Source: Fodinisporobacter ferrooxydans (lineage in GTDB: Bacteria > Bacillota > Bacilli > Tumebacillales > MYW30-H2). Taken from it: DNA of 64,000 bases. Both the position numbers and the translations under genes were made by a program. The notes below the pieces were generated by a model, which saw only the letters and a list, made by a program, of their open reading frames with translations, searched no databases and had not been told where the DNA came from. This document shows, piece by piece, positions 1-64,000 of the stretch. The stretch's first letter is position 1. Each line of letters begins with the position of its first letter. Location: NCBI RefSeq assembly GCF_022818495.1, contig NZ_CP089291.1:434001-498000 (forward strand). The letters run 5' to 3'.

Positions 1-473
1 TCCACAATGTTTCCCGTTCCTGGTTCACCCTTTGTCCGAATCATGGAAGCACCTTCAGCGATACGGCGTAATGCTTCCCCTAAACCACGGGCGCCGCAGA
101 CAAACGGAACTGTAAATTCCCGCTTATTGATATGGTATTTATCATCAGCCGGTGTCAAAACTTCACTTTCATCAATATAGTCAACGCCAAGAGATTCTAA
201 TATTTTTGCTTCAACAAAATGTCCAATACGAGCTTTTGCCATAACCGGTATGGATACCGACTTCATAACTTCTTCGACGATTGTCGGATCTGCCATCCGT
301 GCAACCCCGCCAGCGGCGCGGATATCCGCCGGCACACGTTCCAATGCCATAACGGCGACAGCACCTGCTTCTTCCGCTATTTTCGCTTGTTCTGCGTTCA
401 CCACATCCATGATGACGCCGCCTTTTTGCATTTCTGCCATACCCCGTTTAACCCGTGATGTACCTACTTCCAT
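1..473 (-). CDS. pdxS: Pyridoxal 5'-phosphate synthase lyase subunit PdxS (partial, 3' end outside window)
   Basis: PdxS makes PLP from ribose 5-phosphate, glyceraldehyde 3-phosphate and ammonia supplied by PdxT. About 157 N-terminal residues of the usual ~294 are in the window. The protein opens [19 protein letters not shown] and continues through very conserved PdxS blocks such as [32 protein letters not shown] and [15 protein letters not shown], then [19 protein letters not shown] at the edge. The start is the ATG at 473, nine bases after an AGGAGG. Only about 55 bases separate it from the aspartase gene upstream, so it may be read through from the ectoine cluster, which contains at least two PLP enzymes. 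I cannot see whether pdxT follows. Confidence 0.95.
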
Positions 474-528
474 GATGATTTGCCTCCTGTTGAAATACAA
501 ACTTGACATTTAAAAATGCTCACAATAT

Positions 529-1947
529 TTATTTTGCTAAAAGTTCCAAACCAGCAATTCCGGGACGAGTCATTTCATATGGATCTAGAATCAGATCCAA
601 TTCCTCTTTCGTCAAAACATTTTGATGAAGACAAATATCTCGCACCGATTGTTCGGTCAAAATTGCTTCTATGGCGATTCGTGCGGTTGTCTCATACCCC
701 AAGTGTGGATTTACGGCAGTAATGACACCGACACTTTTTTCGACATTTTCTTTGAGCCGTTCTTCATTTGCTTCAATGCCCGTTAGACAATATTCCGTGA
801 AGACGCGGAAAGCGTTCGTCATGATCTGAATCGATTGCAGCAAGTTAAAGACCAGCACCGGCTCCATAACATTCAACTCTAACTGCCCTGCTTCTGATGC
901 CAAGCTAATGGTTTGATCATTTCCAATAACCTGAAAGGCCACTTGATTTATCACTTCAGCCATGACAGGATTTACTTTTCCCGGCATAATCGATGACCCT
1001 GGCTGTCGTGGCGGCAAAAAGATTTCTCCTAATCCGACGCGGGGGCCGGAAGCCATAAGTCGCAAGTCGTTGGCAATTTTAGACATATTAATCATGCATA
1101 CTTTTAAAGCAGCAGAAACTTCTGTATATGAATCTGTATTTTGAGTCCCGTCAACGAGATGCTCTGCACCTGCCAATGGAAGTCCGCAGATTTCCGCCAG
1201 CGCTTTCACCGCAAAATCAATGTATTGTGGATCTGCATTCAAACCTGTCCCAACTGCCGTGGCTCCTATGTTCACTTCGTATAGGGAAGCTTTAGAATGC
1301 TGAATCCTTTGAATGTCGCGTTTCACAACACGGCGATATGCTTCGAATTCTTGACCAAGCCGGATCGGGACAGCATCCTGCAAGTGTGTCCGGCCCATTT
1401 TAATGATCGGATCAAACTGCTTCGCTTTCTCAACCAGCACATCATGCATTCGCTCCATCACAGCAAGCAACAACTTGAGTTCACTCAATACGGCAATATG
1501 AACAGCAGTTGGAAACGTATCATTTGTCGATTGTGACATATTTACATGCGTATTGGGACTCAATACATGATAATTTCCCTTTTCTTCCAAAAGTAGTTCA
1601 AGCGCCCGATTCGCGATGACTTCATTCGTATTCATGTTAATGGATGTTCCAGCTCCACCTTGAATCGGATCAACGAGAAACTGTTCATCCCATTTTCCAT
1701 CTATAATTTCATCGGCTGCTGTGATGATGGCTTCGCCCAAACGAAAACTTAATCGATTTATTTTCATATTAGCCATTGCAGCAGACTTTTTGACCATTGC
1801 CATAGCCCTGATGAGAGCTGGATGGAGCCGGAACCCTGTAATTGGAAAGTTTTCAACTGCACGCAATGTTTGTATGCCATAGTAGGCATTTAGCGGGACT
1901 TCCTTTTCTCCAAGAAAATCTTTTTCCAAACGAGTTTGCTTCATCAT
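529..1947 (-). CDS. aspA: Aspartate ammonia-lyase (aspartase)
   Basis: Aspartase reversibly deaminates L-aspartate to fumarate and ammonia in the cytoplasm. The 472-residue product has the usual family length and the fumarase/aspartase signature GSSIMPGKVNPV around residue 320, whose loop carries the catalytic serine. Conserved blocks GGAGTSINMNTNEVIANRA, MSQSTNDTFPTA and GRTHLQDAVPIRLGQEF also fit aspartase; the last resembles aspartase better than fumarase but I have not aligned them. The start ATG at 1947 follows AGAAGG by about eight bases. It lies 19 bases after ehuA on the same strand and is probably the last catabolic gene of the ectoine operon. Aspartate is the expected end product of ectoine breakdown, so this enzyme would feed it into the TCA cycle. 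Confidence 0.93.
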   Translation of the reverse strand: MMKQTRLEKDFLGEKEVPLNAYYGIQTLRAVENFPITGFRLHPALIRAMAMVKKSAAMANMKINRLSFRLGEAIITAADEIIDGKWDEQFLVDPIQGGAGTSINMNTNEVIANRALELLLEEKGNYHVLSPNTHVNMSQSTNDTFPTAVHIAVLSELKLLLAVMERMHDVLVEKAKQFDPIIKMGRTHLQDAVPIRLGQEFEAYRRVVKRDIQRIQHSKASLYEVNIGATAVGTGLNADPQYIDFAVKALAEICGLPLAGAEHLVDGTQNTDSYTEVSAALKVCMINMSKIANDLRLMASGPRVGLGEIFLPPRQPGSSIMPGKVNPVMAEVINQVAFQVIGNDQTISLASEAGQLELNVMEPVLVFNLLQSIQIMTNAFRVFTEYCLTGIEANEERLKENVEKSVGVITAVNPHLGYETTARIAIEAILTEQSVRDICLHQNVLTKEELDLILDPYEMTRPGIAGLELLAK

Positions 1948-1966
1948 GCTGTTAACCTTCTTTCAA

Positions 1967-2827
1967 CTATAAATGCCTCCCACTGAGATGAAATCTGCTT
2001 AAGAAAGCCTTTGTACGCGGATTTTGCGGATTTCCGAACAGTTCGCTCGGAGCCCCTTCTTCTACGATTTTTCCGCCATCCATAAACAACACCCGGTCTG
2101 CAACATCACGCGCGAAGTCCATTTCGTGCGTGACCAAAATCATGGCCATTTCGCCTTCAGCCGCGATTTCTTTGATCACTGCAAGCACTTCGCCCACCAT
2201 TTCCGGATCAAGTGCCGAAGTCACTTCATCAAACAGCATAATCTTGGGACGCATGACCAAGGCACGGGCGATTGCCACACGCTGTTGTTGCCCTCCCGAC
2301 AGTTGCGATGGATAGGCATCTAATTTGTGAATAAGGCCTACCTTATCCAACATTGTTTTCGCCCGTTCGATCGCTTCCTCTTTTGTAATACCCAAAACAT
2401 GAATCGGTGCTTCAATGCAATTTCTCAATACGGTCATATGCGGAAACAGATTGTATTGTTGAAACACCATCCCGATCTTTCCGCGAACCCGATGAAGATG
2501 TTTTTCATCAGCAGAAACCAGCTTCCCATTGATCTTTTTATGCCAAAGCAATTCTCCGTCTACTTCGATGGTTCCAGCGCTTGGCCGTTCCAGCGTCATT
2601 AACATTCGTATCAAGGTTGTTTTTCCAGAGCCGCTCGGTCCTATAATCGCCACTTTTTCACTTGGATAAATGTTGAAATCCATATCCTTTAGGATTTCCA
2701 CATCACCAAACGATTTACCGATTTTCTGATAGCGAACGATCGGCTCATACCCCCAGCCTGCTGCGTTCCCTTGTTGCTTTTTGAAATCCTTAGACGGAGT
2801 TTGATTCAAATTTAGCAGTTGGCTCAT
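1967..2827 (-). CDS. ehuA: Ectoine/hydroxyectoine ABC transporter ATP-binding protein EhuA
   Basis: This is the ATPase of a polar amino acid type ABC importer. It shows Walker [13 protein letters not shown], the signature [15 protein letters not shown], Walker [15 protein letters not shown] and the switch histidine in [16 protein letters not shown]. The ATG at 2827 (MSQLLNLN) follows AAGGAAGTGG and is preferred over an upstream ATG at 2851; it gives 286 residues and overlaps the end of ehuD by 38 bases. The ~40-residue stretch before the ATPase fold is longer than in most GlnQ-type proteins. The EhuA assignment rests on its place after ehuB, ehuC and ehuD, which are recognisable themselves. 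Confidence 0.88.
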
Positions 2828-3524
2828 TGATTGCCACTTCCTTTCTTGCATCTTTTGTCATGTTTTCTTTTCTCGTATTTTTATTCAAACGGCCTTCTAG
2901 CTTTCTAACAAGCAATGCGGAAGGAAAACTCAAAACAAAAAACAATACACCGACAATGGTAAACGGTTCAAGATAGCGGAAGGATTCCGAGCCGATGATT
3001 TTTGCGGTCTGCATCATTTCCACCACCGTAATCGCGGATAACAGAGGAGTATCTTTAAACATGACAATCAAATAGTTCCCGAATACAGGGATGACAGGTG
3101 GAATCGCTTGCGGCAAAATGATGCGGAACCAGATTTGCAGCGGTGAAAAATTCAGCGCTTTTCCGGCTTCCCATTGACCTTTGGGAATCGCATCGATACC
3201 GGAACGATAGACTTCTGACAAATAGGTGCTATAATGCAGTCCCAAGCCGATTACCCCAGCTGTAAAAGGGGAAAGAGTAATACTGTAATTCGGCAAGACA
3301 TAAAAGATAAAAAACAACTGAACCAATAGGGGAGTGCTTCGAATAAACTCTACGATTCCCCCAATCGTCCGAGCCAGTGGCTTGAACTTCGAACGTCTTC
3401 CCAATGCAAACAATAAACCAACGATTACGGACAATAGGAATGAGCAAATCGCGGCACTCAACGTGATCAACATGGCTTGCAGCAATTTAGGCAATATAGA
3501 TATGGCAAAATTCCAGTCCCACAT
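2790..3524 (-). CDS. ehuD: Ectoine/hydroxyectoine ABC transporter permease EhuD
   Basis: This is an integral membrane permease of the His/Glu/Gln class with several hydrophobic segments and the EAA loop near [20 protein letters not shown]. The opening [14 protein letters not shown] and the blocks [34 protein letters not shown] and [11 protein letters not shown] match EhuD as I know it. The gene reads TTG-ATG directly after the ehuC stop; the ATG at 3524 is nine bases from AGGGAGG and is the likely start. A charged tail of about 30 residues follows the last membrane segment, partly because the ehuA start is embedded in it. Confidence 0.88.
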
Positions 3525-3527
3525 CAA

Positions 3528-4175
3528 TTACATCCTCCCTACAGATACTCTACGCTCAATCCAGCGCACACCCAACGAAAGAGGATAAGCAATCACAAAA
3601 TAGAGTATGAGCAATAGGCTGAAAATTGTGGTGCTTTGCAAAGTCGTCGTTTGAAGCTCGATGCCTTTAAACGTCAGATCGGCAATCGTAACAAGGGAAA
3701 CCAAAGACGTTGATTTCAGAAGTTCGATCAGATTGTTGCCAAATGTCGGCAACATGATCAAAAGGGCTTGCGGTAAAATGACGAGCCTCATTCTTTGCCA
3801 ATTCGACAAATTCAGGGCAATGGATGCTTCCGTTTGTCCTTTCGGAACCGCCAGGATCGCACTCCTTACAACCTCGGCTCCGTAAGCGCCATAATTCAAT
3901 ACTAAAGCAATAATTCCCGCAACCATGGGGGGCAATTGCAGCCCAAACATCGGCAACGCAAAATATAGCCAAAACAACTGGACAAGCAGTGATGTCCCTC
4001 GAAACACTTCTATATAAATACTTGCAATCATGCGAATGATAAAGAATTTGGATAGGCGGCCGAATCCCGCAATAAATGCCATGAAAAACGATAATACGGC
4101 TGATATCAATGTAATCTCAATCGTGACCACTGCTCCCTGCAATAAAGACGGCAACAATACAAGAATGGATTGCAA
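3528..4175 (-). CDS. ehuC: Ectoine/hydroxyectoine ABC transporter permease EhuC
   Basis: This 215-residue permease subunit pairs with EhuD to form the membrane channel of the importer. It has hydrophobic segments at about residues 10-35, 60-85, 90-110 and 180-205, and an EAA loop around QTEASIALNLSNWQRMRLVI. The blocks IEVFRGTSLLVQLFWLYFAL, LNYGAYGAEVVRSAI and NNLIELLKSTSLVSLVTIAD resemble EhuC. Its stop codon sits against the ehuD start, consistent with translational coupling. It lies about 100 bases after ehuB, a gap that holds the imperfect repeat of TTTCTATATGCATC at about 4190-4220. Confidence 0.88.
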   Translation of the reverse strand: MQSILVLLPSLLQGAVVTIEITLISAVLSFFMAFIAGFGRLSKFFIIRMIASIYIEVFRGTSLLVQLFWLYFALPMFGLQLPPMVAGIIALVLNYGAYGAEVVRSAILAVPKGQTEASIALNLSNWQRMRLVILPQALLIMLPTFGNNLIELLKSTSLVSLVTIADLTFKGIELQTTTLQSTTIFSLLLILYFVIAYPLSLGVRWIERRVSVGRM

Positions 4176-4184
4176 TATATCCAG

Positions 4185-4222
4185 TACTCCTTTCTATATG
4201 CATCTACTTTCTATATGCATCT
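4185..4222. repeat. Short tandem repeat between ehuB and ehuC
   Basis: The motif CTTTCTATATGCATCT is present twice in tandem in the roughly 100-base gap between the ehuB stop and the ehuC start. ATATGCAT is itself nearly palindromic. It could be a slippage product or could affect mRNA processing between the highly expressed binding-protein gene and the permease genes; nothing in the sequence decides this. Confidence 0.55.
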
Positions 4223-4275
4223 TTATTTGTAGAAATCGGAGAGGATCCTGTCCTTTCCGATTTCCTATCGAATAT

Positions 4276-5169
4276 TTATTTGGATAATTCAGCAGCTGTT
4301 ACATTACCCGGCAGATTGTCTTTGTTAAATCCGAATTTTTCGAGAATCTGCAACAATTGCCCCGACTTTTCCAATTTGTTCAACCCATCGTCAAACGCTT
4401 TTAGAAAATCTTTGTCTTGCGTACGGAAAGCAGTTGCTCCATAACTGATTACACTTTTGCCGTCAATTACCGGTTGCTTGAAATCTTTTACCATTTCAAT
4501 CGATGGATCTTTTGCTGTTTTTAGTAAATCCTCCAGAGAAAGACTGGTCATCGTGATCGCATCTGCTCTTCCTGCTTTTAATGCTGCCAACGCTGAAGGA
4601 TTATCCGGCACAATTTCAATCTGATTTTTAGGAACTCCGGATTTTAGCAAGTAATTATATTCCATCGCGCCACCCATTACGGCTATTTTCGCTTTCGGAT
4701 TGTTTTTGATATCCTCGTAACTGTGCAGATTTAATGGATTTCCCTTTTTAACGGCGAAACCTTCTATCACCCTGTATTCCGGGTTCGCAAAGGCAACCTG
4801 TTTGGCGCGTTCGGGAGTGATATACATGCCCGCCGTGATCATGTCAAACCGCTTTGCATTCAGTCCCGGAATTAACGAGCCAAACTCCGTCAACACGCCA
4901 TTCATCTGTTTGATCCCCATGGTTTTCAGTACTGCCCGTGCCACTTCCACCGCTTCCCCCGTCAGTTTTCCGTCGGGAGTCGCGTATGCATACGGTTTTT
5001 CATTTGCAAATCCAACCGATACATACCCTTGTTTTTTTGCTTTTTCTAGAGTGGTCTCATGCGATGAAGCTGGGGAAGATGTTGATGGATTCGTTGCATT
5101 TGTTCCGCAACCGACAACCAAACTGAACAATAACGGAATGGAAACCAAACCTGCCAATGCTTTTTTCAT
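4276..5169 (-). CDS. ehuB: Ectoine/hydroxyectoine-binding lipoprotein EhuB
   Basis: EhuB is the extracellular solute-binding protein that delivers ectoine and hydroxyectoine to EhuCD-EhuA. The 297-residue product begins with a lipoprotein signal (MKKALAGLVSIPLLFSLVVGC) whose lipobox LVVGC predicts lipidation at Cys21. The mature part is a family 3 solute-binding fold with blocks highly typical of EhuB: VGFANEKPYAYATPDGKLTG, LTEFGSLIPGLNAKRFDMI, AGMYITPERAKQVAF and VIDGK. Aromatic and acidic residues in these blocks are expected to line the ligand pocket, by family knowledge. It is the first of the four transporter genes and has its own 223-base upstream gap with a perfect palindrome. Confidence 0.93.
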   Translation of the reverse strand: MKKALAGLVSIPLLFSLVVGCGTNATNPSTSSPASSHETTLEKAKKQGYVSVGFANEKPYAYATPDGKLTGEAVEVARAVLKTMGIKQMNGVLTEFGSLIPGLNAKRFDMITAGMYITPERAKQVAFANPEYRVIEGFAVKKGNPLNLHSYEDIKNNPKAKIAVMGGAMEYNYLLKSGVPKNQIEIVPDNPSALAALKAGRADAITMTSLSLEDLLKTAKDPSIEMVKDFKQPVIDGKSVISYGATAFRTQDKDFLKAFDDGLNKLEKSGQLLQILEKFGFNKDNLPGNVTAAELSK

Positions 5170-5280
5170 TTTGTTATTCCCCCTTTTAAGTTATAAAAAC
5201 AGCTGATAATGTCAGCGTTTTCATTATTATTCAACCAAAACCAGGAAGCCGTCTTTGTATGGTATTTCACAATTTGTTTC

Positions 5281-5296
5281 TTGAAAAGCTTTTCAA
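5281..5296. promoter_or_regulatory. Perfect 16-bp palindrome upstream of ehuB
   Basis: TTGAAAAGCTTTTCAA reads identically on both strands, about 112 bases upstream of the ehuB start in a very AT-rich gap. It is a candidate operator for the transporter genes. No U-run follows it on either strand, so it is less likely to be a terminator for the aldehyde dehydrogenase gene. The regulator is unknown. Confidence 0.45.
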
Positions 5297-5392
5297 AGAT
5301 TTTATTTAAAATTCGTAAAAATGTCAAACAACTAAATTTTACACTTATTTAATTTTATAAAATTTATAAATTATTGTATTTTAAAATTTTTA

Positions 5393-6832
5393 TTATTTTT
5401 TCAATTTAAAACACACAACTTTTGGCTCAGTCATTTCCTGCAATGCAAATTTTATGCCTTCACGTCCCAATCCTGAACCCTTCACACCGCCGAAAGGCAT
5501 TGCATCAATCCGGTAATCAGAACTATCGTTGATCATGATGCCGCCAACTTCCATTCTGCGAATGGCATGAAATGCTTTTTCAATATCTTTTGTAAAAATA
5601 CCTGCTTGCAGCCCATATTCATTGCGATTCGATTCACAAATCGCCGTATTGAGATCCGGAACACGATAGAGTGTAACAACAGGCCCAAATACTTCTTCCG
5701 ATGCCAGTGTACAGTTCTCCGGAACATCCGTTAAAACTGTCGGCATATAAAATGCCCCTTCACGTTTGCCGCCGCATAACAATTTTGCACCCTTTGCAAC
5801 CGCTTCATTTACCCAATTTTCAACGCGAATCGCTTCTTTTTCATTGATCATCGGGCCCATATCGGTAAACTCCGATAATTTATCACCCACGCGATATTGC
5901 AATGTCTGATTCACAAATTTTCCCTGAAATTCTTCAAACACTTGATCTTCAATATAAATTCTTTGAACGCCAAGGCAATTCTGGCCTGCTGCCCAAAACG
6001 CGCCGGATACGGTCGATTCGACTGCCTCTTCTAATTCTGCATCATTCAATACAATGACCGGAGAATTGGAGCCAAGCTCCATACTGATTTTTTTCAACCC
6101 GGCTTTTTTAAGAATCTCTTTTCCGGCTGACAAACCACCTGTAAAAGAAACCATTCGAATGTCCGGATGTGTAACAAGCGTATCCCCGATTTCACTGGCA
6201 TAACCGGTGATGACAGACAAAACTTTTGCCGGAAGTCCTGCTTTTTCAAACGCTTTTGCCAGCATGAGCGCACTTAAAGGAGTTACCGTAGCCGGTTTGA
6301 CAATGATGGCATTCCCCGCCGCAATTGCCGGCCCTACCTTGTGCGCCACCAGATTCAACGGATCATTAAAGGGCGTTATGGCTGCAATAATTCCGATTGG
6401 AAATCTGTAATAATAGCCTACCCGATTTTCACTTCCCTGCATCTGATCGAATGGTATGGTTTCCCCTTGAATTCTTCTCGCTTCCTCCGCACTGACACGA
6501 AGCGTTTCGATGCAGCGAGTTACCTCTTTCCTTGCTTCGCGAATGGTCTTGCTTCCTTCGCGGGCAATCATCGTAGCATATTCTTCTTTATTATCTAAAA
6601 TCCAATCAGCAGCACGGTTTAGAATCGCAATTCGTTCATGTGTCGGAATTTCCGCCGCTATTTTTGCGCCTTTTTTTGCTTCCTCTATGGCAAACAGCGT
6701 ATCTTCAATACTGGCAGCTGGAACTGTAGTGATTAAACTATCATCTTTGGGGTCACGCACATCTATCAACCGATCTCGTTCAACCCATTGGCCCGCGAGA
6801 AAAAATTTTTCACCTTTTGTCAGCGTCTTCAT
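5393..6832 (-). CDS. Aldehyde dehydrogenase, probable aspartate-semialdehyde dehydrogenase (DoeC role)
   Basis: This is a 479-residue NAD(P)-dependent aldehyde dehydrogenase. The catalytic cysteine is in AAGQNCLGVQRIY and the general-base glutamate in KISMELGSNSPVIV; the cofactor region carries FTGGLSAGKEI. The ATG at 6832 is seven bases after AAGGTGG and is preferred over an upstream ATG at 6850. By context it should oxidise L-aspartate 4-semialdehyde to L-aspartate, the DoeC step of ectoine catabolism; the sequence itself fixes only the superfamily. It resembles the aldehyde dehydrogenase at 48011-49444 along its length (for example both have AAITPFN then LNLV), so the two are paralogues, though clearly not a recent duplication. 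Confidence 0.88.
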   Translation of the reverse strand: MKTLTKGEKFFLAGQWVERDRLIDVRDPKDDSLITTVPAASIEDTLFAIEEAKKGAKIAAEIPTHERIAILNRAADWILDNKEEYATMIAREGSKTIREARKEVTRCIETLRVSAEEARRIQGETIPFDQMQGSENRVGYYYRFPIGIIAAITPFNDPLNLVAHKVGPAIAAGNAIIVKPATVTPLSALMLAKAFEKAGLPAKVLSVITGYASEIGDTLVTHPDIRMVSFTGGLSAGKEILKKAGLKKISMELGSNSPVIVLNDAELEEAVESTVSGAFWAAGQNCLGVQRIYIEDQVFEEFQGKFVNQTLQYRVGDKLSEFTDMGPMINEKEAIRVENWVNEAVAKGAKLLCGGKREGAFYMPTVLTDVPENCTLASEEVFGPVVTLYRVPDLNTAICESNRNEYGLQAGIFTKDIEKAFHAIRRMEVGGIMINDSSDYRIDAMPFGGVKGSGLGREGIKFALQEMTEPKVVCFKLKK

Positions 6833-6882
6833 AGAATTACCACCTTTCATTCGATTTTTGTATTCAACTGATACTTTTCTTC

Positions 6883-7923
6883 CTATAATTGGCCGCGACT
6901 GATATTAATCAAGTCAATCAAAATAGAAAATCCGGTTTCCTTACGGCCTGCTCCTGCACCAACCAAAGTAATTGGCCCAGCGAGATCACAATCGAATGTA
7001 ACGGCATTTGTTGCTCCTAAAACGCCTGCCAATGGGTCAGATACTGCGATTGCTTCCAATCCAACCTTTGCATAGATCGTATCGCCAGCTTTTTTTGCTT
7101 TTGCTATCAATTTCCATCGTTTCCCATTCGATTTGGCCCATTCCATATCATTTTGCGTTAAATGGCGAATTCCTTCACACTCTACATCGTCTCTTTTTAA
7201 CGGAATGCCCATGACGATGTTTGCCAAAATCACAATCTTGTACTGTGCATCATATCCATCTACATCGCTGGTAGGATCGGCTTCCGCATACCCGAGTGCT
7301 TGCGCTTCCGCCAAAGCTTCTTCATATGACAATCCTTCTTCCATCTTTGTCAGGATGTAGTTGGTCGTGCCGTTCAGAATTCCGCGAATTTCCGTAATTT
7401 CATTTCCTGCCAGCGACACGATCGGCATGCGCAATGAAGGTGTTCCACTCATTACTGTTCCTTCTATTCCCCAGCGCACTCCATTTTGTTTCGCCAATTC
7501 GGACAATTCTTGATAGGCCAAGGCTACCGGGCCCTTATTGCTCATGACTACATGTTTCTTGTTGGCAAACGCCGCCTTGCAGTGGTCAATTGCCGGTTGA
7601 CCGGTTTTTACGTCTGTGTATGTGATTTCTACCACCGTATCAGCATTACTCTCAGCAATGGTCTGAAAGCTATCCCAGCCCCGAATCAAACCAGGAACTT
7701 CCGGGTAATCGTCCAGTCTTCCCGTTTCTTTCACGACTCGGAGAATTTCTGTAATATCCAATCCATCCGGATGATAGATAGAACCTTTCATAATATCGGA
7801 AATTGCAACTATTTTCGCATCAAGCCCAACATCATCACGCAACACTTTATCTTTATCCCGCAAAATTTCAGCAAAACCCTGGCCGACAGTACCAAAGCCA
7901 AGCAAAGCAATTTTATGTGCCAA
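6883..7923 (-). CDS. Homoserine dehydrogenase, short form without ACT domain
   Basis: Homoserine dehydrogenase interconverts L-aspartate 4-semialdehyde and L-homoserine with NAD(P). The 346-residue product has the Rossmann motif LLGFGTVGQGFAEIL, the catalytic-lysine block HVVMSNKGPVALAY, and the family hallmark GILNGTTNYILTKMEEG followed by ALGYAEADPTSDVDGYDA. The C-terminal ACT domain of biosynthetic enzymes is missing, so threonine feedback is not expected. The start is probably TTG at 7923, eight bases after AAAGGAG; a GTG at 7932 overlaps that site. In this operon it may run towards oxidation of homoserine, or reduce semialdehyde to homoserine; direction is inferred. Known ectoine clusters do not normally contain it. 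Confidence 0.88.
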   Translation of the reverse strand: MAHKIALLGFGTVGQGFAEILRDKDKVLRDDVGLDAKIVAISDIMKGSIYHPDGLDITEILRVVKETGRLDDYPEVPGLIRGWDSFQTIAESNADTVVEITYTDVKTGQPAIDHCKAAFANKKHVVMSNKGPVALAYQELSELAKQNGVRWGIEGTVMSGTPSLRMPIVSLAGNEITEIRGILNGTTNYILTKMEEGLSYEEALAEAQALGYAEADPTSDVDGYDAQYKIVILANIVMGIPLKRDDVECEGIRHLTQNDMEWAKSNGKRWKLIAKAKKAGDTIYAKVGLEAIAVSDPLAGVLGATNAVTFDCDLAGPITLVGAGAGRKETGFSILIDLINISRGQL

Positions 7924-7952
7924 TTTGAACACTCCTTTTGGCTATTTTAAAT

Positions 7953-9164
7953 TCACAACCGATAGCGCCCGTTTATATACCGTTTTGCCGTCTCTGCAAG
8001 AATCGATACGCCAATCGGCAAGCATCTTTCATCAATATCGAATATCGGTGTATGCAAGTCCCGTTTCACATCATCCGGCAAAGCGCAGCCAAGGAAAAAC
8101 ATCGCGCCTGGCACAACCCGGGTCATATGCGCAAAATCTTCTCCTCCCAGACCAAAAGGGGTATCGATACATTTGAATTCCGGATACAGATCCCGGATCG
8201 TCGAAACAATCCATTCATTGACTCGCGCATCATTTTTTAAAGCCGGTTCTCCTCGATTGATATGGAACGTATACTTTCCACCCAAATTTGCAACGATGGA
8301 AAATGCTTTTTCGAGTTCCGAAATAATTAATTCCCTGACTTCCGGGTCATAACTGCGTGCCGTTCCTTGAATATATACCTCGGAAGGAATCACATTGCTG
8401 GTGGAACCTGCGCGGATTTGGCCAATACTTACCACTGCAGGTTCCAGGGGGGATACCCTGCGTGCAACAATTCCGTGCAGTGCCTGCAAGACCGGCCCCA
8501 ACATCCACACCGGATCTGTACCCAAGTGGGGATATGCCCCATGGCCGCCTGTGCCATAAAGGGTTGCTTCAAAAACATCGACATTTGCCATGCTGTAACC
8601 GGCATGTACTTGAACTTCTCCGACCGGGTTTTCCGGACTCATATGCAATGCGATTGCACAATCCACCCCATCCAGCACGCCGGCCTTGATCATATATGGA
8701 GCTCCGGTTAAACCATGCTCATCCGTTGCTTCCTCAGCCGGTTGAAAGATGAATTTCACCGTACCTTGAATCTCTCCGGCTTGAAAACATTCTGCCAACA
8801 CATGTGCTGCTCCCAATAAAATCGATGTATGTGCATCATGTCCACACGCATGCATGACACCTGTATTTTGCGAACAAAACGAGTGATTTGTCGCTTCAAG
8901 AATTGGCAGTGCATCCATGTCCGCACGAATCGCAATCGTTGGTCCCATGCCGGAACTTAATGTGCCGACAACAGCCGTTTTATACCCTACACCCGTTTCT
9001 ACTTTCATTCCTGGTATCTGATGTAATCGTTCAATAACGAAATTAGACGTTTGAAATTCCTGAAAGCTTAGCTCCGGATTCGCGTGAATGTTTCGTCTCC
9101 ACTGTATAATTTCGTCGGAAAGAGCTTGTGCTCTTTCCAACAATGAAACAGATGATGTGCTCAT
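7953..9164 (-). CDS. M20-family amidohydrolase, candidate N-acetyl-diaminobutyrate deacetylase
   Basis: This 403-residue enzyme belongs to the M20D/IAA-amino acid hydrolase group. It shows HANPELSFQE, the metal-site blocks ADMDALP, HACGHDAHT, QPAEEA and GGEDFAHM, and a dimerisation/lid domain around residues 190-300. Such enzymes remove acyl groups from N-acyl amino acids using two metal ions. In known ectoine degraders this step is done by DoeB/EutE of the AstE-AspA family, which is missing here, so this protein probably replaces it by cleaving N-alpha-acetyl-L-2,4-diaminobutyrate to acetate and DABA. The substrate is inferred from position only. Its ATG is seven bases after GAGGTG. Confidence 0.85.
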   Translation of the reverse strand: MSTSSVSLLERAQALSDEIIQWRRNIHANPELSFQEFQTSNFVIERLHQIPGMKVETGVGYKTAVVGTLSSGMGPTIAIRADMDALPILEATNHSFCSQNTGVMHACGHDAHTSILLGAAHVLAECFQAGEIQGTVKFIFQPAEEATDEHGLTGAPYMIKAGVLDGVDCAIALHMSPENPVGEVQVHAGYSMANVDVFEATLYGTGGHGAYPHLGTDPVWMLGPVLQALHGIVARRVSPLEPAVVSIGQIRAGSTSNVIPSEVYIQGTARSYDPEVRELIISELEKAFSIVANLGGKYTFHINRGEPALKNDARVNEWIVSTIRDLYPEFKCIDTPFGLGGEDFAHMTRVVPGAMFFLGCALPDDVKRDLHTPIFDIDERCLPIGVSILAETAKRYINGRYRL

Positions 9165-9227
9165 TCGACTTCACCTCAATTTTCTTGTATACTAAAGGTG
9201 ATTTTATATTTTCCCAAGAATTTTTTT

Positions 9228-9254
9228 GACCTTTTACGAAAGGTCTTTTTTTTT
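9228..9254 (+). terminator. Hairpin with T9 tract in plus orientation, between the PLP-enzyme and amidohydrolase genes
   Basis: GACCTTT and AAAGGTC form a 7-bp stem with a TACG loop, followed on the plus strand by nine T residues that run into the stop codon of the PLP-enzyme gene. As an intrinsic terminator it would stop plus-strand (antisense) transcription, although all neighbouring genes are on the minus strand. On the minus strand the hairpin is followed by A residues and would not terminate. Confidence 0.5.
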
Positions 9255-10473
9255 ATTTTTTCGAGCTGACGAGTACTTGTTCCGCAAGATATGCAAACGC
9301 TTGTTCCATATCGGCAATCAAATCATCTGTGTCCTCAATGCCTGCCGAAATTCGAACCAATCCATCCGGTATTCCCATGGCCGCGCGTTCTTCCGGTGTG
9401 CATTCCACATGGCTGGTCGTACGAGCAGGGCCATATGTGGTTTCAACGGCTCCAAGATTCGCCGCCCGATTGGCATATTTCAATTTTGGCAATAAAATCC
9501 GTACAGCATCCATTCCGCCTTTTAATGCAAAGCTAAGCATGCCGCCGAATCCGCGCATTTGTTTTTTGGCAATCTCGTGGTGGACATGTGTTTCCAATCC
9601 TGGGTAAAAGACGGCTTCCACAAGCTCTTGTTGTTGCAGATAGTTCGCTATTGCCATCGCATTCTTGGCTTGTTGTTCCACACGGAGTTTCAGAGTTTTC
9701 ATCCCGCGCAAAATGAGGTATGCTGCCCAGGGATCCATCGTAGCTCCATTGATTTCCCGGTAATGATAGATCTGTTCCACCAGTTTTTTGTCTCCGCAAA
9801 CCACTCCGCCCAATGCGTCCGCATGGCCGCCAAGAAACTTCGTTGCGCTATGGATGACCAAGTCGGCGCCTAATTGCAACGGGCTTTGATTGATCGGCGT
9901 TGCAAATGTATTGTCGACAACCACTAAAGCGCCAACCGCTTTCCCCGCTTTTGCCATCCGTTCGATATCTGTGATTTTCACGGTAGGATTCGTCGGGGTT
10001 TCCAGATATAAAATTTTGCACCCTTTTTCCACTTCTGCCTCAATCGCTTCATGATCTCCCGTATTGCACAAAGCGACTTCGATATTTAACTGCGGTAAAA
10101 ACTCTGTAAAAATCTTATTCGTCCCGCCATACGTATCTTTAATAGAAACGATGCGGTCACCAGGTCTTAAAAATGTATATAACGTATTGCTGATCGCCGC
10201 CATCCCGGTTGAAAAACTGGTAGCCGCTTCCGCCCCTTCAAGGATCTGGATCTTTTGCTCAAACGCCTGTACGGTTGGATTTGTGTTGCGTCCATAGATA
10301 TGTCCCGCTTTCTTGCCGATCGCGACATCATACCATTCATCCATGTCATCATACCCATAAGCGACACTTACGACTACCGGCACTTGTGTTGCACCGTGTA
10401 CAAGTGATTCCTTTTCACCGGCCCAGACTGCTTTTGTGCCAATTTGAACATCGTTGAAATCGTTTTTGCTCAT
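9253..10473 (-). CDS. PLP-dependent Cys/Met-metabolism (cystathionine gamma-synthase/lyase) family enzyme
   Basis: This fold-type I PLP enzyme of about 406 residues has the family blocks HIYGRNTNPTVQAFE, FSTGMAAI, DTYGGTNKIF, YLETPTNPT and VVVDNTFATP, with the PLP lysine in VIHSATKFLGGHADALGG. Relatives catalyse gamma-replacement or beta/gamma-elimination on homoserine esters, cystathionine, methionine or cysteine. The start is the ATG at 10473 (MSKNDFND), nine bases after AAGGAG; an upstream start at 10521 would overlap eutC and lacks a site. Its position between eutC and the deacetylase suggests it acts on DABA or homoserine, by gamma-replacement with water or gamma-elimination to 2-oxobutanoate. 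That would remove the need for a DABA transaminase, which the cluster lacks. The reaction is a hypothesis. Confidence 0.85.
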   Translation of the reverse strand: MSKNDFNDVQIGTKAVWAGEKESLVHGATQVPVVVSVAYGYDDMDEWYDVAIGKKAGHIYGRNTNPTVQAFEQKIQILEGAEAATSFSTGMAAISNTLYTFLRPGDRIVSIKDTYGGTNKIFTEFLPQLNIEVALCNTGDHEAIEAEVEKGCKILYLETPTNPTVKITDIERMAKAGKAVGALVVVDNTFATPINQSPLQLGADLVIHSATKFLGGHADALGGVVCGDKKLVEQIYHYREINGATMDPWAAYLILRGMKTLKLRVEQQAKNAMAIANYLQQQELVEAVFYPGLETHVHHEIAKKQMRGFGGMLSFALKGGMDAVRILLPKLKYANRAANLGAVETTYGPARTTSHVECTPEERAAMGIPDGLVRISAGIEDTDDLIADMEQAFAYLAEQVLVSSKK

Positions 10474-10513
10474 TTTACGAACTCTCCTTACTCTTCTTAG
10501 TTTGTATATTTCC

Positions 10514-11494
10514 TTATTCAATCCTTAAACCAAGTCCTTGTGCAACAAGCTCGTCATATGCAAACAACGCAATCGCCGTATCTTGCACACCAGTACCAGT
10601 CAGATCACAGATCGTAATCTGTTGATCATTTGTGCGGCCTGCTCTTTGCTTCGAAGTCAATTCACCAAGTTCAATAATATTGTGATCTTTCGTGATCGTT
10701 CCCTGTTCCAATGCATGGTGGAGCTCACCTAGCCGAAAACATTGGGACTTCACATCACATGCTACAACATCCGCTTGACCAAACACGCCAGCTTCCAACT
10801 CTTGCTTATGTTCCGCATCTGAACCCATCGCCGTAATATGCAGTCCGGGATGCAACCACTCCGCCTTGATGATTGGAGTTTTTGCCGGTGTCGTGGTTAT
10901 CACTACATGACTCTCTTTCACCACCGCTTCCGGAGAAGTAAAGAGATTTGTTTCAACACCCAACGTTTCCCGCATCTCTCTCGCAAATATTTCCGCCCGG
11001 CTTTGTGTAGGCCCGTAAATCGTAATTCGTTGAAAATCCCGGATTTGTTTAAGCGCTTTCAGTTGATGTCTTGCCTGTCCGCCGGTCCCGATAACTCCGA
11101 CAGTTTCAACCGTTTCGCGAGCGAGATATTTTGCCGCGACCGCACCTGCAGCAGCTGTTCGAACATCCGTCAAATACCCGTTGTCGAGAAAAACCGCTTG
11201 CGGAACACCTGTCACTGTGCTCACCAATAGCATCATTCCATTCCCGCTCGGCAAGCCTAATTGCGGGTTGTTAAAAAAACCGGCTGAAATTTTGATGCAA
11301 AACTTATCCAAGCCGCGAATGTATGCTGTCTTTACATCGACTTCCCCGTTATTCTCCGGGATGTCTACACGCATGATCGGAGGCATTGTTACCTTGTTTG
11401 CCGCCAACGATGCAAATGCTTCTTCTATTACAGCAATCGTTTTTTGATTTACATGAACGTGCTGCCGAATTTCGTTTTCATTGAATAGTATCAA
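10514..11494 (-). CDS. eutC: EutC, ornithine cyclodeaminase/mu-crystallin family protein of ectoine utilisation
   Basis: This 326-residue NAD(P)-binding protein belongs to the ornithine cyclodeaminase/mu-crystallin family, many of which reduce cyclic or free imines. It shows the conserved arginine/lysine substrate blocks around KTAYIRGLDKFCIKISAGF, LDNGYLTDVRTAAAGAVAA, and the dinucleotide motif VGVIGTGGQARHQ. The start is TTG at 11494 behind AAAGGTGG. In characterised ectoine clusters eutC accompanies eutB and has been linked to hydroxyectoine use. A plausible division of labour is that EutB eliminates water from a hydroxylated intermediate and EutC reduces the resulting imine; this is inference. 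Confidence 0.85.
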   Translation of the reverse strand: MILFNENEIRQHVHVNQKTIAVIEEAFASLAANKVTMPPIMRVDIPENNGEVDVKTAYIRGLDKFCIKISAGFFNNPQLGLPSGNGMMLLVSTVTGVPQAVFLDNGYLTDVRTAAAGAVAAKYLARETVETVGVIGTGGQARHQLKALKQIRDFQRITIYGPTQSRAEIFAREMRETLGVETNLFTSPEAVVKESHVVITTTPAKTPIIKAEWLHPGLHITAMGSDAEHKQELEAGVFGQADVVACDVKSQCFRLGELHHALEQGTITKDHNIIELGELTSKQRAGRTNDQQITICDLTGTGVQDTAIALFAYDELVAQGLGLRIE

Positions 11495-11524
11495 CTCAAC
11501 CCCACCTTTAAGCTTTTTACCGGC

Positions 11525-12694
11525 TTATTTGATAAAAAGGTCGCGCGGGAAGTTAGCAAATGTTTCACAACCATTTTCTGTCACACGAACGGATTCGCTA
11601 ATTTCAACACCATAGTTGTCTAACCAAATACCGGGAATCATATGAAACGTCATATTCGGTTGCACTACAGTTTGATCTCCTTGACGCAAACTTGCAGTAT
11701 GTTCGCCCCAATCCGGCGGATAATTCAATCCCATGGAATATCCGATCCGGGAATCCTTTTTAAACCCGCTTTTTTCTATGCTTCTCCGCCATGCTGCCTC
11801 GATCTCTTCACAAGTAATGCCCGGCTTCACCACATCGATTGCTGCCTGAATGCCTTCTGCAACAACATTCGCCAGATCTTTTACTTTTTGTTCCGGCTCG
11901 CCGATAACCACGGTTCTAGCCAATGGCGAATGATACCGTTTATAACAGCCTGCCAATTCAAGAATCACCGGGTCACCTTTTTTATAGGGTTGATCTGTCC
12001 ATGTCAAATGCGGTGTAGAAGTTTTTTCGCCGGAAGGAAGCAGTGGGACAATTGCCGGATAATCCCCGCCGAAACTTTCTGTTCCACTGATTTGAGCGTG
12101 ATAGATTTTGGCGACCACATCACATTCACGGATTCCCTCTTGAATCGATTCAATGCCGACTTTCATCGCATTTTCTACAATTCGCGCCGCTTTTTTCATA
12201 TACTCGATTTCGTGTTCCGATTTGACGATCCGCACCCAATTGACGAGGGATGTCACATCTTTGAAGCGGGCGTTCGGCAGTCCTTTTCGCAAACTTTCCA
12301 AACATTTTGCAGTAAAGTAATATGTGTCCATTTCTACTCCAATCGTCCGATTGGCCTGACCGATTTCTTTTAAAATGTCAGAAACAAAATCCATCGGATG
12401 TTTGACAGTAGATTGAACATAATCATCAGCATAAGGGAAAATATTTTCCGCATTTAACCACGTCGTAACTTTCGCCGCATTGGCATCCTGTCCTCTGCCA
12501 ACCCAAAGCGGTTGTTCTTCATCAATAATCAAAATGAGGAGTTGATGAACATAAAATGACCAGCCGTCATAACCGGATAAATAATTCATGTTTGCCGGAT
12601 CTGTAACCAACAGAACGTCAATTCCCTGCTCCGCCATTTTTTGCTTCGTTCTTTTAATTCTCTCCTGATATTCGGAAACACTAAAATTTAACAT
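11525..12694 (-). CDS. eutD: Ectoine hydrolase EutD/DoeA (M24 peptidase fold)
   Basis: This enzyme opens the ectoine ring to N-acetyl-2,4-diaminobutyrate, the first catabolic step. The 389-residue protein has a creatinase-like N-terminal domain and a C-terminal pita-bread fold (from about residue 165). The N-terminal block MNYLSGYDGWSFYVHQ is highly characteristic of EutD/DoeA. The metal ligands of true M24 aminopeptidases are not preserved: the first Asp position reads ILELAG and the second falls in RYHSPLARTVV, as in the metal-free creatinase type. It is the first gene of the minus-strand array and diverges from eutB across a 260-base promoter region. NCBI families call it both EutD and DoeA. 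Confidence 0.92.
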   Translation of the reverse strand: MLNFSVSEYQERIKRTKQKMAEQGIDVLLVTDPANMNYLSGYDGWSFYVHQLLILIIDEEQPLWVGRGQDANAAKVTTWLNAENIFPYADDYVQSTVKHPMDFVSDILKEIGQANRTIGVEMDTYYFTAKCLESLRKGLPNARFKDVTSLVNWVRIVKSEHEIEYMKKAARIVENAMKVGIESIQEGIRECDVVAKIYHAQISGTESFGGDYPAIVPLLPSGEKTSTPHLTWTDQPYKKGDPVILELAGCYKRYHSPLARTVVIGEPEQKVKDLANVVAEGIQAAIDVVKPGITCEEIEAAWRRSIEKSGFKKDSRIGYSMGLNYPPDWGEHTASLRQGDQTVVQPNMTFHMIPGIWLDNYGVEISESVRVTENGCETFANFPRDLFIK

Positions 12695-12757
12695 TAGACG
12701 CTTCCTCCTTTTTAAAATATAAAATTGTTAAAAAATATTGAACGGATATTTATTCTG

Positions 12758-12763
12758 ATTATA
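12758..12763 (-). promoter_or_regulatory. Candidate -10 box of the eutD-aspA array
   Basis: The minus strand reads TATAAT here, about 64 bases upstream of the eutD start, in an AT-rich tract. No good -35 hexamer lies 17 bases further upstream (TGTTTT), which would suit an activated promoter. Confidence 0.4.
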
Positions 12764-12836
12764 AGCAAAGGCTAAAAATAAAAACATTCGCCATTATGTA
12801 TGAAGTTTAGCTATGTATCGTAGTCAGTTTATACAA

Positions 12837-12878
12837 TTGACGTTTATTTGAAAGTTCTTTATTATTTTTATAACTTTC
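12837..12878 (+). promoter_or_regulatory. eutB promoter with inverted repeat over the -10 box
   Basis: TTGACG (12837-12842), a 17-base spacer and TATTAT (12860-12865) make a good SigA-type promoter about 90 bases upstream of eutB. An exact inverted repeat, GAAAGTT at 12850-12856 and AACTTTC at 12872-12878, brackets the -10 box. A protein bound there would block transcription, so it is a candidate repressor operator. Confidence 0.6.
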
Positions 12879-12955
12879 AGGAGCAAAAGTCTCTCTAGTA
12901 GAAACGTAAATTTCCGCTTTATTCAAATTTCACTTTACCATTGGAGGAAATGATA

Positions 12956-13930
12956 ATGAATGTTACGATCCATGACATTTGGAAAGCACGAAAACGAACG
13001 TCTCAAATTGTAAAGAAAACGCCCTTCTTATATTCTTCAGTCTTATCGGATGTAACAGGCGCTTCTGTTTATTTGAAACTCGAAAATTTTCACGAAACCG
13101 GTGCTTTTAAACTTCGCGGTGCCGCAAATAAAATCTTGAGTTTAACTGTTGACGAGCAAAAACGTGGTGTTACAACCTTTTCCACAGGCAATCATGGACT
13201 GGCTGTCGCATATGTTGCCAAACAGTTGGGAATAAGAGCGGTCATATGTATTTCGAACAGAGTTCCAAAGGCAAAGGTTGAGCGCATTCGCCGGCTTGGG
13301 GCAGAAATTGAAGTATTCGGACACGGGCAAGATGATGCTGAAAAACGTTGTTATCAATTGCAGGAAGAACAAGGACTGACAGTTATCAAGCCGTTTGATG
13401 ATCCATATGTGATTGCCGGCCAAGGCACTATCGGTCTAGAACTGTTGGAAGATCTCCCGGATCTTGATATGGTAGTGGCGGGCTTGTCCGGAGGTGGATT
13501 GATTTCCGGTCTAGGCTTGGCATTAAAATCGACACATCCGGGTATCCAAGTCATTGGCGTGTCAATGGAGCATGGTGCGGTTATGTACGAAAGTCTTAAA
13601 GCAGGCAAACCGGTGATTTTGGACGAACAAGAAACCCTTGCAGATAGTTTGTTGGGGGGAATCGGACTCGATAATCAGTATACATTCCGTATGGTACAAC
13701 AATATATGGATCAAGCAATTCTTGTATCAGAAGAAGAGATTGCAGAAGGAATGGCTTATATTTTCGAGAATCATCGCATGGCTGTCGAAGGTGCAGCCGC
13801 CGTTGGTGTCGCGGCTTTACTGAGGAAGAAAATCGGTAAACCGAACGGAAATATAGCTGTCGTAATTAGTGGTTGCAATGTCGACATATCTGCCCATTTA
13901 AATGCTGTGCAAAAGTATATTTCACATTAA
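12956..13930 (+). CDS. eutB: EutB, threonine dehydratase-like PLP enzyme of hydroxyectoine utilisation
   Basis: EutB is a fold-type II PLP enzyme related to threonine/serine dehydratases. The 324-residue protein has the PLP lysine in TGAFKLRGAANKI, the phosphate-binding glycine loop in GLSGGGLISGLG, and STGNHGLAVAYVAKQ. It lacks the C-terminal ACT-like regulatory domain of biosynthetic IlvA. The likely start is ATG at 12956 (MNVTIHD), eight bases after GGAGG; TTG at 12941 and ATG at 12950 are less well placed. Hydroxyectoine opens to a beta-hydroxy diamino acid (a 4-aminothreonine), a natural substrate type for a dehydratase, which fits its proposed role in the hydroxyectoine branch. It is transcribed away from eutD, and it may act with EutC. 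Confidence 0.85.
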   Translation: MNVTIHDIWKARKRTSQIVKKTPFLYSSVLSDVTGASVYLKLENFHETGAFKLRGAANKILSLTVDEQKRGVTTFSTGNHGLAVAYVAKQLGIRAVICISNRVPKAKVERIRRLGAEIEVFGHGQDDAEKRCYQLQEEQGLTVIKPFDDPYVIAGQGTIGLELLEDLPDLDMVVAGLSGGGLISGLGLALKSTHPGIQVIGVSMEHGAVMYESLKAGKPVILDEQETLADSLLGGIGLDNQYTFRMVQQYMDQAILVSEEEIAEGMAYIFENHRMAVEGAAAVGVAALLRKKIGKPNGNIAVVISGCNVDISAHLNAVQKYISH

Positions 13931-14255
13931 AAATAACGCCCACACGAATTAATGTTGCGAAAATTTATTGTGTTGATAAAAAGTAGGGTATCCTCGGAAT
14001 TGTCGAAATTCCATAATGACAGGAACAACCCTACTTACAGCCTTTCGTTTAACCAATCCGATTTATCAAATCATTTCGTTATAAATTCTTATGCAAGTTC
14101 TTCTTAAGAGCTGCGTTCTACCGGTACTTACAATACTTTAAGCTACCACAACTGCCAGCAGCCTGCCCACGCGATTTACGATTGAAAAGCACCCAGTGAA
14201 TTCCTTAATTATAATTATATATTACCACCAAACATTTTTTACGGGGGAATTACAA
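13931..14255. other. 325-base gap with a nested inverted repeat, no gene seen
   Basis: Between eutB and the chemoreceptor lies a nested inverted repeat: AAGTAGGGT (13981-13989) pairs exactly with ACCCTACTT (14028-14036), and inside it GGAATT (13996-14001) pairs with AATTCC (14007-14012). No U-run follows, so it is not a standard terminator. The next ~150 bases have no open frame; short stop-riddled minus-strand frames suggest decayed sequence, possibly a mobile-element end, but I recognise no family. Confidence 0.4.
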
Positions 14256-15947
14256 ATGAATCTGACCGTTGGAAAAAGGTTGATTGCAGGATTTCTATCA
14301 GTTGCCCTTATTCTATGCATAGTAAGCGGGTTTTCCATTTACTCGATAAAGCAAATTGAAAGTTCCTATCATGCACTCGTTTTTCAAAAGATACAAATTC
14401 GAGCAGACATTAAAGAAATCTCAATTCAAATAGCAAATCAGTCTAGAATCATTCGCGGTTATCTTTTGGTTCCGAATGATCATGATTTAACGAATTTTAA
14501 AAATAAACAAAATGAAATCACCACTTTGATAGATAAAACCTATCAAATTCCCGGAGTAAACGATAAAATAAAAACCCATATGAATCAGCTAAAAGCTATG
14601 GAAAAAGAATATATGCAAAATGCAAATCAAGTTTTGGTTTTATACAAAACAGACAAAAATGAGGCCATCAGCCAATTTGCATCCTCTGTGTTTCCGTTTG
14701 GGAACCAAATGTTAACAGAAGCTGCTGCTGCTGTCAAAGATGTACAAAAACTTATTGATATAGATCTGCAGACGACAAATTCGTTTGTAAATTCTACTAT
14801 TACAAGTGTCATAACAGTTAGCATATTAGCTGTTGCCATCGCCTTGGCCCTTGGTATCTTCATAGCGCGGATGATTTCTAAACCTGTAGCGGCCCTAACC
14901 GTTGCAGCGGGACAAATTGCTGCTGGAGATCTGACGGTTGATTCACTTGCAATCAAAAACCGTGATGAAATTGGAAAACTGGCCAATGGTTTTAATCAGA
15001 TGGTGTATAATCTCCGGGAAATTATTCAGCAGGTCGGACAAAGTGCGGAACAAGTTGCGACGTCATCTGAAGAATTGCTGGCAAGCTCGGAACAGACAAG
15101 CCAAGCTACCGAAAATATCGCTTCAACAGTACAGGAAGTTGCGACAGGAAATCAACAGCAAGCGAATGATGTGGAACGAGCTGCACAAACCATAGATGAA
15201 ATGGCTGCCGGGCTTCAACAGATCACGTTGCGTTCACAAACAGTTTTATCAACTGCTGACCAAGCTGCTCGTGTATCGGTTGAAGGGAATCAGACAGTCC
15301 AAAAGGCCATCAATCAAATGAACACGATTCATTCTACAACGCGAGAAGTGGCATACTCTATTCAAGATTTAGGAAATCATGCGCAAAGCATTGGAAAAAT
15401 AGTAGAGACGATTACCGGCATTGCGAATCAGACAAATTTACTTGCATTAAATGCTGCAATTGAAGCAGCACGAGCCGGTGAACATGGCCGGGGATTTGCA
15501 GTTGTAGCCGATGAAGTTCGAAAACTTGCGGAAGAATCGTCGAACTCGGCCAAACAAATTGCGGAGTATATTACAACAATCCAAAACGGCATTCAAAAAG
15601 CGGTTCAATCTATGAAAATTGGAGCCTCCGAGGTCAATAATGGGATTGAGGCCGTCAATCTGGCAAAAGAATCTTTTGAAAAAATTTATCAATCTGTTGA
15701 AAATGTCTCAAAGCAAATTGCAGAAGTTTCGGCAGCGACTGAACAAATGTCAGCAGGTACAGAAGATATCGTACGGGTTATAAATCATGTTGTAGCAGCA
15801 TCTGAAACCACTTCATCTGCAACGCAAACGGTATCAGCAGCAACAGAAGAACAACTCGCATCCATAGAGGAAATTGCATCATCAGCAAGCTCACTTTCTA
15901 GAATGGCGATGGATCTCCAATTGTTAATCAGCAAATTTAAAGTCTAA
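14256..15947 (+). CDS. Methyl-accepting chemotaxis protein
   Basis: This is a transmembrane chemoreceptor of 563 residues. It starts at ATG 14256 behind GGGGGAA. Membrane segments lie at about residues 11-31 and 184-206, enclosing a mostly helical four-helix-bundle-type periplasmic/extracellular sensor of about 150 residues. A HAMP domain follows ([20 protein letters not shown] to [10 protein letters not shown]), then a long helical signalling domain with the conserved hairpin tip [20 protein letters not shown] followed by [20 protein letters not shown]. It is the only motility gene in the window. Its location between eutB and the PucR gene suggests, without proof, that it senses ectoine or a related osmolyte. 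Confidence 0.92.
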
Positions 15948-15959
15948 ATGTAGATTCAT

Positions 15960-15989
15960 GAAAGAGCTCATATCATCTGAAGCTCTTTC
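15960..15989 (+). terminator. Hairpin after the chemoreceptor gene
   Basis: GAAAGAGCT (15960-15968) pairs exactly with AGCTCTTTC (15981-15989) over 9 bp, starting 13 bases after the chemoreceptor stop. Only a short TCTC tract follows, so termination may be weak. Confidence 0.5.
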
Positions 15990-16085
15990 TCAAATATGGC
16001 ATACAGCAACGCTACGAATTTCTTTCATTTAAATATACAATACTTTTATAGGGATGAAATATTTCTTGGAAAGCGGGTGATACGC

Positions 16086-17762
16086 ATGGCTTTTACAATG
16101 GTAGATGTTTTAAGCATTGATGTCATGAAATCTGCCAGAATCAAAACAGCAAAAACTGCATTGGATAAACGCGTTGTCCAATCTGTCTCGGTTATTGAAA
16201 TTCCGGTAGAAAATTTCATTCGCAATAATGAGCTTGTACTGAGTACGGCAATCGGATGTGGAAACGATTCGCACATCTTTAAAAAATTTGTACAGGATGT
16301 CTTTTCTTCTGGTGCTGCCGCTTTGGCAATCGCAACCGGACGACATGTTTCGAATATTCCAAAAGACATTCTTGACTTCGCGGAAGAAAATGAATTCCCG
16401 ATCATTGAAATTCCATGGGAAGTTCGTTTTGCTGATATTATACAAGCTATTTTAGGCAAACTTTATAACTGGCACCAAGAAAAATTAAGACGTTCGGAAG
16501 ACTTGCAAAAGCAACTGCTTCACTTATTCCTGAATGATGGCAGTTTATCTGATGCAGCGAAGGCTATTCAAAAAGAAATTGGATATCCTGTAATCATTAT
16601 CAGCAAAGATGGTTTAATTAAGGGAAGAAGCCAAAATTCAGGTATCTTAGTGGAAAAGTGGAATCGTTATTTGCAGAACGGCCATCAAACGTATAATCTT
16701 TATACACAGGATTTCAAGCATTTTCAACCGCTGGACGGCTCGCTTATTCCGTTGGTGATTCAATCATCAAGCAAGATTTTTGGTTATATCATTTTATCCA
16801 TTTCCCCAGAAATCTCAATCGATTCGTTGTTGAATTTAGAAGAAAACCACGTACTGGAGCAAGCATTGCCTGCAATCGTACTATGGTTTCAACGCGAAAG
16901 CGCAATACAAGATACGGAAATGCGATTGCGGGATGATTTTATTTGGAGTCTTGCAAAAGGTGAGATCGAATCCTGGGATTCTGCACTATCACGGGCAAGG
17001 TCATTGAATTATGCTATTTCCCTTCCCTATGTCTGTATTTTGGGTTTACCTGAAAATTTGGAATCCATTTTTCAGAAAAAGAAGGCGGATGATCTCTCCT
17101 ATGAGCACTGGCTCCATAATACGATCCATAGTATAAAAGAACAAATCAATCAAACAGGAACATCCATTCAACGTAAAACTATGACAACGTATCAACTGGA
17201 TCGATTCGTCATTTTTCTGGAAATTTCCCCTGATCAAATCAGCAAGAATGTCCAAAATTTCTTGGATGTACTTGAAAATCGTCTTTGTCAAGTATTGCCC
17301 GGATTAATCCTGTCATGGGGGGTCGGGGAAAACCACGCAGGTATTAAAACCTTCCACGAAAGTTTTAATGATGCCAGAATAGCCTTGGAAGTAGGATATC
17401 ATCAAAAAGGCCCAGGTCACCGCAGCACATATGCCAACACGGAAATGTATCGAGTCCTTTTATCGCTTGCCAAGAATTCAGAAATACAAGAACTTACGTT
17501 ATCAACAATCGGCGCACTGATCGACTATGATAATCAACGCGGGTTAGAGTTGGTCAATACATTCGTAACATATATACAAAATCAAGGAAATGTAAGTCAA
17601 ACATCACGCGCGCTCAATTTACACAGACAATCTCTTCTTTATCGCCTAAAAAAAATAGAAACTTTGACCGGACGCACTCTGGTCGATCCTGATGACTTAT
17701 TTCTGCTTAATCTTTGCATAAAAATATGGATTACAGATATGACAAATAAAAAAAGATTGTAA
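16086..17762 (+). CDS. PucR/CdaR-type transcriptional regulator
   Basis: This 558-residue regulator has an N-terminal PucR sensor domain (about residues 5-125, with TMVDVLSIDVMKSARIKTA and NNELVLSTAIG), a middle GGDEF-like region, and a C-terminal PucR helix-turn-helix near residues 490-550 containing NVSQTSRALNLHRQSLLYRL. The family controls catabolic operons (purines, GABA, sugar diacids) in response to substrate. The ATG at 16086 sits behind a GGGTGA; an upstream start at 15996 has no site. As the only transcription factor in the first 18 kb, it is the natural candidate for controlling the ectoine cluster, where previously described regulators are EnuR (MocR type) and AsnC/Lrp proteins. 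Target sites are unknown. Confidence 0.9.
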   Translation: MAFTMVDVLSIDVMKSARIKTAKTALDKRVVQSVSVIEIPVENFIRNNELVLSTAIGCGNDSHIFKKFVQDVFSSGAAALAIATGRHVSNIPKDILDFAEENEFPIIEIPWEVRFADIIQAILGKLYNWHQEKLRRSEDLQKQLLHLFLNDGSLSDAAKAIQKEIGYPVIIISKDGLIKGRSQNSGILVEKWNRYLQNGHQTYNLYTQDFKHFQPLDGSLIPLVIQSSSKIFGYIILSISPEISIDSLLNLEENHVLEQALPAIVLWFQRESAIQDTEMRLRDDFIWSLAKGEIESWDSALSRARSLNYAISLPYVCILGLPENLESIFQKKKADDLSYEHWLHNTIHSIKEQINQTGTSIQRKTMTTYQLDRFVIFLEISPDQISKNVQNFLDVLENRLCQVLPGLILSWGVGENHAGIKTFHESFNDARIALEVGYHQKGPGHRSTYANTEMYRVLLSLAKNSEIQELTLSTIGALIDYDNQRGLELVNTFVTYIQNQGNVSQTSRALNLHRQSLLYRLKKIETLTGRTLVDPDDLFLLNLCIKIWITDMTNKKRL

Positions 17763-17923
17763 GATTTCTGTTAAACCTATACACTTTTTTATTGAAGTAT
17801 ACCAGCACATCTTTCGGACTGATCCCTGATCCAGCATCATTGCCATTCATAAAACTTGTTCATATTTAATATGCAACCAGTTGCGAAAAAGAACTGTGTA
17901 CTGTTTGCAAATGATTTGCAAAA

Positions 17924-17950
17924 CGACCGGCGGGAACACCTCGCCGGTCG
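17924..17950 (-). terminator. Intrinsic terminator of polC
   Basis: CGACCGGCG and CGCCGGTCG (17924-17932 and 17942-17950) form a perfect 9-bp GC-rich stem about 36 bases after the polC stop, followed on the minus strand by TTTTGC. It insulates polC from the convergent PucR gene. Confidence 0.8.
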
Positions 17951-17985
17951 CTTTGCTTGTTTGTTGACCGTTACGCCTGTTATGG

Positions 17986-20900
17986 TTAAAACAACGTAAG
18001 CTGGTTAGTCTCAGGCAATCCTTTCAGACAGCCATGTGTCTCCAACAGCTCAATAACGGTTTTCGATGCACGGGAGCGTTCTTGCAAATCTTGCACCGAC
18101 AAGAATTCTCCCTGCTTTGCCGCTTCGGCAATCCCTTTGGCCGCAGATTCGCCGACGCCGGCGAGTGCGCCAAATGGCGGCAACAGTCCATTTTGTTCTT
18201 TGACGACCTGGAATCGGATCGCATCCGATTTGTACAAATCAAGGGGCAGGAATTGAAAGCCCCGTGCTGTCATTTCCAGTGCCATTTCCAATACGGTGTG
18301 CAGCGCTTTTTCCTTTGGCGCCGCCTGAAATCCTTTTGCTTCGATTTCTTCAATTTTCGCCAAAATCGCAGCATAGCCTTTGCTCATGATGTCGAGATCA
18401 AAATCGTCCGCCCGCACAGAAAAGTAGGTTGCATAGAATTCCAGCGGATAATGAACTTTAAAATACGCAATCCGCACAGCCATCAGAACATATGCGGTAG
18501 CGTGCGCTTTCGGGAACATGTACTTGATCTGTTTGCACGACCAAATATACCAATCAGGCACGTTGTTGCGCTTCATCTCTTCTTCCATCTCCGGAGTCAA
18601 GCCTTTTCCCTTCCGCACGCTCTCCATGATTTTAAACGCAAATGACGGTTCAAGTCCGGCATATATGAGATAGACCATGATGTCATCCCGACAGCCGATC
18701 ACGTCTTTCAGTTTGCAAATCTGATCTTGAATCAATTTTTGCGCATTGTTCAGCCAGACGTCTGTCCCATGAGACAAGCCGGAGATTTGCAGCAGCTCAG
18801 AGAACGTACTCGGCTTCGTGTCTTCCAGCATCTGACGTACAAACTTTGTACCGAACTCCGGGATCCCGTAGGTTCCTGTTTTCGAGCGGATTTGTTCCGG
18901 CTTTACAGGATGTTCCGGATCGATTGTCAACGCATCTGTTCCGGAGAACAACGACATGACTTGCGGGTCATCCGTCGGAATCTTCTTCGGGTCAAGGCCC
19001 GTCAAGTCCTGCAGCATCCGTATGACCGTCGGATCGTCGTGTCCGAGTATATCGAGCTTAAGCAAGTTGTCGTGAATGGAATGGAAGTCAAAATGGGACG
19101 TACGCCACTCGGCGTTTTTATCATCTGCCGGGAATTGGATCGGGCAAAAATCGTAGACGTCCATGTAGTCAGGTACGACGAGTATTCCCCCAGGGTGCTG
19201 ACCGGTCGTTCGTTTAATCCCCGTACATCCTTGTACCAATCGAGTCATTTCCGCATTGCGCAAATTCCAGCCTTTTTCTTCCGCAAACTTCTTCACATAG
19301 CCAAAAGCCGTTTTTTCCGCAACTGTCGCAATCGTTCCCGCACGATACACGTACTCCTCGCCGAACAACACCTTGGTATATGCATGCGCCCGCGCCTGGT
19401 AGTCGCCTGAGAAGTTGAGATCGATATCAGGAACCTTGTCCCCTTTGAAGCCAAGGAACGTTTCGAAGGGGATGTCGTGCCCGTCTTTGTCGAGCCTGGT
19501 TCCGCATGACGGACACTCTTTATCCGGCAGGTCAAAACCGGAACCCACCGATCCATCTGCGATAAATTCACTGTATTGGCAAGACGGACAGCGATAGTGC
19601 GGCGGCAGCGGATTTACCTCGGTGATTTCGGACATTGTCGCCACAAAAGATGAGCCGACAGATCCCCGAGAACCGACCAAATAGCCGTCATCCAAGGATT
19701 TTTTCACAATCTTGTGCGAGATCAAATAGATGACAGAAAATCCGTGTGTGATAATGGAGTTCAACTCTTTTTCCAAACGTTTCTCCACAATTTCCGGCAA
19801 AGGATCGCCATAAAGTTTGCGCGCCTTTTCATAACACATGTTGCGTATGTCATCTTCGGCACCTTCAATTTTGGGCGTATACAATTGATCCGGAACCGGA
19901 GACACGTCTTCGATTTGATCCGCAATCCGGTTCGTATTTGTTACGACAACTTCCTCCGCCAACTCCGGACCAAGATAGGAAAAAGCATCCAGCATCTCAT
20001 CTGTCGACATCAGATATAGCGGCGGCTGGTCGGCAGCGGACGGATCATTTTGGGACTGCAGAAACACTTCCCGGAATATCGCATCTTCCGGGTTGAGAAA
20101 ATGCACATCCCCGGTAGCTACGACCGGCGTATCCAGCGTTTTGCCGATCTCAATGATCGTACGATGGTAATCTTTGATCGATTCCAATGATGCGATCGAT
20201 TCATTGCGCAAAAGGGGCTTGTAGTGCAAAAGCGGCTGAATCTCTAAATAATCGTAGAATTTAGCTATGTCCCGCAGCTCTTCTTTCGTCTTTCCGCGCA
20301 ATATTCCGTCGAAAATTTCCCCGTTCTGACAAGCGCTGCCGACCAGCAATCCTTCGCGATACTTGGTAATCAGGCTGCGTGGGACACGCGGGACGCGGTG
20401 AAAATATTTGACGTGAGATTCGGAAACCAGCTTGTACAAGTTTTTCAAACCCGTCTTGTTTTGCACCAAAATCGTCGCATGGAACGGACGGACGCGAGAA
20501 TAATCGACCTCGCCATCGTTCTCATTCAGTTTGGACAGTTGATCTTTTCCCTTCGCCTGTATGTCTTTCAGCATATATTGAAACACTTTTGCCAATGCGA
20601 TCGTGTCGTCAAGGGCGCGGTGTGCATTTACCAGTTCGACGCCAAATTTTTTCGCCAACGTCCCCAAGCGATAGTTGCGCTCATGCGGATAGAGCTTGCG
20701 GGCAAGGGGCAGCGTGTCGAGCACGACATTGCTCCACGGCTCCATGCCGATGCGTTTGGCGCAAGCTTTCAAAAAGCCCAAGTCAAAATCGGCATTATGT
20801 GCAACGAGCACAGCATCGCCCACAAATTCCCGGAAATCCGGCAGCACTTCCAAGAGTTTGCGCTTCCCGCGTACCATTTCGTTCGTAATATGTGTGAGTT

Positions 20901-22353
20901 CTGTGATCTTCGCGCTAATCGCAACTTCCGGATCGATCAATTCGGTCCACTCGCCGATGATCTCCCCGCCTTTCATCTTCACGGCAGCAATCTCGATCAA
21001 CGTGTTTTCCGCCGCATTCAAACCAGTGGTCTCCGTGTCAAATACGACCCAAGCTGTATTCTCATCAATTGTCCGGTTATTTTGCCCGTTCAATTGGAAG
21101 ACGATCGGCACACCATCATCCACTACATAAGCTTCCAGCCCCAGCAGACATTTGACGTTGTTTTTTTGCGCGGCACTATACGCTTCCGGGAACGACTGGA
21201 CTACGCCATGATCGGTCACCGCAATGGCCGTATGTCCCCACTTGGCAGCTTGCGCGATCAAGTCTTTCACTGGAGACACGCCGTCAAGGGGCGACATCGG
21301 CGTATGCAAATGCAGCTCCACCCGTTTTTTCTCCGCCAGATCTTTGCGTGCGGGCTTCGGTACTTCGTGCATATGCTGAATCATCAGCACAAGTTCCTTG
21401 GCAAATGTGTCGAATTGCACCGTGCCGCGCACCCGCAGATACATGCCGTCTTTCAGCAGCTTCAACATTTCCAGCTGCTTTTCCCCTTTGGCAAATGTCT
21501 TGCAGGAAATCGAATCCGTATTGTCGGAAATGTTAAACGTAAACAACGTGCGTCCCGATTGCAATTCCCGCACTTCTACACCAAAGATGCGCCCCTCCGC
21601 AACGACGTCGCGCATTTCGTCCTGAATTCGTTTGAGCTGTGTCCGTTCCATTTCAATCGGCGGACCGATTTCCACTTTGCCCGGCGCATCACCCTCTGTT
21701 TTTTCGCCTGCCGCCTTTGCCGCTTCCTGACGTTTCTCCTCTTCTGCTGCAGCAGCCGCCTTTTGCACTTCCGCCCGATCCTGTTCTTCCACCAGTGAGC
21801 GGATTTTTTCAAACGCTTCCGTTCGCTTTTCCTGATCGGTATATATGCGTACATGCCATGACAGTCCCAAATGCTCATTGAGCCAAAGAGCCAGTTGTTC
21901 GTCATACTGCTTCTGGCGGCAACGATTGATGATTACATCTGACGTGACCGGCACAAGCAATGTTCGATCTTCCAATGATAGTCCTGTGCTATCCCGCAAT
22001 TCCCCTTTTAAGGACATATCGTCGCCAAGCACCTCATCGACAACAAACGGCCAATAGTCATATAGCAAATGGGCGGCATCTAAGGGGCCGTGGCTATATT
22101 CAAAGCGAACTTTGATCTGAACGGAAAATGGGGCAAAATATGCCCGAAACGCTTCCAGCACCCGCATGTAAACCGGAGCCGGCAGATGCTTGTCCACACG
22201 GAACTTCGCTTGTACCATTCGGTCATGCCGATATAGGATCGCTTTATCGATAAATTCACTTTGACTCAATGCTTGCAAAACATCCGGTTCTTGTATTCCA
22301 AGACGTTCACAAAAAAAAGAGAGACTTCGCCGATTTACATCCACAAGACTCAT
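17986..22353 (-). CDS. polC: DNA polymerase III subunit alpha, Gram-positive PolC type
   Basis: PolC is the replicative polymerase of Firmicutes. The 1455-residue product has the family's usual size and domain order: N-terminal domains, OB-fold (about 230-320), a PHP domain (VELHLHTPMSPLDGV near residue 345) interrupted by a DEDD 3'-5' exonuclease (VFDTETTGLNAAENTLIEI; VLVAHNADFDLGF; HRALDDTIAL), then palm with the catalytic PDIDLNFSG motif, a zinc-binding insertion with two cysteine pairs (CPSC..., CPSCGTRL), and the fingers and C-terminal domains. A charged, alanine/glutamate-rich linker at about residues 190-230 is typical. It is essential and should be constitutive. The usual neighbours (proS, rseP, rimP-nusA) are absent on both sides. 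Confidence 0.98.
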   Translation of the reverse strand: MSLVDVNRRSLSFFCERLGIQEPDVLQALSQSEFIDKAILYRHDRMVQAKFRVDKHLPAPVYMRVLEAFRAYFAPFSVQIKVRFEYSHGPLDAAHLLYDYWPFVVDEVLGDDMSLKGELRDSTGLSLEDRTLLVPVTSDVIINRCRQKQYDEQLALWLNEHLGLSWHVRIYTDQEKRTEAFEKIRSLVEEQDRAEVQKAAAAAEEEKRQEAAKAAGEKTEGDAPGKVEIGPPIEMERTQLKRIQDEMRDVVAEGRIFGVEVRELQSGRTLFTFNISDNTDSISCKTFAKGEKQLEMLKLLKDGMYLRVRGTVQFDTFAKELVLMIQHMHEVPKPARKDLAEKKRVELHLHTPMSPLDGVSPVKDLIAQAAKWGHTAIAVTDHGVVQSFPEAYSAAQKNNVKCLLGLEAYVVDDGVPIVFQLNGQNNRTIDENTAWVVFDTETTGLNAAENTLIEIAAVKMKGGEIIGEWTELIDPEVAISAKITELTHITNEMVRGKRKLLEVLPDFREFVGDAVLVAHNADFDLGFLKACAKRIGMEPWSNVVLDTLPLARKLYPHERNYRLGTLAKKFGVELVNAHRALDDTIALAKVFQYMLKDIQAKGKDQLSKLNENDGEVDYSRVRPFHATILVQNKTGLKNLYKLVSESHVKYFHRVPRVPRSLITKYREGLLVGSACQNGEIFDGILRGKTKEELRDIAKFYDYLEIQPLLHYKPLLRNESIASLESIKDYHRTIIEIGKTLDTPVVATGDVHFLNPEDAIFREVFLQSQNDPSAADQPPLYLMSTDEMLDAFSYLGPELAEEVVVTNTNRIADQIEDVSPVPDQLYTPKIEGAEDDIRNMCYEKARKLYGDPLPEIVEKRLEKELNSIITHGFSVIYLISHKIVKKSLDDGYLVGSRGSVGSSFVATMSEITEVNPLPPHYRCPSCQYSEFIADGSVGSGFDLPDKECPSCGTRLDKDGHDIPFETFLGFKGDKVPDIDLNFSGDYQARAHAYTKVLFGEEYVYRAGTIATVAEKTAFGYVKKFAEEKGWNLRNAEMTRLVQGCTGIKRTTGQHPGGILVVPDYMDVYDFCPIQFPADDKNAEWRTSHFDFHSIHDNLLKLDILGHDDPTVIRMLQDLTGLDPKKIPTDDPQVMSLFSGTDALTIDPEHPVKPEQIRSKTGTYGIPEFGTKFVRQMLEDTKPSTFSELLQISGLSHGTDVWLNNAQKLIQDQICKLKDVIGCRDDIMVYLIYAGLEPSFAFKIMESVRKGKGLTPEMEEEMKRNNVPDWYIWSCKQIKYMFPKAHATAYVLMAVRIAYFKVHYPLEFYATYFSVRADDFDLDIMSKGYAAILAKIEEIEAKGFQAAPKEKALHTVLEMALEMTARGFQFLPLDLYKSDAIRFQVVKEQNGLLPPFGALAGVGESAAKGIAEAAKQGEFLSVQDLQERSRASKTVIELLETHGCLKGLPETNQLTLF

Positions 22354-22461
22354 ACTGGCAAAATTCCCCCCTATATTCGTTTCGTTATTTTATGAAGCAA
22401 TTTTGTCGAACCATACGATTTCATGTCGTTTCGCTAGTTTATTAGTTTCGATATGGAAGGA

Positions 22462-22486
22462 AAAAAATCCTGCCGAAAAGGCAGGA
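22462..22486 (-). terminator. Intrinsic terminator of the MFS gene
   Basis: On the minus strand CCTGCC, a short loop and GGCAGG form a stem followed directly by ATTTTTTT, about 57 bases after the MFS stop codon at 22543. It separates that gene from polC downstream. Confidence 0.85.
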
Positions 22487-22542
22487 ATGAAATGCTGGAC
22501 ACCCAAACTTTTTTTGGGAGTCAGTTTTTATTCTATTTTTAT

Positions 22543-23937
22543 TCAGATCTTTAAATCCGAGCCCCCGGTGGCAACTGCAGGATCGACAGGCAGACGATTG
22601 ACAGATTCCAGAGAGCGGCCGGTCGTTTTCGGTCCTAATAAAGCAATATCTACAATAATGAGAATCATGGCACACGCTACCACGCCAAAAAAAGTTGTGG
22701 CTCCATACTGTTTTAATACGGGAAGCAGGACAAACGGCATCAATCCGCTCATAATCCGGCTTAAGCTATAGGCAGAACCGGCAGCAGTCGCCCGAACGGC
22801 TGTCGGAAAAATTTCTGCTTGATAAATATGAAAGGAGTTCGAGAAGATATTGCTGACCAATGTGTAAAGAAATCCAAATGCGACGATCATCCCTGCCGAA
22901 CCGGATAGTCCAAACAAAAGTCCGAATCCCGCCATCAAAAAGGCCGAAAGGGAAATCAGCCACTTCCGCTCCATTCGCTCTACAAGAAATAACGACAAAT
23001 ACGAACCGACAGGATATCCGATAAAGGAAAGTGCAGTAAATCCAAGAGAACTTACAATTGCAAATCCTTTTTGCGAGAGGATGATCGGTACGAGCGATCC
23101 GAATCCATAGTAACCGAATGTCTGGAGTATCTGGAAAATATACAGCATAACAGTACGTCCAATATATTCTCTGCCAAACAACTTTGAAAAGGGAAAATCG
23201 GTTTTTACAACAGGAACGGTCTCCTTTAGTTCTGGCAGTTTGCCATACAACCGTTGCGATTCTGCTTCAAATCCTCGCATCAGTTGTTCTGCTTCCGCTT
23301 TCCTGCCGGCAGATTCCAACCAACGGGGCGATTCCGGAAGATCCCTGCGCAAAAACCAGACGATTACCGCTCCCAGTGAGCCAAGGATAAAAATCCAACG
23401 CCAGCCGTCTATGCCTAACGGATGCAAAGGGATCAGCCAGCGCGCCAAAAATCCCACACATGGCACGCCTAAAAATCCAAGGGTATACGCCCATGCGGTG
23501 TAACGACCGCGCTTTGCAGCAGGAAGGAGTTCCCCCAAATACACATCGCACAATGGCAATTCCACTCCCAATCCGATACCCGCCAAAAATCGAAAGAGAA
23601 TGAGTGCAGTAACACTGGTACTAAATGCGCCTAGTAAAGTAAAGATGGAATACACCAGTAAAGTAAACATATACGTCCGCTTGCGTCCCAAACGATCCGC
23701 CATTCTTCCCAAAAAAACGGCTCCAAAGAACATCCCCAAAAAACTCGATCCGATCAGCAAAGGCAATTGTTTGGCATCGACATGGAATTGTTTCGCAAGT
23801 ACAGCTGCCAATGCACCTGATAAAAAAATATCATACAGATCAAAAAACGTTCCCAGTCCGATAATCACTGTGGCCTTTTTGTGAAATGGACTGATTGGCA
23901 GCCGATTCAGACGATCCGCTATACTTGCCGAACTCAT
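22543..23937 (-). CDS. MFS transporter, sugar/aromatic-acid porter type
   Basis: This 464-residue membrane protein has about 12 hydrophobic segments and the MFS motif A in GRMADRLGRKRTYM between segments 2 and 3, followed by RFLAGIGLGVELPL in segment 4. The central loop of about 60 residues contains PESPRWLESAGRKAEAEQL, typical of the sugar porter and metabolite:H+ symporter groups. The ATG at 23937 (MSSASIADRL) follows AGGGGGGA; the longer reading from 23979 lacks a site. It stands alone with its own terminator, so its substrate cannot be inferred from context. Confidence 0.88.
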   Translation of the reverse strand: MSSASIADRLNRLPISPFHKKATVIIGLGTFFDLYDIFLSGALAAVLAKQFHVDAKQLPLLIGSSFLGMFFGAVFLGRMADRLGRKRTYMFTLLVYSIFTLLGAFSTSVTALILFRFLAGIGLGVELPLCDVYLGELLPAAKRGRYTAWAYTLGFLGVPCVGFLARWLIPLHPLGIDGWRWIFILGSLGAVIVWFLRRDLPESPRWLESAGRKAEAEQLMRGFEAESQRLYGKLPELKETVPVVKTDFPFSKLFGREYIGRTVMLYIFQILQTFGYYGFGSLVPIILSQKGFAIVSSLGFTALSFIGYPVGSYLSLFLVERMERKWLISLSAFLMAGFGLLFGLSGSAGMIVAFGFLYTLVSNIFSNSFHIYQAEIFPTAVRATAAGSAYSLSRIMSGLMPFVLLPVLKQYGATTFFGVVACAMILIIVDIALLGPKTTGRSLESVNRLPVDPAVATGGSDLKI

Positions 23938-24433
23938 GAAAATCCCCCCTAATGATTTAAGCGCTTTCAAAGCTCGCAAACGATGTCACGCGATTCAGAA
24001 AAATAATAAATAATTCTATTTATTCTGTATTTTAAATCGTAATCATTTGTATAAAAATTGTCAATCCAGGAAAATTTTTTATTTAAACTAAAAATCTCCT
24101 GATATTGATGTTACTTTGTGCAAGGGGCAGGCATGCTTGCACATGCAGGAGATCCTGTTATTTAAATTTCTTCGAGTTTGAAATTGAAAGATATGAGAAT
24201 AGGATTGCAAAGATTGGTCTGTCAAAACATTTCGTACATTTCGTTCTGATTCTATATCATATGATTGTCTCAGGAAAAAATAGAACTGCGAATGGAAAAT
24301 GCTGATAAATGGAACCCCCCCATCTGTGCCTGTGCCGCCTGTGCTTGGACAGAATCGGGGGGAATTGTGTTTCAATCTTTCGCTTGCTTTCATCTTTATC
24401 CAAGTTTCATCTTTATCTATGTTTCATCGATGT
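23938..24433. other. 496-base gap with a G/C-run hairpin and tandem repeats after topB
   Basis: No gene is seen here. A run of seven C (24315-24321) faces a run of six G (24357-24362), and the flanking ATCTGT/ACAGAAT bases can extend the pairing with bulges; the loop holds GTGCC/TGTGCC/GTGC repeats. Immediately after the topB stop (minus direction) come 17-base tandem units at 24388-24404 and 24405-24421 (TTTCATCTTTATC plus four bases) and a partial third to 24432. The rest is AT-rich and probably contains the MFS promoter. Confidence 0.5.
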
Positions 24434-26632
24434 TTAAACTTTGTCTAGTTTCAGTTTGGCAAGTGCTTCTGCAAGAGCCGGATTCTTGGGTTCGGCATTT
24501 TCCTTGTTCTGCTTTTGCAAATAGTTGCTGATATCCCGCTTTGAAACTTTGGTGTGTTTTTCTTTACTTCTTCTTTCATTAAAAGCTGCAAGTTTTTCTT
24601 TAAATCCGCAGCTGCAAACGAATATTTGCCCTTCTCCTTCCCCGCGCAATTCCAGCCGTTTGTGGCAGTTCGGACATCTGGCATTGGTCGTTTTGGAAAT
24701 GTTCTTTCTGTGGCCACACTCTCGATCCTGGCAAATCAGCATTTTTCCCTTTTTGCCGTTTACTTCAAGCATAGGCTTTCCGCATTCGGGACATCGGGTT
24801 CCCGTAATATTGTCATGTCGAAATTGCTTTTCACTGAATGTGATCTCATTCACAACTGCTTTTGCGTAGCTTCTCATTTCGTTGACAAACGTATGTTTGG
24901 AAAGTAAGCCTTTGGATATCAAAGCTAATTTTTGCTCCCATTCTGCCGTTAAACGCGGTGACTTTAACTCATTTGGCACCAGTTCGAGCAGTTGCTTTCC
25001 CTTTGAAGTCAAAAAGATATCTTTACCCTTCTTCTCAATGAAGAAGCTATGAAACAGTTTTTCAATAATATCTGCTCGCGTCGCAACAGTACCTAATCCC
25101 CCGGTCTCCCCGATCGTTTGAATCAAGTCCTGTTTTGCACTAGCCATGTATCGAACCGGGTTTTCCATTGCGGAAAGCAAACTGCCCTCATTGAAATGCT
25201 CAGGTGGTTTTGTCTCTCCCTTTGTTTGCGATATCTCCATGATTGGCAACCGGTCGCCGATTTGGATATTTGGCAAAAGTTGCTCGGAAATGCCAGTTGA
25301 ATCCTCTTCTTCCAAGGGATTTTCGTAAACTTCCTTCCATCCCGCAGCAATCACCATTTTTCCTTTTGCAAGAAACAGTTCCTCCCCAATTTTTGCGCGT
25401 ATGGTTGTTTGCTCAAATTCAAAAGGCGGATATAAAACAGCGAAAAACCGTTTTATGACCAAATCATACAATTTCCGTTCTTTATCGCTGAGCTTGCTGA
25501 GATACACGGGTTCTTCCGTGGGAATAATCGCATGATGATCGGAAACTTTCGTATCGTCCACAAATGACTTGCCAGGCCGTATCGGATGTTTCAAAACCTT
25601 GGACGCCATTTTCCCATAGGGTCCTACATTGCAAGCTTTTACACGCTCCTGCAATGTATCCACAATATCGGCAGAAATATAGCGAGAGTCTGTTCGCGGG
25701 TAAGTCAATAGTTTATGTTGTTCATACAGCCGCTGCAAAATCGAAAGTGTTTCTTTGGCCGAATAATCAAAAAACTTATGTGCATCCCTTTGCAGTTCCG
25801 TTAAATCATACAATTGCGGTGCGTACGTTTTTTTATAAGACTTATCTACATCTATAATCTCGGCATGTTTATTTTTTAGTTGCTGCAATATTCGGTCGCA
25901 TGTTTCTTTCGAGAACGTTTTTATGTCTTTTGTTTGGCGATCCTGCCAAATGAGCCGCAGCTTGTTGTTCGCCACAGCGGCAATACCATAAAAAGTTCTT
26001 GGCTGAAACCTTTGGATCTCTTCCTCCCTTTGTGCAATCATGGCAAGAGTGGGAGTCTGCACCCGGCCGCAGGAAAGTTGTGCATTGTATTTGCAAGTCA
26101 ACGCCCGCGTCGCATTGATCCCGACAAGCCAGTCTGCCTCTGCACGTGCCACCGCAGATGCAAACAGATGCTCGTACTCTCTGCCATCCCGCAGCTTTCG
26201 AAATCCGTCCCGAATGGCCTGATCCGTGACGGAAGAAATCCAAAGACGCTGAATCGGCTTTTTGACGCGCGCCATTTCGATAATCCATCTGGCTACCAGT
26301 TCACCTTCACGGCCTGCGTCTGTGGCAATCACAATATTGTTCACATCGCTTCGGTTCAATTGTGCTTTCACCGCATAAAACTGCCTGCTGCTTTGTTTAA
26401 TGACAACGAGCTTAAGAGGTGACGGAAGCATTGGCAAATCCTCAATCTTCCACGTTTTATACGTTTCCCCATAAGCTTCAGGATCTGCTAATGTAACCAG
26501 ATGCCCCAATGCCCAAGTAACAATATATCGTTCCCCTTCAAAAAACCCGTTTCCCTTTTTAGCGCACTGCAAAACACGCGCGATGTCCCTTCCTACCGAA
26601 GGTTTTTCCGCTAAAACAAGTACCTTGCCCAT
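24434..26632 (-). CDS. topB: DNA topoisomerase III (type IA)
   Basis: TopB relaxes and decatenates DNA through a transient single-strand break. The 732-residue product carries the TOPRIM domain (VLVLAEKPSVGRDIARVL; ATDAGREGELVARWI), the type IA core with the active-site tyrosine in LTYPRTDSRYI (near residue 315), and LSCGRVQTPTLAMIAQRE. Two C-terminal four-cysteine zinc ribbons follow, CPECGKPM...CQDRECG and CPNCHKRL...CSCGF, then a lysine-rich tail. The start is ATG 26632. It is read in the same direction as the helicase gene 31 bases upstream, so the two may be co-transcribed. Confidence 0.95.
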   Translation of the reverse strand: MGKVLVLAEKPSVGRDIARVLQCAKKGNGFFEGERYIVTWALGHLVTLADPEAYGETYKTWKIEDLPMLPSPLKLVVIKQSSRQFYAVKAQLNRSDVNNIVIATDAGREGELVARWIIEMARVKKPIQRLWISSVTDQAIRDGFRKLRDGREYEHLFASAVARAEADWLVGINATRALTCKYNAQLSCGRVQTPTLAMIAQREEEIQRFQPRTFYGIAAVANNKLRLIWQDRQTKDIKTFSKETCDRILQQLKNKHAEIIDVDKSYKKTYAPQLYDLTELQRDAHKFFDYSAKETLSILQRLYEQHKLLTYPRTDSRYISADIVDTLQERVKACNVGPYGKMASKVLKHPIRPGKSFVDDTKVSDHHAIIPTEEPVYLSKLSDKERKLYDLVIKRFFAVLYPPFEFEQTTIRAKIGEELFLAKGKMVIAAGWKEVYENPLEEEDSTGISEQLLPNIQIGDRLPIMEISQTKGETKPPEHFNEGSLLSAMENPVRYMASAKQDLIQTIGETGGLGTVATRADIIEKLFHSFFIEKKGKDIFLTSKGKQLLELVPNELKSPRLTAEWEQKLALISKGLLSKHTFVNEMRSYAKAVVNEITFSEKQFRHDNITGTRCPECGKPMLEVNGKKGKMLICQDRECGHRKNISKTTNARCPNCHKRLELRGEGEGQIFVCSCGFKEKLAAFNERRSKEKHTKVSKRDISNYLQKQNKENAEPKNPALAEALAKLKLDKV

Positions 26633-26663
26633 ACTCCTTTATCCACTCCAAACAACGAACTGT

Positions 26664-28016
26664 CTATTTGCTGCGACTTCGAGAACCGGACCGTCCGCCG
26701 CTCGAACGATAACTACCTCTACGGCCTCTTTCATTCGAATGATTGTCATCCCGATCCCGGAATGCACTGCCATTGTGTCCCCTTACCCGTTCTCTTTGAT
26801 TTTTTCGCTCACGTTTTCCATGGCGTGCATTCGAATGGGAAAGAGATTCAGATCGCGCATTCTCCCTGCGTGTTTTTTCCTTTTCTTTTGGCACCATCTG
26901 TTGCCCATCGAAATGAATTCTTTCAATAGAACGATGAATTCCTTGTTCGATCAAATGCAGAAACGGGCGATCTTTCGGTGCTGCGAAAGTGACAGAAACT
27001 CCGGTCTCTCCTGCTCGCCCGGTACGCCCGATGCGATGGATGTAACTCTCTACATCATGTGGGATGTCGTAATTGAAGACATGCGTTACGCCTTCGATAT
27101 CCAGACCACGCGCCGCCACATCTGTAGCTATCAAATACTGGATTTTCGCTTCACGGAATTGCTTCATGACTTTCTCACGCTTTGCCTGCGAGAGATCTCC
27201 ATGCAGTTCATCCGCTTGAAACCCTAATCCTTGTAACGATTCATTCAACTTTTTTGCACGCAGTTTTGTCCGGCAAAAAATGATTGCCAAATATGGATTG
27301 TAACGTTCCAATGTCTTCACGAGCGCTTGCTGCTTGGCGCGATCCGTTGTTTCAATAACGACTTGCTCAATCTCATCAACGGTTACATGTTCACTTTTTA
27401 CTTTTACTTCAAAAGGATTATGCAAATATCGTTTAGCCAATGAACGAATTTCGTTTGGCATCGTTGCCGAAAAGAGCATCATTTGTCGATCCGCTGATGC
27501 CTGTGCGATGATTTGCTCAACTTCAGACAAAAAGCCCATATGCAACATCAAATCTGCTTCATCGAGCACAAGCATAGAGAGCTTGTAGAGATCAATGGTG
27601 CCTCTGCGCAGATGATCCAGCAGCCGTCCAGGGGTGCCGATGACGATATGTGTCGCTCTTTTTAATTTACGCACTTGCGCTTCTACATCCTGCCCGCCGT
27701 ATGCTGCCAACACTTCCGCACCTACGGTAGATGCGATTTTTTTCACTTCGATAGTAATCTGCAGAGCAAGTTCCCGTGTGGGTGTGATAATCAAGGATTG
27801 AACAACGGGAATTTGCGGATCGATCCGCTCTAAAATCGGTAAAAGGAAAGCAAACGTCTTCCCCGTTCCCGTCTGTGCCTGTGCGATCATGTCTTTTCCT
27901 TGAAGCAATACGGGAATGGCTTTCTCCTGAATTGGCGTCGGCTCTAGAATCCCCAAAGTGCGGATCCGTTTTACAATGTCCGGGCGAATGCCGAGCTCCA
28001 GAAATCTGCTGGCCAT
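26664..28016 (-). CDS. DEAD-box ATP-dependent RNA helicase
   Basis: This 450-residue helicase has the Q motif ([14 protein letters not shown]), motif I AQTGTGKT, Ia [26 protein letters not shown] and motif [12 protein letters not shown], over about residues 1-365. A basic tail of about 75 residues rich in Arg, Ser, Gly and Asn (for example [20 protein letters not shown] near the end) should bind RNA. Start ATG 28016 (MASRFLELG) follows GAGGTGA; the longer frame upstream is not supported. Such helicases (CshA-like) act in RNA decay and ribosome assembly, especially in the cold, and here the gene sits just downstream of a cold-shock protein gene. Which Csh orthologue it is cannot be settled by eye. 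Confidence 0.93.
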
Positions 28017-28144
28017 ACACTTCACCTCTCTTTTCTGCTTCTGCTTGCAATGATCCGATCCCTGATTTTTTAAAAAATGCATAAACACGAAGTATTCAAA
28101 AAGCCACACACCTCTAGTATTTACTGAGTCGTGCGGCTTCCATT

Positions 28145-28172
28145 AAAAAAACTGCCCAGCGGCGGGCAGTTT
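28145..28172 (-). terminator. Intrinsic terminator of the cold-shock gene
   Basis: On the minus strand AAACTGCCC pairs with GGGCAGTTT, followed by a run of T, about 42 bases after the csp stop. It lies between csp and the helicase gene, so these are separate transcripts unless readthrough occurs. Confidence 0.88.
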
Positions 28173-28213
28173 CGAAGATCCATTTTTCAATGAACCGTTC
28201 TTCAATTCTTCAA

Positions 28214-28414
28214 TTAGAGCTTGACAACATTTTCAGCTTGTGGGCCGCGGTTGCCTTGAACAACGTTGAATTGAACGCGTTGTCCTTCTTCCAAAGACTT
28301 GAATCCGGAACCTGTAATTGCGGAAAAGTGAACGAATACGTCGCTTCCGCCTTCAACTTCGATAAATCCAAATCCTTTTTCTGCGTTAAACCATTTCACT
28401 GTACCTGTTTGCAT
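28214..28414 (-). CDS. Cold-shock protein, CspA/CspB family
   Basis: This is a 66-residue single-stranded nucleic acid binding OB-fold protein, an RNA chaperone. It has the RNP1 motif KGFGFIEV and RNP2 motif VFVHFSAI, and ends [12 protein letters not shown]. The start is ATG 28414 (MQTGTVKWF), eight bases after GGAGG; a longer frame adding 13 residues runs through that site and is not real. The gene has a leader of about 150 bases with a 20-bp hairpin, upstream of which is a TATAAT box. Confidence 0.97.
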
Positions 28415-28480
28415 TTGTAAAACCTCCAAATAATTTTTTAATATGCTACTCAATTTACATGGTTAAAACATGGTAAAAAA

Positions 28481-28543
28481 AATTCACATATTATAAAGAG
28501 AATCAATCAAAATGAAGTGATAACTCTTTATAATATGTGAATT
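28481..28543 (-). promoter_or_regulatory. 20-bp perfect hairpin plus U-run in the csp leader
   Basis: Bases 28481-28500 and 28524-28543 are exact reverse complements, giving a 20-bp AT-rich stem with a 23-base loop. On the minus strand the stem is followed immediately by eight T residues. The element lies 67 to 129 bases upstream of the csp start and downstream of a candidate -10 box (TATAAT, minus strand, 28572-28577), so it would be transcribed in the leader. It could be a conditional terminator or a temperature-sensitive structure. Confidence 0.7.
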
Positions 28544-28571
28544 ATGTACTCCACTATTTATTATTGAACTC

Positions 28572-28600
28572 ATTATATCATGGATGCGGAAGCAAAGCAA
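28572..28600 (-). promoter_or_regulatory. Candidate csp promoter
   Basis: The minus strand reads TTGCTT, 17 bases, then TATAAT (28577 down to 28572). Transcription would start near 28565 and give a 5' leader of about 150 bases containing the 20-bp hairpin, in line with the long leaders of cspA-type genes. Confidence 0.55.
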
Positions 28601-28778
28601 ATGAAACAATCCTTCGAACACTCATTTCGAAACATGTATTTCTGATCCGCTTGTTGCGTATTTGATTGCAATATTACCAATTATTCTTTACCATTTCCCT
28701 GAAATCTATACTTTGAATCGGGGCTTTTCTCGGATATAATCGATTCAGAATTGGAATTACTAGCGAAAGGTGTTTTCG

Positions 28779-30335
28779 ATGAGTATTTTATCTGTAAACA
28801 ATCTTACACACGGGTTTGGCGACCGCGCCATATTTCATCAAGTCTCATTTCGTCTCTTGAAAGGCGAACACATCGGTCTGATCGGTGCAAATGGCGAAGG
28901 AAAATCCACGTTTATGAATATTATTACAGGCAAACTTGAGCCGGACGAAGGTCAGATCGAGTGGGCCAAAAATCTTCGCGTCGGCTATCTTGACCAGCAT
29001 GCTGTTCTTGAGAGAGGACTTACCATCCGCGATGTGCTGAAACAGGCATTTCAGTATCTCTTTGATATGGAGGCGGAAATCAACCATAAGTATGAAAAAA
29101 TGGCAGAAGCCTCGCCGGAAGAACTGGAACAACTCCTCGAGGATGTCGGTGTTCTGCAAGATATGCTGACAAACAATGATTTTTATGTCATCGATGCAAA
29201 AGTGGAAGAGATCGCCCGCGGACTTGGACTGGATGAAATCGGACTTGAAAAAGATGTCCAGGATCTCAGCGGCGGCCAACGGACAAAAGTTTTATTGGCA
29301 AAGCTGCTGCTTGAAAAACCGGATATTCTGCTTTTGGATGAGCCGACAAACTTTCTCGACGAACAGCACATCGAATGGCTGAAACGGTATCTCCAGGCAT
29401 ATGAAAATGCATTTATCTTAATTTCTCATGACATTCCCTTTTTGAACAGCGTGATCAATCTCATTTATCATATGGAAAATCAGGAATTAAATCGATATGT
29501 AGGCGACTATGACAATTTTCTTCAAGTACATGAAATGAAGAAAAATCAACTGCAGGCAGCTTACAAGAAACAGCAGCAGGAAATTGCCGAACTGAAAGAT
29601 TTTGTGCAGCGCAACAAAGCTCGTGTTTCGACGCGCAATATGGCCATGTCCCGTCAGAAAAAACTCGACAAGATGGAAGTCATCGAGCTGGCCAAAGAGA
29701 AGCCGAAACCACAATTTCATTTTCAGGAATCCAGGGCTTCCGGCAAAGTGATTTTCGAAACGAATGATTTGGTGATCGGATATGAAGAGCCGCTTTCCGG
29801 ACCTCTGAACCTGCGTATGGAACGGGGACAAAAAATTGCATTTGTCGGTGCCAACGGAATTGGAAAAACTACGTTGCTGCGAAGCATTCTCGGTGAAATC
29901 AAGCCAATTTCCGGCTCTGTGACACTCGGTGATTATCTCACCATCGGCTATTTCGAACAGGAAGTCAAGGGATCGAACTATCGTACATGCATCGAAGAAG
30001 TATGGGATGAATTCCCTTCTATGAGACAGTTTGAAATTCGGGCGGCATTAGCCAAATGCGGCTTGACAACCAAGCATATCGAGAGTCAAATCGAAGTATT
30101 AAGCGGCGGAGAAAAGGCGAAAGTAAGGCTCTGTAAATTGATCAACAAAGAAACCAATTTGCTGGTATTGGACGAGCCTACCAACCATTTAGACGTAGAT
30201 GCGAAGGAAGAACTGAAACGGGCCCTTCTGGCATATCGGGGCAGCATCCTCCTGATCTCCCACGAGCCCGAATTTTACCGGGATATCGTGACAGACATCT
30301 GGAACTGCGAGACTTGGACGACGAAAGTACTATAG
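28779..30335 (+). CDS. ABC-F family ATPase (translation factor or ribosome-protection type)
   Basis: This soluble 518-residue protein has two ABC ATPase domains and no membrane segments. Domain 1 has Walker A GANGEGKST and signature LSGGQRTKVLLAKLLLEKP followed by DEPTNFLD; domain 2 has GANGIGKTTLL, LSGGEKAKVRL and LVLDEPTNHLD. The interdomain linker (about residues 240-310) is a charged helical hairpin ending in ARVSTRNMAMSRQKKLDKME, the P-site tRNA interaction motif region. ABC-F proteins act on ribosomes; some give antibiotic resistance. Start ATG 28779 (MSILSVNN) follows AAAGGTG. It ends at CTATAG, where the convergent PPTase remnant also ends. Confidence 0.93.
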   Translation: MSILSVNNLTHGFGDRAIFHQVSFRLLKGEHIGLIGANGEGKSTFMNIITGKLEPDEGQIEWAKNLRVGYLDQHAVLERGLTIRDVLKQAFQYLFDMEAEINHKYEKMAEASPEELEQLLEDVGVLQDMLTNNDFYVIDAKVEEIARGLGLDEIGLEKDVQDLSGGQRTKVLLAKLLLEKPDILLLDEPTNFLDEQHIEWLKRYLQAYENAFILISHDIPFLNSVINLIYHMENQELNRYVGDYDNFLQVHEMKKNQLQAAYKKQQQEIAELKDFVQRNKARVSTRNMAMSRQKKLDKMEVIELAKEKPKPQFHFQESRASGKVIFETNDLVIGYEEPLSGPLNLRMERGQKIAFVGANGIGKTTLLRSILGEIKPISGSVTLGDYLTIGYFEQEVKGSNYRTCIEEVWDEFPSMRQFEIRAALAKCGLTTKHIESQIEVLSGGEKAKVRLCKLINKETNLLVLDEPTNHLDVDAKEELKRALLAYRGSILLISHEPEFYRDIVTDIWNCETWTTKVL

Positions 30336-30745
30336 CCTGTATCGCAAAAATTCTGTATATAGCCGATCCCATGGTACAAATTCAATCGTTTCCGGAAACG
30401 AATCATTCTGTGCGCATACTGCCACTTTGTAACGGAAATCGAAGGGATATGTCTGAAAGCTGAAAGCCGGTTCCTTCTCAACACCTGCAGCCGGAATTGA
30501 ATCTTGATGAATCTGAATGGAAAAGGAATGCAAGGGAATGGATAATCCATTCCCTTTTGCTTTTACATAACTCTCCTTCAGAGTCCAGAGATCGAAAAAA
30601 TATTCAAGTTTGGCATCATCCGGCTGCATACTCAGATCCCTTTGTTCCACCGGTGAAAAAAATCTTCTTGCGATATTCAGGTCAATCGGGCGAATCCTCT
30701 CCACATCAATACCAATCAGCAAGGAATCATCATAGGTATTTACGC
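30330..30745 (-). pseudogene. Remnant of an Sfp-type 4'-phosphopantetheinyl transferase
   Basis: The C-terminal half of an Sfp-like PPTase is clear: LLIGIDVERIRPIDLNIARR with the metal-binding Asp/Glu, then FFDLWTLKESYVKAKGNGLS with the catalytic glutamate and lysine, then a tail ending LYTEFLRYRL. Sfp has about 105 residues before the GIDIE motif, including the NISHSG block. Here that half is replaced by unrelated sequence that runs over the start of the plus-strand SLH gene; a trace like HAGRKYL appears in another frame just upstream, suggesting a frameshift as well as loss of the 5' part. The 224-residue frame to 31004 is therefore not an intact PPTase. The host would need another Sfp or AcpS enzyme. 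Confidence 0.75.
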
Positions 30746-30810
30746 CCGGCATGATAATTATGGTAAACTTGGTGCATCTATCATTTTTGCACATTTGGAG
30801 GCAAAAACAT

Positions 30811-30843
30811 ATGAAAACATTACCATGTAAGTGCAAGAGATAA
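30811..30843 (+). CDS. Possible 10-residue leader peptide upstream of the SLH gene
   Basis: ATG at 30811 follows TTGGAGG by nine bases, the strongest ribosome binding site nearby, and encodes MKTLPCKCKR before TAA. It lies about 60 bases before the SLH-protein start. It may be a regulatory leader, the 5' end of a decayed gene, or coincidence; no homology is recognisable. Confidence 0.25.
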   Translation: MKTLPCKCKR

Positions 30844-30904
30844 ACCATTGCTTTAAGTTGCTTTCCTCTAATTCCCCAAAGATATTGTGAAAGGGGCTTT
30901 TTTC

Positions 30905-31921
30905 TTGAAAAGCAAAAAAATTTTAATGACAGCAGCCGGGATTTCCTTCCTATTTGCTGCTTCTGATGCTTTTGCCGATACAAGCTGGTTTCAAGATGTT
31001 TCAACGATCGATCCGAACTACCCTTACATTGCGGATCTCTATAATTTGCATAAGATTTCGGGAAACGCTAATGGCTATTTCGGTCCGAATGATTCGCTGA
31101 CCCGCGCGGAATTCGTTACGATGATCGAAAAAGCGTTTAATGTCCAGACGCAGCCGAATGCAACCATTCCCTTTCATGACGTAAATCAAGGGGATTGGTA
31201 TTTCCAAAATGTGGTGGACGCATATGCCAATGGGATTACGGCAGGTGTTTCTGCCACACAGTTCGCACCCAACAGTTATGTAACCAAAGAGCAAGCGGCA
31301 CAAATGATCGTTCATTTTCTCGGCAATTCCCTGCCCCCAAACCCAAAGGCCGGACTAGCGGACGTTTCCGATGCAGATCCTTGGGCCAAAACCGCTGTTG
31401 CAAATATCTTGGCATATGGCTTCCGCTCGCAAACCAATACGAATCTTCCATATGATCCGAAACGTGTCATGACACGAGGACAAGCATCTGCATTGATCGA
31501 TTTGGCGTATCACTATATAAGCAAAACTCCCGCGCCGCAGCTTGCGCCGATTGCAAAACCGCTGCCGTCCGTCGACCAAAGCAACCTGATACCAAACTCT
31601 GACGGATCTTTCATGTTCGTAAATCTTGCTTCCGGATATCGCCCCATCAAAGATCCAAGCATCCTGGCTTTGTTCAAACAAGTAAAGTTTAGCGCTGATG
31701 AAAATCATGTTGTCACGGTTCGCGTTCCTGACAGCGGAACCCTCTGGTGGACAGTACTAAGTTACAGCGCAAACAAAACCTGGCAGGGGGCGGGTGCAAA
31801 AACAATGACGTTCAACAATCCAATGGATTTTGAAATACAGCTTTTGGAGCGCGCGTCCGGATCGATTCTCGTTTCTGTGTATGTTCAAAACAGAGACGGT
31901 CAATGGTATGCTAGATACTAG
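30905..31921 (+). CDS. Secreted protein with three S-layer homology (SLH) domains
   Basis: The 338-residue product begins with a signal peptide (MKSKKILMTAAGISFLFAAS, cleavage probably after DAFA) from a TTG start at 30905 placed after AAAGGGG; a GTG at 30887 would bury the site. Three SLH repeats follow at about residues 24-75 (SWFQDVSTIDPNYPYIADLY...GPNDSLTRAEFVTMI), 85-140 (HDVNQGDWYFQNVVDAYANG...TKEQAAQMI) and 148-205 (ADVSDADPWAKTAVANILAYG...TRGQASALI). They bind pyruvylated secondary wall polymer. The last ~130 residues form an unassigned beta-rich domain. It precedes two secreted paralogues on the same strand, so a surface-protein cluster is likely. Confidence 0.9.
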   Translation: MKSKKILMTAAGISFLFAASDAFADTSWFQDVSTIDPNYPYIADLYNLHKISGNANGYFGPNDSLTRAEFVTMIEKAFNVQTQPNATIPFHDVNQGDWYFQNVVDAYANGITAGVSATQFAPNSYVTKEQAAQMIVHFLGNSLPPNPKAGLADVSDADPWAKTAVANILAYGFRSQTNTNLPYDPKRVMTRGQASALIDLAYHYISKTPAPQLAPIAKPLPSVDQSNLIPNSDGSFMFVNLASGYRPIKDPSILALFKQVKFSADENHVVTVRVPDSGTLWWTVLSYSANKTWQGAGAKTMTFNNPMDFEIQLLERASGSILVSVYVQNRDGQWYARY

Positions 31922-31976
31922 CAACCAGAGTGTACCGACCGGCATACCGAAATAGCAGGAGAGGTGTTTTTGGCAC

Positions 31977-32801
31977 ATGACACGTTCGTTTTGGAAGTCG
32001 AAGGAATGGATCGCCGGCATCATAACCGGCTTGTGTGCAACGATTGGCAGTTTGGCGCTGGCCGATACCATTGGCGTGACATTTCTTCCTTTACATTTTA
32101 TTGTAAACGGCGTCGATAAGACTCCTGATCAGAATATCTTTAAAAATAACGGTACTTCTGTACCCGCTTCACTGATTTATGATAACACGACATATATTCC
32201 GATCCATTTTGCATCCGACTTGCTAAATACGCCGATTCATTGGGACGGAACGACACGGACGATTAACATCGGACAAGACTCGACCGTCAAGTACTTGTCC
32301 GATTTGACACCGTTTTATATCGACAGTGAATTTAAAGTTGTCCGCAGTTCGGATTCATCGACAACGAAAAACAGCTACTATTCCTATATGCCAACACTTA
32401 GTTTAGCCGGAAGGACTTACAAGGATGGTTTCGCCATCCATTACTATCCATATTCATACAATTCCAATACTTCCAATTCTATAAAGCGGATTGCATTTAA
32501 TATTAACGGACAATATAAATATTTATCCTTTACATATGGATTCGATGATCATTCCAACAGTGGAATGAGCGGAAGCAGCGCTTATACAAGCAATTCAACA
32601 ACATCCTCCTCTCCAAAACGGGAAATTCTCCTCTATGGAAATGGTAATTTGCTTTGGAGAGGTGATATTTCCCAAGGAGATTTGCCATATTCCGAGACGG
32701 TATCTGTAGCTGGCATTTCCAATTTGGAAATTCAGACACTGGGAACCAACCTGACAGGAGATACGGTTGTAGATCTTGTCGATCCGATTTTGAAACGATA
32801 G
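31977..32801 (+). CDS. Secreted protein with copper-amine-oxidase-like stalk and NPCBM-like domain (paralogue 1)
   Basis: This 274-residue protein has an N-terminal hydrophobic signal (WIAGIITGLCATIGSLALA), a stalk domain of the copper amine oxidase N-terminal type (VTFLPLHFIVNGVDKTPDQN...VPASLIYDNTTYIPIHFASD, residues 33-100), and a C-terminal beta-sandwich resembling NPCBM/NEW2 carbohydrate-associated domains (YKYLSFTYGFDDHSN; ILLYGNGNLLWRGDISQGDL). A serine/threonine/asparagine-rich insertion lies near residues 190-210. It has no catalytic motif; a cell-surface sugar-binding or structural role is inferred. About 35-40% of positions appear shared with the next gene. GAGGTG lies 12 bases before the ATG, a little far. 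Confidence 0.8.
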   Translation: MTRSFWKSKEWIAGIITGLCATIGSLALADTIGVTFLPLHFIVNGVDKTPDQNIFKNNGTSVPASLIYDNTTYIPIHFASDLLNTPIHWDGTTRTINIGQDSTVKYLSDLTPFYIDSEFKVVRSSDSSTTKNSYYSYMPTLSLAGRTYKDGFAIHYYPYSYNSNTSNSIKRIAFNINGQYKYLSFTYGFDDHSNSGMSGSSAYTSNSTTSSSPKREILLYGNGNLLWRGDISQGDLPYSETVSVAGISNLEIQTLGTNLTGDTVVDLVDPILKR

Positions 32802-32847
32802 TAGAAATATTACAAATTACTGAAACAAGCATACGGGAGGGATATCC

Positions 32848-33630
32848 TTGGGCATCAAGCGTCTTTTCCTTATTTCCGGAAGATTTCTCGCTGGACTTGC
32901 AATCGGAGCAAGCGTATCCATTGGCGGCATCGCTCTTGCCGAGTCGATTCAAGTTACGTTTGCACCTGTGCATTTTGTCGTGAAGGGAGTCGATCAAACA
33001 CCGATCAACAATACCTACAATAATAACGGAACGCTTGTGCCGGCATCACTCATATACAATGGAAATACATATATCCCCATACATTTTGCAGCGGATTTAT
33101 TACATATGCCTATTGCTTGGGATAGTTCGTTAAAAGCGATATTCATAGGAAAGCAACCTACCGAATATTTGTCTGATCAATCGCCGACCTATTTCAACAA
33201 CGGTTTAGGCGACGGTATTATGCAAAACAACGGATTAAACTATAAAAAAGGCTCTACTCCCGTTTATTTTAAAATGCATGTTGCGGGAAAAGAATATGAC
33301 AAGGGAATTGCGCTCGAAACCGGCGTTCCCATCACCGTTCGCTATGCGTTACATGGACAGTACAGCAAGTTATCTTTTGTATATGCGTTGGATGACAGCG
33401 AACATCATCAAGGGGAAACCATCAAACTATTCGGCGACGGAAAAAAACTGTGGGAAGCAACGATTGCGCCTGGAGATTTGCCAAAAGTGGTAAATATCGA
33501 CGTGACCGGAGTCAAGGAATTGGAAATGCAAGGATCAATTGCCGATACCCCGACAAATGATTATCTTTATGGCAATTTCACAGATATTTTAGATCCAATT
33601 TTGACAAAGGCCATTCATTTGAAACCATAA
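32848..33630 (+). CDS. Secreted protein with copper-amine-oxidase-like stalk and NPCBM-like domain (paralogue 2)
   Basis: This 260-residue paralogue of the preceding product starts at TTG 32848, seven bases after GGGAGG. It has a signal sequence (ISGRFLAGLAIGASVSIGGI then ALAES), the same stalk (VTFAPVHFVVKGVDQTPINN...VPASLIYNGNTYIPIHFAAD) and the same C-terminal domain (YSKLSFVYALDDSEHH; IKLFGDGKKLWEATIAPGDL), ending DILDPILTK against DLVDPILKR in paralogue 1. The serine-rich insertion of paralogue 1 is missing. The pair arose by tandem duplication and should be co-transcribed with the SLH gene. Substrate unknown. Confidence 0.8.
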   Translation: MGIKRLFLISGRFLAGLAIGASVSIGGIALAESIQVTFAPVHFVVKGVDQTPINNTYNNNGTLVPASLIYNGNTYIPIHFAADLLHMPIAWDSSLKAIFIGKQPTEYLSDQSPTYFNNGLGDGIMQNNGLNYKKGSTPVYFKMHVAGKEYDKGIALETGVPITVRYALHGQYSKLSFVYALDDSEHHQGETIKLFGDGKKLWEATIAPGDLPKVVNIDVTGVKELEMQGSIADTPTNDYLYGNFTDILDPILTKAIHLKP

Positions 33631-33663
33631 GCCGATAAGGGGCAGAAAGTCAAAAAGATCCGC

Positions 33664-34863
33664 TCAACCGGTTGCACCTGCTGATACACCTGCTGACTGC
33701 CCGTTTGATCGGATCGTCATCTGCGCCAATACCGCTGTCAAACAACCAATGATTCCCAAAACAATGAATCCTTGCTTTAAAGTCAAAATGTCCCCGATTA
33801 CTCCCATCAGCACCGGTCCAGCAAACATGCCCAGGCCGTAAATCGCCTGGAAAAAACCCATAGCAGTGGTACGCTTTTCTGCAGGCATATCTTTAATGCT
33901 AAGCCCCATTAAAATAGGAAAAGAAAACCCTCTGCCAAAGCCTGCGAGTGCCTGTGTCACAATCAGCAGCCAGAATGAAGTCGTAAAAGGTATGGTAATG
34001 GTAAAGACACCAGTCAATACAAAACCCCAAAATACTACTTTCTTCTCTCCAAACCTTTTGGAAAAATAGCCACCGCCGACAAGGGAAGCGATCGCTGTAG
34101 GAAGTGAAGAAAAGACAGTCAACAATCCCATCCCAAACTTCGATACGCCAAGATGGTCGGCAAATACCGGGGTGAATCCAAACACAGTAGCAAACGTCAG
34201 CACCTGAGACAAAATTGCGAGGATCGATACGGTGATCAGCGTTCGATCTTTGATTACAACGAGCAACTCTTTCACCGATATCTTCTTGCCGTTATCCTCA
34301 TATTTATCAATTAAAAAGAACGAAGCTGCAAACCCTGCCAGACCAACTGCAGCCCCTAACGCAAAAGGAGCACTCCAGCTTATTTTGTCAGCCATCCAGC
34401 TGCCCAAAAACATAGCCGACATCTGCGCGATCGAATTATAAAAGCTGATCGTACCAATGGCTTTCGTCGCTTCCTCATGTTTGTAGTAGCTGGTAAACAA
34501 GATCGTAAAATCAACCCAAGTGGCAGCAGCCACACCTGCCAATGACCGAAAGAGCAGAATCCAGCTTACATCTTTCGTCAGCCATAAGCCCACTCCGCTA
34601 AAAAAAGCAAATAAAATTCCAATCGAAATAAACAGCCTCCGTTTGTGCATTTTATCGGAGAGAATCCCGACGGGAATTCTCAGCAGCATTTGCGTAAATC
34701 CATAAGAACCTACAATTATGCCGGCCATTTCATGAGATGCCCCAAGCTGCTCTACATAAGGGGTCAAAATGGGAACATATGTATACATCGAAAACCAGTA
34801 GAGCATCGTCACGATACAAAAGAGAGGGATTCGGTATTGATTCTTTGCCTGATTTTGCAGCAT
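33664..34863 (-). CDS. MFS transporter
   Basis: This 399-residue protein has about 12 membrane segments, a motif A-like GILSDKMHKRRLFISIG between segments 2 and 3, and a second-half counterpart GYFSKRFGEKKVVFWGF. ATG 34863 follows AAAAGGGGA. The fold and length fit drug-efflux or metabolite MFS carriers; no feature identifies the substrate. It converges with paralogue 2, with only 33 bases between stops. Confidence 0.85.
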   Translation of the reverse strand: MLQNQAKNQYRIPLFCIVTMLYWFSMYTYVPILTPYVEQLGASHEMAGIIVGSYGFTQMLLRIPVGILSDKMHKRRLFISIGILFAFFSGVGLWLTKDVSWILLFRSLAGVAAATWVDFTILFTSYYKHEEATKAIGTISFYNSIAQMSAMFLGSWMADKISWSAPFALGAAVGLAGFAASFFLIDKYEDNGKKISVKELLVVIKDRTLITVSILAILSQVLTFATVFGFTPVFADHLGVSKFGMGLLTVFSSLPTAIASLVGGGYFSKRFGEKKVVFWGFVLTGVFTITIPFTTSFWLLIVTQALAGFGRGFSFPILMGLSIKDMPAEKRTTAMGFFQAIYGLGMFAGPVLMGVIGDILTLKQGFIVLGIIGCLTAVLAQMTIRSNGQSAGVSAGATG

Positions 34864-35217
34864 TGTTAATCCCCTTTTCATTGCTGTTAAAATCGATTTT
34901 GCTTTTTCAAAAGAAAGAAAAATCCAACCAAATCTACTGGATCGAATTTCTTATAACGGAAGATTTCGAAACCATTCTACTAGACGCATCTATATATTTC
35001 AATACTCAAAACAAAGTATCTATTCTGATTTTTCGATTGGTATTTTAGGAATAGTATTATTTCAGAAGTATGATTAAAATTCCACTCAGCAAAACTGCCC
35101 CAATCGCTAAAGAATCAGCGTTGAATTTTTTATGCAGGTTTTGGCTACTTTTGGTACGAAAATAATATTTTCATATCATGTGGTGGCCATAATGCCATGT
35201 TGGTTTTGAACATCCTC
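34864..35217. other. 354-base gap with a possible transporter tail remnant
   Basis: The minus strand is open from 35170 down to a TAA at 35057 without a start codon and encodes a tail containing NADSLAIGAVLLSGILIILL, a hydrophobic segment like the last helix of a small transporter such as a DMT permease. It could be the relic of a gene duplicated or deleted next to the DMT transporter at 35218. The rest is AT-rich and featureless. Confidence 0.3.
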
Positions 35218-36072
35218 TTATAGTGTAGCCAAAACCGCACCGATGATCGTAATGACCCCTCCCACCAGTGATGTTCCGGAAATTTGTTCATGCAGCAAGA
35301 ACACGCCGAACACAACCGTCCAAACCGGAAGCAGGTTGATGTACGGTGCTGCGCGACCGGCTCCAACAATTTTCACACCTGCGTTCCAGGCAAAATAAGC
35401 ACCCACTGACGCGAACGTGCTGACATAGATGACTGCCAGCCATGCGTTCACCGTCATATGGACCATATTGGGCTGAACTGTGCCAATACAGCTAATGGCA
35501 CTAAGAAGCGTGCCATAGAAGGATGCACCTGCCGTCATTGTCAGCGGATCCATTTGTTTTCCATATTTTTTGCCAAGAACGGTGTACAGCCCCCAAGCCA
35601 AACATGACAGGAGGATTTCGATATCGCCAACAACTGAACCTCGGGAAGAAGCCGCGTGTTTCCCCTGAATCAAAAGGATAACGCCCAATATGGACACTGC
35701 TGTTCCAATCCAAGCCTTTACTTTTATGTGTTCTTTCAGAACAAAGGGAGTAAACACCAGTATCGCAACGGGAATGCCGGCAGATATCATTCCGGCTTGT
35801 GACGCACTAATGGATCGCAATCCTAAGTAATTTAACGTTGAAAATCCAAATACGCCGAAGAACCCCAGTATCAAAAATTCCTTCCATTTCGCAAAAATGG
35901 GAATGTTCTTTTTGTTTATGGAAAGTAAACCGAAAAGTATGACGGTAGAAATCGCCCATCGTACTGTATTAAGCAATGTTGCCGGCAACGCCGGCGCCAA
36001 AAAACGCCCGCAAATGTAATTCCCGCCCCAAAGCAGCGTTGCTAGCATCAGCAATAAAATTCCACGTTTCAT
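35218..36072 (-). CDS. EamA/DMT-family transporter
   Basis: This 284-residue membrane protein has ten hydrophobic segments arranged as two EamA repeats (residues about 5-135 and 147-284), with repeat landmarks LLWGGNYICGRFLAP and CLAWGLYTVLGKKYG and the ends GVILLIQG and GAVLATL. Relatives export amino acids and other metabolites. It diverges from the IclR-type fragment at 36174 with about 100 bases between, a typical arrangement for a regulator and its target, although the regulator is broken. Confidence 0.87.
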   Translation of the reverse strand: MKRGILLLMLATLLWGGNYICGRFLAPALPATLLNTVRWAISTVILFGLLSINKKNIPIFAKWKEFLILGFFGVFGFSTLNYLGLRSISASQAGMISAGIPVAILVFTPFVLKEHIKVKAWIGTAVSILGVILLIQGKHAASSRGSVVGDIEILLSCLAWGLYTVLGKKYGKQMDPLTMTAGASFYGTLLSAISCIGTVQPNMVHMTVNAWLAVIYVSTFASVGAYFAWNAGVKIVGAGRAAPYINLLPVWTVVFGVFLLHEQISGTSLVGGVITIIGAVLATL

Positions 36073-36173
36073 ATTTATAAATCCCTTCTATTTGCCAATT
36101 CATAACGCTCAATAAATAAAGCTCTATATGTTTATAATAATAGTACTGTCAAGAAGTATCTGCTATTATTTCT

Positions 36174-36680
36174 GTGATTTTTCCTGAGTTGGATGGATAT
36201 CATGTCGGTTATGTCGCTAAGAAAGAGTCCCCACACCCATTCCGCATGCTTTCTTACGTCGGATGGAGGGGTCCTTTGCATGCAACCGCTTCCGGAAAGA
36301 TTTTATTGTCATATTCAAGTGAGGATTTTGTTGATAGTGTATTAACACGAGAACTTCCAGCGTTTACCGAACGAACGATCACAGACCCAATCACTCTGCG
36401 ACAGGAACTGTCAAAAATCAGAAGCGCTGAATTCGCCGTTGACGACGAGGAATTAAGCGTAGGATTGATGTGTATTTCGGTTCCTGTTTTTTTCGGAGAA
36501 GGACAAATTGGCGCACTCTCTGTATCAGGACCTAAGCAGCGAATTACGCAAAAACTCACAATTGCGGAGATTGTCAGGACATTACGTCATAAGAGTGAGT
36601 GCATCACGGAGAAGTTAAGGTTTGGAAAGAAGGTAAGAATATCACCGGATGGAACATTCTTGCCATCGGACAATTCCTAA
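36174..36680 (+). pseudogene. IclR-type regulator fragment lacking the DNA-binding domain
   Basis: The frame from GTG 36174 encodes 168 residues matching the IclR effector-binding domain: GYVAKKESPHPFRMLSYVG, PLHATASGKILLSY, EFAVDDEELSVGLMCISVPV and GEGQIGALSVSGP. The N-terminal winged helix (about 80 residues in intact IclR proteins) is missing, and no ribosome binding site or upstream open frame is present. It is probably an inactive remnant of the DMT transporter's regulator. Confidence 0.75.
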
Positions 36681-36695
36681 AATTGTGTTTCATAT

Positions 36696-36725
36696 AATAG
36701 CCACAGAAAACCAACTGCGGCTATT
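36696..36725. terminator. Hairpin between the IclR remnant and livF
   Basis: AATAGCC (36696-36702) pairs with GGCTATT (36719-36725), with CAG/CTG pairing inside. It lies just past the livF stop at 36732 and past the IclR fragment on the other strand, so it could serve either. No long U-run follows on either strand. Confidence 0.4.
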
Positions 36726-36731
36726 ACTCCA

Positions 36732-37436
36732 TCACATGCCAAGATAGATTTCCCGCACCTGATGATTCTTTTTCAGATCCTCCGCATTGCCTTCCAGGGC
36801 GATTTTCCCTGTCTCCAGGACATAGGCCCGGTTGGCCAATGTCAGTGCATGGTAGGCATTTTGTTCCACAAGCAGAATCGTCATGCCTTGATCCCGCAAT
36901 GTTTTGATAATCGCAAAAATTTGCGCGACAACGCTTGGCGCCAGTCCCATCGAGGGTTCATCCAGAATCAGAAAGTTGGGCCGTGTCAGCAGTGCCCGGC
37001 CGACGGCCAGCATTTGTTGTTGGCCTCCGCTCAAATTGCCCGCAAGCACATCCCGTTTCGTCTGGAGGATCGGAAAATATTCATAGACTTGCTCCAGGTC
37101 TGCGGATATGCCCGCACGGTCGTTGCGGTGATACGCGCCCGTCAACAGGTTCTCTTTTACCGTCAAAAGCGGGTAAATCTTCCGGCCTTCCGGCACATAG
37201 CCGATCCCTTCTTTGACCAGCCGGTAGGGTTTTGTATTCGTAATCGGCTTGCCGCGAAAGGAAATGCTGCCGCCGACCGCTTTTGTCAATCCACAGATGG
37301 TCTTTAAGATGGAGCTTTTCCCTGCGCCATTGGAACCCAGCAGGGAAACGACTTCCCCCTCCTGAACCGTCAAGCTGACGCCTTTCACGGCATGGACCTT
37401 GCCATAATACACCTGCAAATCCTGAATGGCCAGCAT
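36732..37436 (-). CDS. livF: Branched-chain amino acid-type ABC transporter ATPase LivF
   Basis: This second ATPase of a HAAT-family importer has 234 residues, Walker A GSNGAGKSSIL, signature NLSGGQQQMLAVGRAL and Walker B FLILDEPSMGLAPSVV, which is typical of LivF. Its ATG (37436) overlaps the livG stop in TAATG and follows GGGGGTGAG, implying coupled translation. It ends the five-gene livJHMGF operon. Members of this transporter family carry leucine-type amino acids but also urea, amides, aromatic acids and other organic acids. Confidence 0.92.
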   Translation of the reverse strand: MLAIQDLQVYYGKVHAVKGVSLTVQEGEVVSLLGSNGAGKSSILKTICGLTKAVGGSISFRGKPITNTKPYRLVKEGIGYVPEGRKIYPLLTVKENLLTGAYHRNDRAGISADLEQVYEYFPILQTKRDVLAGNLSGGQQQMLAVGRALLTRPNFLILDEPSMGLAPSVVAQIFAIIKTLRDQGMTILLVEQNAYHALTLANRAYVLETGKIALEGNAEDLKKNHQVREIYLGM

Positions 37437-38200
37437 TACCACTCACCCCCCAAATAGGCCGTGATGACCTGTTTGTTTTTGGACACCTGATTCGGCGTCC
37501 CCTCCGTCAGGACCATCCCTTCATTCATGACCGTTATCGTTTCACAAATCGTCATCATCAGTTTCATATCATGTTCGATGACGAGTACCGTAATCCCCCG
37601 CTCGTCGCGGATGTAGCGAATGATGCGCGCCAACTCGTCCGTTTCCGTATGGTTGAGTCCTGCCGCCGGTTCATCCAGCAGAAGCAATTTGGGATGTGTC
37701 GCCAACGCCCGGGCGATTTCCAAGCGTTTTTGTACGCCGTATGGCAAGTTTTCCGCCAGAAAATCGCGCCACTCCAACAGATCAAAGACTTCCAGCAAGG
37801 CTTCCGCCTTTCGAATCGTTTCCTTTTCGATCCGAAAGACCCGTTTGGGAGCGACCACATAGTCCCAAATCCGAATGCCCGATTCCCGGTCCAGAACCGC
37901 GCAAACATTCTCCAGCACCGTCATTTTTTTGAATAACCGCAAATTTTGAAAGGTGCGGGCCAATCCCGCCCGATTGACTTGAAACGGCGACAACGCATGG
38001 ATGGGCTTGTTTTCAAACCAGACCTCGCCTTGTGTCGGTTTATAGTATCCACTAATCACATTAAAGAGTGTGGTTTTCCCGGATCCGTTGGGGCCGATCA
38101 CGCCATGGATCGATCCTTGCCTGACAGGAAACGAGACATCCTGAATCGCCTTCAGGCCGCCAAATTCCCGGGACACCTGTTTGATTTGCAGCAGTTCCAT
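37436..38200 (-). CDS. livG: Branched-chain amino acid-type ABC transporter ATPase LivG
   Basis: This first ATPase of the importer has 254 residues, Walker A GPNGSGKTTLFNVI, the LivG-type insertion RTFQNLRLFKKMTVLENV, a signature region LPYGVQKRLEIARALA and Walker B LLLLDEPAAGLNHTE followed by the LivG C-terminal extension. Start ATG 38200 (MELLQIKQ) lies behind AAAAGGCGTG; the longer frame to 38251 is not supported. Confidence 0.92.
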   Translation of the reverse strand: MELLQIKQVSREFGGLKAIQDVSFPVRQGSIHGVIGPNGSGKTTLFNVISGYYKPTQGEVWFENKPIHALSPFQVNRAGLARTFQNLRLFKKMTVLENVCAVLDRESGIRIWDYVVAPKRVFRIEKETIRKAEALLEVFDLLEWRDFLAENLPYGVQKRLEIARALATHPKLLLLDEPAAGLNHTETDELARIIRYIRDERGITVLVIEHDMKLMMTICETITVMNEGMVLTEGTPNQVSKNKQVITAYLGGEW

Positions 38201-38288
38201 ATTTTCACGCCTTTCAAAAAAATTGCCAGCCACCAAATGGCACGTTTGCATTCACGCGTTTGCATCCGATTCTTTCAGCCAATTCCGA

Positions 38289-39374
38289 TTATTTCACCCG
38301 ATAGAGCTGGGATCGCTTCCGGTGTTGAAAGAGTGTTTTGATGCTCACCAATCCGCCCGGCAAGAACACGACCAATGCGACAATTAAAGCGCCATACACC
38401 ACTTGTTGCCAGTTTTGAAATTGATTGAGCCATTCGCGGGCGACAATCAAGATGACCGCTCCCGCGATCGAGCCATAGATGTTGCCCATGCCGCCAATGA
38501 CCACAATCGTCAGCATGAAGAACATTTCATTCATTTGGAACGTATCCGGACTCACATAGGAAAGCATATGGGCATACAGGACACCGGCCACACCGGCATA
38601 CATACCGGAAAGCGCAAAGGCCAGGATCTGCTGTTTCGCGATATTGATGCCTAACGCCTGAGAGGCAATATGATCCTCGCGAACGGCGCGAAAGCTGCGT
38701 CCAATCGAATGTGTCGTGATGATTTTGGCCAGCAGGAACAACAGGACCGTAAACGTCAAAACCAGATAATAGTAGAGATATTCCGAATCCAGCGCGACGC
38801 CAAACACATGGGGTTTGGGTATGCCGGTGATGCCGGTCGGTCCACCCGTTAATCCGTTCAGATTGACAAGCATATCATTGATCGCGATCGCCAATCCCAA
38901 TGTCGCAATCGCCAGGTAATGGGACCGGACTTTGAGGGAGGGCAACCCAATGAGGATGCCGCATGCGGTACTGAAAACAATCGATATTGGCAATGCTTCC
39001 CAAAACGTAAAATGAAACCGTGTGGTCAGGATGGCGGATGTATACGCCCCGACCGCATAAAACGCCGCATGGGCCAAATTCATCTGGCCGCAATATCCCA
39101 TGGTCAAATCCAATCCGATGGCAAGAATCATATAGAGTACAACAAGGTCCAAAATATGCACTTGATAGTTGTTCAAAGCGATGGGCAGAATCAGAAAGAG
39201 CGCAACCGCCATGCTGATCCACCATCGGCTGTTTCTCCATGTCCGCTTCGCGGCGGACCGGCTGGCAGATCCCTCCGACACCGGTGCGAACCCTTCCAAA
39301 GGAGTGGAGGGCGCCTGCTCCGGCTGCAATTCCTGGCCTGCCAGATCCCGGTTTGTCATATCCTGGCTTGTCAT
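38289..39374 (-). CDS. livM: Branched-chain amino acid-type ABC transporter permease LivM
   Basis: This permease of 361 residues has about nine hydrophobic segments, beginning near residue 50 after a hydrophilic tail of unusual length for the family. It contains the LivM blocks MGYCGQMNLAHAAFYAVGAY, GLPSLKVRSHYLAIATLG and SFRAVREDHIASQALGI. Its ATG overlaps the livH stop by four bases (ATGA), so the two channel subunits are coupled. Confidence 0.9.
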   Translation of the reverse strand: MTSQDMTNRDLAGQELQPEQAPSTPLEGFAPVSEGSASRSAAKRTWRNSRWWISMAVALFLILPIALNNYQVHILDLVVLYMILAIGLDLTMGYCGQMNLAHAAFYAVGAYTSAILTTRFHFTFWEALPISIVFSTACGILIGLPSLKVRSHYLAIATLGLAIAINDMLVNLNGLTGGPTGITGIPKPHVFGVALDSEYLYYYLVLTFTVLLFLLAKIITTHSIGRSFRAVREDHIASQALGINIAKQQILAFALSGMYAGVAGVLYAHMLSYVSPDTFQMNEMFFMLTIVVIGGMGNIYGSIAGAVILIVAREWLNQFQNWQQVVYGALIVALVVFLPGGLVSIKTLFQHRKRSQLYRVK

Positions 39375-40252
39375 AGTTTATCCACCACCCTTTCCCCTAC
39401 GATGCCCGATGGTTTGAAAATCAGCACCACAACGAAGATCACAAACGCAATCACTTCACTCCAGGCGGATACTTGTGTCGCGACCAGTTGTTCGAGGATG
39501 CCGAACACCAGTCCGCCCACAATGGCGCCAGGCATACTGCCGAAGCCGCCCAATATGGCAGCCGCAAATCCATTGATGCCGACCGATGTGCTCATATCCG
39601 GACTGACATAGAAGACCGGTCCAACCAGCATGCCCGCACAGGCGGCCAAAGCCGAGCCAATGGCCAAGGTGAGCCCGTTCATCAAGCCGACATTCATGCC
39701 TAATGCCAACGACATGTCTCGTTCCTGGGCGGATGCGCGCATCGCCAACCCAATCTTCGTTCGATTCAAAAAGAGCTGCAATGCGATCACGATCAAGGCC
39801 GCCACCCCAACGATCACCAGTGTATAGGGAGCAATGGAGATCCCCTTGACCATCCAGGGCGTATTGTTGATGGGGAAGGGGACGGCAATCCCGTCCGGTC
39901 CCCAAATAATAATCGATAGATTCTGCAGCACGATTCCGATCCCGAGCGTCCCCAACATCATGTAAATCAGATCCATTTTCTCAAGCGGCCGCAGAATTTT
40001 TTGCACAATCATGCCGAGACCGGCCGTCAAAAGGAGCGCCAATGCGAATGCGAGGACAAAGTTGGTATGCATGGAGACATAGAAGACCGTCCCGATATAC
40101 GCCCCGACCATGAAGATATTGCCATGCGCAAAGTTTACCAGTCCCATCGACCGATAGACCATGGAATACCCCAAGGCAACGAGGGCGTAAATGCTTCCCA
40201 TGCCAATGCCGCCAATCAAACTTTGTAGCAAGATCGTCACATGTGGATTCAT
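39371..40252 (-). CDS. livH: Branched-chain amino acid-type ABC transporter permease LivH
   Basis: This 293-residue permease has about eight hydrophobic segments and the LivH hallmarks GSIYALVALGYSMVYRSMGL, NFAHGNIFMVGAYIG and RASAQERDMSLALGMNV followed by GINGFAAAILGGFGSMPGAI. It forms the membrane channel with LivM. It follows the binding-protein gene by 19 bases. Confidence 0.9.
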   Translation of the reverse strand: MNPHVTILLQSLIGGIGMGSIYALVALGYSMVYRSMGLVNFAHGNIFMVGAYIGTVFYVSMHTNFVLAFALALLLTAGLGMIVQKILRPLEKMDLIYMMLGTLGIGIVLQNLSIIIWGPDGIAVPFPINNTPWMVKGISIAPYTLVIVGVAALIVIALQLFLNRTKIGLAMRASAQERDMSLALGMNVGLMNGLTLAIGSALAACAGMLVGPVFYVSPDMSTSVGINGFAAAILGGFGSMPGAIVGGLVFGILEQLVATQVSAWSEVIAFVIFVVVLIFKPSGIVGERVVDKL

Positions 40253-40271
40253 ACGTCGATAATCCTCTCAT

Positions 40272-41465
40272 TTATTGTAGTGGTTCTGGTTGGCCGTTTT
40301 TATAAGTACCAATTTGTGCTGTAAACATTCCCTCGCCTTGATCGTTGAACTTGAAATCTCCCGTCAAGCCATGGTAGTTCAATTTTAGCAACTCGTCGCG
40401 AATATGTGTGCCATCAATGTTTGGATATGCTTTATCAATGGCCTCAAGCAGCATCTTCGCGCCATCATACGCTTTCGCCACATGGGAATCGGCTACCTGT
40501 CCGAACTTTTTCTTATATGCAGCGGCAAACGCTTTTGTTTCGGCATTCGCATCATTTGAGATATACGTTGTCGCGAAAATCGTCCCTTCCGCCACAGCTT
40601 TTCCAGCCGTATTCACATAAATTGGAGTCGCTGCAGGTTGACCGCCGACGATGCGGGCAGTAATCCCCAATGCCCTCGCCTGTTTGGCAATTAACCCCAT
40701 CTCAATCTCTTCTGTTCCAATAAACAGCACCTGTGGATGTGCTTCTTTAATTGTCGTCAACTGAGCACTGAAGTCTTTTGCATCCGGAGTGACAACTTGA
40801 TCGGAAACAGGTGAAATGCCATGTGCTTTTAAAGCGCTTACAAAAGCATCATGCTCACCTTTTCCGTAAGCGCCTGAATTCGAAATTACGGCAATTTTTT
40901 TCATTCCCATCTTACCCACAACATAATCTGCCAACGTCTTATCAAAAATCAGGCTATTTGCCGTATCCCGAAAGACAAACAGGCTTCCTTTTTTGGTTAT
41001 CTCAGGATCCTGCCCTGAGGTTATATGAGGGATTTTTGCTTGTTTTAAAATATTAAGAATTGCCAACGTCGTTGTACTCTCTGGTGTGGCAAATGCAGCA
41101 ACCACCTTGTCGTTCACTAACTTATTGGCATCATTGACCGCAACAGAGGGATTGCCTTGATCATCGAGCTTTTCGATCACAACCTTTCTTCCGTGAATGC
41201 CACCTTTCGCATTCACTTCATCCACTGCCATTTGCAACCCCTGGCTATCCCATGTACCCAACGATGCCAGATTTCCACTCATTGCCCCGATTTCTCCAAT
41301 TTTGATATCTTGGCTGCTTCCACTTGCAACCGATGAACCGGAAGTACTTGAAGTACTCGAAGAACCGCAAGCTGTTAATGTCGAAACTAATGTTGCACTT
41401 AATACAATACCAGCCAATACCTTCTTCCTTTGAGGATAGGATTTTTTTGGATTGTTGTGTAACAT
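40272..41465 (-). CDS. Liv-type ABC transporter substrate-binding lipoprotein
   Basis: This extracellular binding protein has 397 residues, starting at ATG 41465 nine bases after GGGAGG. A signal peptide (KKVLAGIVLSATLVSTLTAC) ends in the lipobox LTAC, so the cysteine is lipidated; a Ser/Gly linker follows. The mature part is a type I periplasmic-binding fold with IKIGEIGAMSGNLASLGTWD and VIEKLDDQGNPSVAVNDANK and the pocket region ITSGQDPEITKK. It is the first liv gene, 185 bases after the TPP enzyme, so it may be transcribed from that gene's sigma-54 promoter or its own. The ligand cannot be read from sequence. Confidence 0.88.
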   Translation of the reverse strand: MLHNNPKKSYPQRKKVLAGIVLSATLVSTLTACGSSSTSSTSGSSVASGSSQDIKIGEIGAMSGNLASLGTWDSQGLQMAVDEVNAKGGIHGRKVVIEKLDDQGNPSVAVNDANKLVNDKVVAAFATPESTTTLAILNILKQAKIPHITSGQDPEITKKGSLFVFRDTANSLIFDKTLADYVVGKMGMKKIAVISNSGAYGKGEHDAFVSALKAHGISPVSDQVVTPDAKDFSAQLTTIKEAHPQVLFIGTEEIEMGLIAKQARALGITARIVGGQPAATPIYVNTAGKAVAEGTIFATTYISNDANAETKAFAAAYKKKFGQVADSHVAKAYDGAKMLLEAIDKAYPNIDGTHIRDELLKLNYHGLTGDFKFNDQGEGMFTAQIGTYKNGQPEPLQ

Positions 41466-41649
41466 GTAATATGGCCTCCCTTTTTTATTCAAAAATTTTT
41501 ATAAAAGGGGCATAAACTTCACCCCTCTTATTACGGCAACAATTTTTCTAATCTATCTATTCCAATAAATTCCAATCTCTGAAATCATGTTTTTTGAAAT
41601 CGCTTTCCATATGAAAAGGAACGTTTCATTTACCGGAATTTTAATCAAT

Positions 41650-43407
41650 TCATACACTTACATGTGATCTCTTTTCATCGGGAGAATAAATATCCATTAT
41701 ATTCCAATGTCCTGTTGTTGGCGTTGGGACATTGAGCATCTGAACATCAATAACAAACGGTTTATTTGACTCAATGGCTTGTTTCAGAGCAGGTTTAAAC
41801 TCTTCCGCAGATTGAATCTTTACCCCATCAACCCCGTACGCTTTTGCAATACTCGCAAAATCCGGTGAATAGGATTTTCCATCTTTCTGAAAAACAGTTC
41901 CATACGTTGTATCGAAATGTGCTTTTTCCAATCCGGCGATTGTACCGTAGGAATTGTTATTCATAACGATCCATATGACAGCTACACTTTCTTCAGCAGC
42001 TGTTGCCAATACGGAAGGATTTTGACCGAAACCGCCGTCACCGACAAGCGAAACAATTACTTTATCCGGTTGTGCAATTTTCGCTCCCAACGCCGCAGAG
42101 GATCCAAATCCCATCGTGGCCAGGCCACCCGGCGTAAAAATAGTACCTGGTTCGTAAACCGGAAATTGTTGTCCAACTCCGTTCTTGTTCCAGCCTACAT
42201 CCGTTGTAATATAAGCATCTCGCGGCAATACCTCGCGCACTTCATGTAAAATTCGTTCCGGTCTCATCGGAAACGATGAATCCTTGATGTGTACTTGATT
42301 CTGCTTTCTAAAATTCTCCTTATAAACAGCAATTTTTTGCTTGAATGGATTGTTTTGCCTGCCTTCTGGAAGAATCTCCTTCGCAACCCTGTTTAACACG
42401 TGCAGTGCCTGCTTTAAATCAACGACCGCTCCGATCTCTACAGGATAATTCCTACCAATTTCATTTGGATCGATATCAATGTGTATTAATTTGGTAGGCG
42501 GAAAATTAAATGTATATTCGGATTCCCAAGAGCTGCAATCCGCTTCGGCGAAACGCGTCCCTAGAGCAAAAATATAATCCGCTTGTCTACATGTATCGTT
42601 GGTAAACTGTGCACCCCAGAATCCGGTCATTCCCAATAGGAATGGATGATCATCGGGCACAGCACCTTTTCCCATGGCACTATGTACAACCGGAATACTC
42701 AGATGGTCAACAAACTCCCTTAATTCTTCCGCTGCATCCGCTATTAAAATTCCTCCACCTACATAAATCAGTGGATTTGTTGCATGAACAAGTCTCTGAA
42801 TGATCGTTTCGGCTGTTTCATCATCAATCGATGGTTTTTGTATCGTTTTCGTATGATGATTCAATCTTTCGAATAAAGCCGTATCTATTTCTTTCGAGAA
42901 AATATCCATTGGTACAGATACTAATACCGGACCTGGCCGTCCGCTTTCCGCCAATTGAAAAGCCTTTTCAATAATTTCAGGAAACAGATCCGGGCGATCT
43001 GCACGCCATGCCCGTTTAACAAATGGACGGTAGATTTCATATTGGGAAGCATCTGCATGCAAGTTAATTTCTTGGTGTGGATGCTTCCCATAATAATGAC
43101 TTGGAATGTCACCGGCAATGACCACCATAGGAATGGAATCCAATGCGGCCGTTGCAACACCCGTAGCAGCATTCGTTAAACCTGGTCCCAAATGTGTTAA
43201 TACTACAGATGTTTGCTTTTTGGCCCTGGCGTACCCATCGGCCGCATGTGCGGCAATTTGCTCATGGCGGGTATTGATGAATTTGATGGAGCTATTCTCC
43301 AAAGCTGCCAATACTGCGATGTTCGTATGTCCACAAAGCCCGAAAATGTGTTCGATACCTCTGTTTTCCAGATACCTTATTAATTGACGCGAAATGAGAT
43401 CTTTCAT
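41650..43407 (-). CDS. Thiamine-diphosphate-dependent enzyme, acetolactate synthase-like
   Basis: This 585-residue enzyme has the three-domain architecture of acetolactate synthase/benzoylformate decarboxylase relatives. The N-terminal PYR domain has the catalytic glutamate in NTRHEQIAAHAADGYARA (near residue 48). The central domain contains PLIYVGGGILIADAAEEL. The C-terminal PP domain has the ThDP motif starting GDGGFGQNPSVLATAAEES and ending in NNNSYG. It is not clearly a biosynthetic IlvB: no small subunit gene lies nearby. It is the first gene after a sigma-54 promoter and leads into the liv genes, so a catabolic carboligase or decarboxylase for the imported compound is likely; substrate unknown. 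Confidence 0.85.
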   Translation of the reverse strand: MKDLISRQLIRYLENRGIEHIFGLCGHTNIAVLAALENSSIKFINTRHEQIAAHAADGYARAKKQTSVVLTHLGPGLTNAATGVATAALDSIPMVVIAGDIPSHYYGKHPHQEINLHADASQYEIYRPFVKRAWRADRPDLFPEIIEKAFQLAESGRPGPVLVSVPMDIFSKEIDTALFERLNHHTKTIQKPSIDDETAETIIQRLVHATNPLIYVGGGILIADAAEELREFVDHLSIPVVHSAMGKGAVPDDHPFLLGMTGFWGAQFTNDTCRQADYIFALGTRFAEADCSSWESEYTFNFPPTKLIHIDIDPNEIGRNYPVEIGAVVDLKQALHVLNRVAKEILPEGRQNNPFKQKIAVYKENFRKQNQVHIKDSSFPMRPERILHEVREVLPRDAYITTDVGWNKNGVGQQFPVYEPGTIFTPGGLATMGFGSSAALGAKIAQPDKVIVSLVGDGGFGQNPSVLATAAEESVAVIWIVMNNNSYGTIAGLEKAHFDTTYGTVFQKDGKSYSPDFASIAKAYGVDGVKIQSAEEFKPALKQAIESNKPFVIDVQMLNVPTPTTGHWNIMDIYSPDEKRSHVSV

Positions 43408-43624
43408 GCATGTTGAGCCTCCTTTAAATTTAAAATGATTGTTCCTTACCTGATTGTTCCGTACCTTCTTGACAAAGCAGATTCAAAAGCTGTTTTATAC
43501 TCCGATCGATTCCCTGTGCCGGCAAATGTTCGTCTTCCCATTTCAGGACAAATCATATGTACCTCACTAACTTCTCCTCCTAATGTGAAAACTCGATAAT
43601 CTGAAAAATCTAATATTTTTAATA

Positions 43625-43641
43625 AGCAAGTATTGTGCCAA
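43625..43641 (-). promoter_or_regulatory. Sigma-54 (-24/-12) promoter of the TPP-enzyme/liv unit
   Basis: The minus strand reads TTGGCACAATACTTGCT, matching the TGGCAC-N5-TTGCW consensus with the essential GG and GC doublets. It is identical at 15 of 17 bases to the promoter at 54011-54027. Transcription would start near 43613 and give a leader of about 205 bases before the TPP-enzyme gene. Confidence 0.85.
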
Positions 43642-43681
43642 GTAATTACCTTACGAAAATCAATATCTTTTCTCAGGTTTT

Positions 43682-43725
43682 GTTCAAATTTTGAACTAAA
43701 CACGTTTGCATAAAGTTCATTTTAT
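43682..43725. promoter_or_regulatory. Candidate activator site upstream of the TPP-unit sigma-54 promoter
   Basis: GTTCAAATTTTGAAC (43682-43696) is a 7-1-7 palindrome about 41 bp upstream of the -24 box, followed 33 bp on (start to start) by GTTCATTTTAT (43715-43725). The same pair with the same 33-bp offset occurs upstream of the CoA-transferase promoter. Confidence 0.6.
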
Positions 43726-43795
43726 TTATTCGGGAGAAATTGCCGTTCTAACTTTGCCATTCGATCTGAAAAAACGAATTTGATTTCTTCACATT

Positions 43796-44614
43796 CTATC
43801 CCCGTGGATGAGTATCCAGATAGTCCTTTGCAATTTGCAAGCAATGCCGCGCAAATTCCTCATAACCCAGTTCTTGCGTGCGCTTGGCGTGTGGGATCTC
43901 CAAGGAATAGGGAATCTCAGGTATCCGATTCAGGATGCCGGCAACATCAATGCCGCCCTCGCCCAAATACAGTCGCTCCTCGCGTGCAGTATGGATCAAA
44001 CCTTCTTTTGTGGTCGGAATCTCTCTGGGCGCATCGCAGACATGCGCAAAGTGGAGCCATTCCCACGGCACATCGTCCAGCTCCTCAAGCCTGACGTGCG
44101 AGCGGTTGAAATGAAGAGTATCGATTATGATGCCGCCATTTTCACGATTGGCTGTGCGGACAATATCTAGCGCTTCTTGGAGTGTCGCCAGATCGTACCA
44201 AGTGATGAATTCCAAGTCCATCGTTAGGCCGAACGGTTTGGCCATATCACAAAGTTCGGAAAAGCAATCAATCACGAAATTGCGATCATTGGTCGAAGCG
44301 GTAGTAAGAACATGGCGCCCGCCCAATTCAGCAGCGACTTCCATGGCGGGCAGATAGATTTTCGGATCGAGTCCATCGTAGATGCGGACCATTTCGATGT
44401 CGAGCAGCTTGAGGCCCGTCTCGGCAAGCGCAGCTTTCGTTTGCCGCAGCATCACCTTGTCCTCGGCCAATGGATATTGGGGTTCGTTGATCGTTCCTAA
44501 CCCAATGGGACGAAAGCTGACGAAATCATAGCCGGCTCGTGCGGCGATATACGTCATCTCTGGTGGTGTACAGCCAAGCACCGTAAGGTGAGCCAGGGAA
44601 AATTTCCTTGCCAT
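43796..44614 (-). CDS. Sugar phosphate isomerase/epimerase-like TIM-barrel protein
   Basis: This 272-residue protein of the xylose-isomerase-like TIM barrel superfamily starts at ATG 44614 after GGAGGAAAACAAG. Likely metal ligands appear at the ends of strands: Glu in LTMDLEFITWYD, Asp in GIIIDTLHFNRSH, His in WLHFAHVCDAPRE and Glu in YSLEIPHAKR. The superfamily includes isomerases, epimerases, inosose dehydratase and 3-dehydroshikimate dehydratase (AsbF/QuiC types). The neighbouring shikimate dehydrogenase gene makes the last an option, but the sequence does not prove it. It probably ends the transcription unit beginning with the acyl-CoA dehydrogenase at 47733. Confidence 0.8.
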   Translation of the reverse strand: MARKFSLAHLTVLGCTPPEMTYIAARAGYDFVSFRPIGLGTINEPQYPLAEDKVMLRQTKAALAETGLKLLDIEMVRIYDGLDPKIYLPAMEVAAELGGRHVLTTASTNDRNFVIDCFSELCDMAKPFGLTMDLEFITWYDLATLQEALDIVRTANRENGGIIIDTLHFNRSHVRLEELDDVPWEWLHFAHVCDAPREIPTTKEGLIHTAREERLYLGEGGIDVAGILNRIPEIPYSLEIPHAKRTQELGYEEFARHCLQIAKDYLDTHPRG

Positions 44615-44711
44615 TTTCTTGTTTTCCTCCAATCGTCCGATATTGTTACACAGGAGATTTTAAGCAGTTTCGAAATTCTTAATATCCTTGATAATTAAGT
44701 TTTCTTTTTTT

Positions 44712-45611
44712 TCATTTGATGATTGCTTCCTTCTGAAATATTTGCTCCTTGACATATTCAACAGGCATTTCTTGCCCGGTCCATATTTCAAAAGCCTTAG
44801 CACCTTGCCAGAGCACCATTCCTAATCCGTTAATCGTCTTACAGCCAACTGTTTCTGCTTGCGCTAACAATTTTGTTTTGCGCGGTGTGTATATAACATC
44901 CGATACGATTAACTCTGGACGTAACCAAGAAGTATCAGAGATAAGGCTTTGACCCTCGAATGGCTTCATCCCAATTCCTGTTGCATTTATCAAGATGTCA
45001 CTGTCAGCGATTTCTTTTTTCAATCTATCTCGATCAGCAAGATCATAAACGTTCGCATTACAAGTCGTATCCTTTACTTGTTCATTGATGATCGCAGCAT
45101 TTTTTACCGCTCGAGGAAAGAAATCATCCTTTCGATTGAAAATGGATATTTCCGCAACTCCATCGAATGCTGCTTGAATCGCAATTGCAGTTGCTGCACC
45201 ACCAGCACCCAGGAGTGTTATTTTCTTACCGATAAAATATACACCTGCCTCGATTAATCCGCGCATAAACCCAATACCATCTGTCATGTGACCAATTAAT
45301 TTGCCATTTTCATTTACTACTGTATTTACTGCACCTGCAAACTGAGCGACTTCTGATAACTCATCCAAAAGGGGCATAATTTTAATTTTGTTCGGCATGG
45401 ATACATTAAAGCCACGTAAATTTAGAGCACGAATTCCATTCACAACATCTTTCAGTTGATCATTCCCAACCTCGAATGCCAAATACGCGTAATTAAGTCC
45501 CAATTTTCGAAAAGCCATATTATGCATGGCCGGAGATATCGAGTGGCCGCTTGGTGCAGCAAGCAGTCCAATTAATTTCGTTCTGCCATCAATACGTCCA
45601 AGATCAGACAT
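44712..45611 (-). CDS. Shikimate/quinate dehydrogenase (AroE/YdiB family)
   Basis: This 299-residue NAD(P)-dependent dehydrogenase has the substrate-binding block AAPSGHSISPAMHNMAFRKL, the catalytic lysine in NVSMPNKIKIMP (near residue 73), TDGIGFMRGL, and the Rossmann motif LLGAGGAATAIAIQAAF. The C-terminal block NGLGMVLWQGAKAFEIWTG is typical. Biosynthetic AroE and catabolic quinate/shikimate dehydrogenases cannot be separated by eye; its length and place in a catabolic array with an aroQ remnant favour the catabolic role, converting shikimate or quinate to the 3-dehydro compound. Confidence 0.87.
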   Translation of the reverse strand: MSDLGRIDGRTKLIGLLAAPSGHSISPAMHNMAFRKLGLNYAYLAFEVGNDQLKDVVNGIRALNLRGFNVSMPNKIKIMPLLDELSEVAQFAGAVNTVVNENGKLIGHMTDGIGFMRGLIEAGVYFIGKKITLLGAGGAATAIAIQAAFDGVAEISIFNRKDDFFPRAVKNAAIINEQVKDTTCNANVYDLADRDRLKKEIADSDILINATGIGMKPFEGQSLISDTSWLRPELIVSDVIYTPRKTKLLAQAETVGCKTINGLGMVLWQGAKAFEIWTGQEMPVEYVKEQIFQKEAIIK

Positions 45612-45635
45612 TTGTTTTGCATCCTCTCACTATAA

Positions 45636-45713
45636 TTACATCCTTGCAATAGCCCGCAAAGCCATCTCATATCCATAGGAGCCAAAGCCCGAAATTTGGC
45701 CGATCGCCAATGC
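45636..45713 (-). pseudogene. 3'-terminal remnant of aroQ (type II 3-dehydroquinate dehydratase)
   Basis: The minus strand encodes ALAIGQISGFGSYGYEMALR then AIARM and a stop. This matches the C-terminal end of AroQ, where GQISGFG and the following helix are strongly conserved. Intact AroQ has about 145 residues, so roughly 120 codons are missing. The stop codon of the next gene upstream (TAG at 45714-45716) is in the same frame, marking the junction of a deletion. The remnant lies directly before the shikimate/quinate dehydrogenase gene. Confidence 0.75.
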
Positions 45714-46535
45714 CTAGAGATGCTCCAAATAGCGCTCCTTGATGACCGCAAGAACCTCATCCCCAGGCTGATCCCAGATAGCCTGGTTAAAAATCTCGAC
45801 CTCAATCGGCCCTTGGTATCCTGCTGCATCCAATGCTTTTCGAATCCGGCGAAGCTCGATCACACCATCCCCCATCATTCCTCTTCCCAATAAGAAATGT
45901 GAAAATGGAACAACCCAATCGGACACATGAAAACCTAGAATGCGCTCTCCTGCTAATGCAATTTGATGGTATAAGTCGGGATCCCACCATACATGAAAGA
46001 CGTCCACTACCACGCCGACTTCATCTGGCCGATAGGATTTTGCCAAATCATTCGCTTGCGCCAATGTCACTACTACCGACCTTTCCGCCGCATACATGGG
46101 ATGAAGCGGTTCAATCCCTAACTTTACCCCGTATGATTTTGCATAAGGAACCAGTTGTTCAATTCCTTCTGCTACACATTTCCTTGCACAATCAATGTCT
46201 CGATCAGGTATCCCGCCACCTACGAGAACTAACACTTCTGCCTCAAGTTCTGCTGCTTCCTCGATTGCACGTCGATTTTCGTCCAATCTCTTTTGCCGCT
46301 CGGCAGCAGAGACAGTTGGAAAATACCCCCCGGCAATCATGCTGGATACCCGCAAACCTGCATCCCGAACCAACTGTCTGCTACCCTTAAGCCCGATTTC
46401 AGCAATCTTGTTGCGCCATAAGCCGATCCAGGGAATCCCTGCACGAACACAGCCTTCCACAGCCTCCCGAAGATTCCACCTTTGTGTCGTTGCCTGGTTC
46501 AAACATAACCGTTCGAATGATTCAAGCTGTTCCAT
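45714..46535 (-). CDS. Sugar phosphate isomerase/epimerase-like TIM-barrel protein
   Basis: This 273-residue xylose-isomerase-like TIM barrel opens with LCLNQATTQRWNLREAVEGC. Candidate metal ligands are Glu in LGIEPLHPMYA, Asp in VGVVVDVFHVWWDPD, His in ILGFHVSDWVVP and Glu in PIEVEIFNQ. It is only distantly similar to the protein at 43796-44614. Close relatives are common in catabolic clusters but few are characterised. Its stop abuts the aroQ remnant in frame; the C-terminal [15 protein letters not shown]-type ending (here [16 protein letters not shown]) looks natural, so the protein is probably intact. Confidence 0.8.
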   Translation of the reverse strand: MEQLESFERLCLNQATTQRWNLREAVEGCVRAGIPWIGLWRNKIAEIGLKGSRQLVRDAGLRVSSMIAGGYFPTVSAAERQKRLDENRRAIEEAAELEAEVLVLVGGGIPDRDIDCARKCVAEGIEQLVPYAKSYGVKLGIEPLHPMYAAERSVVVTLAQANDLAKSYRPDEVGVVVDVFHVWWDPDLYHQIALAGERILGFHVSDWVVPFSHFLLGRGMMGDGVIELRRIRKALDAAGYQGPIEVEIFNQAIWDQPGDEVLAVIKERYLEHL

Positions 46536-46584
46536 CTTCTTTCCTCCCGTAAGAAATCGGCAGAACTTAAACTTATTTGATCCA

Positions 46585-47733
46585 TCATTTCATCAGGATG
46601 CTGCCTATAATCATACGCTGCACCTGGTTCGTACCATCTACAATTTGAAAAATTTTAGCATCCCGCATTAACCGTTCAACAGGATATTCTTTTATATAGC
46701 CGTAGCCCCCAAAAATTTGTACGGCATCTGTTGTTACTTTCATAGCCACATCCGTAGCCAAACATTTCGACATGGAAACCATCGCGGTGGTTTCCTTCGA
46801 GATGACCGGATATTCCTGATCCACACGCCGATTCGTTTCACGAACCAAACAACGGGCCGCTTCCAATTGCATCGCACAATCTGCCAACATAAAACGGATT
46901 GCTTGAAAATCGCCGATTCGTTTGTTAAACTGCTTGCGTTCTTTCGCGTATTGTATGGCAAAATCCAAAGCACATTGTCCAACACCAAGCGCCATGGCAG
47001 CAGCCCCCCATGAACGCAGCATGCTGGTTCCTATTTCCGAAAGCATTCTCCAGCCATCGCCCTCTTGGCCAATTAACGCATCATCAGCAACCCAGCAGTC
47101 TTCCAGGATGACATCTCCTGTAGAACTGCCATGTAATCCCATTTTATTTTCTATTTTTCCAAAATGCAGCCCTGGGCTATCTTTGTGTACTAAAAAGGCA
47201 GAAATTTCATCCGGATTCGTCTTCGCAAACACGAGATAATATTCTGCAACTTGTGACAAGGTAACAAAAATCTTCGTTCCATTTAAAATGTATCCTCCTT
47301 GCAGAGCCTTCTTCGCAGATGTACTGATTGCCCGTGCATCAGATCCCGCATGCGATTCCGTTAAACAAAAAGCACAAAGCTTATGACCACTGCTTAGATT
47401 CGCATAGAATTTATCTAATTGGTCCGGTCGTGCCATCAATGACACCATGCGAATCACAGAATTGGTTGATAACATTGTCGTGCCCATGGACGCTAAGCCT
47501 TTGCTTAATTCTTCGATCACCATCGCGAGCAACGAACTATTCGCTTCAATTCCACCGTATTTTTCCGGCAGACACATCGTGAGGAGCCCATTTTCTCCTA
47601 AAACTTTGACCAAATCGTGCGGAAATTCATCTGTACGATCCACTTCGGCAGCCCTTGGCATAATTTTTTCTTTTGTTATTTTCTTTACCACCTGCATTAT
47701 TTCTTGTTGTTCTAAAGTTTGATCGATTACCAT
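46585..47733 (-). CDS. Acyl-CoA dehydrogenase with Asp at the usual catalytic Glu position
   Basis: This 382-residue FAD enzyme has the family blocks CLTESHAGSDARA, FVTLSQVAEYYLVFA, GDFQAIRFMLADCAMQ and FGGYGYIKEYPVERLMRDAK. The catalytic base of most members is the Glu in YEGTNQIQ; here the motif reads VDGTNQVQ, with Asp. The alternative base position used by isovaleryl-CoA-type enzymes, in the block GTSMLRSWGAAAM, also lacks Glu. It heads a unit with its own sigma-54 promoter and should pass electrons to EtfAB. Activity may be low, altered or on an unusual substrate. Confidence 0.87.
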   Translation of the reverse strand: MVIDQTLEQQEIMQVVKKITKEKIMPRAAEVDRTDEFPHDLVKVLGENGLLTMCLPEKYGGIEANSSLLAMVIEELSKGLASMGTTMLSTNSVIRMVSLMARPDQLDKFYANLSSGHKLCAFCLTESHAGSDARAISTSAKKALQGGYILNGTKIFVTLSQVAEYYLVFAKTNPDEISAFLVHKDSPGLHFGKIENKMGLHGSSTGDVILEDCWVADDALIGQEGDGWRMLSEIGTSMLRSWGAAAMALGVGQCALDFAIQYAKERKQFNKRIGDFQAIRFMLADCAMQLEAARCLVRETNRRVDQEYPVISKETTAMVSMSKCLATDVAMKVTTDAVQIFGGYGYIKEYPVERLMRDAKIFQIVDGTNQVQRMIIGSILMK

Positions 47734-47908
47734 TTTCCAATCCCCCTGTCACTTGATTTGCCAAGATGCGTCCCATTTAAATAGACCTTTTGCTCCTTAG
47801 CTGCTGATTCCTTGATCGCGTGAATTACCTTTTTACAATTCTGCAGCCTTTATGAAAGCCATTACACTTTTGTTTCTTCACCTCCTGTAATTCCTCATAT
47901 CTATTACT

Positions 47909-47924
47909 AGCAAAAAGGATGCCA
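47909..47924 (-). promoter_or_regulatory. Sigma-54 promoter of the acyl-CoA dehydrogenase/aroE unit
   Basis: The minus strand reads TGGCATCCTTTTTGCT, matching TGGCAY-N5-TTGCW with both invariant doublets. The inferred start near 47897 gives a leader of about 165 bases to the gene at 47733. The upstream element shared by the other two promoters is not seen here. Confidence 0.7.
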
Positions 47925-48010
47925 ATCAATAAGCTAAGCAAAATCAATGTTTTTATATCAATTAATTTTTCCGGGTATTTGTACTCGTGTCCGTTTGAAA
48001 AAGAGTTTTG

Positions 48011-49444
48011 TTATTCAGATAATCGATAGACAATCATTTTCGTTTCTGTCATATCTTCGACCGCATAGCGAGGGCCTTCACGTCCAATTCCACTGTTTTT
48101 CACGCCGCCATAAGGCCAATGATCCAGTCTGAAATTGGAAGTGCCATTGATCACCACACCGCCCACTTCAAGGGCGTGAGCTACTTTATAGGCTAAATCC
48201 ATTTGGTTTGTAAAAAGCCCAGCCTGCAATCCGAATGATGAATCATTTGTCGCCTCGATGGCCTCTTCAATCGTCTCATAGGGAAGAATGCTGACGATCG
48301 GACCGAACACTTCTTCACAAACAACGTTGCTTTTCTTAGGCGGGTTTAATAGAATCGTCGGTTCCACTGTCGCCCCATATTTTTTGCCGCCGGATAGTAA
48401 TGTTGCGCCCTGGCTGACCGCTTCTGCAATCCAATCCAAGATCCGCTGCGCTTCCGTTTCGTTCACTAAACATCCGATATCCGTGTTTGGCAGTAACGGA
48501 TCACCGATTTTCAATTGCGCTATTTCATGTTTTAGCAATTCCGTGAATGTGCTTACAATCGATGCATGGACATAGATTCGTTGAACGGAAATACAACTTT
48601 GTCCCGAATTGCTAAATCCGGTTCTTGCACACATCTGGGCAGCACGCGCCAAATCGGCGTCTTCATGGACAATCGTCGCGGCATTCCCGCCCAGTTCCAG
48701 CAGTACTTTTTTGATTCCTGCCAAAGAACAGATATTTTTGCTGGCCACGACTCCGCCAGTAAAGGAAATTACATTGACACGGTCATCTTTTACAATTTGC
48801 TGCACGACTTCCCTTCCACCATAAATCAAGTTGACAGCATTCGCAGGAAATCCGGCTTGCAGCAGTAATTTTATTAATTCTGCGGCGATAAACGGCGTCT
48901 GTGAAGCTGGCTTGAAAATGACACTGTTGCCTGCTGCGAACGCCGGACCAATCTTGTGACAAACGAGATTGAGCGGGGCATTAAACGGCGTAATAGCTGC
49001 AACAACGCCTACCGGAACACGAAAGGTTGCAGCAATCGCTCTTGTTCCTCTTTCTGAAGGATCACCGGGCAACGTTTCACCGATTAATCTCTTTGCTTCT
49101 TCACCTGACAGTTCGAGTGTTTCGATGGAACGGGACACTTCGTCAAGTGTATTTTTTAAAGGTTTTCCCAACTCAAGGGAAATCAGCTTGGCGAATCTTT
49201 CTTTTTCAACATTTAATAGTGCGGCGGCTTTTTTTAAAATTTTTGCCCGTTCATGAGACGGGATATTCGCAATATCTTTTTTGGCAGCGTAAGTTGCTGC
49301 CAATGCATGTTCAACATCGCTTGGCGTTGCATCACATCGCTCACCGATCACTTCCCCGGTATACGGATTGTACACGGAACCCCCATCGTTGCATGGGCGG
49401 ATCCATTCGCCATTTATAAAAGATACTGCTTTCATTTTCTCCAA
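48011..49444 (-). CDS. NAD(P)-dependent aldehyde dehydrogenase
   Basis: This 477-residue aldehyde dehydrogenase has the catalytic Cys in FSNSGQSCISVQRIY, the base Glu in KVLLELGGNAATIV, and cofactor block ISFTGGVVASKNI. Its frame opens at TTG 49444, eight bases after GAGGTG; ATG 49435 (MKAVSFINGEW) is an alternative. It is a paralogue of the aldehyde dehydrogenase in the ectoine cluster. It is the last gene of the unit starting at the CoA-transferase and would oxidise an aldehyde made by the neighbouring alcohol dehydrogenase. Confidence 0.88.
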   Translation of the reverse strand: MEKMKAVSFINGEWIRPCNDGGSVYNPYTGEVIGERCDATPSDVEHALAATYAAKKDIANIPSHERAKILKKAAALLNVEKERFAKLISLELGKPLKNTLDEVSRSIETLELSGEEAKRLIGETLPGDPSERGTRAIAATFRVPVGVVAAITPFNAPLNLVCHKIGPAFAAGNSVIFKPASQTPFIAAELIKLLLQAGFPANAVNLIYGGREVVQQIVKDDRVNVISFTGGVVASKNICSLAGIKKVLLELGGNAATIVHEDADLARAAQMCARTGFSNSGQSCISVQRIYVHASIVSTFTELLKHEIAQLKIGDPLLPNTDIGCLVNETEAQRILDWIAEAVSQGATLLSGGKKYGATVEPTILLNPPKKSNVVCEEVFGPIVSILPYETIEEAIEATNDSSFGLQAGLFTNQMDLAYKVAHALEVGGVVINGTSNFRLDHWPYGGVKNSGIGREGPRYAVEDMTETKMIVYRLSE

Positions 49445-49568
49445 CTTGCTTTCACCTCTGGCATCTAATTTTTCAGTCCTTGTTTTAAACGTTTCGTATC
49501 AATCGGTCATTCATTCATTCATTTTTTATAAATAGAATTGCGGAACTCTAAATGAATCGACGTTACGT

Positions 49569-50609
49569 TCACTCGATGCGGAACAGCACCTTCCCAGCCT
49601 GCTTTTCTTTCATGAGTTCAAACCCTCGATTCGCCTGGTCAAGTCCAAAAACATGGTCGCCAACCATCGGCTCGATTCGAATCGTATCGTTTTCCAACCA
49701 CCGGATGGCAGTCTCATAATGTAAGGGCAGGCTGCCAACAACGCCTTTAATCGTCAGGTTCTGACGTACGATCTGTACCAGCGGATTTATCCTGGCTTCT
49801 GTTGCAAAACCCAAGAGAAAAACCTTGCCTGCACCATGTGCCATCAAAATAGCCTGTTCTACGGCTCCGGTCGTCCCTCCGGCTTCAAAGACAACATCTG
49901 CGCCAATCCCGTCAGTTAAATCTTTCACTAATTTATACGCATCCGTATTCCCGAGATCAACCACATAGTCGGCGCCCAAATTCTTTGCAATCTGCAGACG
50001 CTTCTCATCGGAAGAAGTGCCGATCATGATAACTTTTGCAGCCCCGGCAGCCTTCGCAGCTTGAAGTGTGAACAGACCGAGCGGACCAGGCCCCACGATG
50101 ACAACTGTATCATCCACAGCGACCGGATTTGTCTCCATGGCCTGCGCAACAATGGAAATCGGCTCTAGAAAAGCGCCTTGATCGAAAGAAATACTTTGCG
50201 GCAAAACGTGAGTCCCCTTCGCCGGGAATGCGATATATTCGGCAAAAGTCCCGTCAAAACTAATGCCCAAATGGTCCCAGTTCGGACACAAATTAATATA
50301 TCCCCTGCGGCAATAATGACACTGGCCGCACCCTAGCAATGCCTCCAGCCCGACACGGTCTCCAGGTTTCAGACCGCGTACGTTTCCACCCACCTCGACG
50401 ACTTCACCAGCGCCTTCATGGCCAAGAATGATGGGCGGTTTTACCGGATAGCGTCCCGTATACCTCCAATCGGCCAATAGAATGTCCGTTCCGCATATTC
50501 CAGTGGACTTTATCTTTACCAGAACTTCATCCGATTTTATTTTCGGTATCGGAACATCAATAACTTCGACAAAACCTGGTTCCGGACGTGTCTTAACTAC
50601 TGCTTTCAT
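49569..50609 (-). CDS. Zinc-dependent medium-chain alcohol dehydrogenase
   Basis: This 346-residue enzyme of the threonine/sorbitol dehydrogenase-like MDR family has catalytic zinc ligands in STGICGTDILLADW and LGHEGAGEV, a four-cysteine structural zinc lobe CGQCHYCRRGYINLC, and the nucleotide-binding motif VVIVGPGPLGLFTLQAAKAA. It probably oxidises a secondary alcohol or polyol. It sits 82 bases after the SDR gene and 124 bases before the aldehyde dehydrogenase gene in the same direction. Confidence 0.88.
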   Translation of the reverse strand: MKAVVKTRPEPGFVEVIDVPIPKIKSDEVLVKIKSTGICGTDILLADWRYTGRYPVKPPIILGHEGAGEVVEVGGNVRGLKPGDRVGLEALLGCGQCHYCRRGYINLCPNWDHLGISFDGTFAEYIAFPAKGTHVLPQSISFDQGAFLEPISIVAQAMETNPVAVDDTVVIVGPGPLGLFTLQAAKAAGAAKVIMIGTSSDEKRLQIAKNLGADYVVDLGNTDAYKLVKDLTDGIGADVVFEAGGTTGAVEQAILMAHGAGKVFLLGFATEARINPLVQIVRQNLTIKGVVGSLPLHYETAIRWLENDTIRIEPMVGDHVFGLDQANRGFELMKEKQAGKVLFRIE

Positions 50610-50691
50610 TTACAATCACTCCTAGATATAGAATTCAATTCTTGATCATTTGCTTCACAATCGACTCAATGCCATCGATAGCACATCACGC

Positions 50692-51438
50692 CTAATAAAC
50701 GGAACGACCGCCACTTATGTCATAGCACTGTCCGGTGGTGAATGCAGCCTCATCAGACACAAGATAACTTACCAAGCCGGCTACCTCTTCCCGTTTGCCC
50801 AGCCGTCCCATCGGGATTTTTGCCAACAAGGACTGGAAATACTCGTCAGTCATCTCTTTGACCATATTTCCTTCTATCATAGTCGGTGAAATACAGTTTA
50901 CAGTTACACCTGTTTTCGCAATCTCTTTCCCCAACGACTTCGTAAAAGCGATCACCCCAGCCTTCGAACTTGCGTATGGCGCCAACATCGGGTTGCCTTC
51001 TTTTCCGGCGACAGAGGCCATATTCACGATCCGGCCATATCCCCGCTTGATCATCCCATCCAAAACAGCCTGACAACACAAGAAAGTCCCTTTTAGGTTG
51101 ATATCGAAAACCCTGTCCCAATCCTCTTCCGAAATCTCGCTAACGGGAGCGGAAGGTCCGAGAATCCCGGCGATATTTGCGAGAATATCCACCCTTCCAA
51201 ATTCCGACTCTGCTTTTCGTATCATGGCTTGGACTTCGTTTCGCGAAGTGACGTCAACACGCTGGGGCAATACTTGAAAGCCGGCGTTTGCAATGGCTCC
51301 GGCAACTGTTTCGGCAGCGCCAGGATTAATATCCGCTACTAGCACTTGGGCACCCTCTCTGGCAAGCCTCCAGCAAACCGCCTCGCCAATGCCACTGCCG
51401 GCACCCGTAACAACAGCCACTTGTCTCGATCGTTTCAT
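50692..51438 (-). CDS. SDR-family oxidoreductase (FabG-like)
   Basis: This 248-residue short-chain dehydrogenase has the cofactor motif TGAGSGIGEAV, NIAGILG, the catalytic serine in VNMASVAGKEGN and YASSK with the catalytic Tyr and Lys. The start is ATG 51438 (MKRSRQ) behind GGGGGTG; the 13-residue longer frame is unlikely. In this setting it probably acts on a 3-hydroxyacyl-CoA or a cyclic alcohol, by inference. Confidence 0.88.
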   Translation of the reverse strand: MKRSRQVAVVTGAGSGIGEAVCWRLAREGAQVLVADINPGAAETVAGAIANAGFQVLPQRVDVTSRNEVQAMIRKAESEFGRVDILANIAGILGPSAPVSEISEEDWDRVFDINLKGTFLCCQAVLDGMIKRGYGRIVNMASVAGKEGNPMLAPYASSKAGVIAFTKSLGKEIAKTGVTVNCISPTMIEGNMVKEMTDEYFQSLLAKIPMGRLGKREEVAGLVSYLVSDEAAFTTGQCYDISGGRSVY

Positions 51439-51502
51439 TCTTTTCACCCCCGACCAGTAAACATTAGAACCATACAAAGCAATTGAATCATCTAAGCCGT
51501 TC

Positions 51503-52657
51503 CTAACTCCACTGCAAGCCCCCCTTCAACACTTCCCTGGCAATGACAATTTGCTGTATCTGATTTGTTCCTTCGTAAATCTGAGTCAGCTTGGCGTCAC
51601 GGAAATACCGTTCCACTGCATAGTCCTTGCAATAACCATACCCGCCGTGGATCTGAATCGCGTTCGTTGTGTGTTTCATTGCCGCTTCTGTTGCAAACCA
51701 TTTGGCAATCGATGATTCCCGCGTAAACGGTTTTCCGCTATCCTTCAGATATGCTGCCCGATAGGTGAGCAGGCTCGCTGCATCAAGATCGGCGGCCATC
51801 TGGGCAATAAAGGCTTGAATCAACTGGAATTGACTGATTTTTTGTCCAAATTGCACTCTGCTTTCGGCATATGCGACGCTGTCCTCCAAAGCAGCCTGGA
51901 TGAGACCTATGGCCAGACCCGCCACTTCAATCCGGCCGCTGTCCAACGAGTGCAGAGCTATCTTGATTCCTTGCCCTTCAGCGCCCAGCATGTTGCTTTT
52001 CGGTATTCGGCAATCCGTAAATAACAATTCAGAAACCGGATTCCCTCTCTGACCCATTTTCTTCTCTTTTTTGCCTACTCGAAAGCCGGGGGTTCCTTTT
52101 TCAACAATAAAAGCACTGATGCCTTTTGACTTTTTGCTCGCATCCGTAACTGCAAACACTATAGTAAAGTCAGCCAATGGTCCTAACGTGATAAATGTCT
52201 TGCTGCCATTTAATACGTAGGAATCCTCATCTAATCGGGCCTGTGTTTTTATGCCGGTTGCATCTGACCCGGCACCGCTCTCTGTTAAAGCGAAAGAACC
52301 GATGATTTCGCCTCGTGCCATCGCAGGCATGTACGTTTCCTTTTGTTCTTTGGTGCCATAATGATACATACAGAAAAGATGATGCTTAATTGAGGAACAA
52401 ATGTTTGCCACTGTTGCGGAAACCCGGCCCAACTCAATGCTTGCCAAAACAGAGGAAACGGAATCAGCTCCGGCTCCCCCATATTCTTCCGGAAAATTTA
52501 CCGCGAGAAGCCCCAAGTCTCCGGCCTGTTTGAAGATCTCCTTGGGAAATTCATCCGTCTCATCCATTTCCGCCGCTCTCGGCTTTACTGCCTTCTCGGC
52601 AAAACTTCTGACCATTTGACGCATCATCTTTTGTTCTTCAGAGAATCCAAATTCCAT
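51503..52657 (-). CDS. Acyl-CoA dehydrogenase
   Basis: This 384-residue FAD enzyme has ALTESGAGSDATGIKT, FITLGPLADFTIVFA, HGGYGYCKDYAVERYFRDA and the catalytic Glu in IYEGTNQIQ. It thus has the standard base, unlike the paralogue at 46585. Its ATG overlaps the CoA-transferase stop in TAATG, so the two are translationally coupled, and the CoA-transferase likely makes its substrate. Confidence 0.92.
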   Translation of the reverse strand: MEFGFSEEQKMMRQMVRSFAEKAVKPRAAEMDETDEFPKEIFKQAGDLGLLAVNFPEEYGGAGADSVSSVLASIELGRVSATVANICSSIKHHLFCMYHYGTKEQKETYMPAMARGEIIGSFALTESGAGSDATGIKTQARLDEDSYVLNGSKTFITLGPLADFTIVFAVTDASKKSKGISAFIVEKGTPGFRVGKKEKKMGQRGNPVSELLFTDCRIPKSNMLGAEGQGIKIALHSLDSGRIEVAGLAIGLIQAALEDSVAYAESRVQFGQKISQFQLIQAFIAQMAADLDAASLLTYRAAYLKDSGKPFTRESSIAKWFATEAAMKHTTNAIQIHGGYGYCKDYAVERYFRDAKLTQIYEGTNQIQQIVIAREVLKGGLQWS

Positions 52658-53853
52658 TAAATTACACCCTTTTCCGCAAGGTCTTTTATTTTTTTATCCG
52701 AGTACTGTAAAAGTCCTCGATAAATCTCGTCATTATGCTGTCCCAAGGTCGGTGGAGGAGTTTCAATCGTTCCGGGTGTCAACGAAAGTTTGGGCGTAAC
52801 TCCCGAAACCTTGAATCTGCCTGCTATCGGATGTTCAATTTCAACAGCCATTTCCCTGGCAATAACATGTGGATCCTCAACCAGTTTGTCTACACTATTT
52901 ATCGGTGCGCAAGTGACTCCAGCCTCATTCAGTACAAACACAACTTCCGCCACCGTCCGGTCGGCGACCCATGCCTGTGTTATTGCATCAACTTCTTCCA
53001 CATTGGCAACTCTTAATGGGGCCGAAGCGAATCGAGGATCGTCAACCAGCTCCGGTCGCCCCATCACAGCAACAAACCGTTGCCAAAGAGTATTTGATGA
53101 TACTCCAATGACTACATATCCGTCCTTAGCCATATAGCTGTTGTATGGGGCAACACCAGGGATACGGCTTCCGTTTCTTGTTGTAACCTTTCCTAGCGCA
53201 GTATAATTTGGGATTACGTTTTCCAAAACAGCAATTATCCCGTCTAATAGAGCAGCATCAACATGCTGACCCAACCCGGTCTGTTCGCGGTAATATAACG
53301 CCGTTAAAGTTCCATATGCGGCAAAGAGGCCGCCCAAAAAGTCGCCAAGTGCATTGCCGGTCCGCATCGGCGGGCCTCCTTGCTCACCTGTCAGACTCAT
53401 TAATCCACCCACTGCCTGTGCAATGATGTCCAACCCTGGCCTGTTGGCATAGGGCCCGCTTTGCCCAAACCCAGAAACTGATGTCATAATAATCCCTGGA
53501 TGAATCTCTTTTAATTGGCTGTAGCCTATATTCCATTTATTCATCGTTCCTGGGCGGTTATTTTCAATAACAATGTCTGAAATTTTGGCGAGATCCCTGA
53601 ATATTTCCTGGCCTTCCGGTTTTCGCAGATCCAATGTAATGCTTTTCTTATTCCGGTTGGCAGCGAGGAAGCAAGACCCCTCACCATGAATCAATGGAGC
53701 AAAATAGTGAGAATCATCCCCAATGCGAGGGAGCTCAATATGTAGAACTTCCGCACCCATATCTGCTAACAACATTTCTGCATAGGGACCGGCCAACATT
53801 CTGGTTGCCCCCAGTACCCGAATCCCTGATAGCGCCTTTGGCACGATGCTCAT
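52657..53853 (-). CDS. Class III (CaiB/BaiF) CoA-transferase
   Basis: Class III CoA-transferases move CoA between organic acids through a mixed anhydride on an aspartate. The 398-residue product has the family opening LSGIRVLGATRMLAGPYAEM, LDLRKPEGQEIFRDL, and the catalytic Asp in RPGLDIIAQAVGGLMSLTG (near residue 165). It is the first gene after a consensus sigma-54 promoter and should activate the pathway acid for the coupled acyl-CoA dehydrogenase. Confidence 0.9.
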   Translation of the reverse strand: MSIVPKALSGIRVLGATRMLAGPYAEMLLADMGAEVLHIELPRIGDDSHYFAPLIHGEGSCFLAANRNKKSITLDLRKPEGQEIFRDLAKISDIVIENNRPGTMNKWNIGYSQLKEIHPGIIMTSVSGFGQSGPYANRPGLDIIAQAVGGLMSLTGEQGGPPMRTGNALGDFLGGLFAAYGTLTALYYREQTGLGQHVDAALLDGIIAVLENVIPNYTALGKVTTRNGSRIPGVAPYNSYMAKDGYVVIGVSSNTLWQRFVAVMGRPELVDDPRFASAPLRVANVEEVDAITQAWVADRTVAEVVFVLNEAGVTCAPINSVDKLVEDPHVIAREMAVEIEHPIAGRFKVSGVTPKLSLTPGTIETPPPTLGQHNDEIYRGLLQYSDKKIKDLAEKGVI

Positions 53854-54010
53854 CTCCTTACGTAGTCACTTGCTCGGCATGTACCGTTATTGTTTTCATT
53901 GATTTTTCACATTTCTCTCAAGAATACGCTTTAACTGTTTGATATTTTTTCGCGTGATCTATTTCCTCCCATCGCAAAAAAGCAATAATTGAAATCTTAC
54001 ATACTCTATA

Positions 54011-54027
54011 TGCAAGGATTGTGCCAA
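54011..54027 (-). promoter_or_regulatory. Sigma-54 promoter of the CoA-transferase unit
   Basis: The minus strand reads TTGGCACAATCCTTGCA, a perfect match to TGGCAC-N5-TTGCA. The inferred start near 53999 gives a leader of about 145 bases before the CoA-transferase gene. Confidence 0.9.
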
Positions 54028-54068
54028 AGAATCAACACACTTTGTAGCAGTGTTTTCTCTATTGTTTC

Positions 54069-54112
54069 GTACAAATTTTAAACAACATGTGTTTCACTTC
54101 GGTTCATTTTAT
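54069..54112. promoter_or_regulatory. Candidate activator site upstream of the CoA-transferase promoter
   Basis: GTACAAATTTTAAAC (54069-54083) lies about 42 bp upstream of the -24 box, and GTTCATTTTAT (54102-54112) follows at a 33-bp offset. The same arrangement is found at 43682-43725. AAAC...GTTT half-sites also occur between the two motifs at both loci. Confidence 0.6.
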
Positions 54113-54123
54113 AAACACAACAA

Positions 54124-54307
54124 TTTATCCAATAGCTAAAGTTCCTAGATATATTTCCTACAGGGATAAGTCTCACTAACTGCTAAAGCAGTAAGTTCGG
54201 CTTTATCCAATAGCTAAGCGCACACTAAATACTCCCGCTTCTGCAAGCGGGAGATACGTGCGGGTCGAGTTCCTGGATACGCCCAAAAGTGGGGGTTCTT
54301 GACTCAA
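54124..54307. mobile_element. Possible orphan end of an IS200/IS605-type element
   Basis: TTTATCCAATAGCTAA occurs at 54124-54139 and again at 54202-54217. Between and after them are a small stem (ACTGC/GCAGT, 54179-54192) and a perfect 9-bp stem with a 4-base loop, CTCCCGCTT and AAGCGGGAG (54232-54253). The segment ends in TTGACTCAA (54299-54307). A stable hairpin near a TCAA-like cleavage site recalls right ends of IS200/IS605 elements, which also carry guide RNAs for TnpB. No tnpA or tnpB frame is present, so at most a relic. Recognition is by general pattern, not alignment. Confidence 0.35.
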
Positions 54308-54403
54308 TTACTGAAGCGCTGCATTTGGTTTTATTGGGATTTTAAAAATGAAGGCAATAATGAAGATAATAATGAAGGCAATGAGGAACGAATAAAAAAT
54401 GGT

Positions 54404-55750
54404 TTAAAAAAGAAAATCTATATTTTTATCCATATGCTTAACGTCTTGTAAAATCTTCTTTACCTCCTGTTCCCCTAAAATCGGAGTACAGTTGTCGATA
54501 AACTTTGCTGCCAATTGCTCGTCGCCCATAGGCTTTGCAGGTTCTCCCAATGGATTGTCCACAAAATGCCGGAATCGTTTCCCATCCACCATTTCGAGTT
54601 CGACTCTGGCCGACCGCTTTCGGGGATAGATCCGATCCGCTTCTTCATCAACGTATATTTCGGTTGCACGACAAATCTCCCAGAGCCGTTCCGGAGCATA
54701 TTGCGGTTGGAAAACATGCACGTGGATGCGGTCAAACAAAAGCGCAGCGGCGGCGGCATACGGGAGACTCATTTGCGCATCCAGCAGGTTTTTGCATTGC
54801 TTATGATGATGCGCGGCTGCTGTTTGATATACGCCAATTTTGATCTTTGCCACTTGATCTGCTTGGATTGGATAGAGGCGCTTGATTTCTTGAATCGCAT
54901 CAACCACAGCATGAAGATGTCGGCAGCACGGATAGGGTTTAAAGTACACTTCCATAATTGAAAAACTCGAAGCGAGATTCTGCAGCAAATGTTCAGTAGA
55001 AAACTCTCCTCCGGCAAATGCCTGGAAAAAACCGTTTTTCCCTTCAAATACGCGATCGGGTCCTGTCATTCCTCGCAACGCCAAATCAGCAGCAAGGATT
55101 CCATCACGGGCAGCCTGTCCAGGGTGAAGCCTTTTGACTTCCGACCCTGATCCGAGAAATGCAAAAATCCCTCCACAAAAGCTTCCTGCAATCCCGAACG
55201 CCTGTTGAATCTGCGCAACGGTTGCACCGTTCAAGAATGATGCGGCCGCTGCGGCTCCAAAAATCCCGGCAACAGGCGTATTGTGAAAACCACGGTTTCT
55301 CGAGGCAGGATGCATGGCGGAAGAAATCCGCAAACAGATATCATAACCGGCAACTACGGCGGCAATCCATTGCTGCGGCGTTGCTTTCACATGCCGGGCT
55401 GCCGCAAGTACAGCGGGTATTACAACCGCTCCGGGATGGATGGAGCCTTGTGTGTGACCATCGTCAAAATCCAGACAATGGGCATTCGTTCCATTCAGGA
55501 ATGCCGAGTTTGTTTTCGATAAACCTTTTTCAAATCCGATTGTCCGGAACTCTCCTTCCCCCTCAGTTTCTAAAAGATACGCATATAACAACCGGCTTAC
55601 TTCCGTTTGCGACCCAGTGACCGCTGCGCACAAATAATCGAGCAGCACCCTTTTCACTTGATGTATAACCGGAGACGGCAATTGTATCCTATGAAACATA
55701 TCAACGTGTTCCGCAAGAATTTTGGTCAAATCCAGATCGATTCTACTCAT
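54404..55750 (-). CDS. MmgE/PrpD family protein
   Basis: This 448-residue protein belongs to the family of 2-methylcitrate dehydratase (PrpD) and cis-aconitate decarboxylase. It has the family blocks NGTNAHCLDFDDGHTQGSIH, PGAVVIPAVLAAARH, AGYDICLRISSAMHPA, and KPYPCCRHLHAVVDAIQEI. The HCLDFDD and CCRHLH regions contain the expected active-site residues. Substrates of most members are unknown. It is adjacent to the PrpR-type regulator on the same strand and separated from the CoA-transferase unit by 550 bases; it could be a lyase or dehydratase of the same pathway. Confidence 0.87.
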   Translation of the reverse strand: MSRIDLDLTKILAEHVDMFHRIQLPSPVIHQVKRVLLDYLCAAVTGSQTEVSRLLYAYLLETEGEGEFRTIGFEKGLSKTNSAFLNGTNAHCLDFDDGHTQGSIHPGAVVIPAVLAAARHVKATPQQWIAAVVAGYDICLRISSAMHPASRNRGFHNTPVAGIFGAAAAASFLNGATVAQIQQAFGIAGSFCGGIFAFLGSGSEVKRLHPGQAARDGILAADLALRGMTGPDRVFEGKNGFFQAFAGGEFSTEHLLQNLASSFSIMEVYFKPYPCCRHLHAVVDAIQEIKRLYPIQADQVAKIKIGVYQTAAAHHHKQCKNLLDAQMSLPYAAAAALLFDRIHVHVFQPQYAPERLWEICRATEIYVDEEADRIYPRKRSARVELEMVDGKRFRHFVDNPLGEPAKPMGDEQLAAKFIDNCTPILGEQEVKKILQDVKHMDKNIDFLF

Positions 55751-55906
55751 GCGCTTTCCCTTTCCTCAGGTTTCACCCGAATCAATAAACAAGATCTGTG
55801 TCATACATAACGGCGAATTCTACTCAGATGCCCTGTTTGCTTATTCAATAAAAAAACCGTCCGAGAAAAAATCGCCCAAGTCACTGTGGCCAACTCAGTT
55901 CAGACA

Positions 55907-57823
55907 TCATTGGAATTCTTCCGTAGTGCTCAGCTTTTTCCACAATGTCGTACGGCTGATTCCCAAACTTTCAGCAACTTGACGGCGATTCTGCTCATAC
56001 CGGTTCAGCATTTGCATAATAATCTGTTTTTCCATATCTTCCATTGTCCCTATTTTGATCATCAACTGATCTTCGAAAACGGATTCGCTATCAGCCGGAG
56101 GCTCAACAAATTCGGTCTCATTTAAAACTTCCCGAATAAAATGGGATTCCTCTGTAAAACTTTGAATGCTTAACCGGTAACGTTCCACAATATTTTCAAG
56201 TTCTCTGATATTCCCTGGCCAGAAATACGAAAGAAAGAAATGTTTCATTTTCTCAGAAAGTGTAGCCCAGCTATAGGGCACACCTTTTTTTTCTAAAAAA
56301 CTATCGACAATTACCGGGATATCTTCCCTTCGCTCCCTGAGAGGCGGCAGTTCAAGGCGAAGAACGCTCAGACGAAAAAATAAATCGGAACGAAATTCGC
56401 CCTTTTTAACAAGGTGCCATAAATTTCTGTTGGTCGCTGCAACAATCCGAATATCCACAGGAATCACCCTGTCTCCGCCTACCCGCATGACTTCCTTCTC
56501 CTGCACGACTCGCAACAACCGAGCCTGGATCATCGGGGAGATTTCGCCGATTTCATCCAAAAAAATCGTTCCGCCGTTTGCCATTTCAAACAATCCCATC
56601 CGGCCGCCTTTTTTGGCTCCGGTAAAAGCTCCTTCCGAATACCCGAACAATTCACTCTCCAACAATGATTCAGGAAGTGCAGCACAATTAATCGCTACAA
56701 AAGCCCCCTCTTTCCTTTTACTGGAATTATGGATGCCTTGTGCGATAAGTTCTTTTCCCGTACCGCTCTCGCCATTAATAAGAATTGTTGAATCTGTTTG
56801 AGCGAAAAAACTCGCACGTTGAATCATATCGTTCATTTTTTCACTCACATACCGGATGTCGCGAAAATGAAATCTGGCAAGCAGTCCCTTTGCATGCAGT
56901 TCGCGGCGAATCTGGTTTTCCAAATGTTGAATCTTGCTGATTTCGCGGCAAGTAATGACTGTCCCGACTTTTTTCGATTCGACCTGAACCGGTTCATATG
57001 TGACAATCAAATCCTCTGTTGTAATCGTATTGCTGCCGGTATTGAGCTCTTCCCGATTCAGCAAATACTGCAGTTTGGGATGCGCCACTTCCTGAAATTT
57101 GCTCCCGATCACCAATGATGCGCTGATTCCAAACAGTTTTTCCGCAGCCGGATTAAACGTCTCAATCTGTCCATGCTCGCCGACCAGCAAGATCGCTTCT
57201 TCTGATACATGTATCACCGCATTCAGGCGTTCCGCTTTTTCTCTCGCAGCAATTCGGTAACGTGCGATTTCCGCGGCACGAATAAATGATCGTTTGATCG
57301 TTCGTTCACTGGTAGCAATATGCATTCCTTTCATGCCATATTGCCGAACGAGCGTTTGTGCGCCAACTCCCCCTCCAACGACGACATCTAACCCCAGATC
57401 GGCGGCGACCTGAATTTGTTTCATCAGATCTTCCCAATTTCGATACGGAAGTTGAACGACCTCAAAACCAACCGAGTCCAACATTAAATCCATTCTGTAA
57501 GGAAATGCATCTTCCGGATATGTTAGAAAGCCAATTCGTTCTCCCAGTTTTTTAGCCCGCAGAAACGCCTGCATCACGTCAAAGTCATTATTGTCACAAT
57601 AGACGATCGGCAAATCGACCATTGTTGCGATGGCTTGTGCTGTGCCGGCACGGCTGATAACGACTTCATATCCGCCATTTGCAACGAATTCGGCTACTTT
57701 TTTCGCCGCACTCATCATCGTATCTTCTATGATTGTGATTGGATACTCCAGCTCTTCAGCCAGTTTGCGAATGGATGCTGTCATTTCCGGATAGGGTGAA
57801 GTCATTATGATTTTATAATTCAT
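55907..57823 (-). CDS. Sigma-54-dependent activator with PrpR-type sensor domain
   Basis: This 638-residue enhancer-binding protein has an N-terminal PrpR-type sensor domain (about residues 1-185), a PAS domain (about 200-300, VSEEAILLVGEHGQIETFNP), a AAA+ sigma-54 activation domain and a Fis-type helix-turn-helix (NRRQVAESLGISRTTLWKKL). The AAA+ domain shows Walker A NGESGTGKELIAQG, the sigma-54 contact loop GAFTGAKKGG and Walker B GTIFLDEIGEI. Start ATG 57823 sits ten bases after AGGAGG. The sensor of PrpR proteins binds small acids; its ligand here is unknown. Three sigma-54 promoters within 14 kb are its obvious targets. Confidence 0.93.
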   Translation of the reverse strand: MNYKIIMTSPYPEMTASIRKLAEELEYPITIIEDTMMSAAKKVAEFVANGGYEVVISRAGTAQAIATMVDLPIVYCDNNDFDVMQAFLRAKKLGERIGFLTYPEDAFPYRMDLMLDSVGFEVVQLPYRNWEDLMKQIQVAADLGLDVVVGGGVGAQTLVRQYGMKGMHIATSERTIKRSFIRAAEIARYRIAAREKAERLNAVIHVSEEAILLVGEHGQIETFNPAAEKLFGISASLVIGSKFQEVAHPKLQYLLNREELNTGSNTITTEDLIVTYEPVQVESKKVGTVITCREISKIQHLENQIRRELHAKGLLARFHFRDIRYVSEKMNDMIQRASFFAQTDSTILINGESGTGKELIAQGIHNSSKRKEGAFVAINCAALPESLLESELFGYSEGAFTGAKKGGRMGLFEMANGGTIFLDEIGEISPMIQARLLRVVQEKEVMRVGGDRVIPVDIRIVAATNRNLWHLVKKGEFRSDLFFRLSVLRLELPPLRERREDIPVIVDSFLEKKGVPYSWATLSEKMKHFFLSYFWPGNIRELENIVERYRLSIQSFTEESHFIREVLNETEFVEPPADSESVFEDQLMIKIGTMEDMEKQIIMQMLNRYEQNRRQVAESLGISRTTLWKKLSTTEEFQ

Positions 57824-57875
57824 AGGAAACATTCCTCCTAACAGAAGAAAAACGTTCTTATGGGCTCTCGATAAA

Positions 57876-60047
57876 TCAAACGATTGTCGTTGGGCGTTTC
57901 AACATCGACTTTGCGACTAGTTCAGCCAAATCCAATGCCTGAACCTGTCCGTCCGCATCAAATTGCTTAATGCCGTCTCCCATCATCGTCAAACAGTACG
58001 GACAATTGCTGCCGATCACGGTCGGCTTCGTATCAAGGGCCTGCTCGACCCGCTTGACATTGACCCGCACACCTTCATTTTCTTCGATCCACATTCTGCC
58101 GCCGCCCGCCCCGCAGCACATGCTGTTTTCCCGATTGCGCTCCATTTCCACCAATTCAACACCAGGAATCGCTTGCAAAATATTGCGCGGCGCATCATAG
58201 ATGCCATTGTAGCGGCCCAGGTAACAGGAATCGTGGTAGACTACCCGTTCTTCTACTTTGTTTTCCAGTTTGATGCGCTTTTCCTGAATCCATTGTTCGA
58301 TCAATTGGGTATGATGATACACTTCGGCTTCCAAACCGAATTCCGGGTACTCGTTTTTAAAGGAATTGAACGCATGAGGATCGCAAGTCACAATCTTTTT
58401 CACGCCATATTCTTTAAATAGTTCGATATTTTGTTGCGCCAATTCCTGAAACAAAAATTCATTGCCGACACGCCGAGCCGTATCGCCCGAATTCATTTCC
58501 GGGTTTCCCAGGATTGCAAACGAGACTCCCGCTTCATTCATGATCTCTACGAACGCTTGTGCCACTTTGCGATTGCGATTGTCATAGGATAACATCGAGC
58601 CGACCCAGAACAGGTATTCAAATTCCTCCACTTCATCGACTGTCGGAATCGCGAGGTCAGAACGTTCCTCCCGCCATTTGATGCGATCTTTGCGGTTGAT
58701 CCCCCACGGATTCCCTTGACGCTCGATATTGTTCAGTGTACGTGTCGCTTCACTTGGCATATTGCCTTCTGTCATCACCAGATAGCGCCGCATTCCATAG
58801 ATCATGCTCAGATGCTCATTGCCCACCGGACATTGATCTTCACAGTTGCGGCAAGTGGTACAAGCCCAAAGTTCTTGTTCCGAAATCACATCGCCAATTA
58901 GCGAAATTTCGTGCACATTTTTTTCTGTCAATTGCCACGCTTCTGCTTGGTTGTGCATGGTTGGAGCAATATCCGTGTGCCAATCTGCACGAGGACTATA
59001 TCCTTGCGGCTCCCCTTGTGCGAAAGGAACGTCTGCCAGCACATGGGCCATTCCTGCAGGCGCTCCCATCAGTCTGCCGGGAGCCCAAGGAGATTGCCCC
59101 AATACCGCCTCCCCTTTTTCCGTCAAATGGTCCCGAATTTTGGTGATCAAATGCATAGGTGACAGCATTTTTCCCGTATTGGATGCAGGACACATATTGG
59201 TGCAGCGTCCACACTCCACACAGGCATACAAATCGAGCAATTGTCCTTTTGTAAAATCCTCCACCTTGCTCACACCAAACTCTTCAACCGTCTCATCCGA
59301 GAAATCCAGGGTACTTGGCTTGCTCGGCGATCCGATTCTACCCAGCAATATATTGAATGGGGCAAAAAACAAATGTGCATGCTTGGACTGCGGCACGTAC
59401 AGCAAAAACGCCAGAAGAATCGACAGATGTGTCCACCAAAAGGCATAAAACAGCCAATAAGCAGACTGCGCTCCAACACCTGCAAATACCATTGCCAGCA
59501 ATGAGGAAACCGGACTAAAAGCGGATAACGGTTCTTGCAGCCAGATCTTTTCAAATGTCAGCGTCAAAAGAATGCTGCACATAAGCAGGAAGATAAACCA
59601 ATACAGAGTCGTCGTTTTCTTCCCGCGCTTTAAACGTCGCAATTTTTCGCCAAAGCGCCGATATGCGCCATATCCCACAGCAAGAAAAATGGCCAGGACG
59701 GTGATTTCCTGCAAAAAACTAAAGAGCGGATGTATGGGACCAATCGGCCACTGAAATCCTTTTACGAACCCTTTTACAATGATTTCAAGCGCGCCAAATT
59801 GCAAAATGATAAATCCATAAAAGATGACGACATGCATCCAACCGCTCTTGCGATCTTTCAAAAGCTTAGTTTGCCCAAATATCTGATGGAGTGCGATTTG
59901 AATTCTATCATTCCATTCCCCGAAAGATTCCGATTGGCCCATCTGGATAAATCGGTATCGTGCATGCATGACCTGATAAAAGGAATAAAGAGCATAGCCT
60001 AATGCGAGCAGAAAGGCTAAAGTAAATATAACTCCTGTAGACGCCAT
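57876..60047 (-). CDS. fadF: FadF-like membrane iron-sulfur oxidoreductase
   Basis: This 723-residue protein has an N-terminal membrane domain of about six hydrophobic segments (residues about 5-235, with NarI-like character), two [4Fe-4S] ferredoxin motifs (CVECGRCTNMCPASNTG and CTTCRNCEDQCPVGN), and two CCG cysteine-rich domains (SCYLGRYNGIYDAPRNIL; NSMCCGAGGGRMW) as in heterodisulfide reductase subunit B. In Bacillus such FadF proteins are linked to fatty acid beta-oxidation and are thought to pass electrons from reduced ETF to quinone. Its position directly before etfA-etfB supports this. Confidence 0.9.
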   Translation of the reverse strand: MASTGVIFTLAFLLALGYALYSFYQVMHARYRFIQMGQSESFGEWNDRIQIALHQIFGQTKLLKDRKSGWMHVVIFYGFIILQFGALEIIVKGFVKGFQWPIGPIHPLFSFLQEITVLAIFLAVGYGAYRRFGEKLRRLKRGKKTTTLYWFIFLLMCSILLTLTFEKIWLQEPLSAFSPVSSLLAMVFAGVGAQSAYWLFYAFWWTHLSILLAFLLYVPQSKHAHLFFAPFNILLGRIGSPSKPSTLDFSDETVEEFGVSKVEDFTKGQLLDLYACVECGRCTNMCPASNTGKMLSPMHLITKIRDHLTEKGEAVLGQSPWAPGRLMGAPAGMAHVLADVPFAQGEPQGYSPRADWHTDIAPTMHNQAEAWQLTEKNVHEISLIGDVISEQELWACTTCRNCEDQCPVGNEHLSMIYGMRRYLVMTEGNMPSEATRTLNNIERQGNPWGINRKDRIKWREERSDLAIPTVDEVEEFEYLFWVGSMLSYDNRNRKVAQAFVEIMNEAGVSFAILGNPEMNSGDTARRVGNEFLFQELAQQNIELFKEYGVKKIVTCDPHAFNSFKNEYPEFGLEAEVYHHTQLIEQWIQEKRIKLENKVEERVVYHDSCYLGRYNGIYDAPRNILQAIPGVELVEMERNRENSMCCGAGGGRMWIEENEGVRVNVKRVEQALDTKPTVIGSNCPYCLTMMGDGIKQFDADGQVQALDLAELVAKSMLKRPTTIV

Positions 60048-60136
60048 GTAGTTTCACCCATCCTATTTACTGTGTGAAGTTCTAAAAACCGCAGTAGTCC
60101 CATCGTTTCCTTTCTATCAACTGGTTGCCAGATCTA

Positions 60137-61111
60137 TCAACTCGTTACCAGGGCTTTTTCGAATTCTTCCGTCAATAAAGGAACCACTTCGAATAAATCT
60201 CCCACAATTCCATAGTCGGCCACTTGGAAAATAGGCGCTTCAGGGTCCTTGTTAATGGCCACGATCACTTTGGAATTCGACATGCCGGCAAGGTGTTGAA
60301 TGGCGCCGGATATTCCGCATGCAATGTAAAGATCAGGCGTTACCACTTTCCCAGTTTGTCCGATCTGCAAAGAATAATCACAATAACCGGCATCACAGGC
60401 ACCCCGGGATGCGCCCACAGCAGCGCCCAAAACATTCGCCAATTCTTGCAATACGGCAAACCCTTCTGCGCTTTTCACTCCCCTGCCGCCGGAAACAATC
60501 ACTTTTGCTTCGGCTAAATCGACACCGCTCGTTGTCTTCCTCACAACATCTTTTATCATTGTACGAAGATCCTGAATGTCCAATGTTACATTTTTTTGTT
60601 CGACAGGACGACCAGTATCCATTTCGCCAACACCGATGTTATTCGGCCGTATCGTAGCAAACACCCTGCCCTCTTGTATTTTTTTCTTTTGAAATGCTTT
60701 TCCTGCATAAATCGGTCGTGTAAAAATAATTTCACCGTCTTCCAATGCCACATCGATACTGTCTGAAACAAGACCTAAACCCAGTCTGGCAGCTACCCGC
60801 GGGGCCAAATCCTTGCCGATTGACGTATGCCCCATAAATATGACATCCGGATCGATTGTTTCTATGACTTGAACGAAAGCCTGCGTATAGGCATCCGGAG
60901 TATACATGTTTAGCAGATGATGTGGAACGACATACACTTGATCGGCTCCATAGTATCCTAAAATCGCGCTATGAGAAGATCGATTTTCACCAAACACCGC
61001 TGCGATGATTTTTCCTCCATCTGCTATCTTTTGGGCAGCCGCCACACATTCGAAAGTGACATTCCTGAGCTTGTCATCCTTAATTTCCGCTAAGATAAGA
61101 ACTGTTCTCAT
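60137..61111 (-). CDS. etfA: Electron transfer flavoprotein subunit alpha
   Basis: EtfA holds FAD and pairs with EtfB to accept electrons from acyl-CoA dehydrogenases. The 324-residue product has the C-terminal FAD block (VVSGGRGVKSAEGFAVLQEL; GASRGACDAGY; GISGAIQHLAGMSNSKVIVA), ending VPLLTEEFEKAL. ATG 61111 (MRTVLILAE) is eight bases after GGAGG and preferred over the ATG at 61117. EtfB lies immediately upstream with 13 bases between. Confidence 0.95.
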   Translation of the reverse strand: MRTVLILAEIKDDKLRNVTFECVAAAQKIADGGKIIAAVFGENRSSHSAILGYYGADQVYVVPHHLLNMYTPDAYTQAFVQVIETIDPDVIFMGHTSIGKDLAPRVAARLGLGLVSDSIDVALEDGEIIFTRPIYAGKAFQKKKIQEGRVFATIRPNNIGVGEMDTGRPVEQKNVTLDIQDLRTMIKDVVRKTTSGVDLAEAKVIVSGGRGVKSAEGFAVLQELANVLGAAVGASRGACDAGYCDYSLQIGQTGKVVTPDLYIACGISGAIQHLAGMSNSKVIVAINKDPEAPIFQVADYGIVGDLFEVVPLLTEEFEKALVTS

Positions 61112-61124
61112 AGTCATTTCCTCC

Positions 61125-61892
61125 TCAAATCACTTTTACTTCATTCCGAAGCATATTTACAAGTGCCGATACCTGATCTGTCAGCTCACCCGTCAATACT
61201 CTGCCAGATTGCTTTTTAAGCGGCAGATACTGATGAATAATGACTGTCTTGGATTTGATCTCATCTTGTTGTAGTCCGAGCGACTCCTGGTTCAGTCGTT
61301 CAATCGGCTTCTTTTTCGCCTTCATAATTCCTGGAAGGGATGGATAGCGCGGTTCATTCAAACCCTGTTGCGCAGTTATCAGCAATGGCATTGAAATTTC
61401 TATCACTTCCTGATCACCTTCGGCATCCCTTGTAACCGTGACGGTTTTCCCTTCGACCACCACCTTTGTAACGGATGTTACATGTGGAATGCCAAGTTCC
61501 TCGGCAAGCCTTGGTCCAATTTGTCCGGAACCATTATCGATCGACATATTTCCAGCCAAGATCATGTCATATGGACGGTTTTTAATGACAGATGCCAATA
61601 CTTTCGAAATGGCAAATTCGTCTCCGAATACCGTTTCATCATCAACGATAATCCCTTTGTCTGCTCCCATAGCCAAAGCGGTCCGTAAAGCGTTTTCAGC
61701 TCTGCCAGGGCCAACCGTTAGAACTGTCACTTCCCCGCCAAACTCATCCCTTAACCGGATCGCCTCTTCAATGGCATATTCATCGTAAGGGTTAATAATA
61801 AATTCCATCCCGTCCTCTCGAATGACCTCATTCTCGATCACGATCTTCTCTTCCGTATCAAAGGTTTGCTTCAATATGACATATATGTTCAA
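61125..61892 (-). CDS. etfB: Electron transfer flavoprotein subunit beta
   Basis: EtfB forms the ETF heterodimer with EtfA and binds AMP. The product has the signature regions VILKQTFDTEEKI, NPYDEYAIEEAIRLRDEFGG, and VTSVTKVVVEG. The likely start is TTG 61892 (MNIYVILKQ), eight bases after GGGAGG, giving 255 residues; an ATG at 61898 (MELNIYV) is only two bases from that site. The C-terminal extension beyond KKPIERL is of normal length. It lies 91 bases after the thiolase gene upstream. Confidence 0.94.
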   Translation of the reverse strand: MNIYVILKQTFDTEEKIVIENEVIREDGMEFIINPYDEYAIEEAIRLRDEFGGEVTVLTVGPGRAENALRTALAMGADKGIIVDDETVFGDEFAISKVLASVIKNRPYDMILAGNMSIDNGSGQIGPRLAEELGIPHVTSVTKVVVEGKTVTVTRDAEGDQEVIEISMPLLITAQQGLNEPRYPSLPGIMKAKKKPIERLNQESLGLQQDEIKSKTVIIHQYLPLKKQSGRVLTGELTDQVSALVNMLRNEVKVI

Positions 61893-61988
61893 TTCCATTC
61901 CCTCCCAAAACAAGTGTATATCAATTTTCCATTATTTCCTGAACACACTTCAAAGTTCTGAACATACAGCAAACTTCAGACAAATATC

Positions 61989-63170
61989 TCAGACGAGCTC
62001 AATCATCATGGCCATGCCTTGGCCGCCGCCTACACAGAGTGTGGATATGCCGAACTGTTCCCCTCTTCTCAACATTTCATGAAGTAATGTGACCGTGATT
62101 TTTGCACCTGTGGCACCCAGCGGATGACCAAGCGCGATGGCGCCCCCGTTTACATTTGTCTTCTCGATGTCCAATTTCGCCTCGCGAATGACAGCCAAAG
62201 ACTGTGAAGCAAACGCTTCATTCAGTTCAATCAACCCGATATCCTGTAAACCCTTCCCCGTTCTTTGCAGCAGACGCTCGATCGCAGGAACGGGGCCAAT
62301 TCCCATGATCGTCGGCGAAACGCCTACGGAAACCCAATCCACAATCCTAGCTAATGGCCTCAATCCAAGCTGGTCCGCCTTTGCACGACTCATGACGACA
62401 AGCGCTGCGGCACCGTCATTGCGGCCGCATGCGTTGCCGGCAGTTACTGTGCCGTCCTTTTTGAATACAGGTTGAAGTGCAGCGAGTGCTTCCAGCGTGG
62501 TGTCACGCGGATGCTCATCTGTATCAAACAATATGGTTTCTTTGCGGATTTTCACAGGAACCGGAACGATTTCTTCTTTGAATTTACCTGATTCAATCGC
62601 TGCTTTTGCCCGTTTTTGGCTTTGCAGTGCAAATGCATCCTGATCCTGCCGATCGATTGCAAAGCGTTCTGCCACGTTTTCAGCCGTTATTCCCATGCCT
62701 AACTGTTCACCATACCGTTCATGCGGCTGATGTCCGGCTTCCGTATTCGAATCCACCAAATACGGGTTGCCCTCTCCAAACCGGGAATTCCTGAGATACA
62801 TGGGGGCACGGCTCATATTTTCCGTACCGCCTGTTACAATCACGTCAGCCATTCCGAAAGCAATTTGCTGGACGGCAGATCCAATGGCCTGCATGCCGGA
62901 AGCACACAGCCGGTTGATGGTGAACGCCGGAGCAGTTTCCGGAATGCCGGCGCGCAGGGCGGCAACTCTGGCCACATTCGAGGATTCGGTGCTTTGGCGG
63001 ACTTCACCGAGTATCACTTCATCGACCGCTTCTTTTTCAATACCAGCCCGGCGAATCGCTTCCCCGACGGCAATGGCGGCAAGATGCCCCGAATTTATGC
63101 CTTTCAACGCGCCTCCGAACCGGCCTACTGCAGTCCGTACAGCGCTTACAATTACCACATCATTGTTCAT
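61989..63170 (-). CDS. Acetyl-CoA C-acyltransferase (thiolase)
   Basis: This 393-residue thiolase has the acylated active-site Cys in [15 protein letters not shown] (near residue 88), the [12 protein letters not shown] block, the catalytic His in [15 protein letters not shown], and the second Cys in [14 protein letters not shown]. It cleaves 3-oxoacyl-CoA to acetyl-CoA plus a shortened acyl-CoA, or condenses acetyl-CoA; a degradative role fits the context. The start is ATG 63170. It lies 113 bases after the 3-hydroxyacyl-CoA dehydrogenase gene upstream. Confidence 0.94.
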
Positions 63171-63283
63171 GCGTTTTACCCGCTCCTCGTAAAGCTTGAC
63201 CGATGGGATTTCTCTTTGTTTTTATTTTGAAACTATTTTCTACCATTTGCAACTCTGCTGATGACTTGCCGATTCATAGATAT

Positions 63284-64000
63284 CTATTTGGTATATTCAT
63301 AGAATCCCCGCCCCGTTTTCTTGCCGAGACGTCCTGCCTTTACATATTTCACAAGAATTGGCGAAGGGCGATATTTTTCACCTAATTGTTTGTATAAATA
63401 CTCCATATTTCGCAAACGGGTGTCCAAGCCTACCAAATCCGCCAATTCTAACGGGCCCATCGGATGATTCAGTCCCAATTTCAACGCTTTATCGATGTCT
63501 GCAACGGAAGCGACACCTTCCATCAACATATTCATCGCTTCGTTGCCAATCAGGCAATTCATCCGGCTTGTGACAAAACCGGGAAATTCATGGATCTCAA
63601 CGCTTTCCTTGCCCATTGCCGCCGCAACACGTCTGGTAATTTCCACGGTTTGATCGGAAGTATCGAGACCCCGAACGATCTCCACCAATTTCATCTTGTG
63701 CACAGGGTTAAAAAAATGCATGGCAACGCACTTTTCGGGCCTCGTTGTCGATGCGGCTATTTCCGTCGGACTCATGGTGGACGTGTTGGTTGCCAAAATT
63801 GCATGATGCGGCGCAAACAAGCCTAATTGCTTGAAAATTTCTGTTTTCAGTTCCATCAGTTCAAGTACCGCTTCTATCACAAAATCAGCTTCTTTGACGG
63901 CATTTTGCAAATCATCCGTATACGCAAGATTTTCTAATGCAACATTCCGTTGGTCAGATTGAATGTACCCTTTCCCCACACTCGCATTGAGTTCTGCCGC
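63284..64000 (-). CDS. 3-hydroxyacyl-CoA dehydrogenase (partial, 5' end outside window)
   Basis: About 238 residues of the C-terminal part are present and the frame stays open to the window edge. The sequence has the blocks FVIEAVLELMELKTEIF, ATNTSTMSPTEIA, the catalytic His region AMHFFNPVHKMKLVEIVRG, and the C-terminal domain blocks GFVTSRMNCLIGNEAMNML and HPMGPLELADLVGLD. Intact enzymes have about 285 residues, so roughly 45 N-terminal residues including the NAD-binding glycine motif lie outside. It oxidises 3-hydroxyacyl-CoA to 3-oxoacyl-CoA, just ahead of the thiolase. Confidence 0.94.
   Translation of the reverse strand, partial: AAELNASVGKGYIQSDQRNVALENLAYTDDLQNAVKEADFVIEAVLELMELKTEIFKQLGLFAPHHAILATNTSTMSPTEIAASTTRPEKCVAMHFFNPVHKMKLVEIVRGLDTSDQTVEITRRVAAAMGKESVEIHEFPGFVTSRMNCLIGNEAMNMLMEGVASVADIDKALKLGLNHPMGPLELADLVGLDTRLRNMEYLYKQLGEKYRPSPILVKYVKAGRLGKKTGRGFYEYTK

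Follow-up and report, generated by a model that had tools for sequence, protein, structure and literature searches.

Upstream activating sequences (UASs) have been published for 39 orthologous groups of Fis-type σ54 activators in the Clostridiales (PMC6615313). In the part of that survey drawn on here, the target operons mostly adjoin the activator gene, PrpR_N is among the sensor domains, and 15 of the 39 groups have a TGT-N10-12-ACA motif. The same part assigns the control of bcd-etfAB and caiB operons to the XcgR and YctR groups (PMC6615313).

We analyzed a window of 64,000 nucleotides, by which we mean the whole stretch of Fodinisporobacter ferrooxydans DNA that was studied, in which two σ54 promoters, P1 and P3, share a two-part upstream element. 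From comparisons of sequence within and between genomes, we concluded that this element is very probably a UAS for two dimers of the activator encoded adjacent to it (55907-57832).

The two-part element at P1 and P3

In the window, only P1 and P3 match TGGCAC-N5-TTGCW perfectly. The features at these two loci and the third promoter of the window are as follows.

43640..43625, minus strand: P1, a σ54 promoter (-24/-12), TGGCACAATACTTGCT, consensus with 0 mismatches, upstream of the TPP-enzyme and ABC-transporter genes
43682..43696, minus strand: predicted proximal activator site of P1, GTTCAAAATTTGAAC, a perfect 7-bp dyad, with 41 bp between it and the -24 hexamer downstream
43715..43729, minus strand: predicted P1 distal activator site, ATAAATAAAATGAAC, a single good half-site, 33 bp from the P1 proximal centre
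41650..43407, minus strand: TPP enzyme, the first gene after P1, acetolactate-synthase-like and below the family cut-offs
36.7-41.5 kb: branched-chain-type ABC transporter genes, which follow the TPP-enzyme gene downstream of P1
54026..54011, minus strand: P3, a σ54 promoter, TGGCACAATCCTTGCA, consensus with 0 mismatches, upstream of the CaiB and acyl-CoA dehydrogenase genes
54069..54083, minus strand: predicted proximal activator site of P3, GTTTAAAATTTGTAC, with 42 bp between it and the -24 hexamer downstream
54102..54116, minus strand: predicted distal activator site of P3, GTTTATAAAATGAAC, at a spacing of 33 bp from the proximal one
52657..53853, minus strand: CaiB-type CoA-transferase, the first gene after P3
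47924..47909, minus strand: P2, a σ54-like promoter, TGGCATCCTTTTTGCT, the third promoter in the window (47.9 kb)

The CaiB gene is followed by genes for an acyl-CoA dehydrogenase, an SDR, a Zn-alcohol dehydrogenase, and an aldehyde dehydrogenase.

The original prediction had placed the element about 41 to 42 bp upstream of the -24 box at both loci, with a second sequence at exactly 33 bp, and had described promoters that are alike at 15 of 17 bases. It had also held that the element is missing from the 47.9-kb promoter. Our measurements agree on every point. The distance to the -24 box is 41 bp at P1 and 42 bp at P3, the two parts are 33 bp apart from start to start at both promoters, and the P1 and P3 17-mers, when compared, were identical at 15 of 17 positions. 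A scan of the P2 locus (L066) found no such pair, and P2 is either the promoter of another activator or no promoter at all.

On the plus strand, the first part reads GTTCAAATTTTGAAC at 43682-43696 and GTACAAATTTTAAAC at 54069-54083, and the second part, GTTCATTTTAT, starts at 43715 and at 54102. In the coding direction, the order at P1 is ATAAATAAAATGAAC, 18 bp, GTTCAAAATTTGAAC, 41 bp, and TGGCAC, and the order at P3 is GTTTATAAAATGAAC, 18 bp, GTTTAAAATTTGTAC, 42 bp, and TGGCAC. We found that a single 15-bp dyad, with the consensus GTTyA-N5-TrAAC, makes up both parts, its two copies being 33 bp apart from centre to centre. The dyad centres lie at about -75 and -108, when the start of the -24 hexamer is counted as -26, and 33 bp corresponds to about three helical turns. 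In a symmetric logo of 35 sites, positions 1-3 (GTT) and 13-15 (AAC) carry 1.5-1.7 bits each, position 5 (A) carries 1.1 bits, and A or T occupies the centre; this logo is biased towards the matrix described below because the matrix itself picked most of the 35 sites.

One observation goes beyond the original prediction, which did not state that the second part is a further copy of the same dyad (ATAAATAAAATGAAC at P1 and GTTTATAAAATGAAC at P3).

A third promoter, P4, and the activator gene

We found a new member of the set, P4, at genome position 502937..502922 on the minus strand, 4.9 kb beyond the window. P4 carries GTTCAATAAAAAAAC and GTTCTAAAGTTGAAC at a spacing of exactly 33 bp, as at P1 and P3. 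Its distal site is imperfect, and its proximal site is shifted 22-23 bp (about two turns) away from the promoter relative to P1 and P3. TGGCAY-N5-TTGCW (-24/-12) is matched perfectly at P1, P3, and P4, and the upstream dyads are common to all three, as in promoters of one regulon.

An acyl-CoA dehydrogenase gene lies directly downstream of P4, and its ATG is about 30 bp past the -12 box. The next genes on the same strand encode what we take, from their translations, to be an ADP-forming acyl-CoA synthetase, an enoyl-CoA hydratase, a thioesterase, a 3-hydroxyacyl-CoA dehydrogenase, a thiolase, EtfB, and EtfA. After EtfA come an Fe-S oxidoreductase (for which the family matches are weak), the activator, and MmgE/PrpD. 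The part of this region that lies in the window has the following features.

54404..63979, minus strand: downstream part of the apparent P4 operon, judged by gene order and short gaps, from 3-hydroxyacyl-CoA dehydrogenase (which crosses the window edge) to MmgE/PrpD
55907..57832, minus strand: activator with the domain order PrpR_N, PAS, σ54 AAA+, and Fis-type HTH (ISRTTLWKKL), from Pfam domains and the translation
54253..54232, minus strand: terminator-like hairpin 3' of MmgE/PrpD, between the P4 operon and P3, with the longest stem in a scan that overall gave no excess over shuffles

The genes of the P4 operon are presumably co-transcribed. The activator gene is probably inside the operon that the activator switches on, because the intergenic gaps are short. 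Positive feedback is likely because the P4 operon includes the activator gene, and we infer that the activator is autoregulated via P4.

The activator matches PF00158 (5.9e-68), HTH_8 (3.4e-11), and PF06506, which is PrpR_N (6.2e-30). Its translation has an intact GAFTGA motif and an intact Walker A motif (GESGTGKE), as in an enhancer-binding protein. It falls below the PrpR equivalog cut-offs (404.6 versus 499.2 bits for TIGR02329 and 388 versus 703 for NF011953) and is therefore PrpR-like, not PrpR. The genome has one match to the σ54 family PF04552 (1.3e-58) and 24 matches to PF00158, about 16 of which resemble canonical σ54 activators. All three target promoters lie no more than about 15 kb from the activator gene.

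Paired sites in this genome and near activator orthologues

As a single site, the first dyad is no more frequent in the window than chance would give (8 matches versus 6.7 expected when as many as 3 mismatches are tolerated), and the second exceeds expectation only slightly (7 matches versus 2.9). Loose single-site patterns were not commoner genome-wide than their reversed controls, and therefore only the pair carries signal. To score pairs, we used a matrix built from the sites of P1 and P3 only, four in all, with the five middle bases ignored and spacings of 18-40 bp allowed. The threshold was the score reached by 1% of dinucleotide shuffles, and this test replaced early p-values from a Gumbel fit.

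TGGCAY-N5-TTGCW occurs at 42 sites in the genome, versus 5 for the reversed control. Among 47 σ54-like promoters from the own-genome loci that were fetched, three passed the threshold: P1 and P3, which served for training, and P4, which was held out of training and ranked third among own-genome promoters by the P1/P3 matrix. The original prediction turned on the motif not being common in unrelated regions. For the pair this was so. None of the other 44 own-genome σ54-like promoters passed.

Two further sets of candidates were set aside. A site at genome position 266277..266262 (L064) was weak and scored below the threshold when the middle bases were ignored. A search of the same genome for the loose pair without a promoter gave 8 rows, which were P1, P3, P4, and five at four other places; the latter look like chance (5 control hits).

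A motif search across related genomes had been proposed as a check, and its outcome favored the prediction. Of 399 genomes of the class, 2 contained the strict pair-plus-promoter pattern (5 hits in total), and the reversed control gave none. Two of the hits are in the own genome (G000), and three are in G122, which belongs to another family of the class and has the closest activator orthologue (60% identity). Only three of the 399 class genomes have an orthologue at E < 1e-150. The third, G041 (53%), gave no hit with the strict pattern; its pair is weaker and spaced 23 bp. In G122, the pairs are spaced 30 bp at strong σ54 promoters around the orthologue.

L058:9858: pair ahead of the CaiB operon
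L058:5136: pair ahead of enoyl-CoA hydratase and TIM-barrel genes
L058:573/704: divergent promoter pair ahead of an Fe-S oxidoreductase
L143:10100, on a second contig: further pair at a promoter

The second contig also has a triple site ahead of an acyl-CoA dehydrogenase of the P4 type. The G122 sites precede relatives of own-genome genes, namely, the CaiB operon, TIM-barrel, aldehyde dehydrogenase, Fe-S oxidoreductase, and acyl-CoA dehydrogenase.

We found nine further orthologues across the phylum (42-49% identity), where the activator family is present in several families. A single-protein scan of named genomes returned two distant Spirochaetaceae relatives only. The recognition helix was readable in 12 of the 13 orthologues other than the own-genome activator, and all 12 fit [IV]SR[TS]TLWK[KR][LI], with the variants ISRTTLWKKL, VSRTTLWKKL, ISRSTLWKKL, ISRTTLWKRL, and VSRTTLWKKI. 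The thirteenth orthologue (L126) has an internal stop, and no helix was read.

In the 13 orthologue genomes (37-60% identity), we found that 18 of 36 nearby σ54-like promoters pass the threshold, versus 0.36 expected by shuffles. Twelve of the 13 genomes have a passing promoter near the orthologue, and the remaining genome, G716, showed no promoter to score. The 18 of 36 compare with 0 of 44 for the other own-genome promoters (Fisher p = 2.6e-8) and with 1 of 17, a promoter barely over the threshold, near homologues that have a different recognition helix (p = 0.002); both values are overstated, as promoters were treated as independent, the G402 and G448 sites are identical, and the divergent promoters of L058 have sites in common. 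The pair spacings in passing promoters are 20-24 or 30-33 bp only, which is two or three helical turns. For 19 spacings, with G402 and G448 counted once, a Rayleigh test gave a p of ~5e-5, a value that assumes the helical period and comes from related promoters that are not fully independent.

The adjacent activator had been suggested as the protein that binds the element. P4, the co-occurrence in G122, the pairs near 12 of 13 orthologues, and the absence of the pair at the other 44 own-genome promoters and its near absence at homologues with a different recognition helix, all read from sequence, support this assignment. It is quite improbable that the dyads serve a different activator. The genome has about 16 candidates, and the specificities of Fis-type HTHs can resemble one another, but the sites track the orthologues of this gene across the 399 genomes and the phylum, the three targets are within about 15 kb of it, and the pair is absent at the other promoters scored here.

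We consider it less probable still, to the point of being hardly credible, that the dyads serve as operators for an unrelated dimeric regulator, such as one of the IclR or TetR type, that co-regulates these catabolic promoters. Dyads of 15 bp are common among operators, one orthologue-linked promoter has an IclR-type gene next to it, and what we take to be an IclR-like fragment lies at 36174-36680 of the window. However, a homologue of that IclR-type protein was near the locus of only one searched genome (G041), versus the motif near 12 of 13 orthologues, and the place upstream of the -24 box and the helical-turn spacing suit an activating sequence. There is next to no likelihood that the element is meaningless, a product of chance or of a recent duplication of one upstream region: the cluster does have paralogues, such as TPP, TIM-barrel, and aldehyde dehydrogenase copies (locus L104), but the sequence between the dyads and the promoters is unalike by eye at P1 and P3, P4 and promoters in other genera have the pair as well, the threshold is reached by only 1% of shuffles, and the held-out genomes already contradict this explanation.

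Proposed mechanism and comparison with known systems

We favor activation of P1, P3, and P4 by the adjacent activator. According to this model, each 15-bp dyad would bind one dimer of the activator's Fis-type HTH, and the three-turn spacing would put the two dimers on one DNA face. The paired dimers may then seed the AAA+ hexamer, which would touch σ54 via the GAFTGA loop and remodel the closed complex into the open complex. PrpR_N and PAS presumably couple activation to a metabolite or to redox state. The predicted regulon consists of P1 (TPP enzyme and ABC transporter), P3 (CaiB and acyl-CoA dehydrogenase), and P4 (EtfBA, Fe-S oxidoreductase, and activator). Because the regulon combines uptake (P1), CoA activation and oxidation (P3 and P4), and electron transfer (EtfBA and Fe-S oxidoreductase), a carboxylic acid, its CoA ester, or redox state is the probable signal.

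A broader idea is tentative, and we rate it as rather unlikely. The activator family might follow a strict helical grammar in which dyads come in pairs separated by two or three turns and, at all three own-genome promoters, the two-turn position of the 33-bp arrangement holds an additional AAAC half-site. Geometry might then set the dimer number, and two- and three-turn architectures might have been switched in evolution.

For a PrpR_N-PAS activator tied to acyl-CoA catabolism, the analysis yields a candidate motif, a predicted regulon of three operons, and probable autoregulation. The two- and three-turn spacings are a natural test set for the phasing of activator dimers on DNA. UASs of this kind are well known. 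The pairing of this motif with this activator seems undescribed in a comparison that covered the TGT-N10-12-ACA motif of 15 of the 39 Clostridiales groups, and one of the 39 logos may match it.

Like enterobacterial PrpR, which acts in propionate catabolism, the activator combines PrpR_N, a σ54 AAA+ domain, and a Fis-type HTH, and its target cluster includes an MmgE/PrpD-family gene. In contrast to that system, a PAS domain is present here, and the cluster resembles CoA-ester oxidation, not the methylcitrate cycle. The element also resembles UASs of the NifA/FhlA type (TGT-N10-ACA) in being a dyad for a Fis-type HTH upstream of σ54 promoters, with the binding predicted in the present case, but its half-site is GTTyA and its spacer is shorter. 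There is also a likeness in kind to the Clostridiales UASs, which, in the part of the survey drawn on here, are short motifs upstream of -24/-12 promoters with targets mostly adjacent to the activator (PMC6615313). Compared with the TGT-N10-12-ACA groups of that survey (PMC6615313), the element described here is GTTyA-N5-TrAAC, is paired two or three turns apart, and goes with a PrpR_N-PAS activator.

P4 and the linker between the dyads

We found a further promoter, P4, with the paired element arranged as at P1 and P3 and the spacing again 33 bp. P4 lies 4.9 kb past the window end, on L104 (a fetched stretch of this genome), and heads an apparent operon with the activator gene. All three paired-element promoters of this genome have an AAAC within the inter-dyad linker, placed where a half-site two turns off the proximal dyad would be expected.

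L104:4922-5049 (genome 502922-503049), P4 with paired element
Window 43704-43707, linker AAAC
Window 54091-54094, linker AAAC
L104:5025-5028, linker AAAC

No linker AAAC was seen in G122, the genome with the closest activator orthologue, and the tetranucleotide may reflect chance in AT-rich DNA.

Surrounding sequence and related loci

Window 47909-47924, sigma-54-like promoter TGGCATCCTTTTTGCT, paired element absent
Window 54124-54139 and 54202-54217, copies of direct repeat TTTATCCAATAGCTAA

A core near-identical to TGGCATCCTTTTTGCT, TGGCATCCTTGTTGCT (genome 262226..262211), lies ~2.6 kb away from a different activator gene. The TTTATCCAATAGCTAA repeat is immediately upstream of the predicted P3 activator sites. 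Between P1 and the TPP-enzyme start is a leader of ~200 nt (window 43408-43613), in which, reading by eye, we noted AGGAGG, resembling an RBS, and what may be a short ORF. A second gene set (L104:5892-13531; TPP enzyme, TIM-barrel, CaiB-type, and aldehyde dehydrogenase genes) is paralogous to the window genes at 41.6-53.9 kb; no paired element was found with these paralogues.

Elements in other genomes

L143:10000-13600 (C15, another contig of the G122 genome), two further element-bearing promoters
L057:9821 (minus; genome G006), promoter close to a PrpR_N homologue with helix ISRATLWRKL

One of the two G122 promoters has three tandem dyads, at -144, -123, and -99. The G006 promoter carries repeated dyads of another type, TTTCA-N4-TGAAA-like. 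These suggest that the motif shifts along with the recognition helix.
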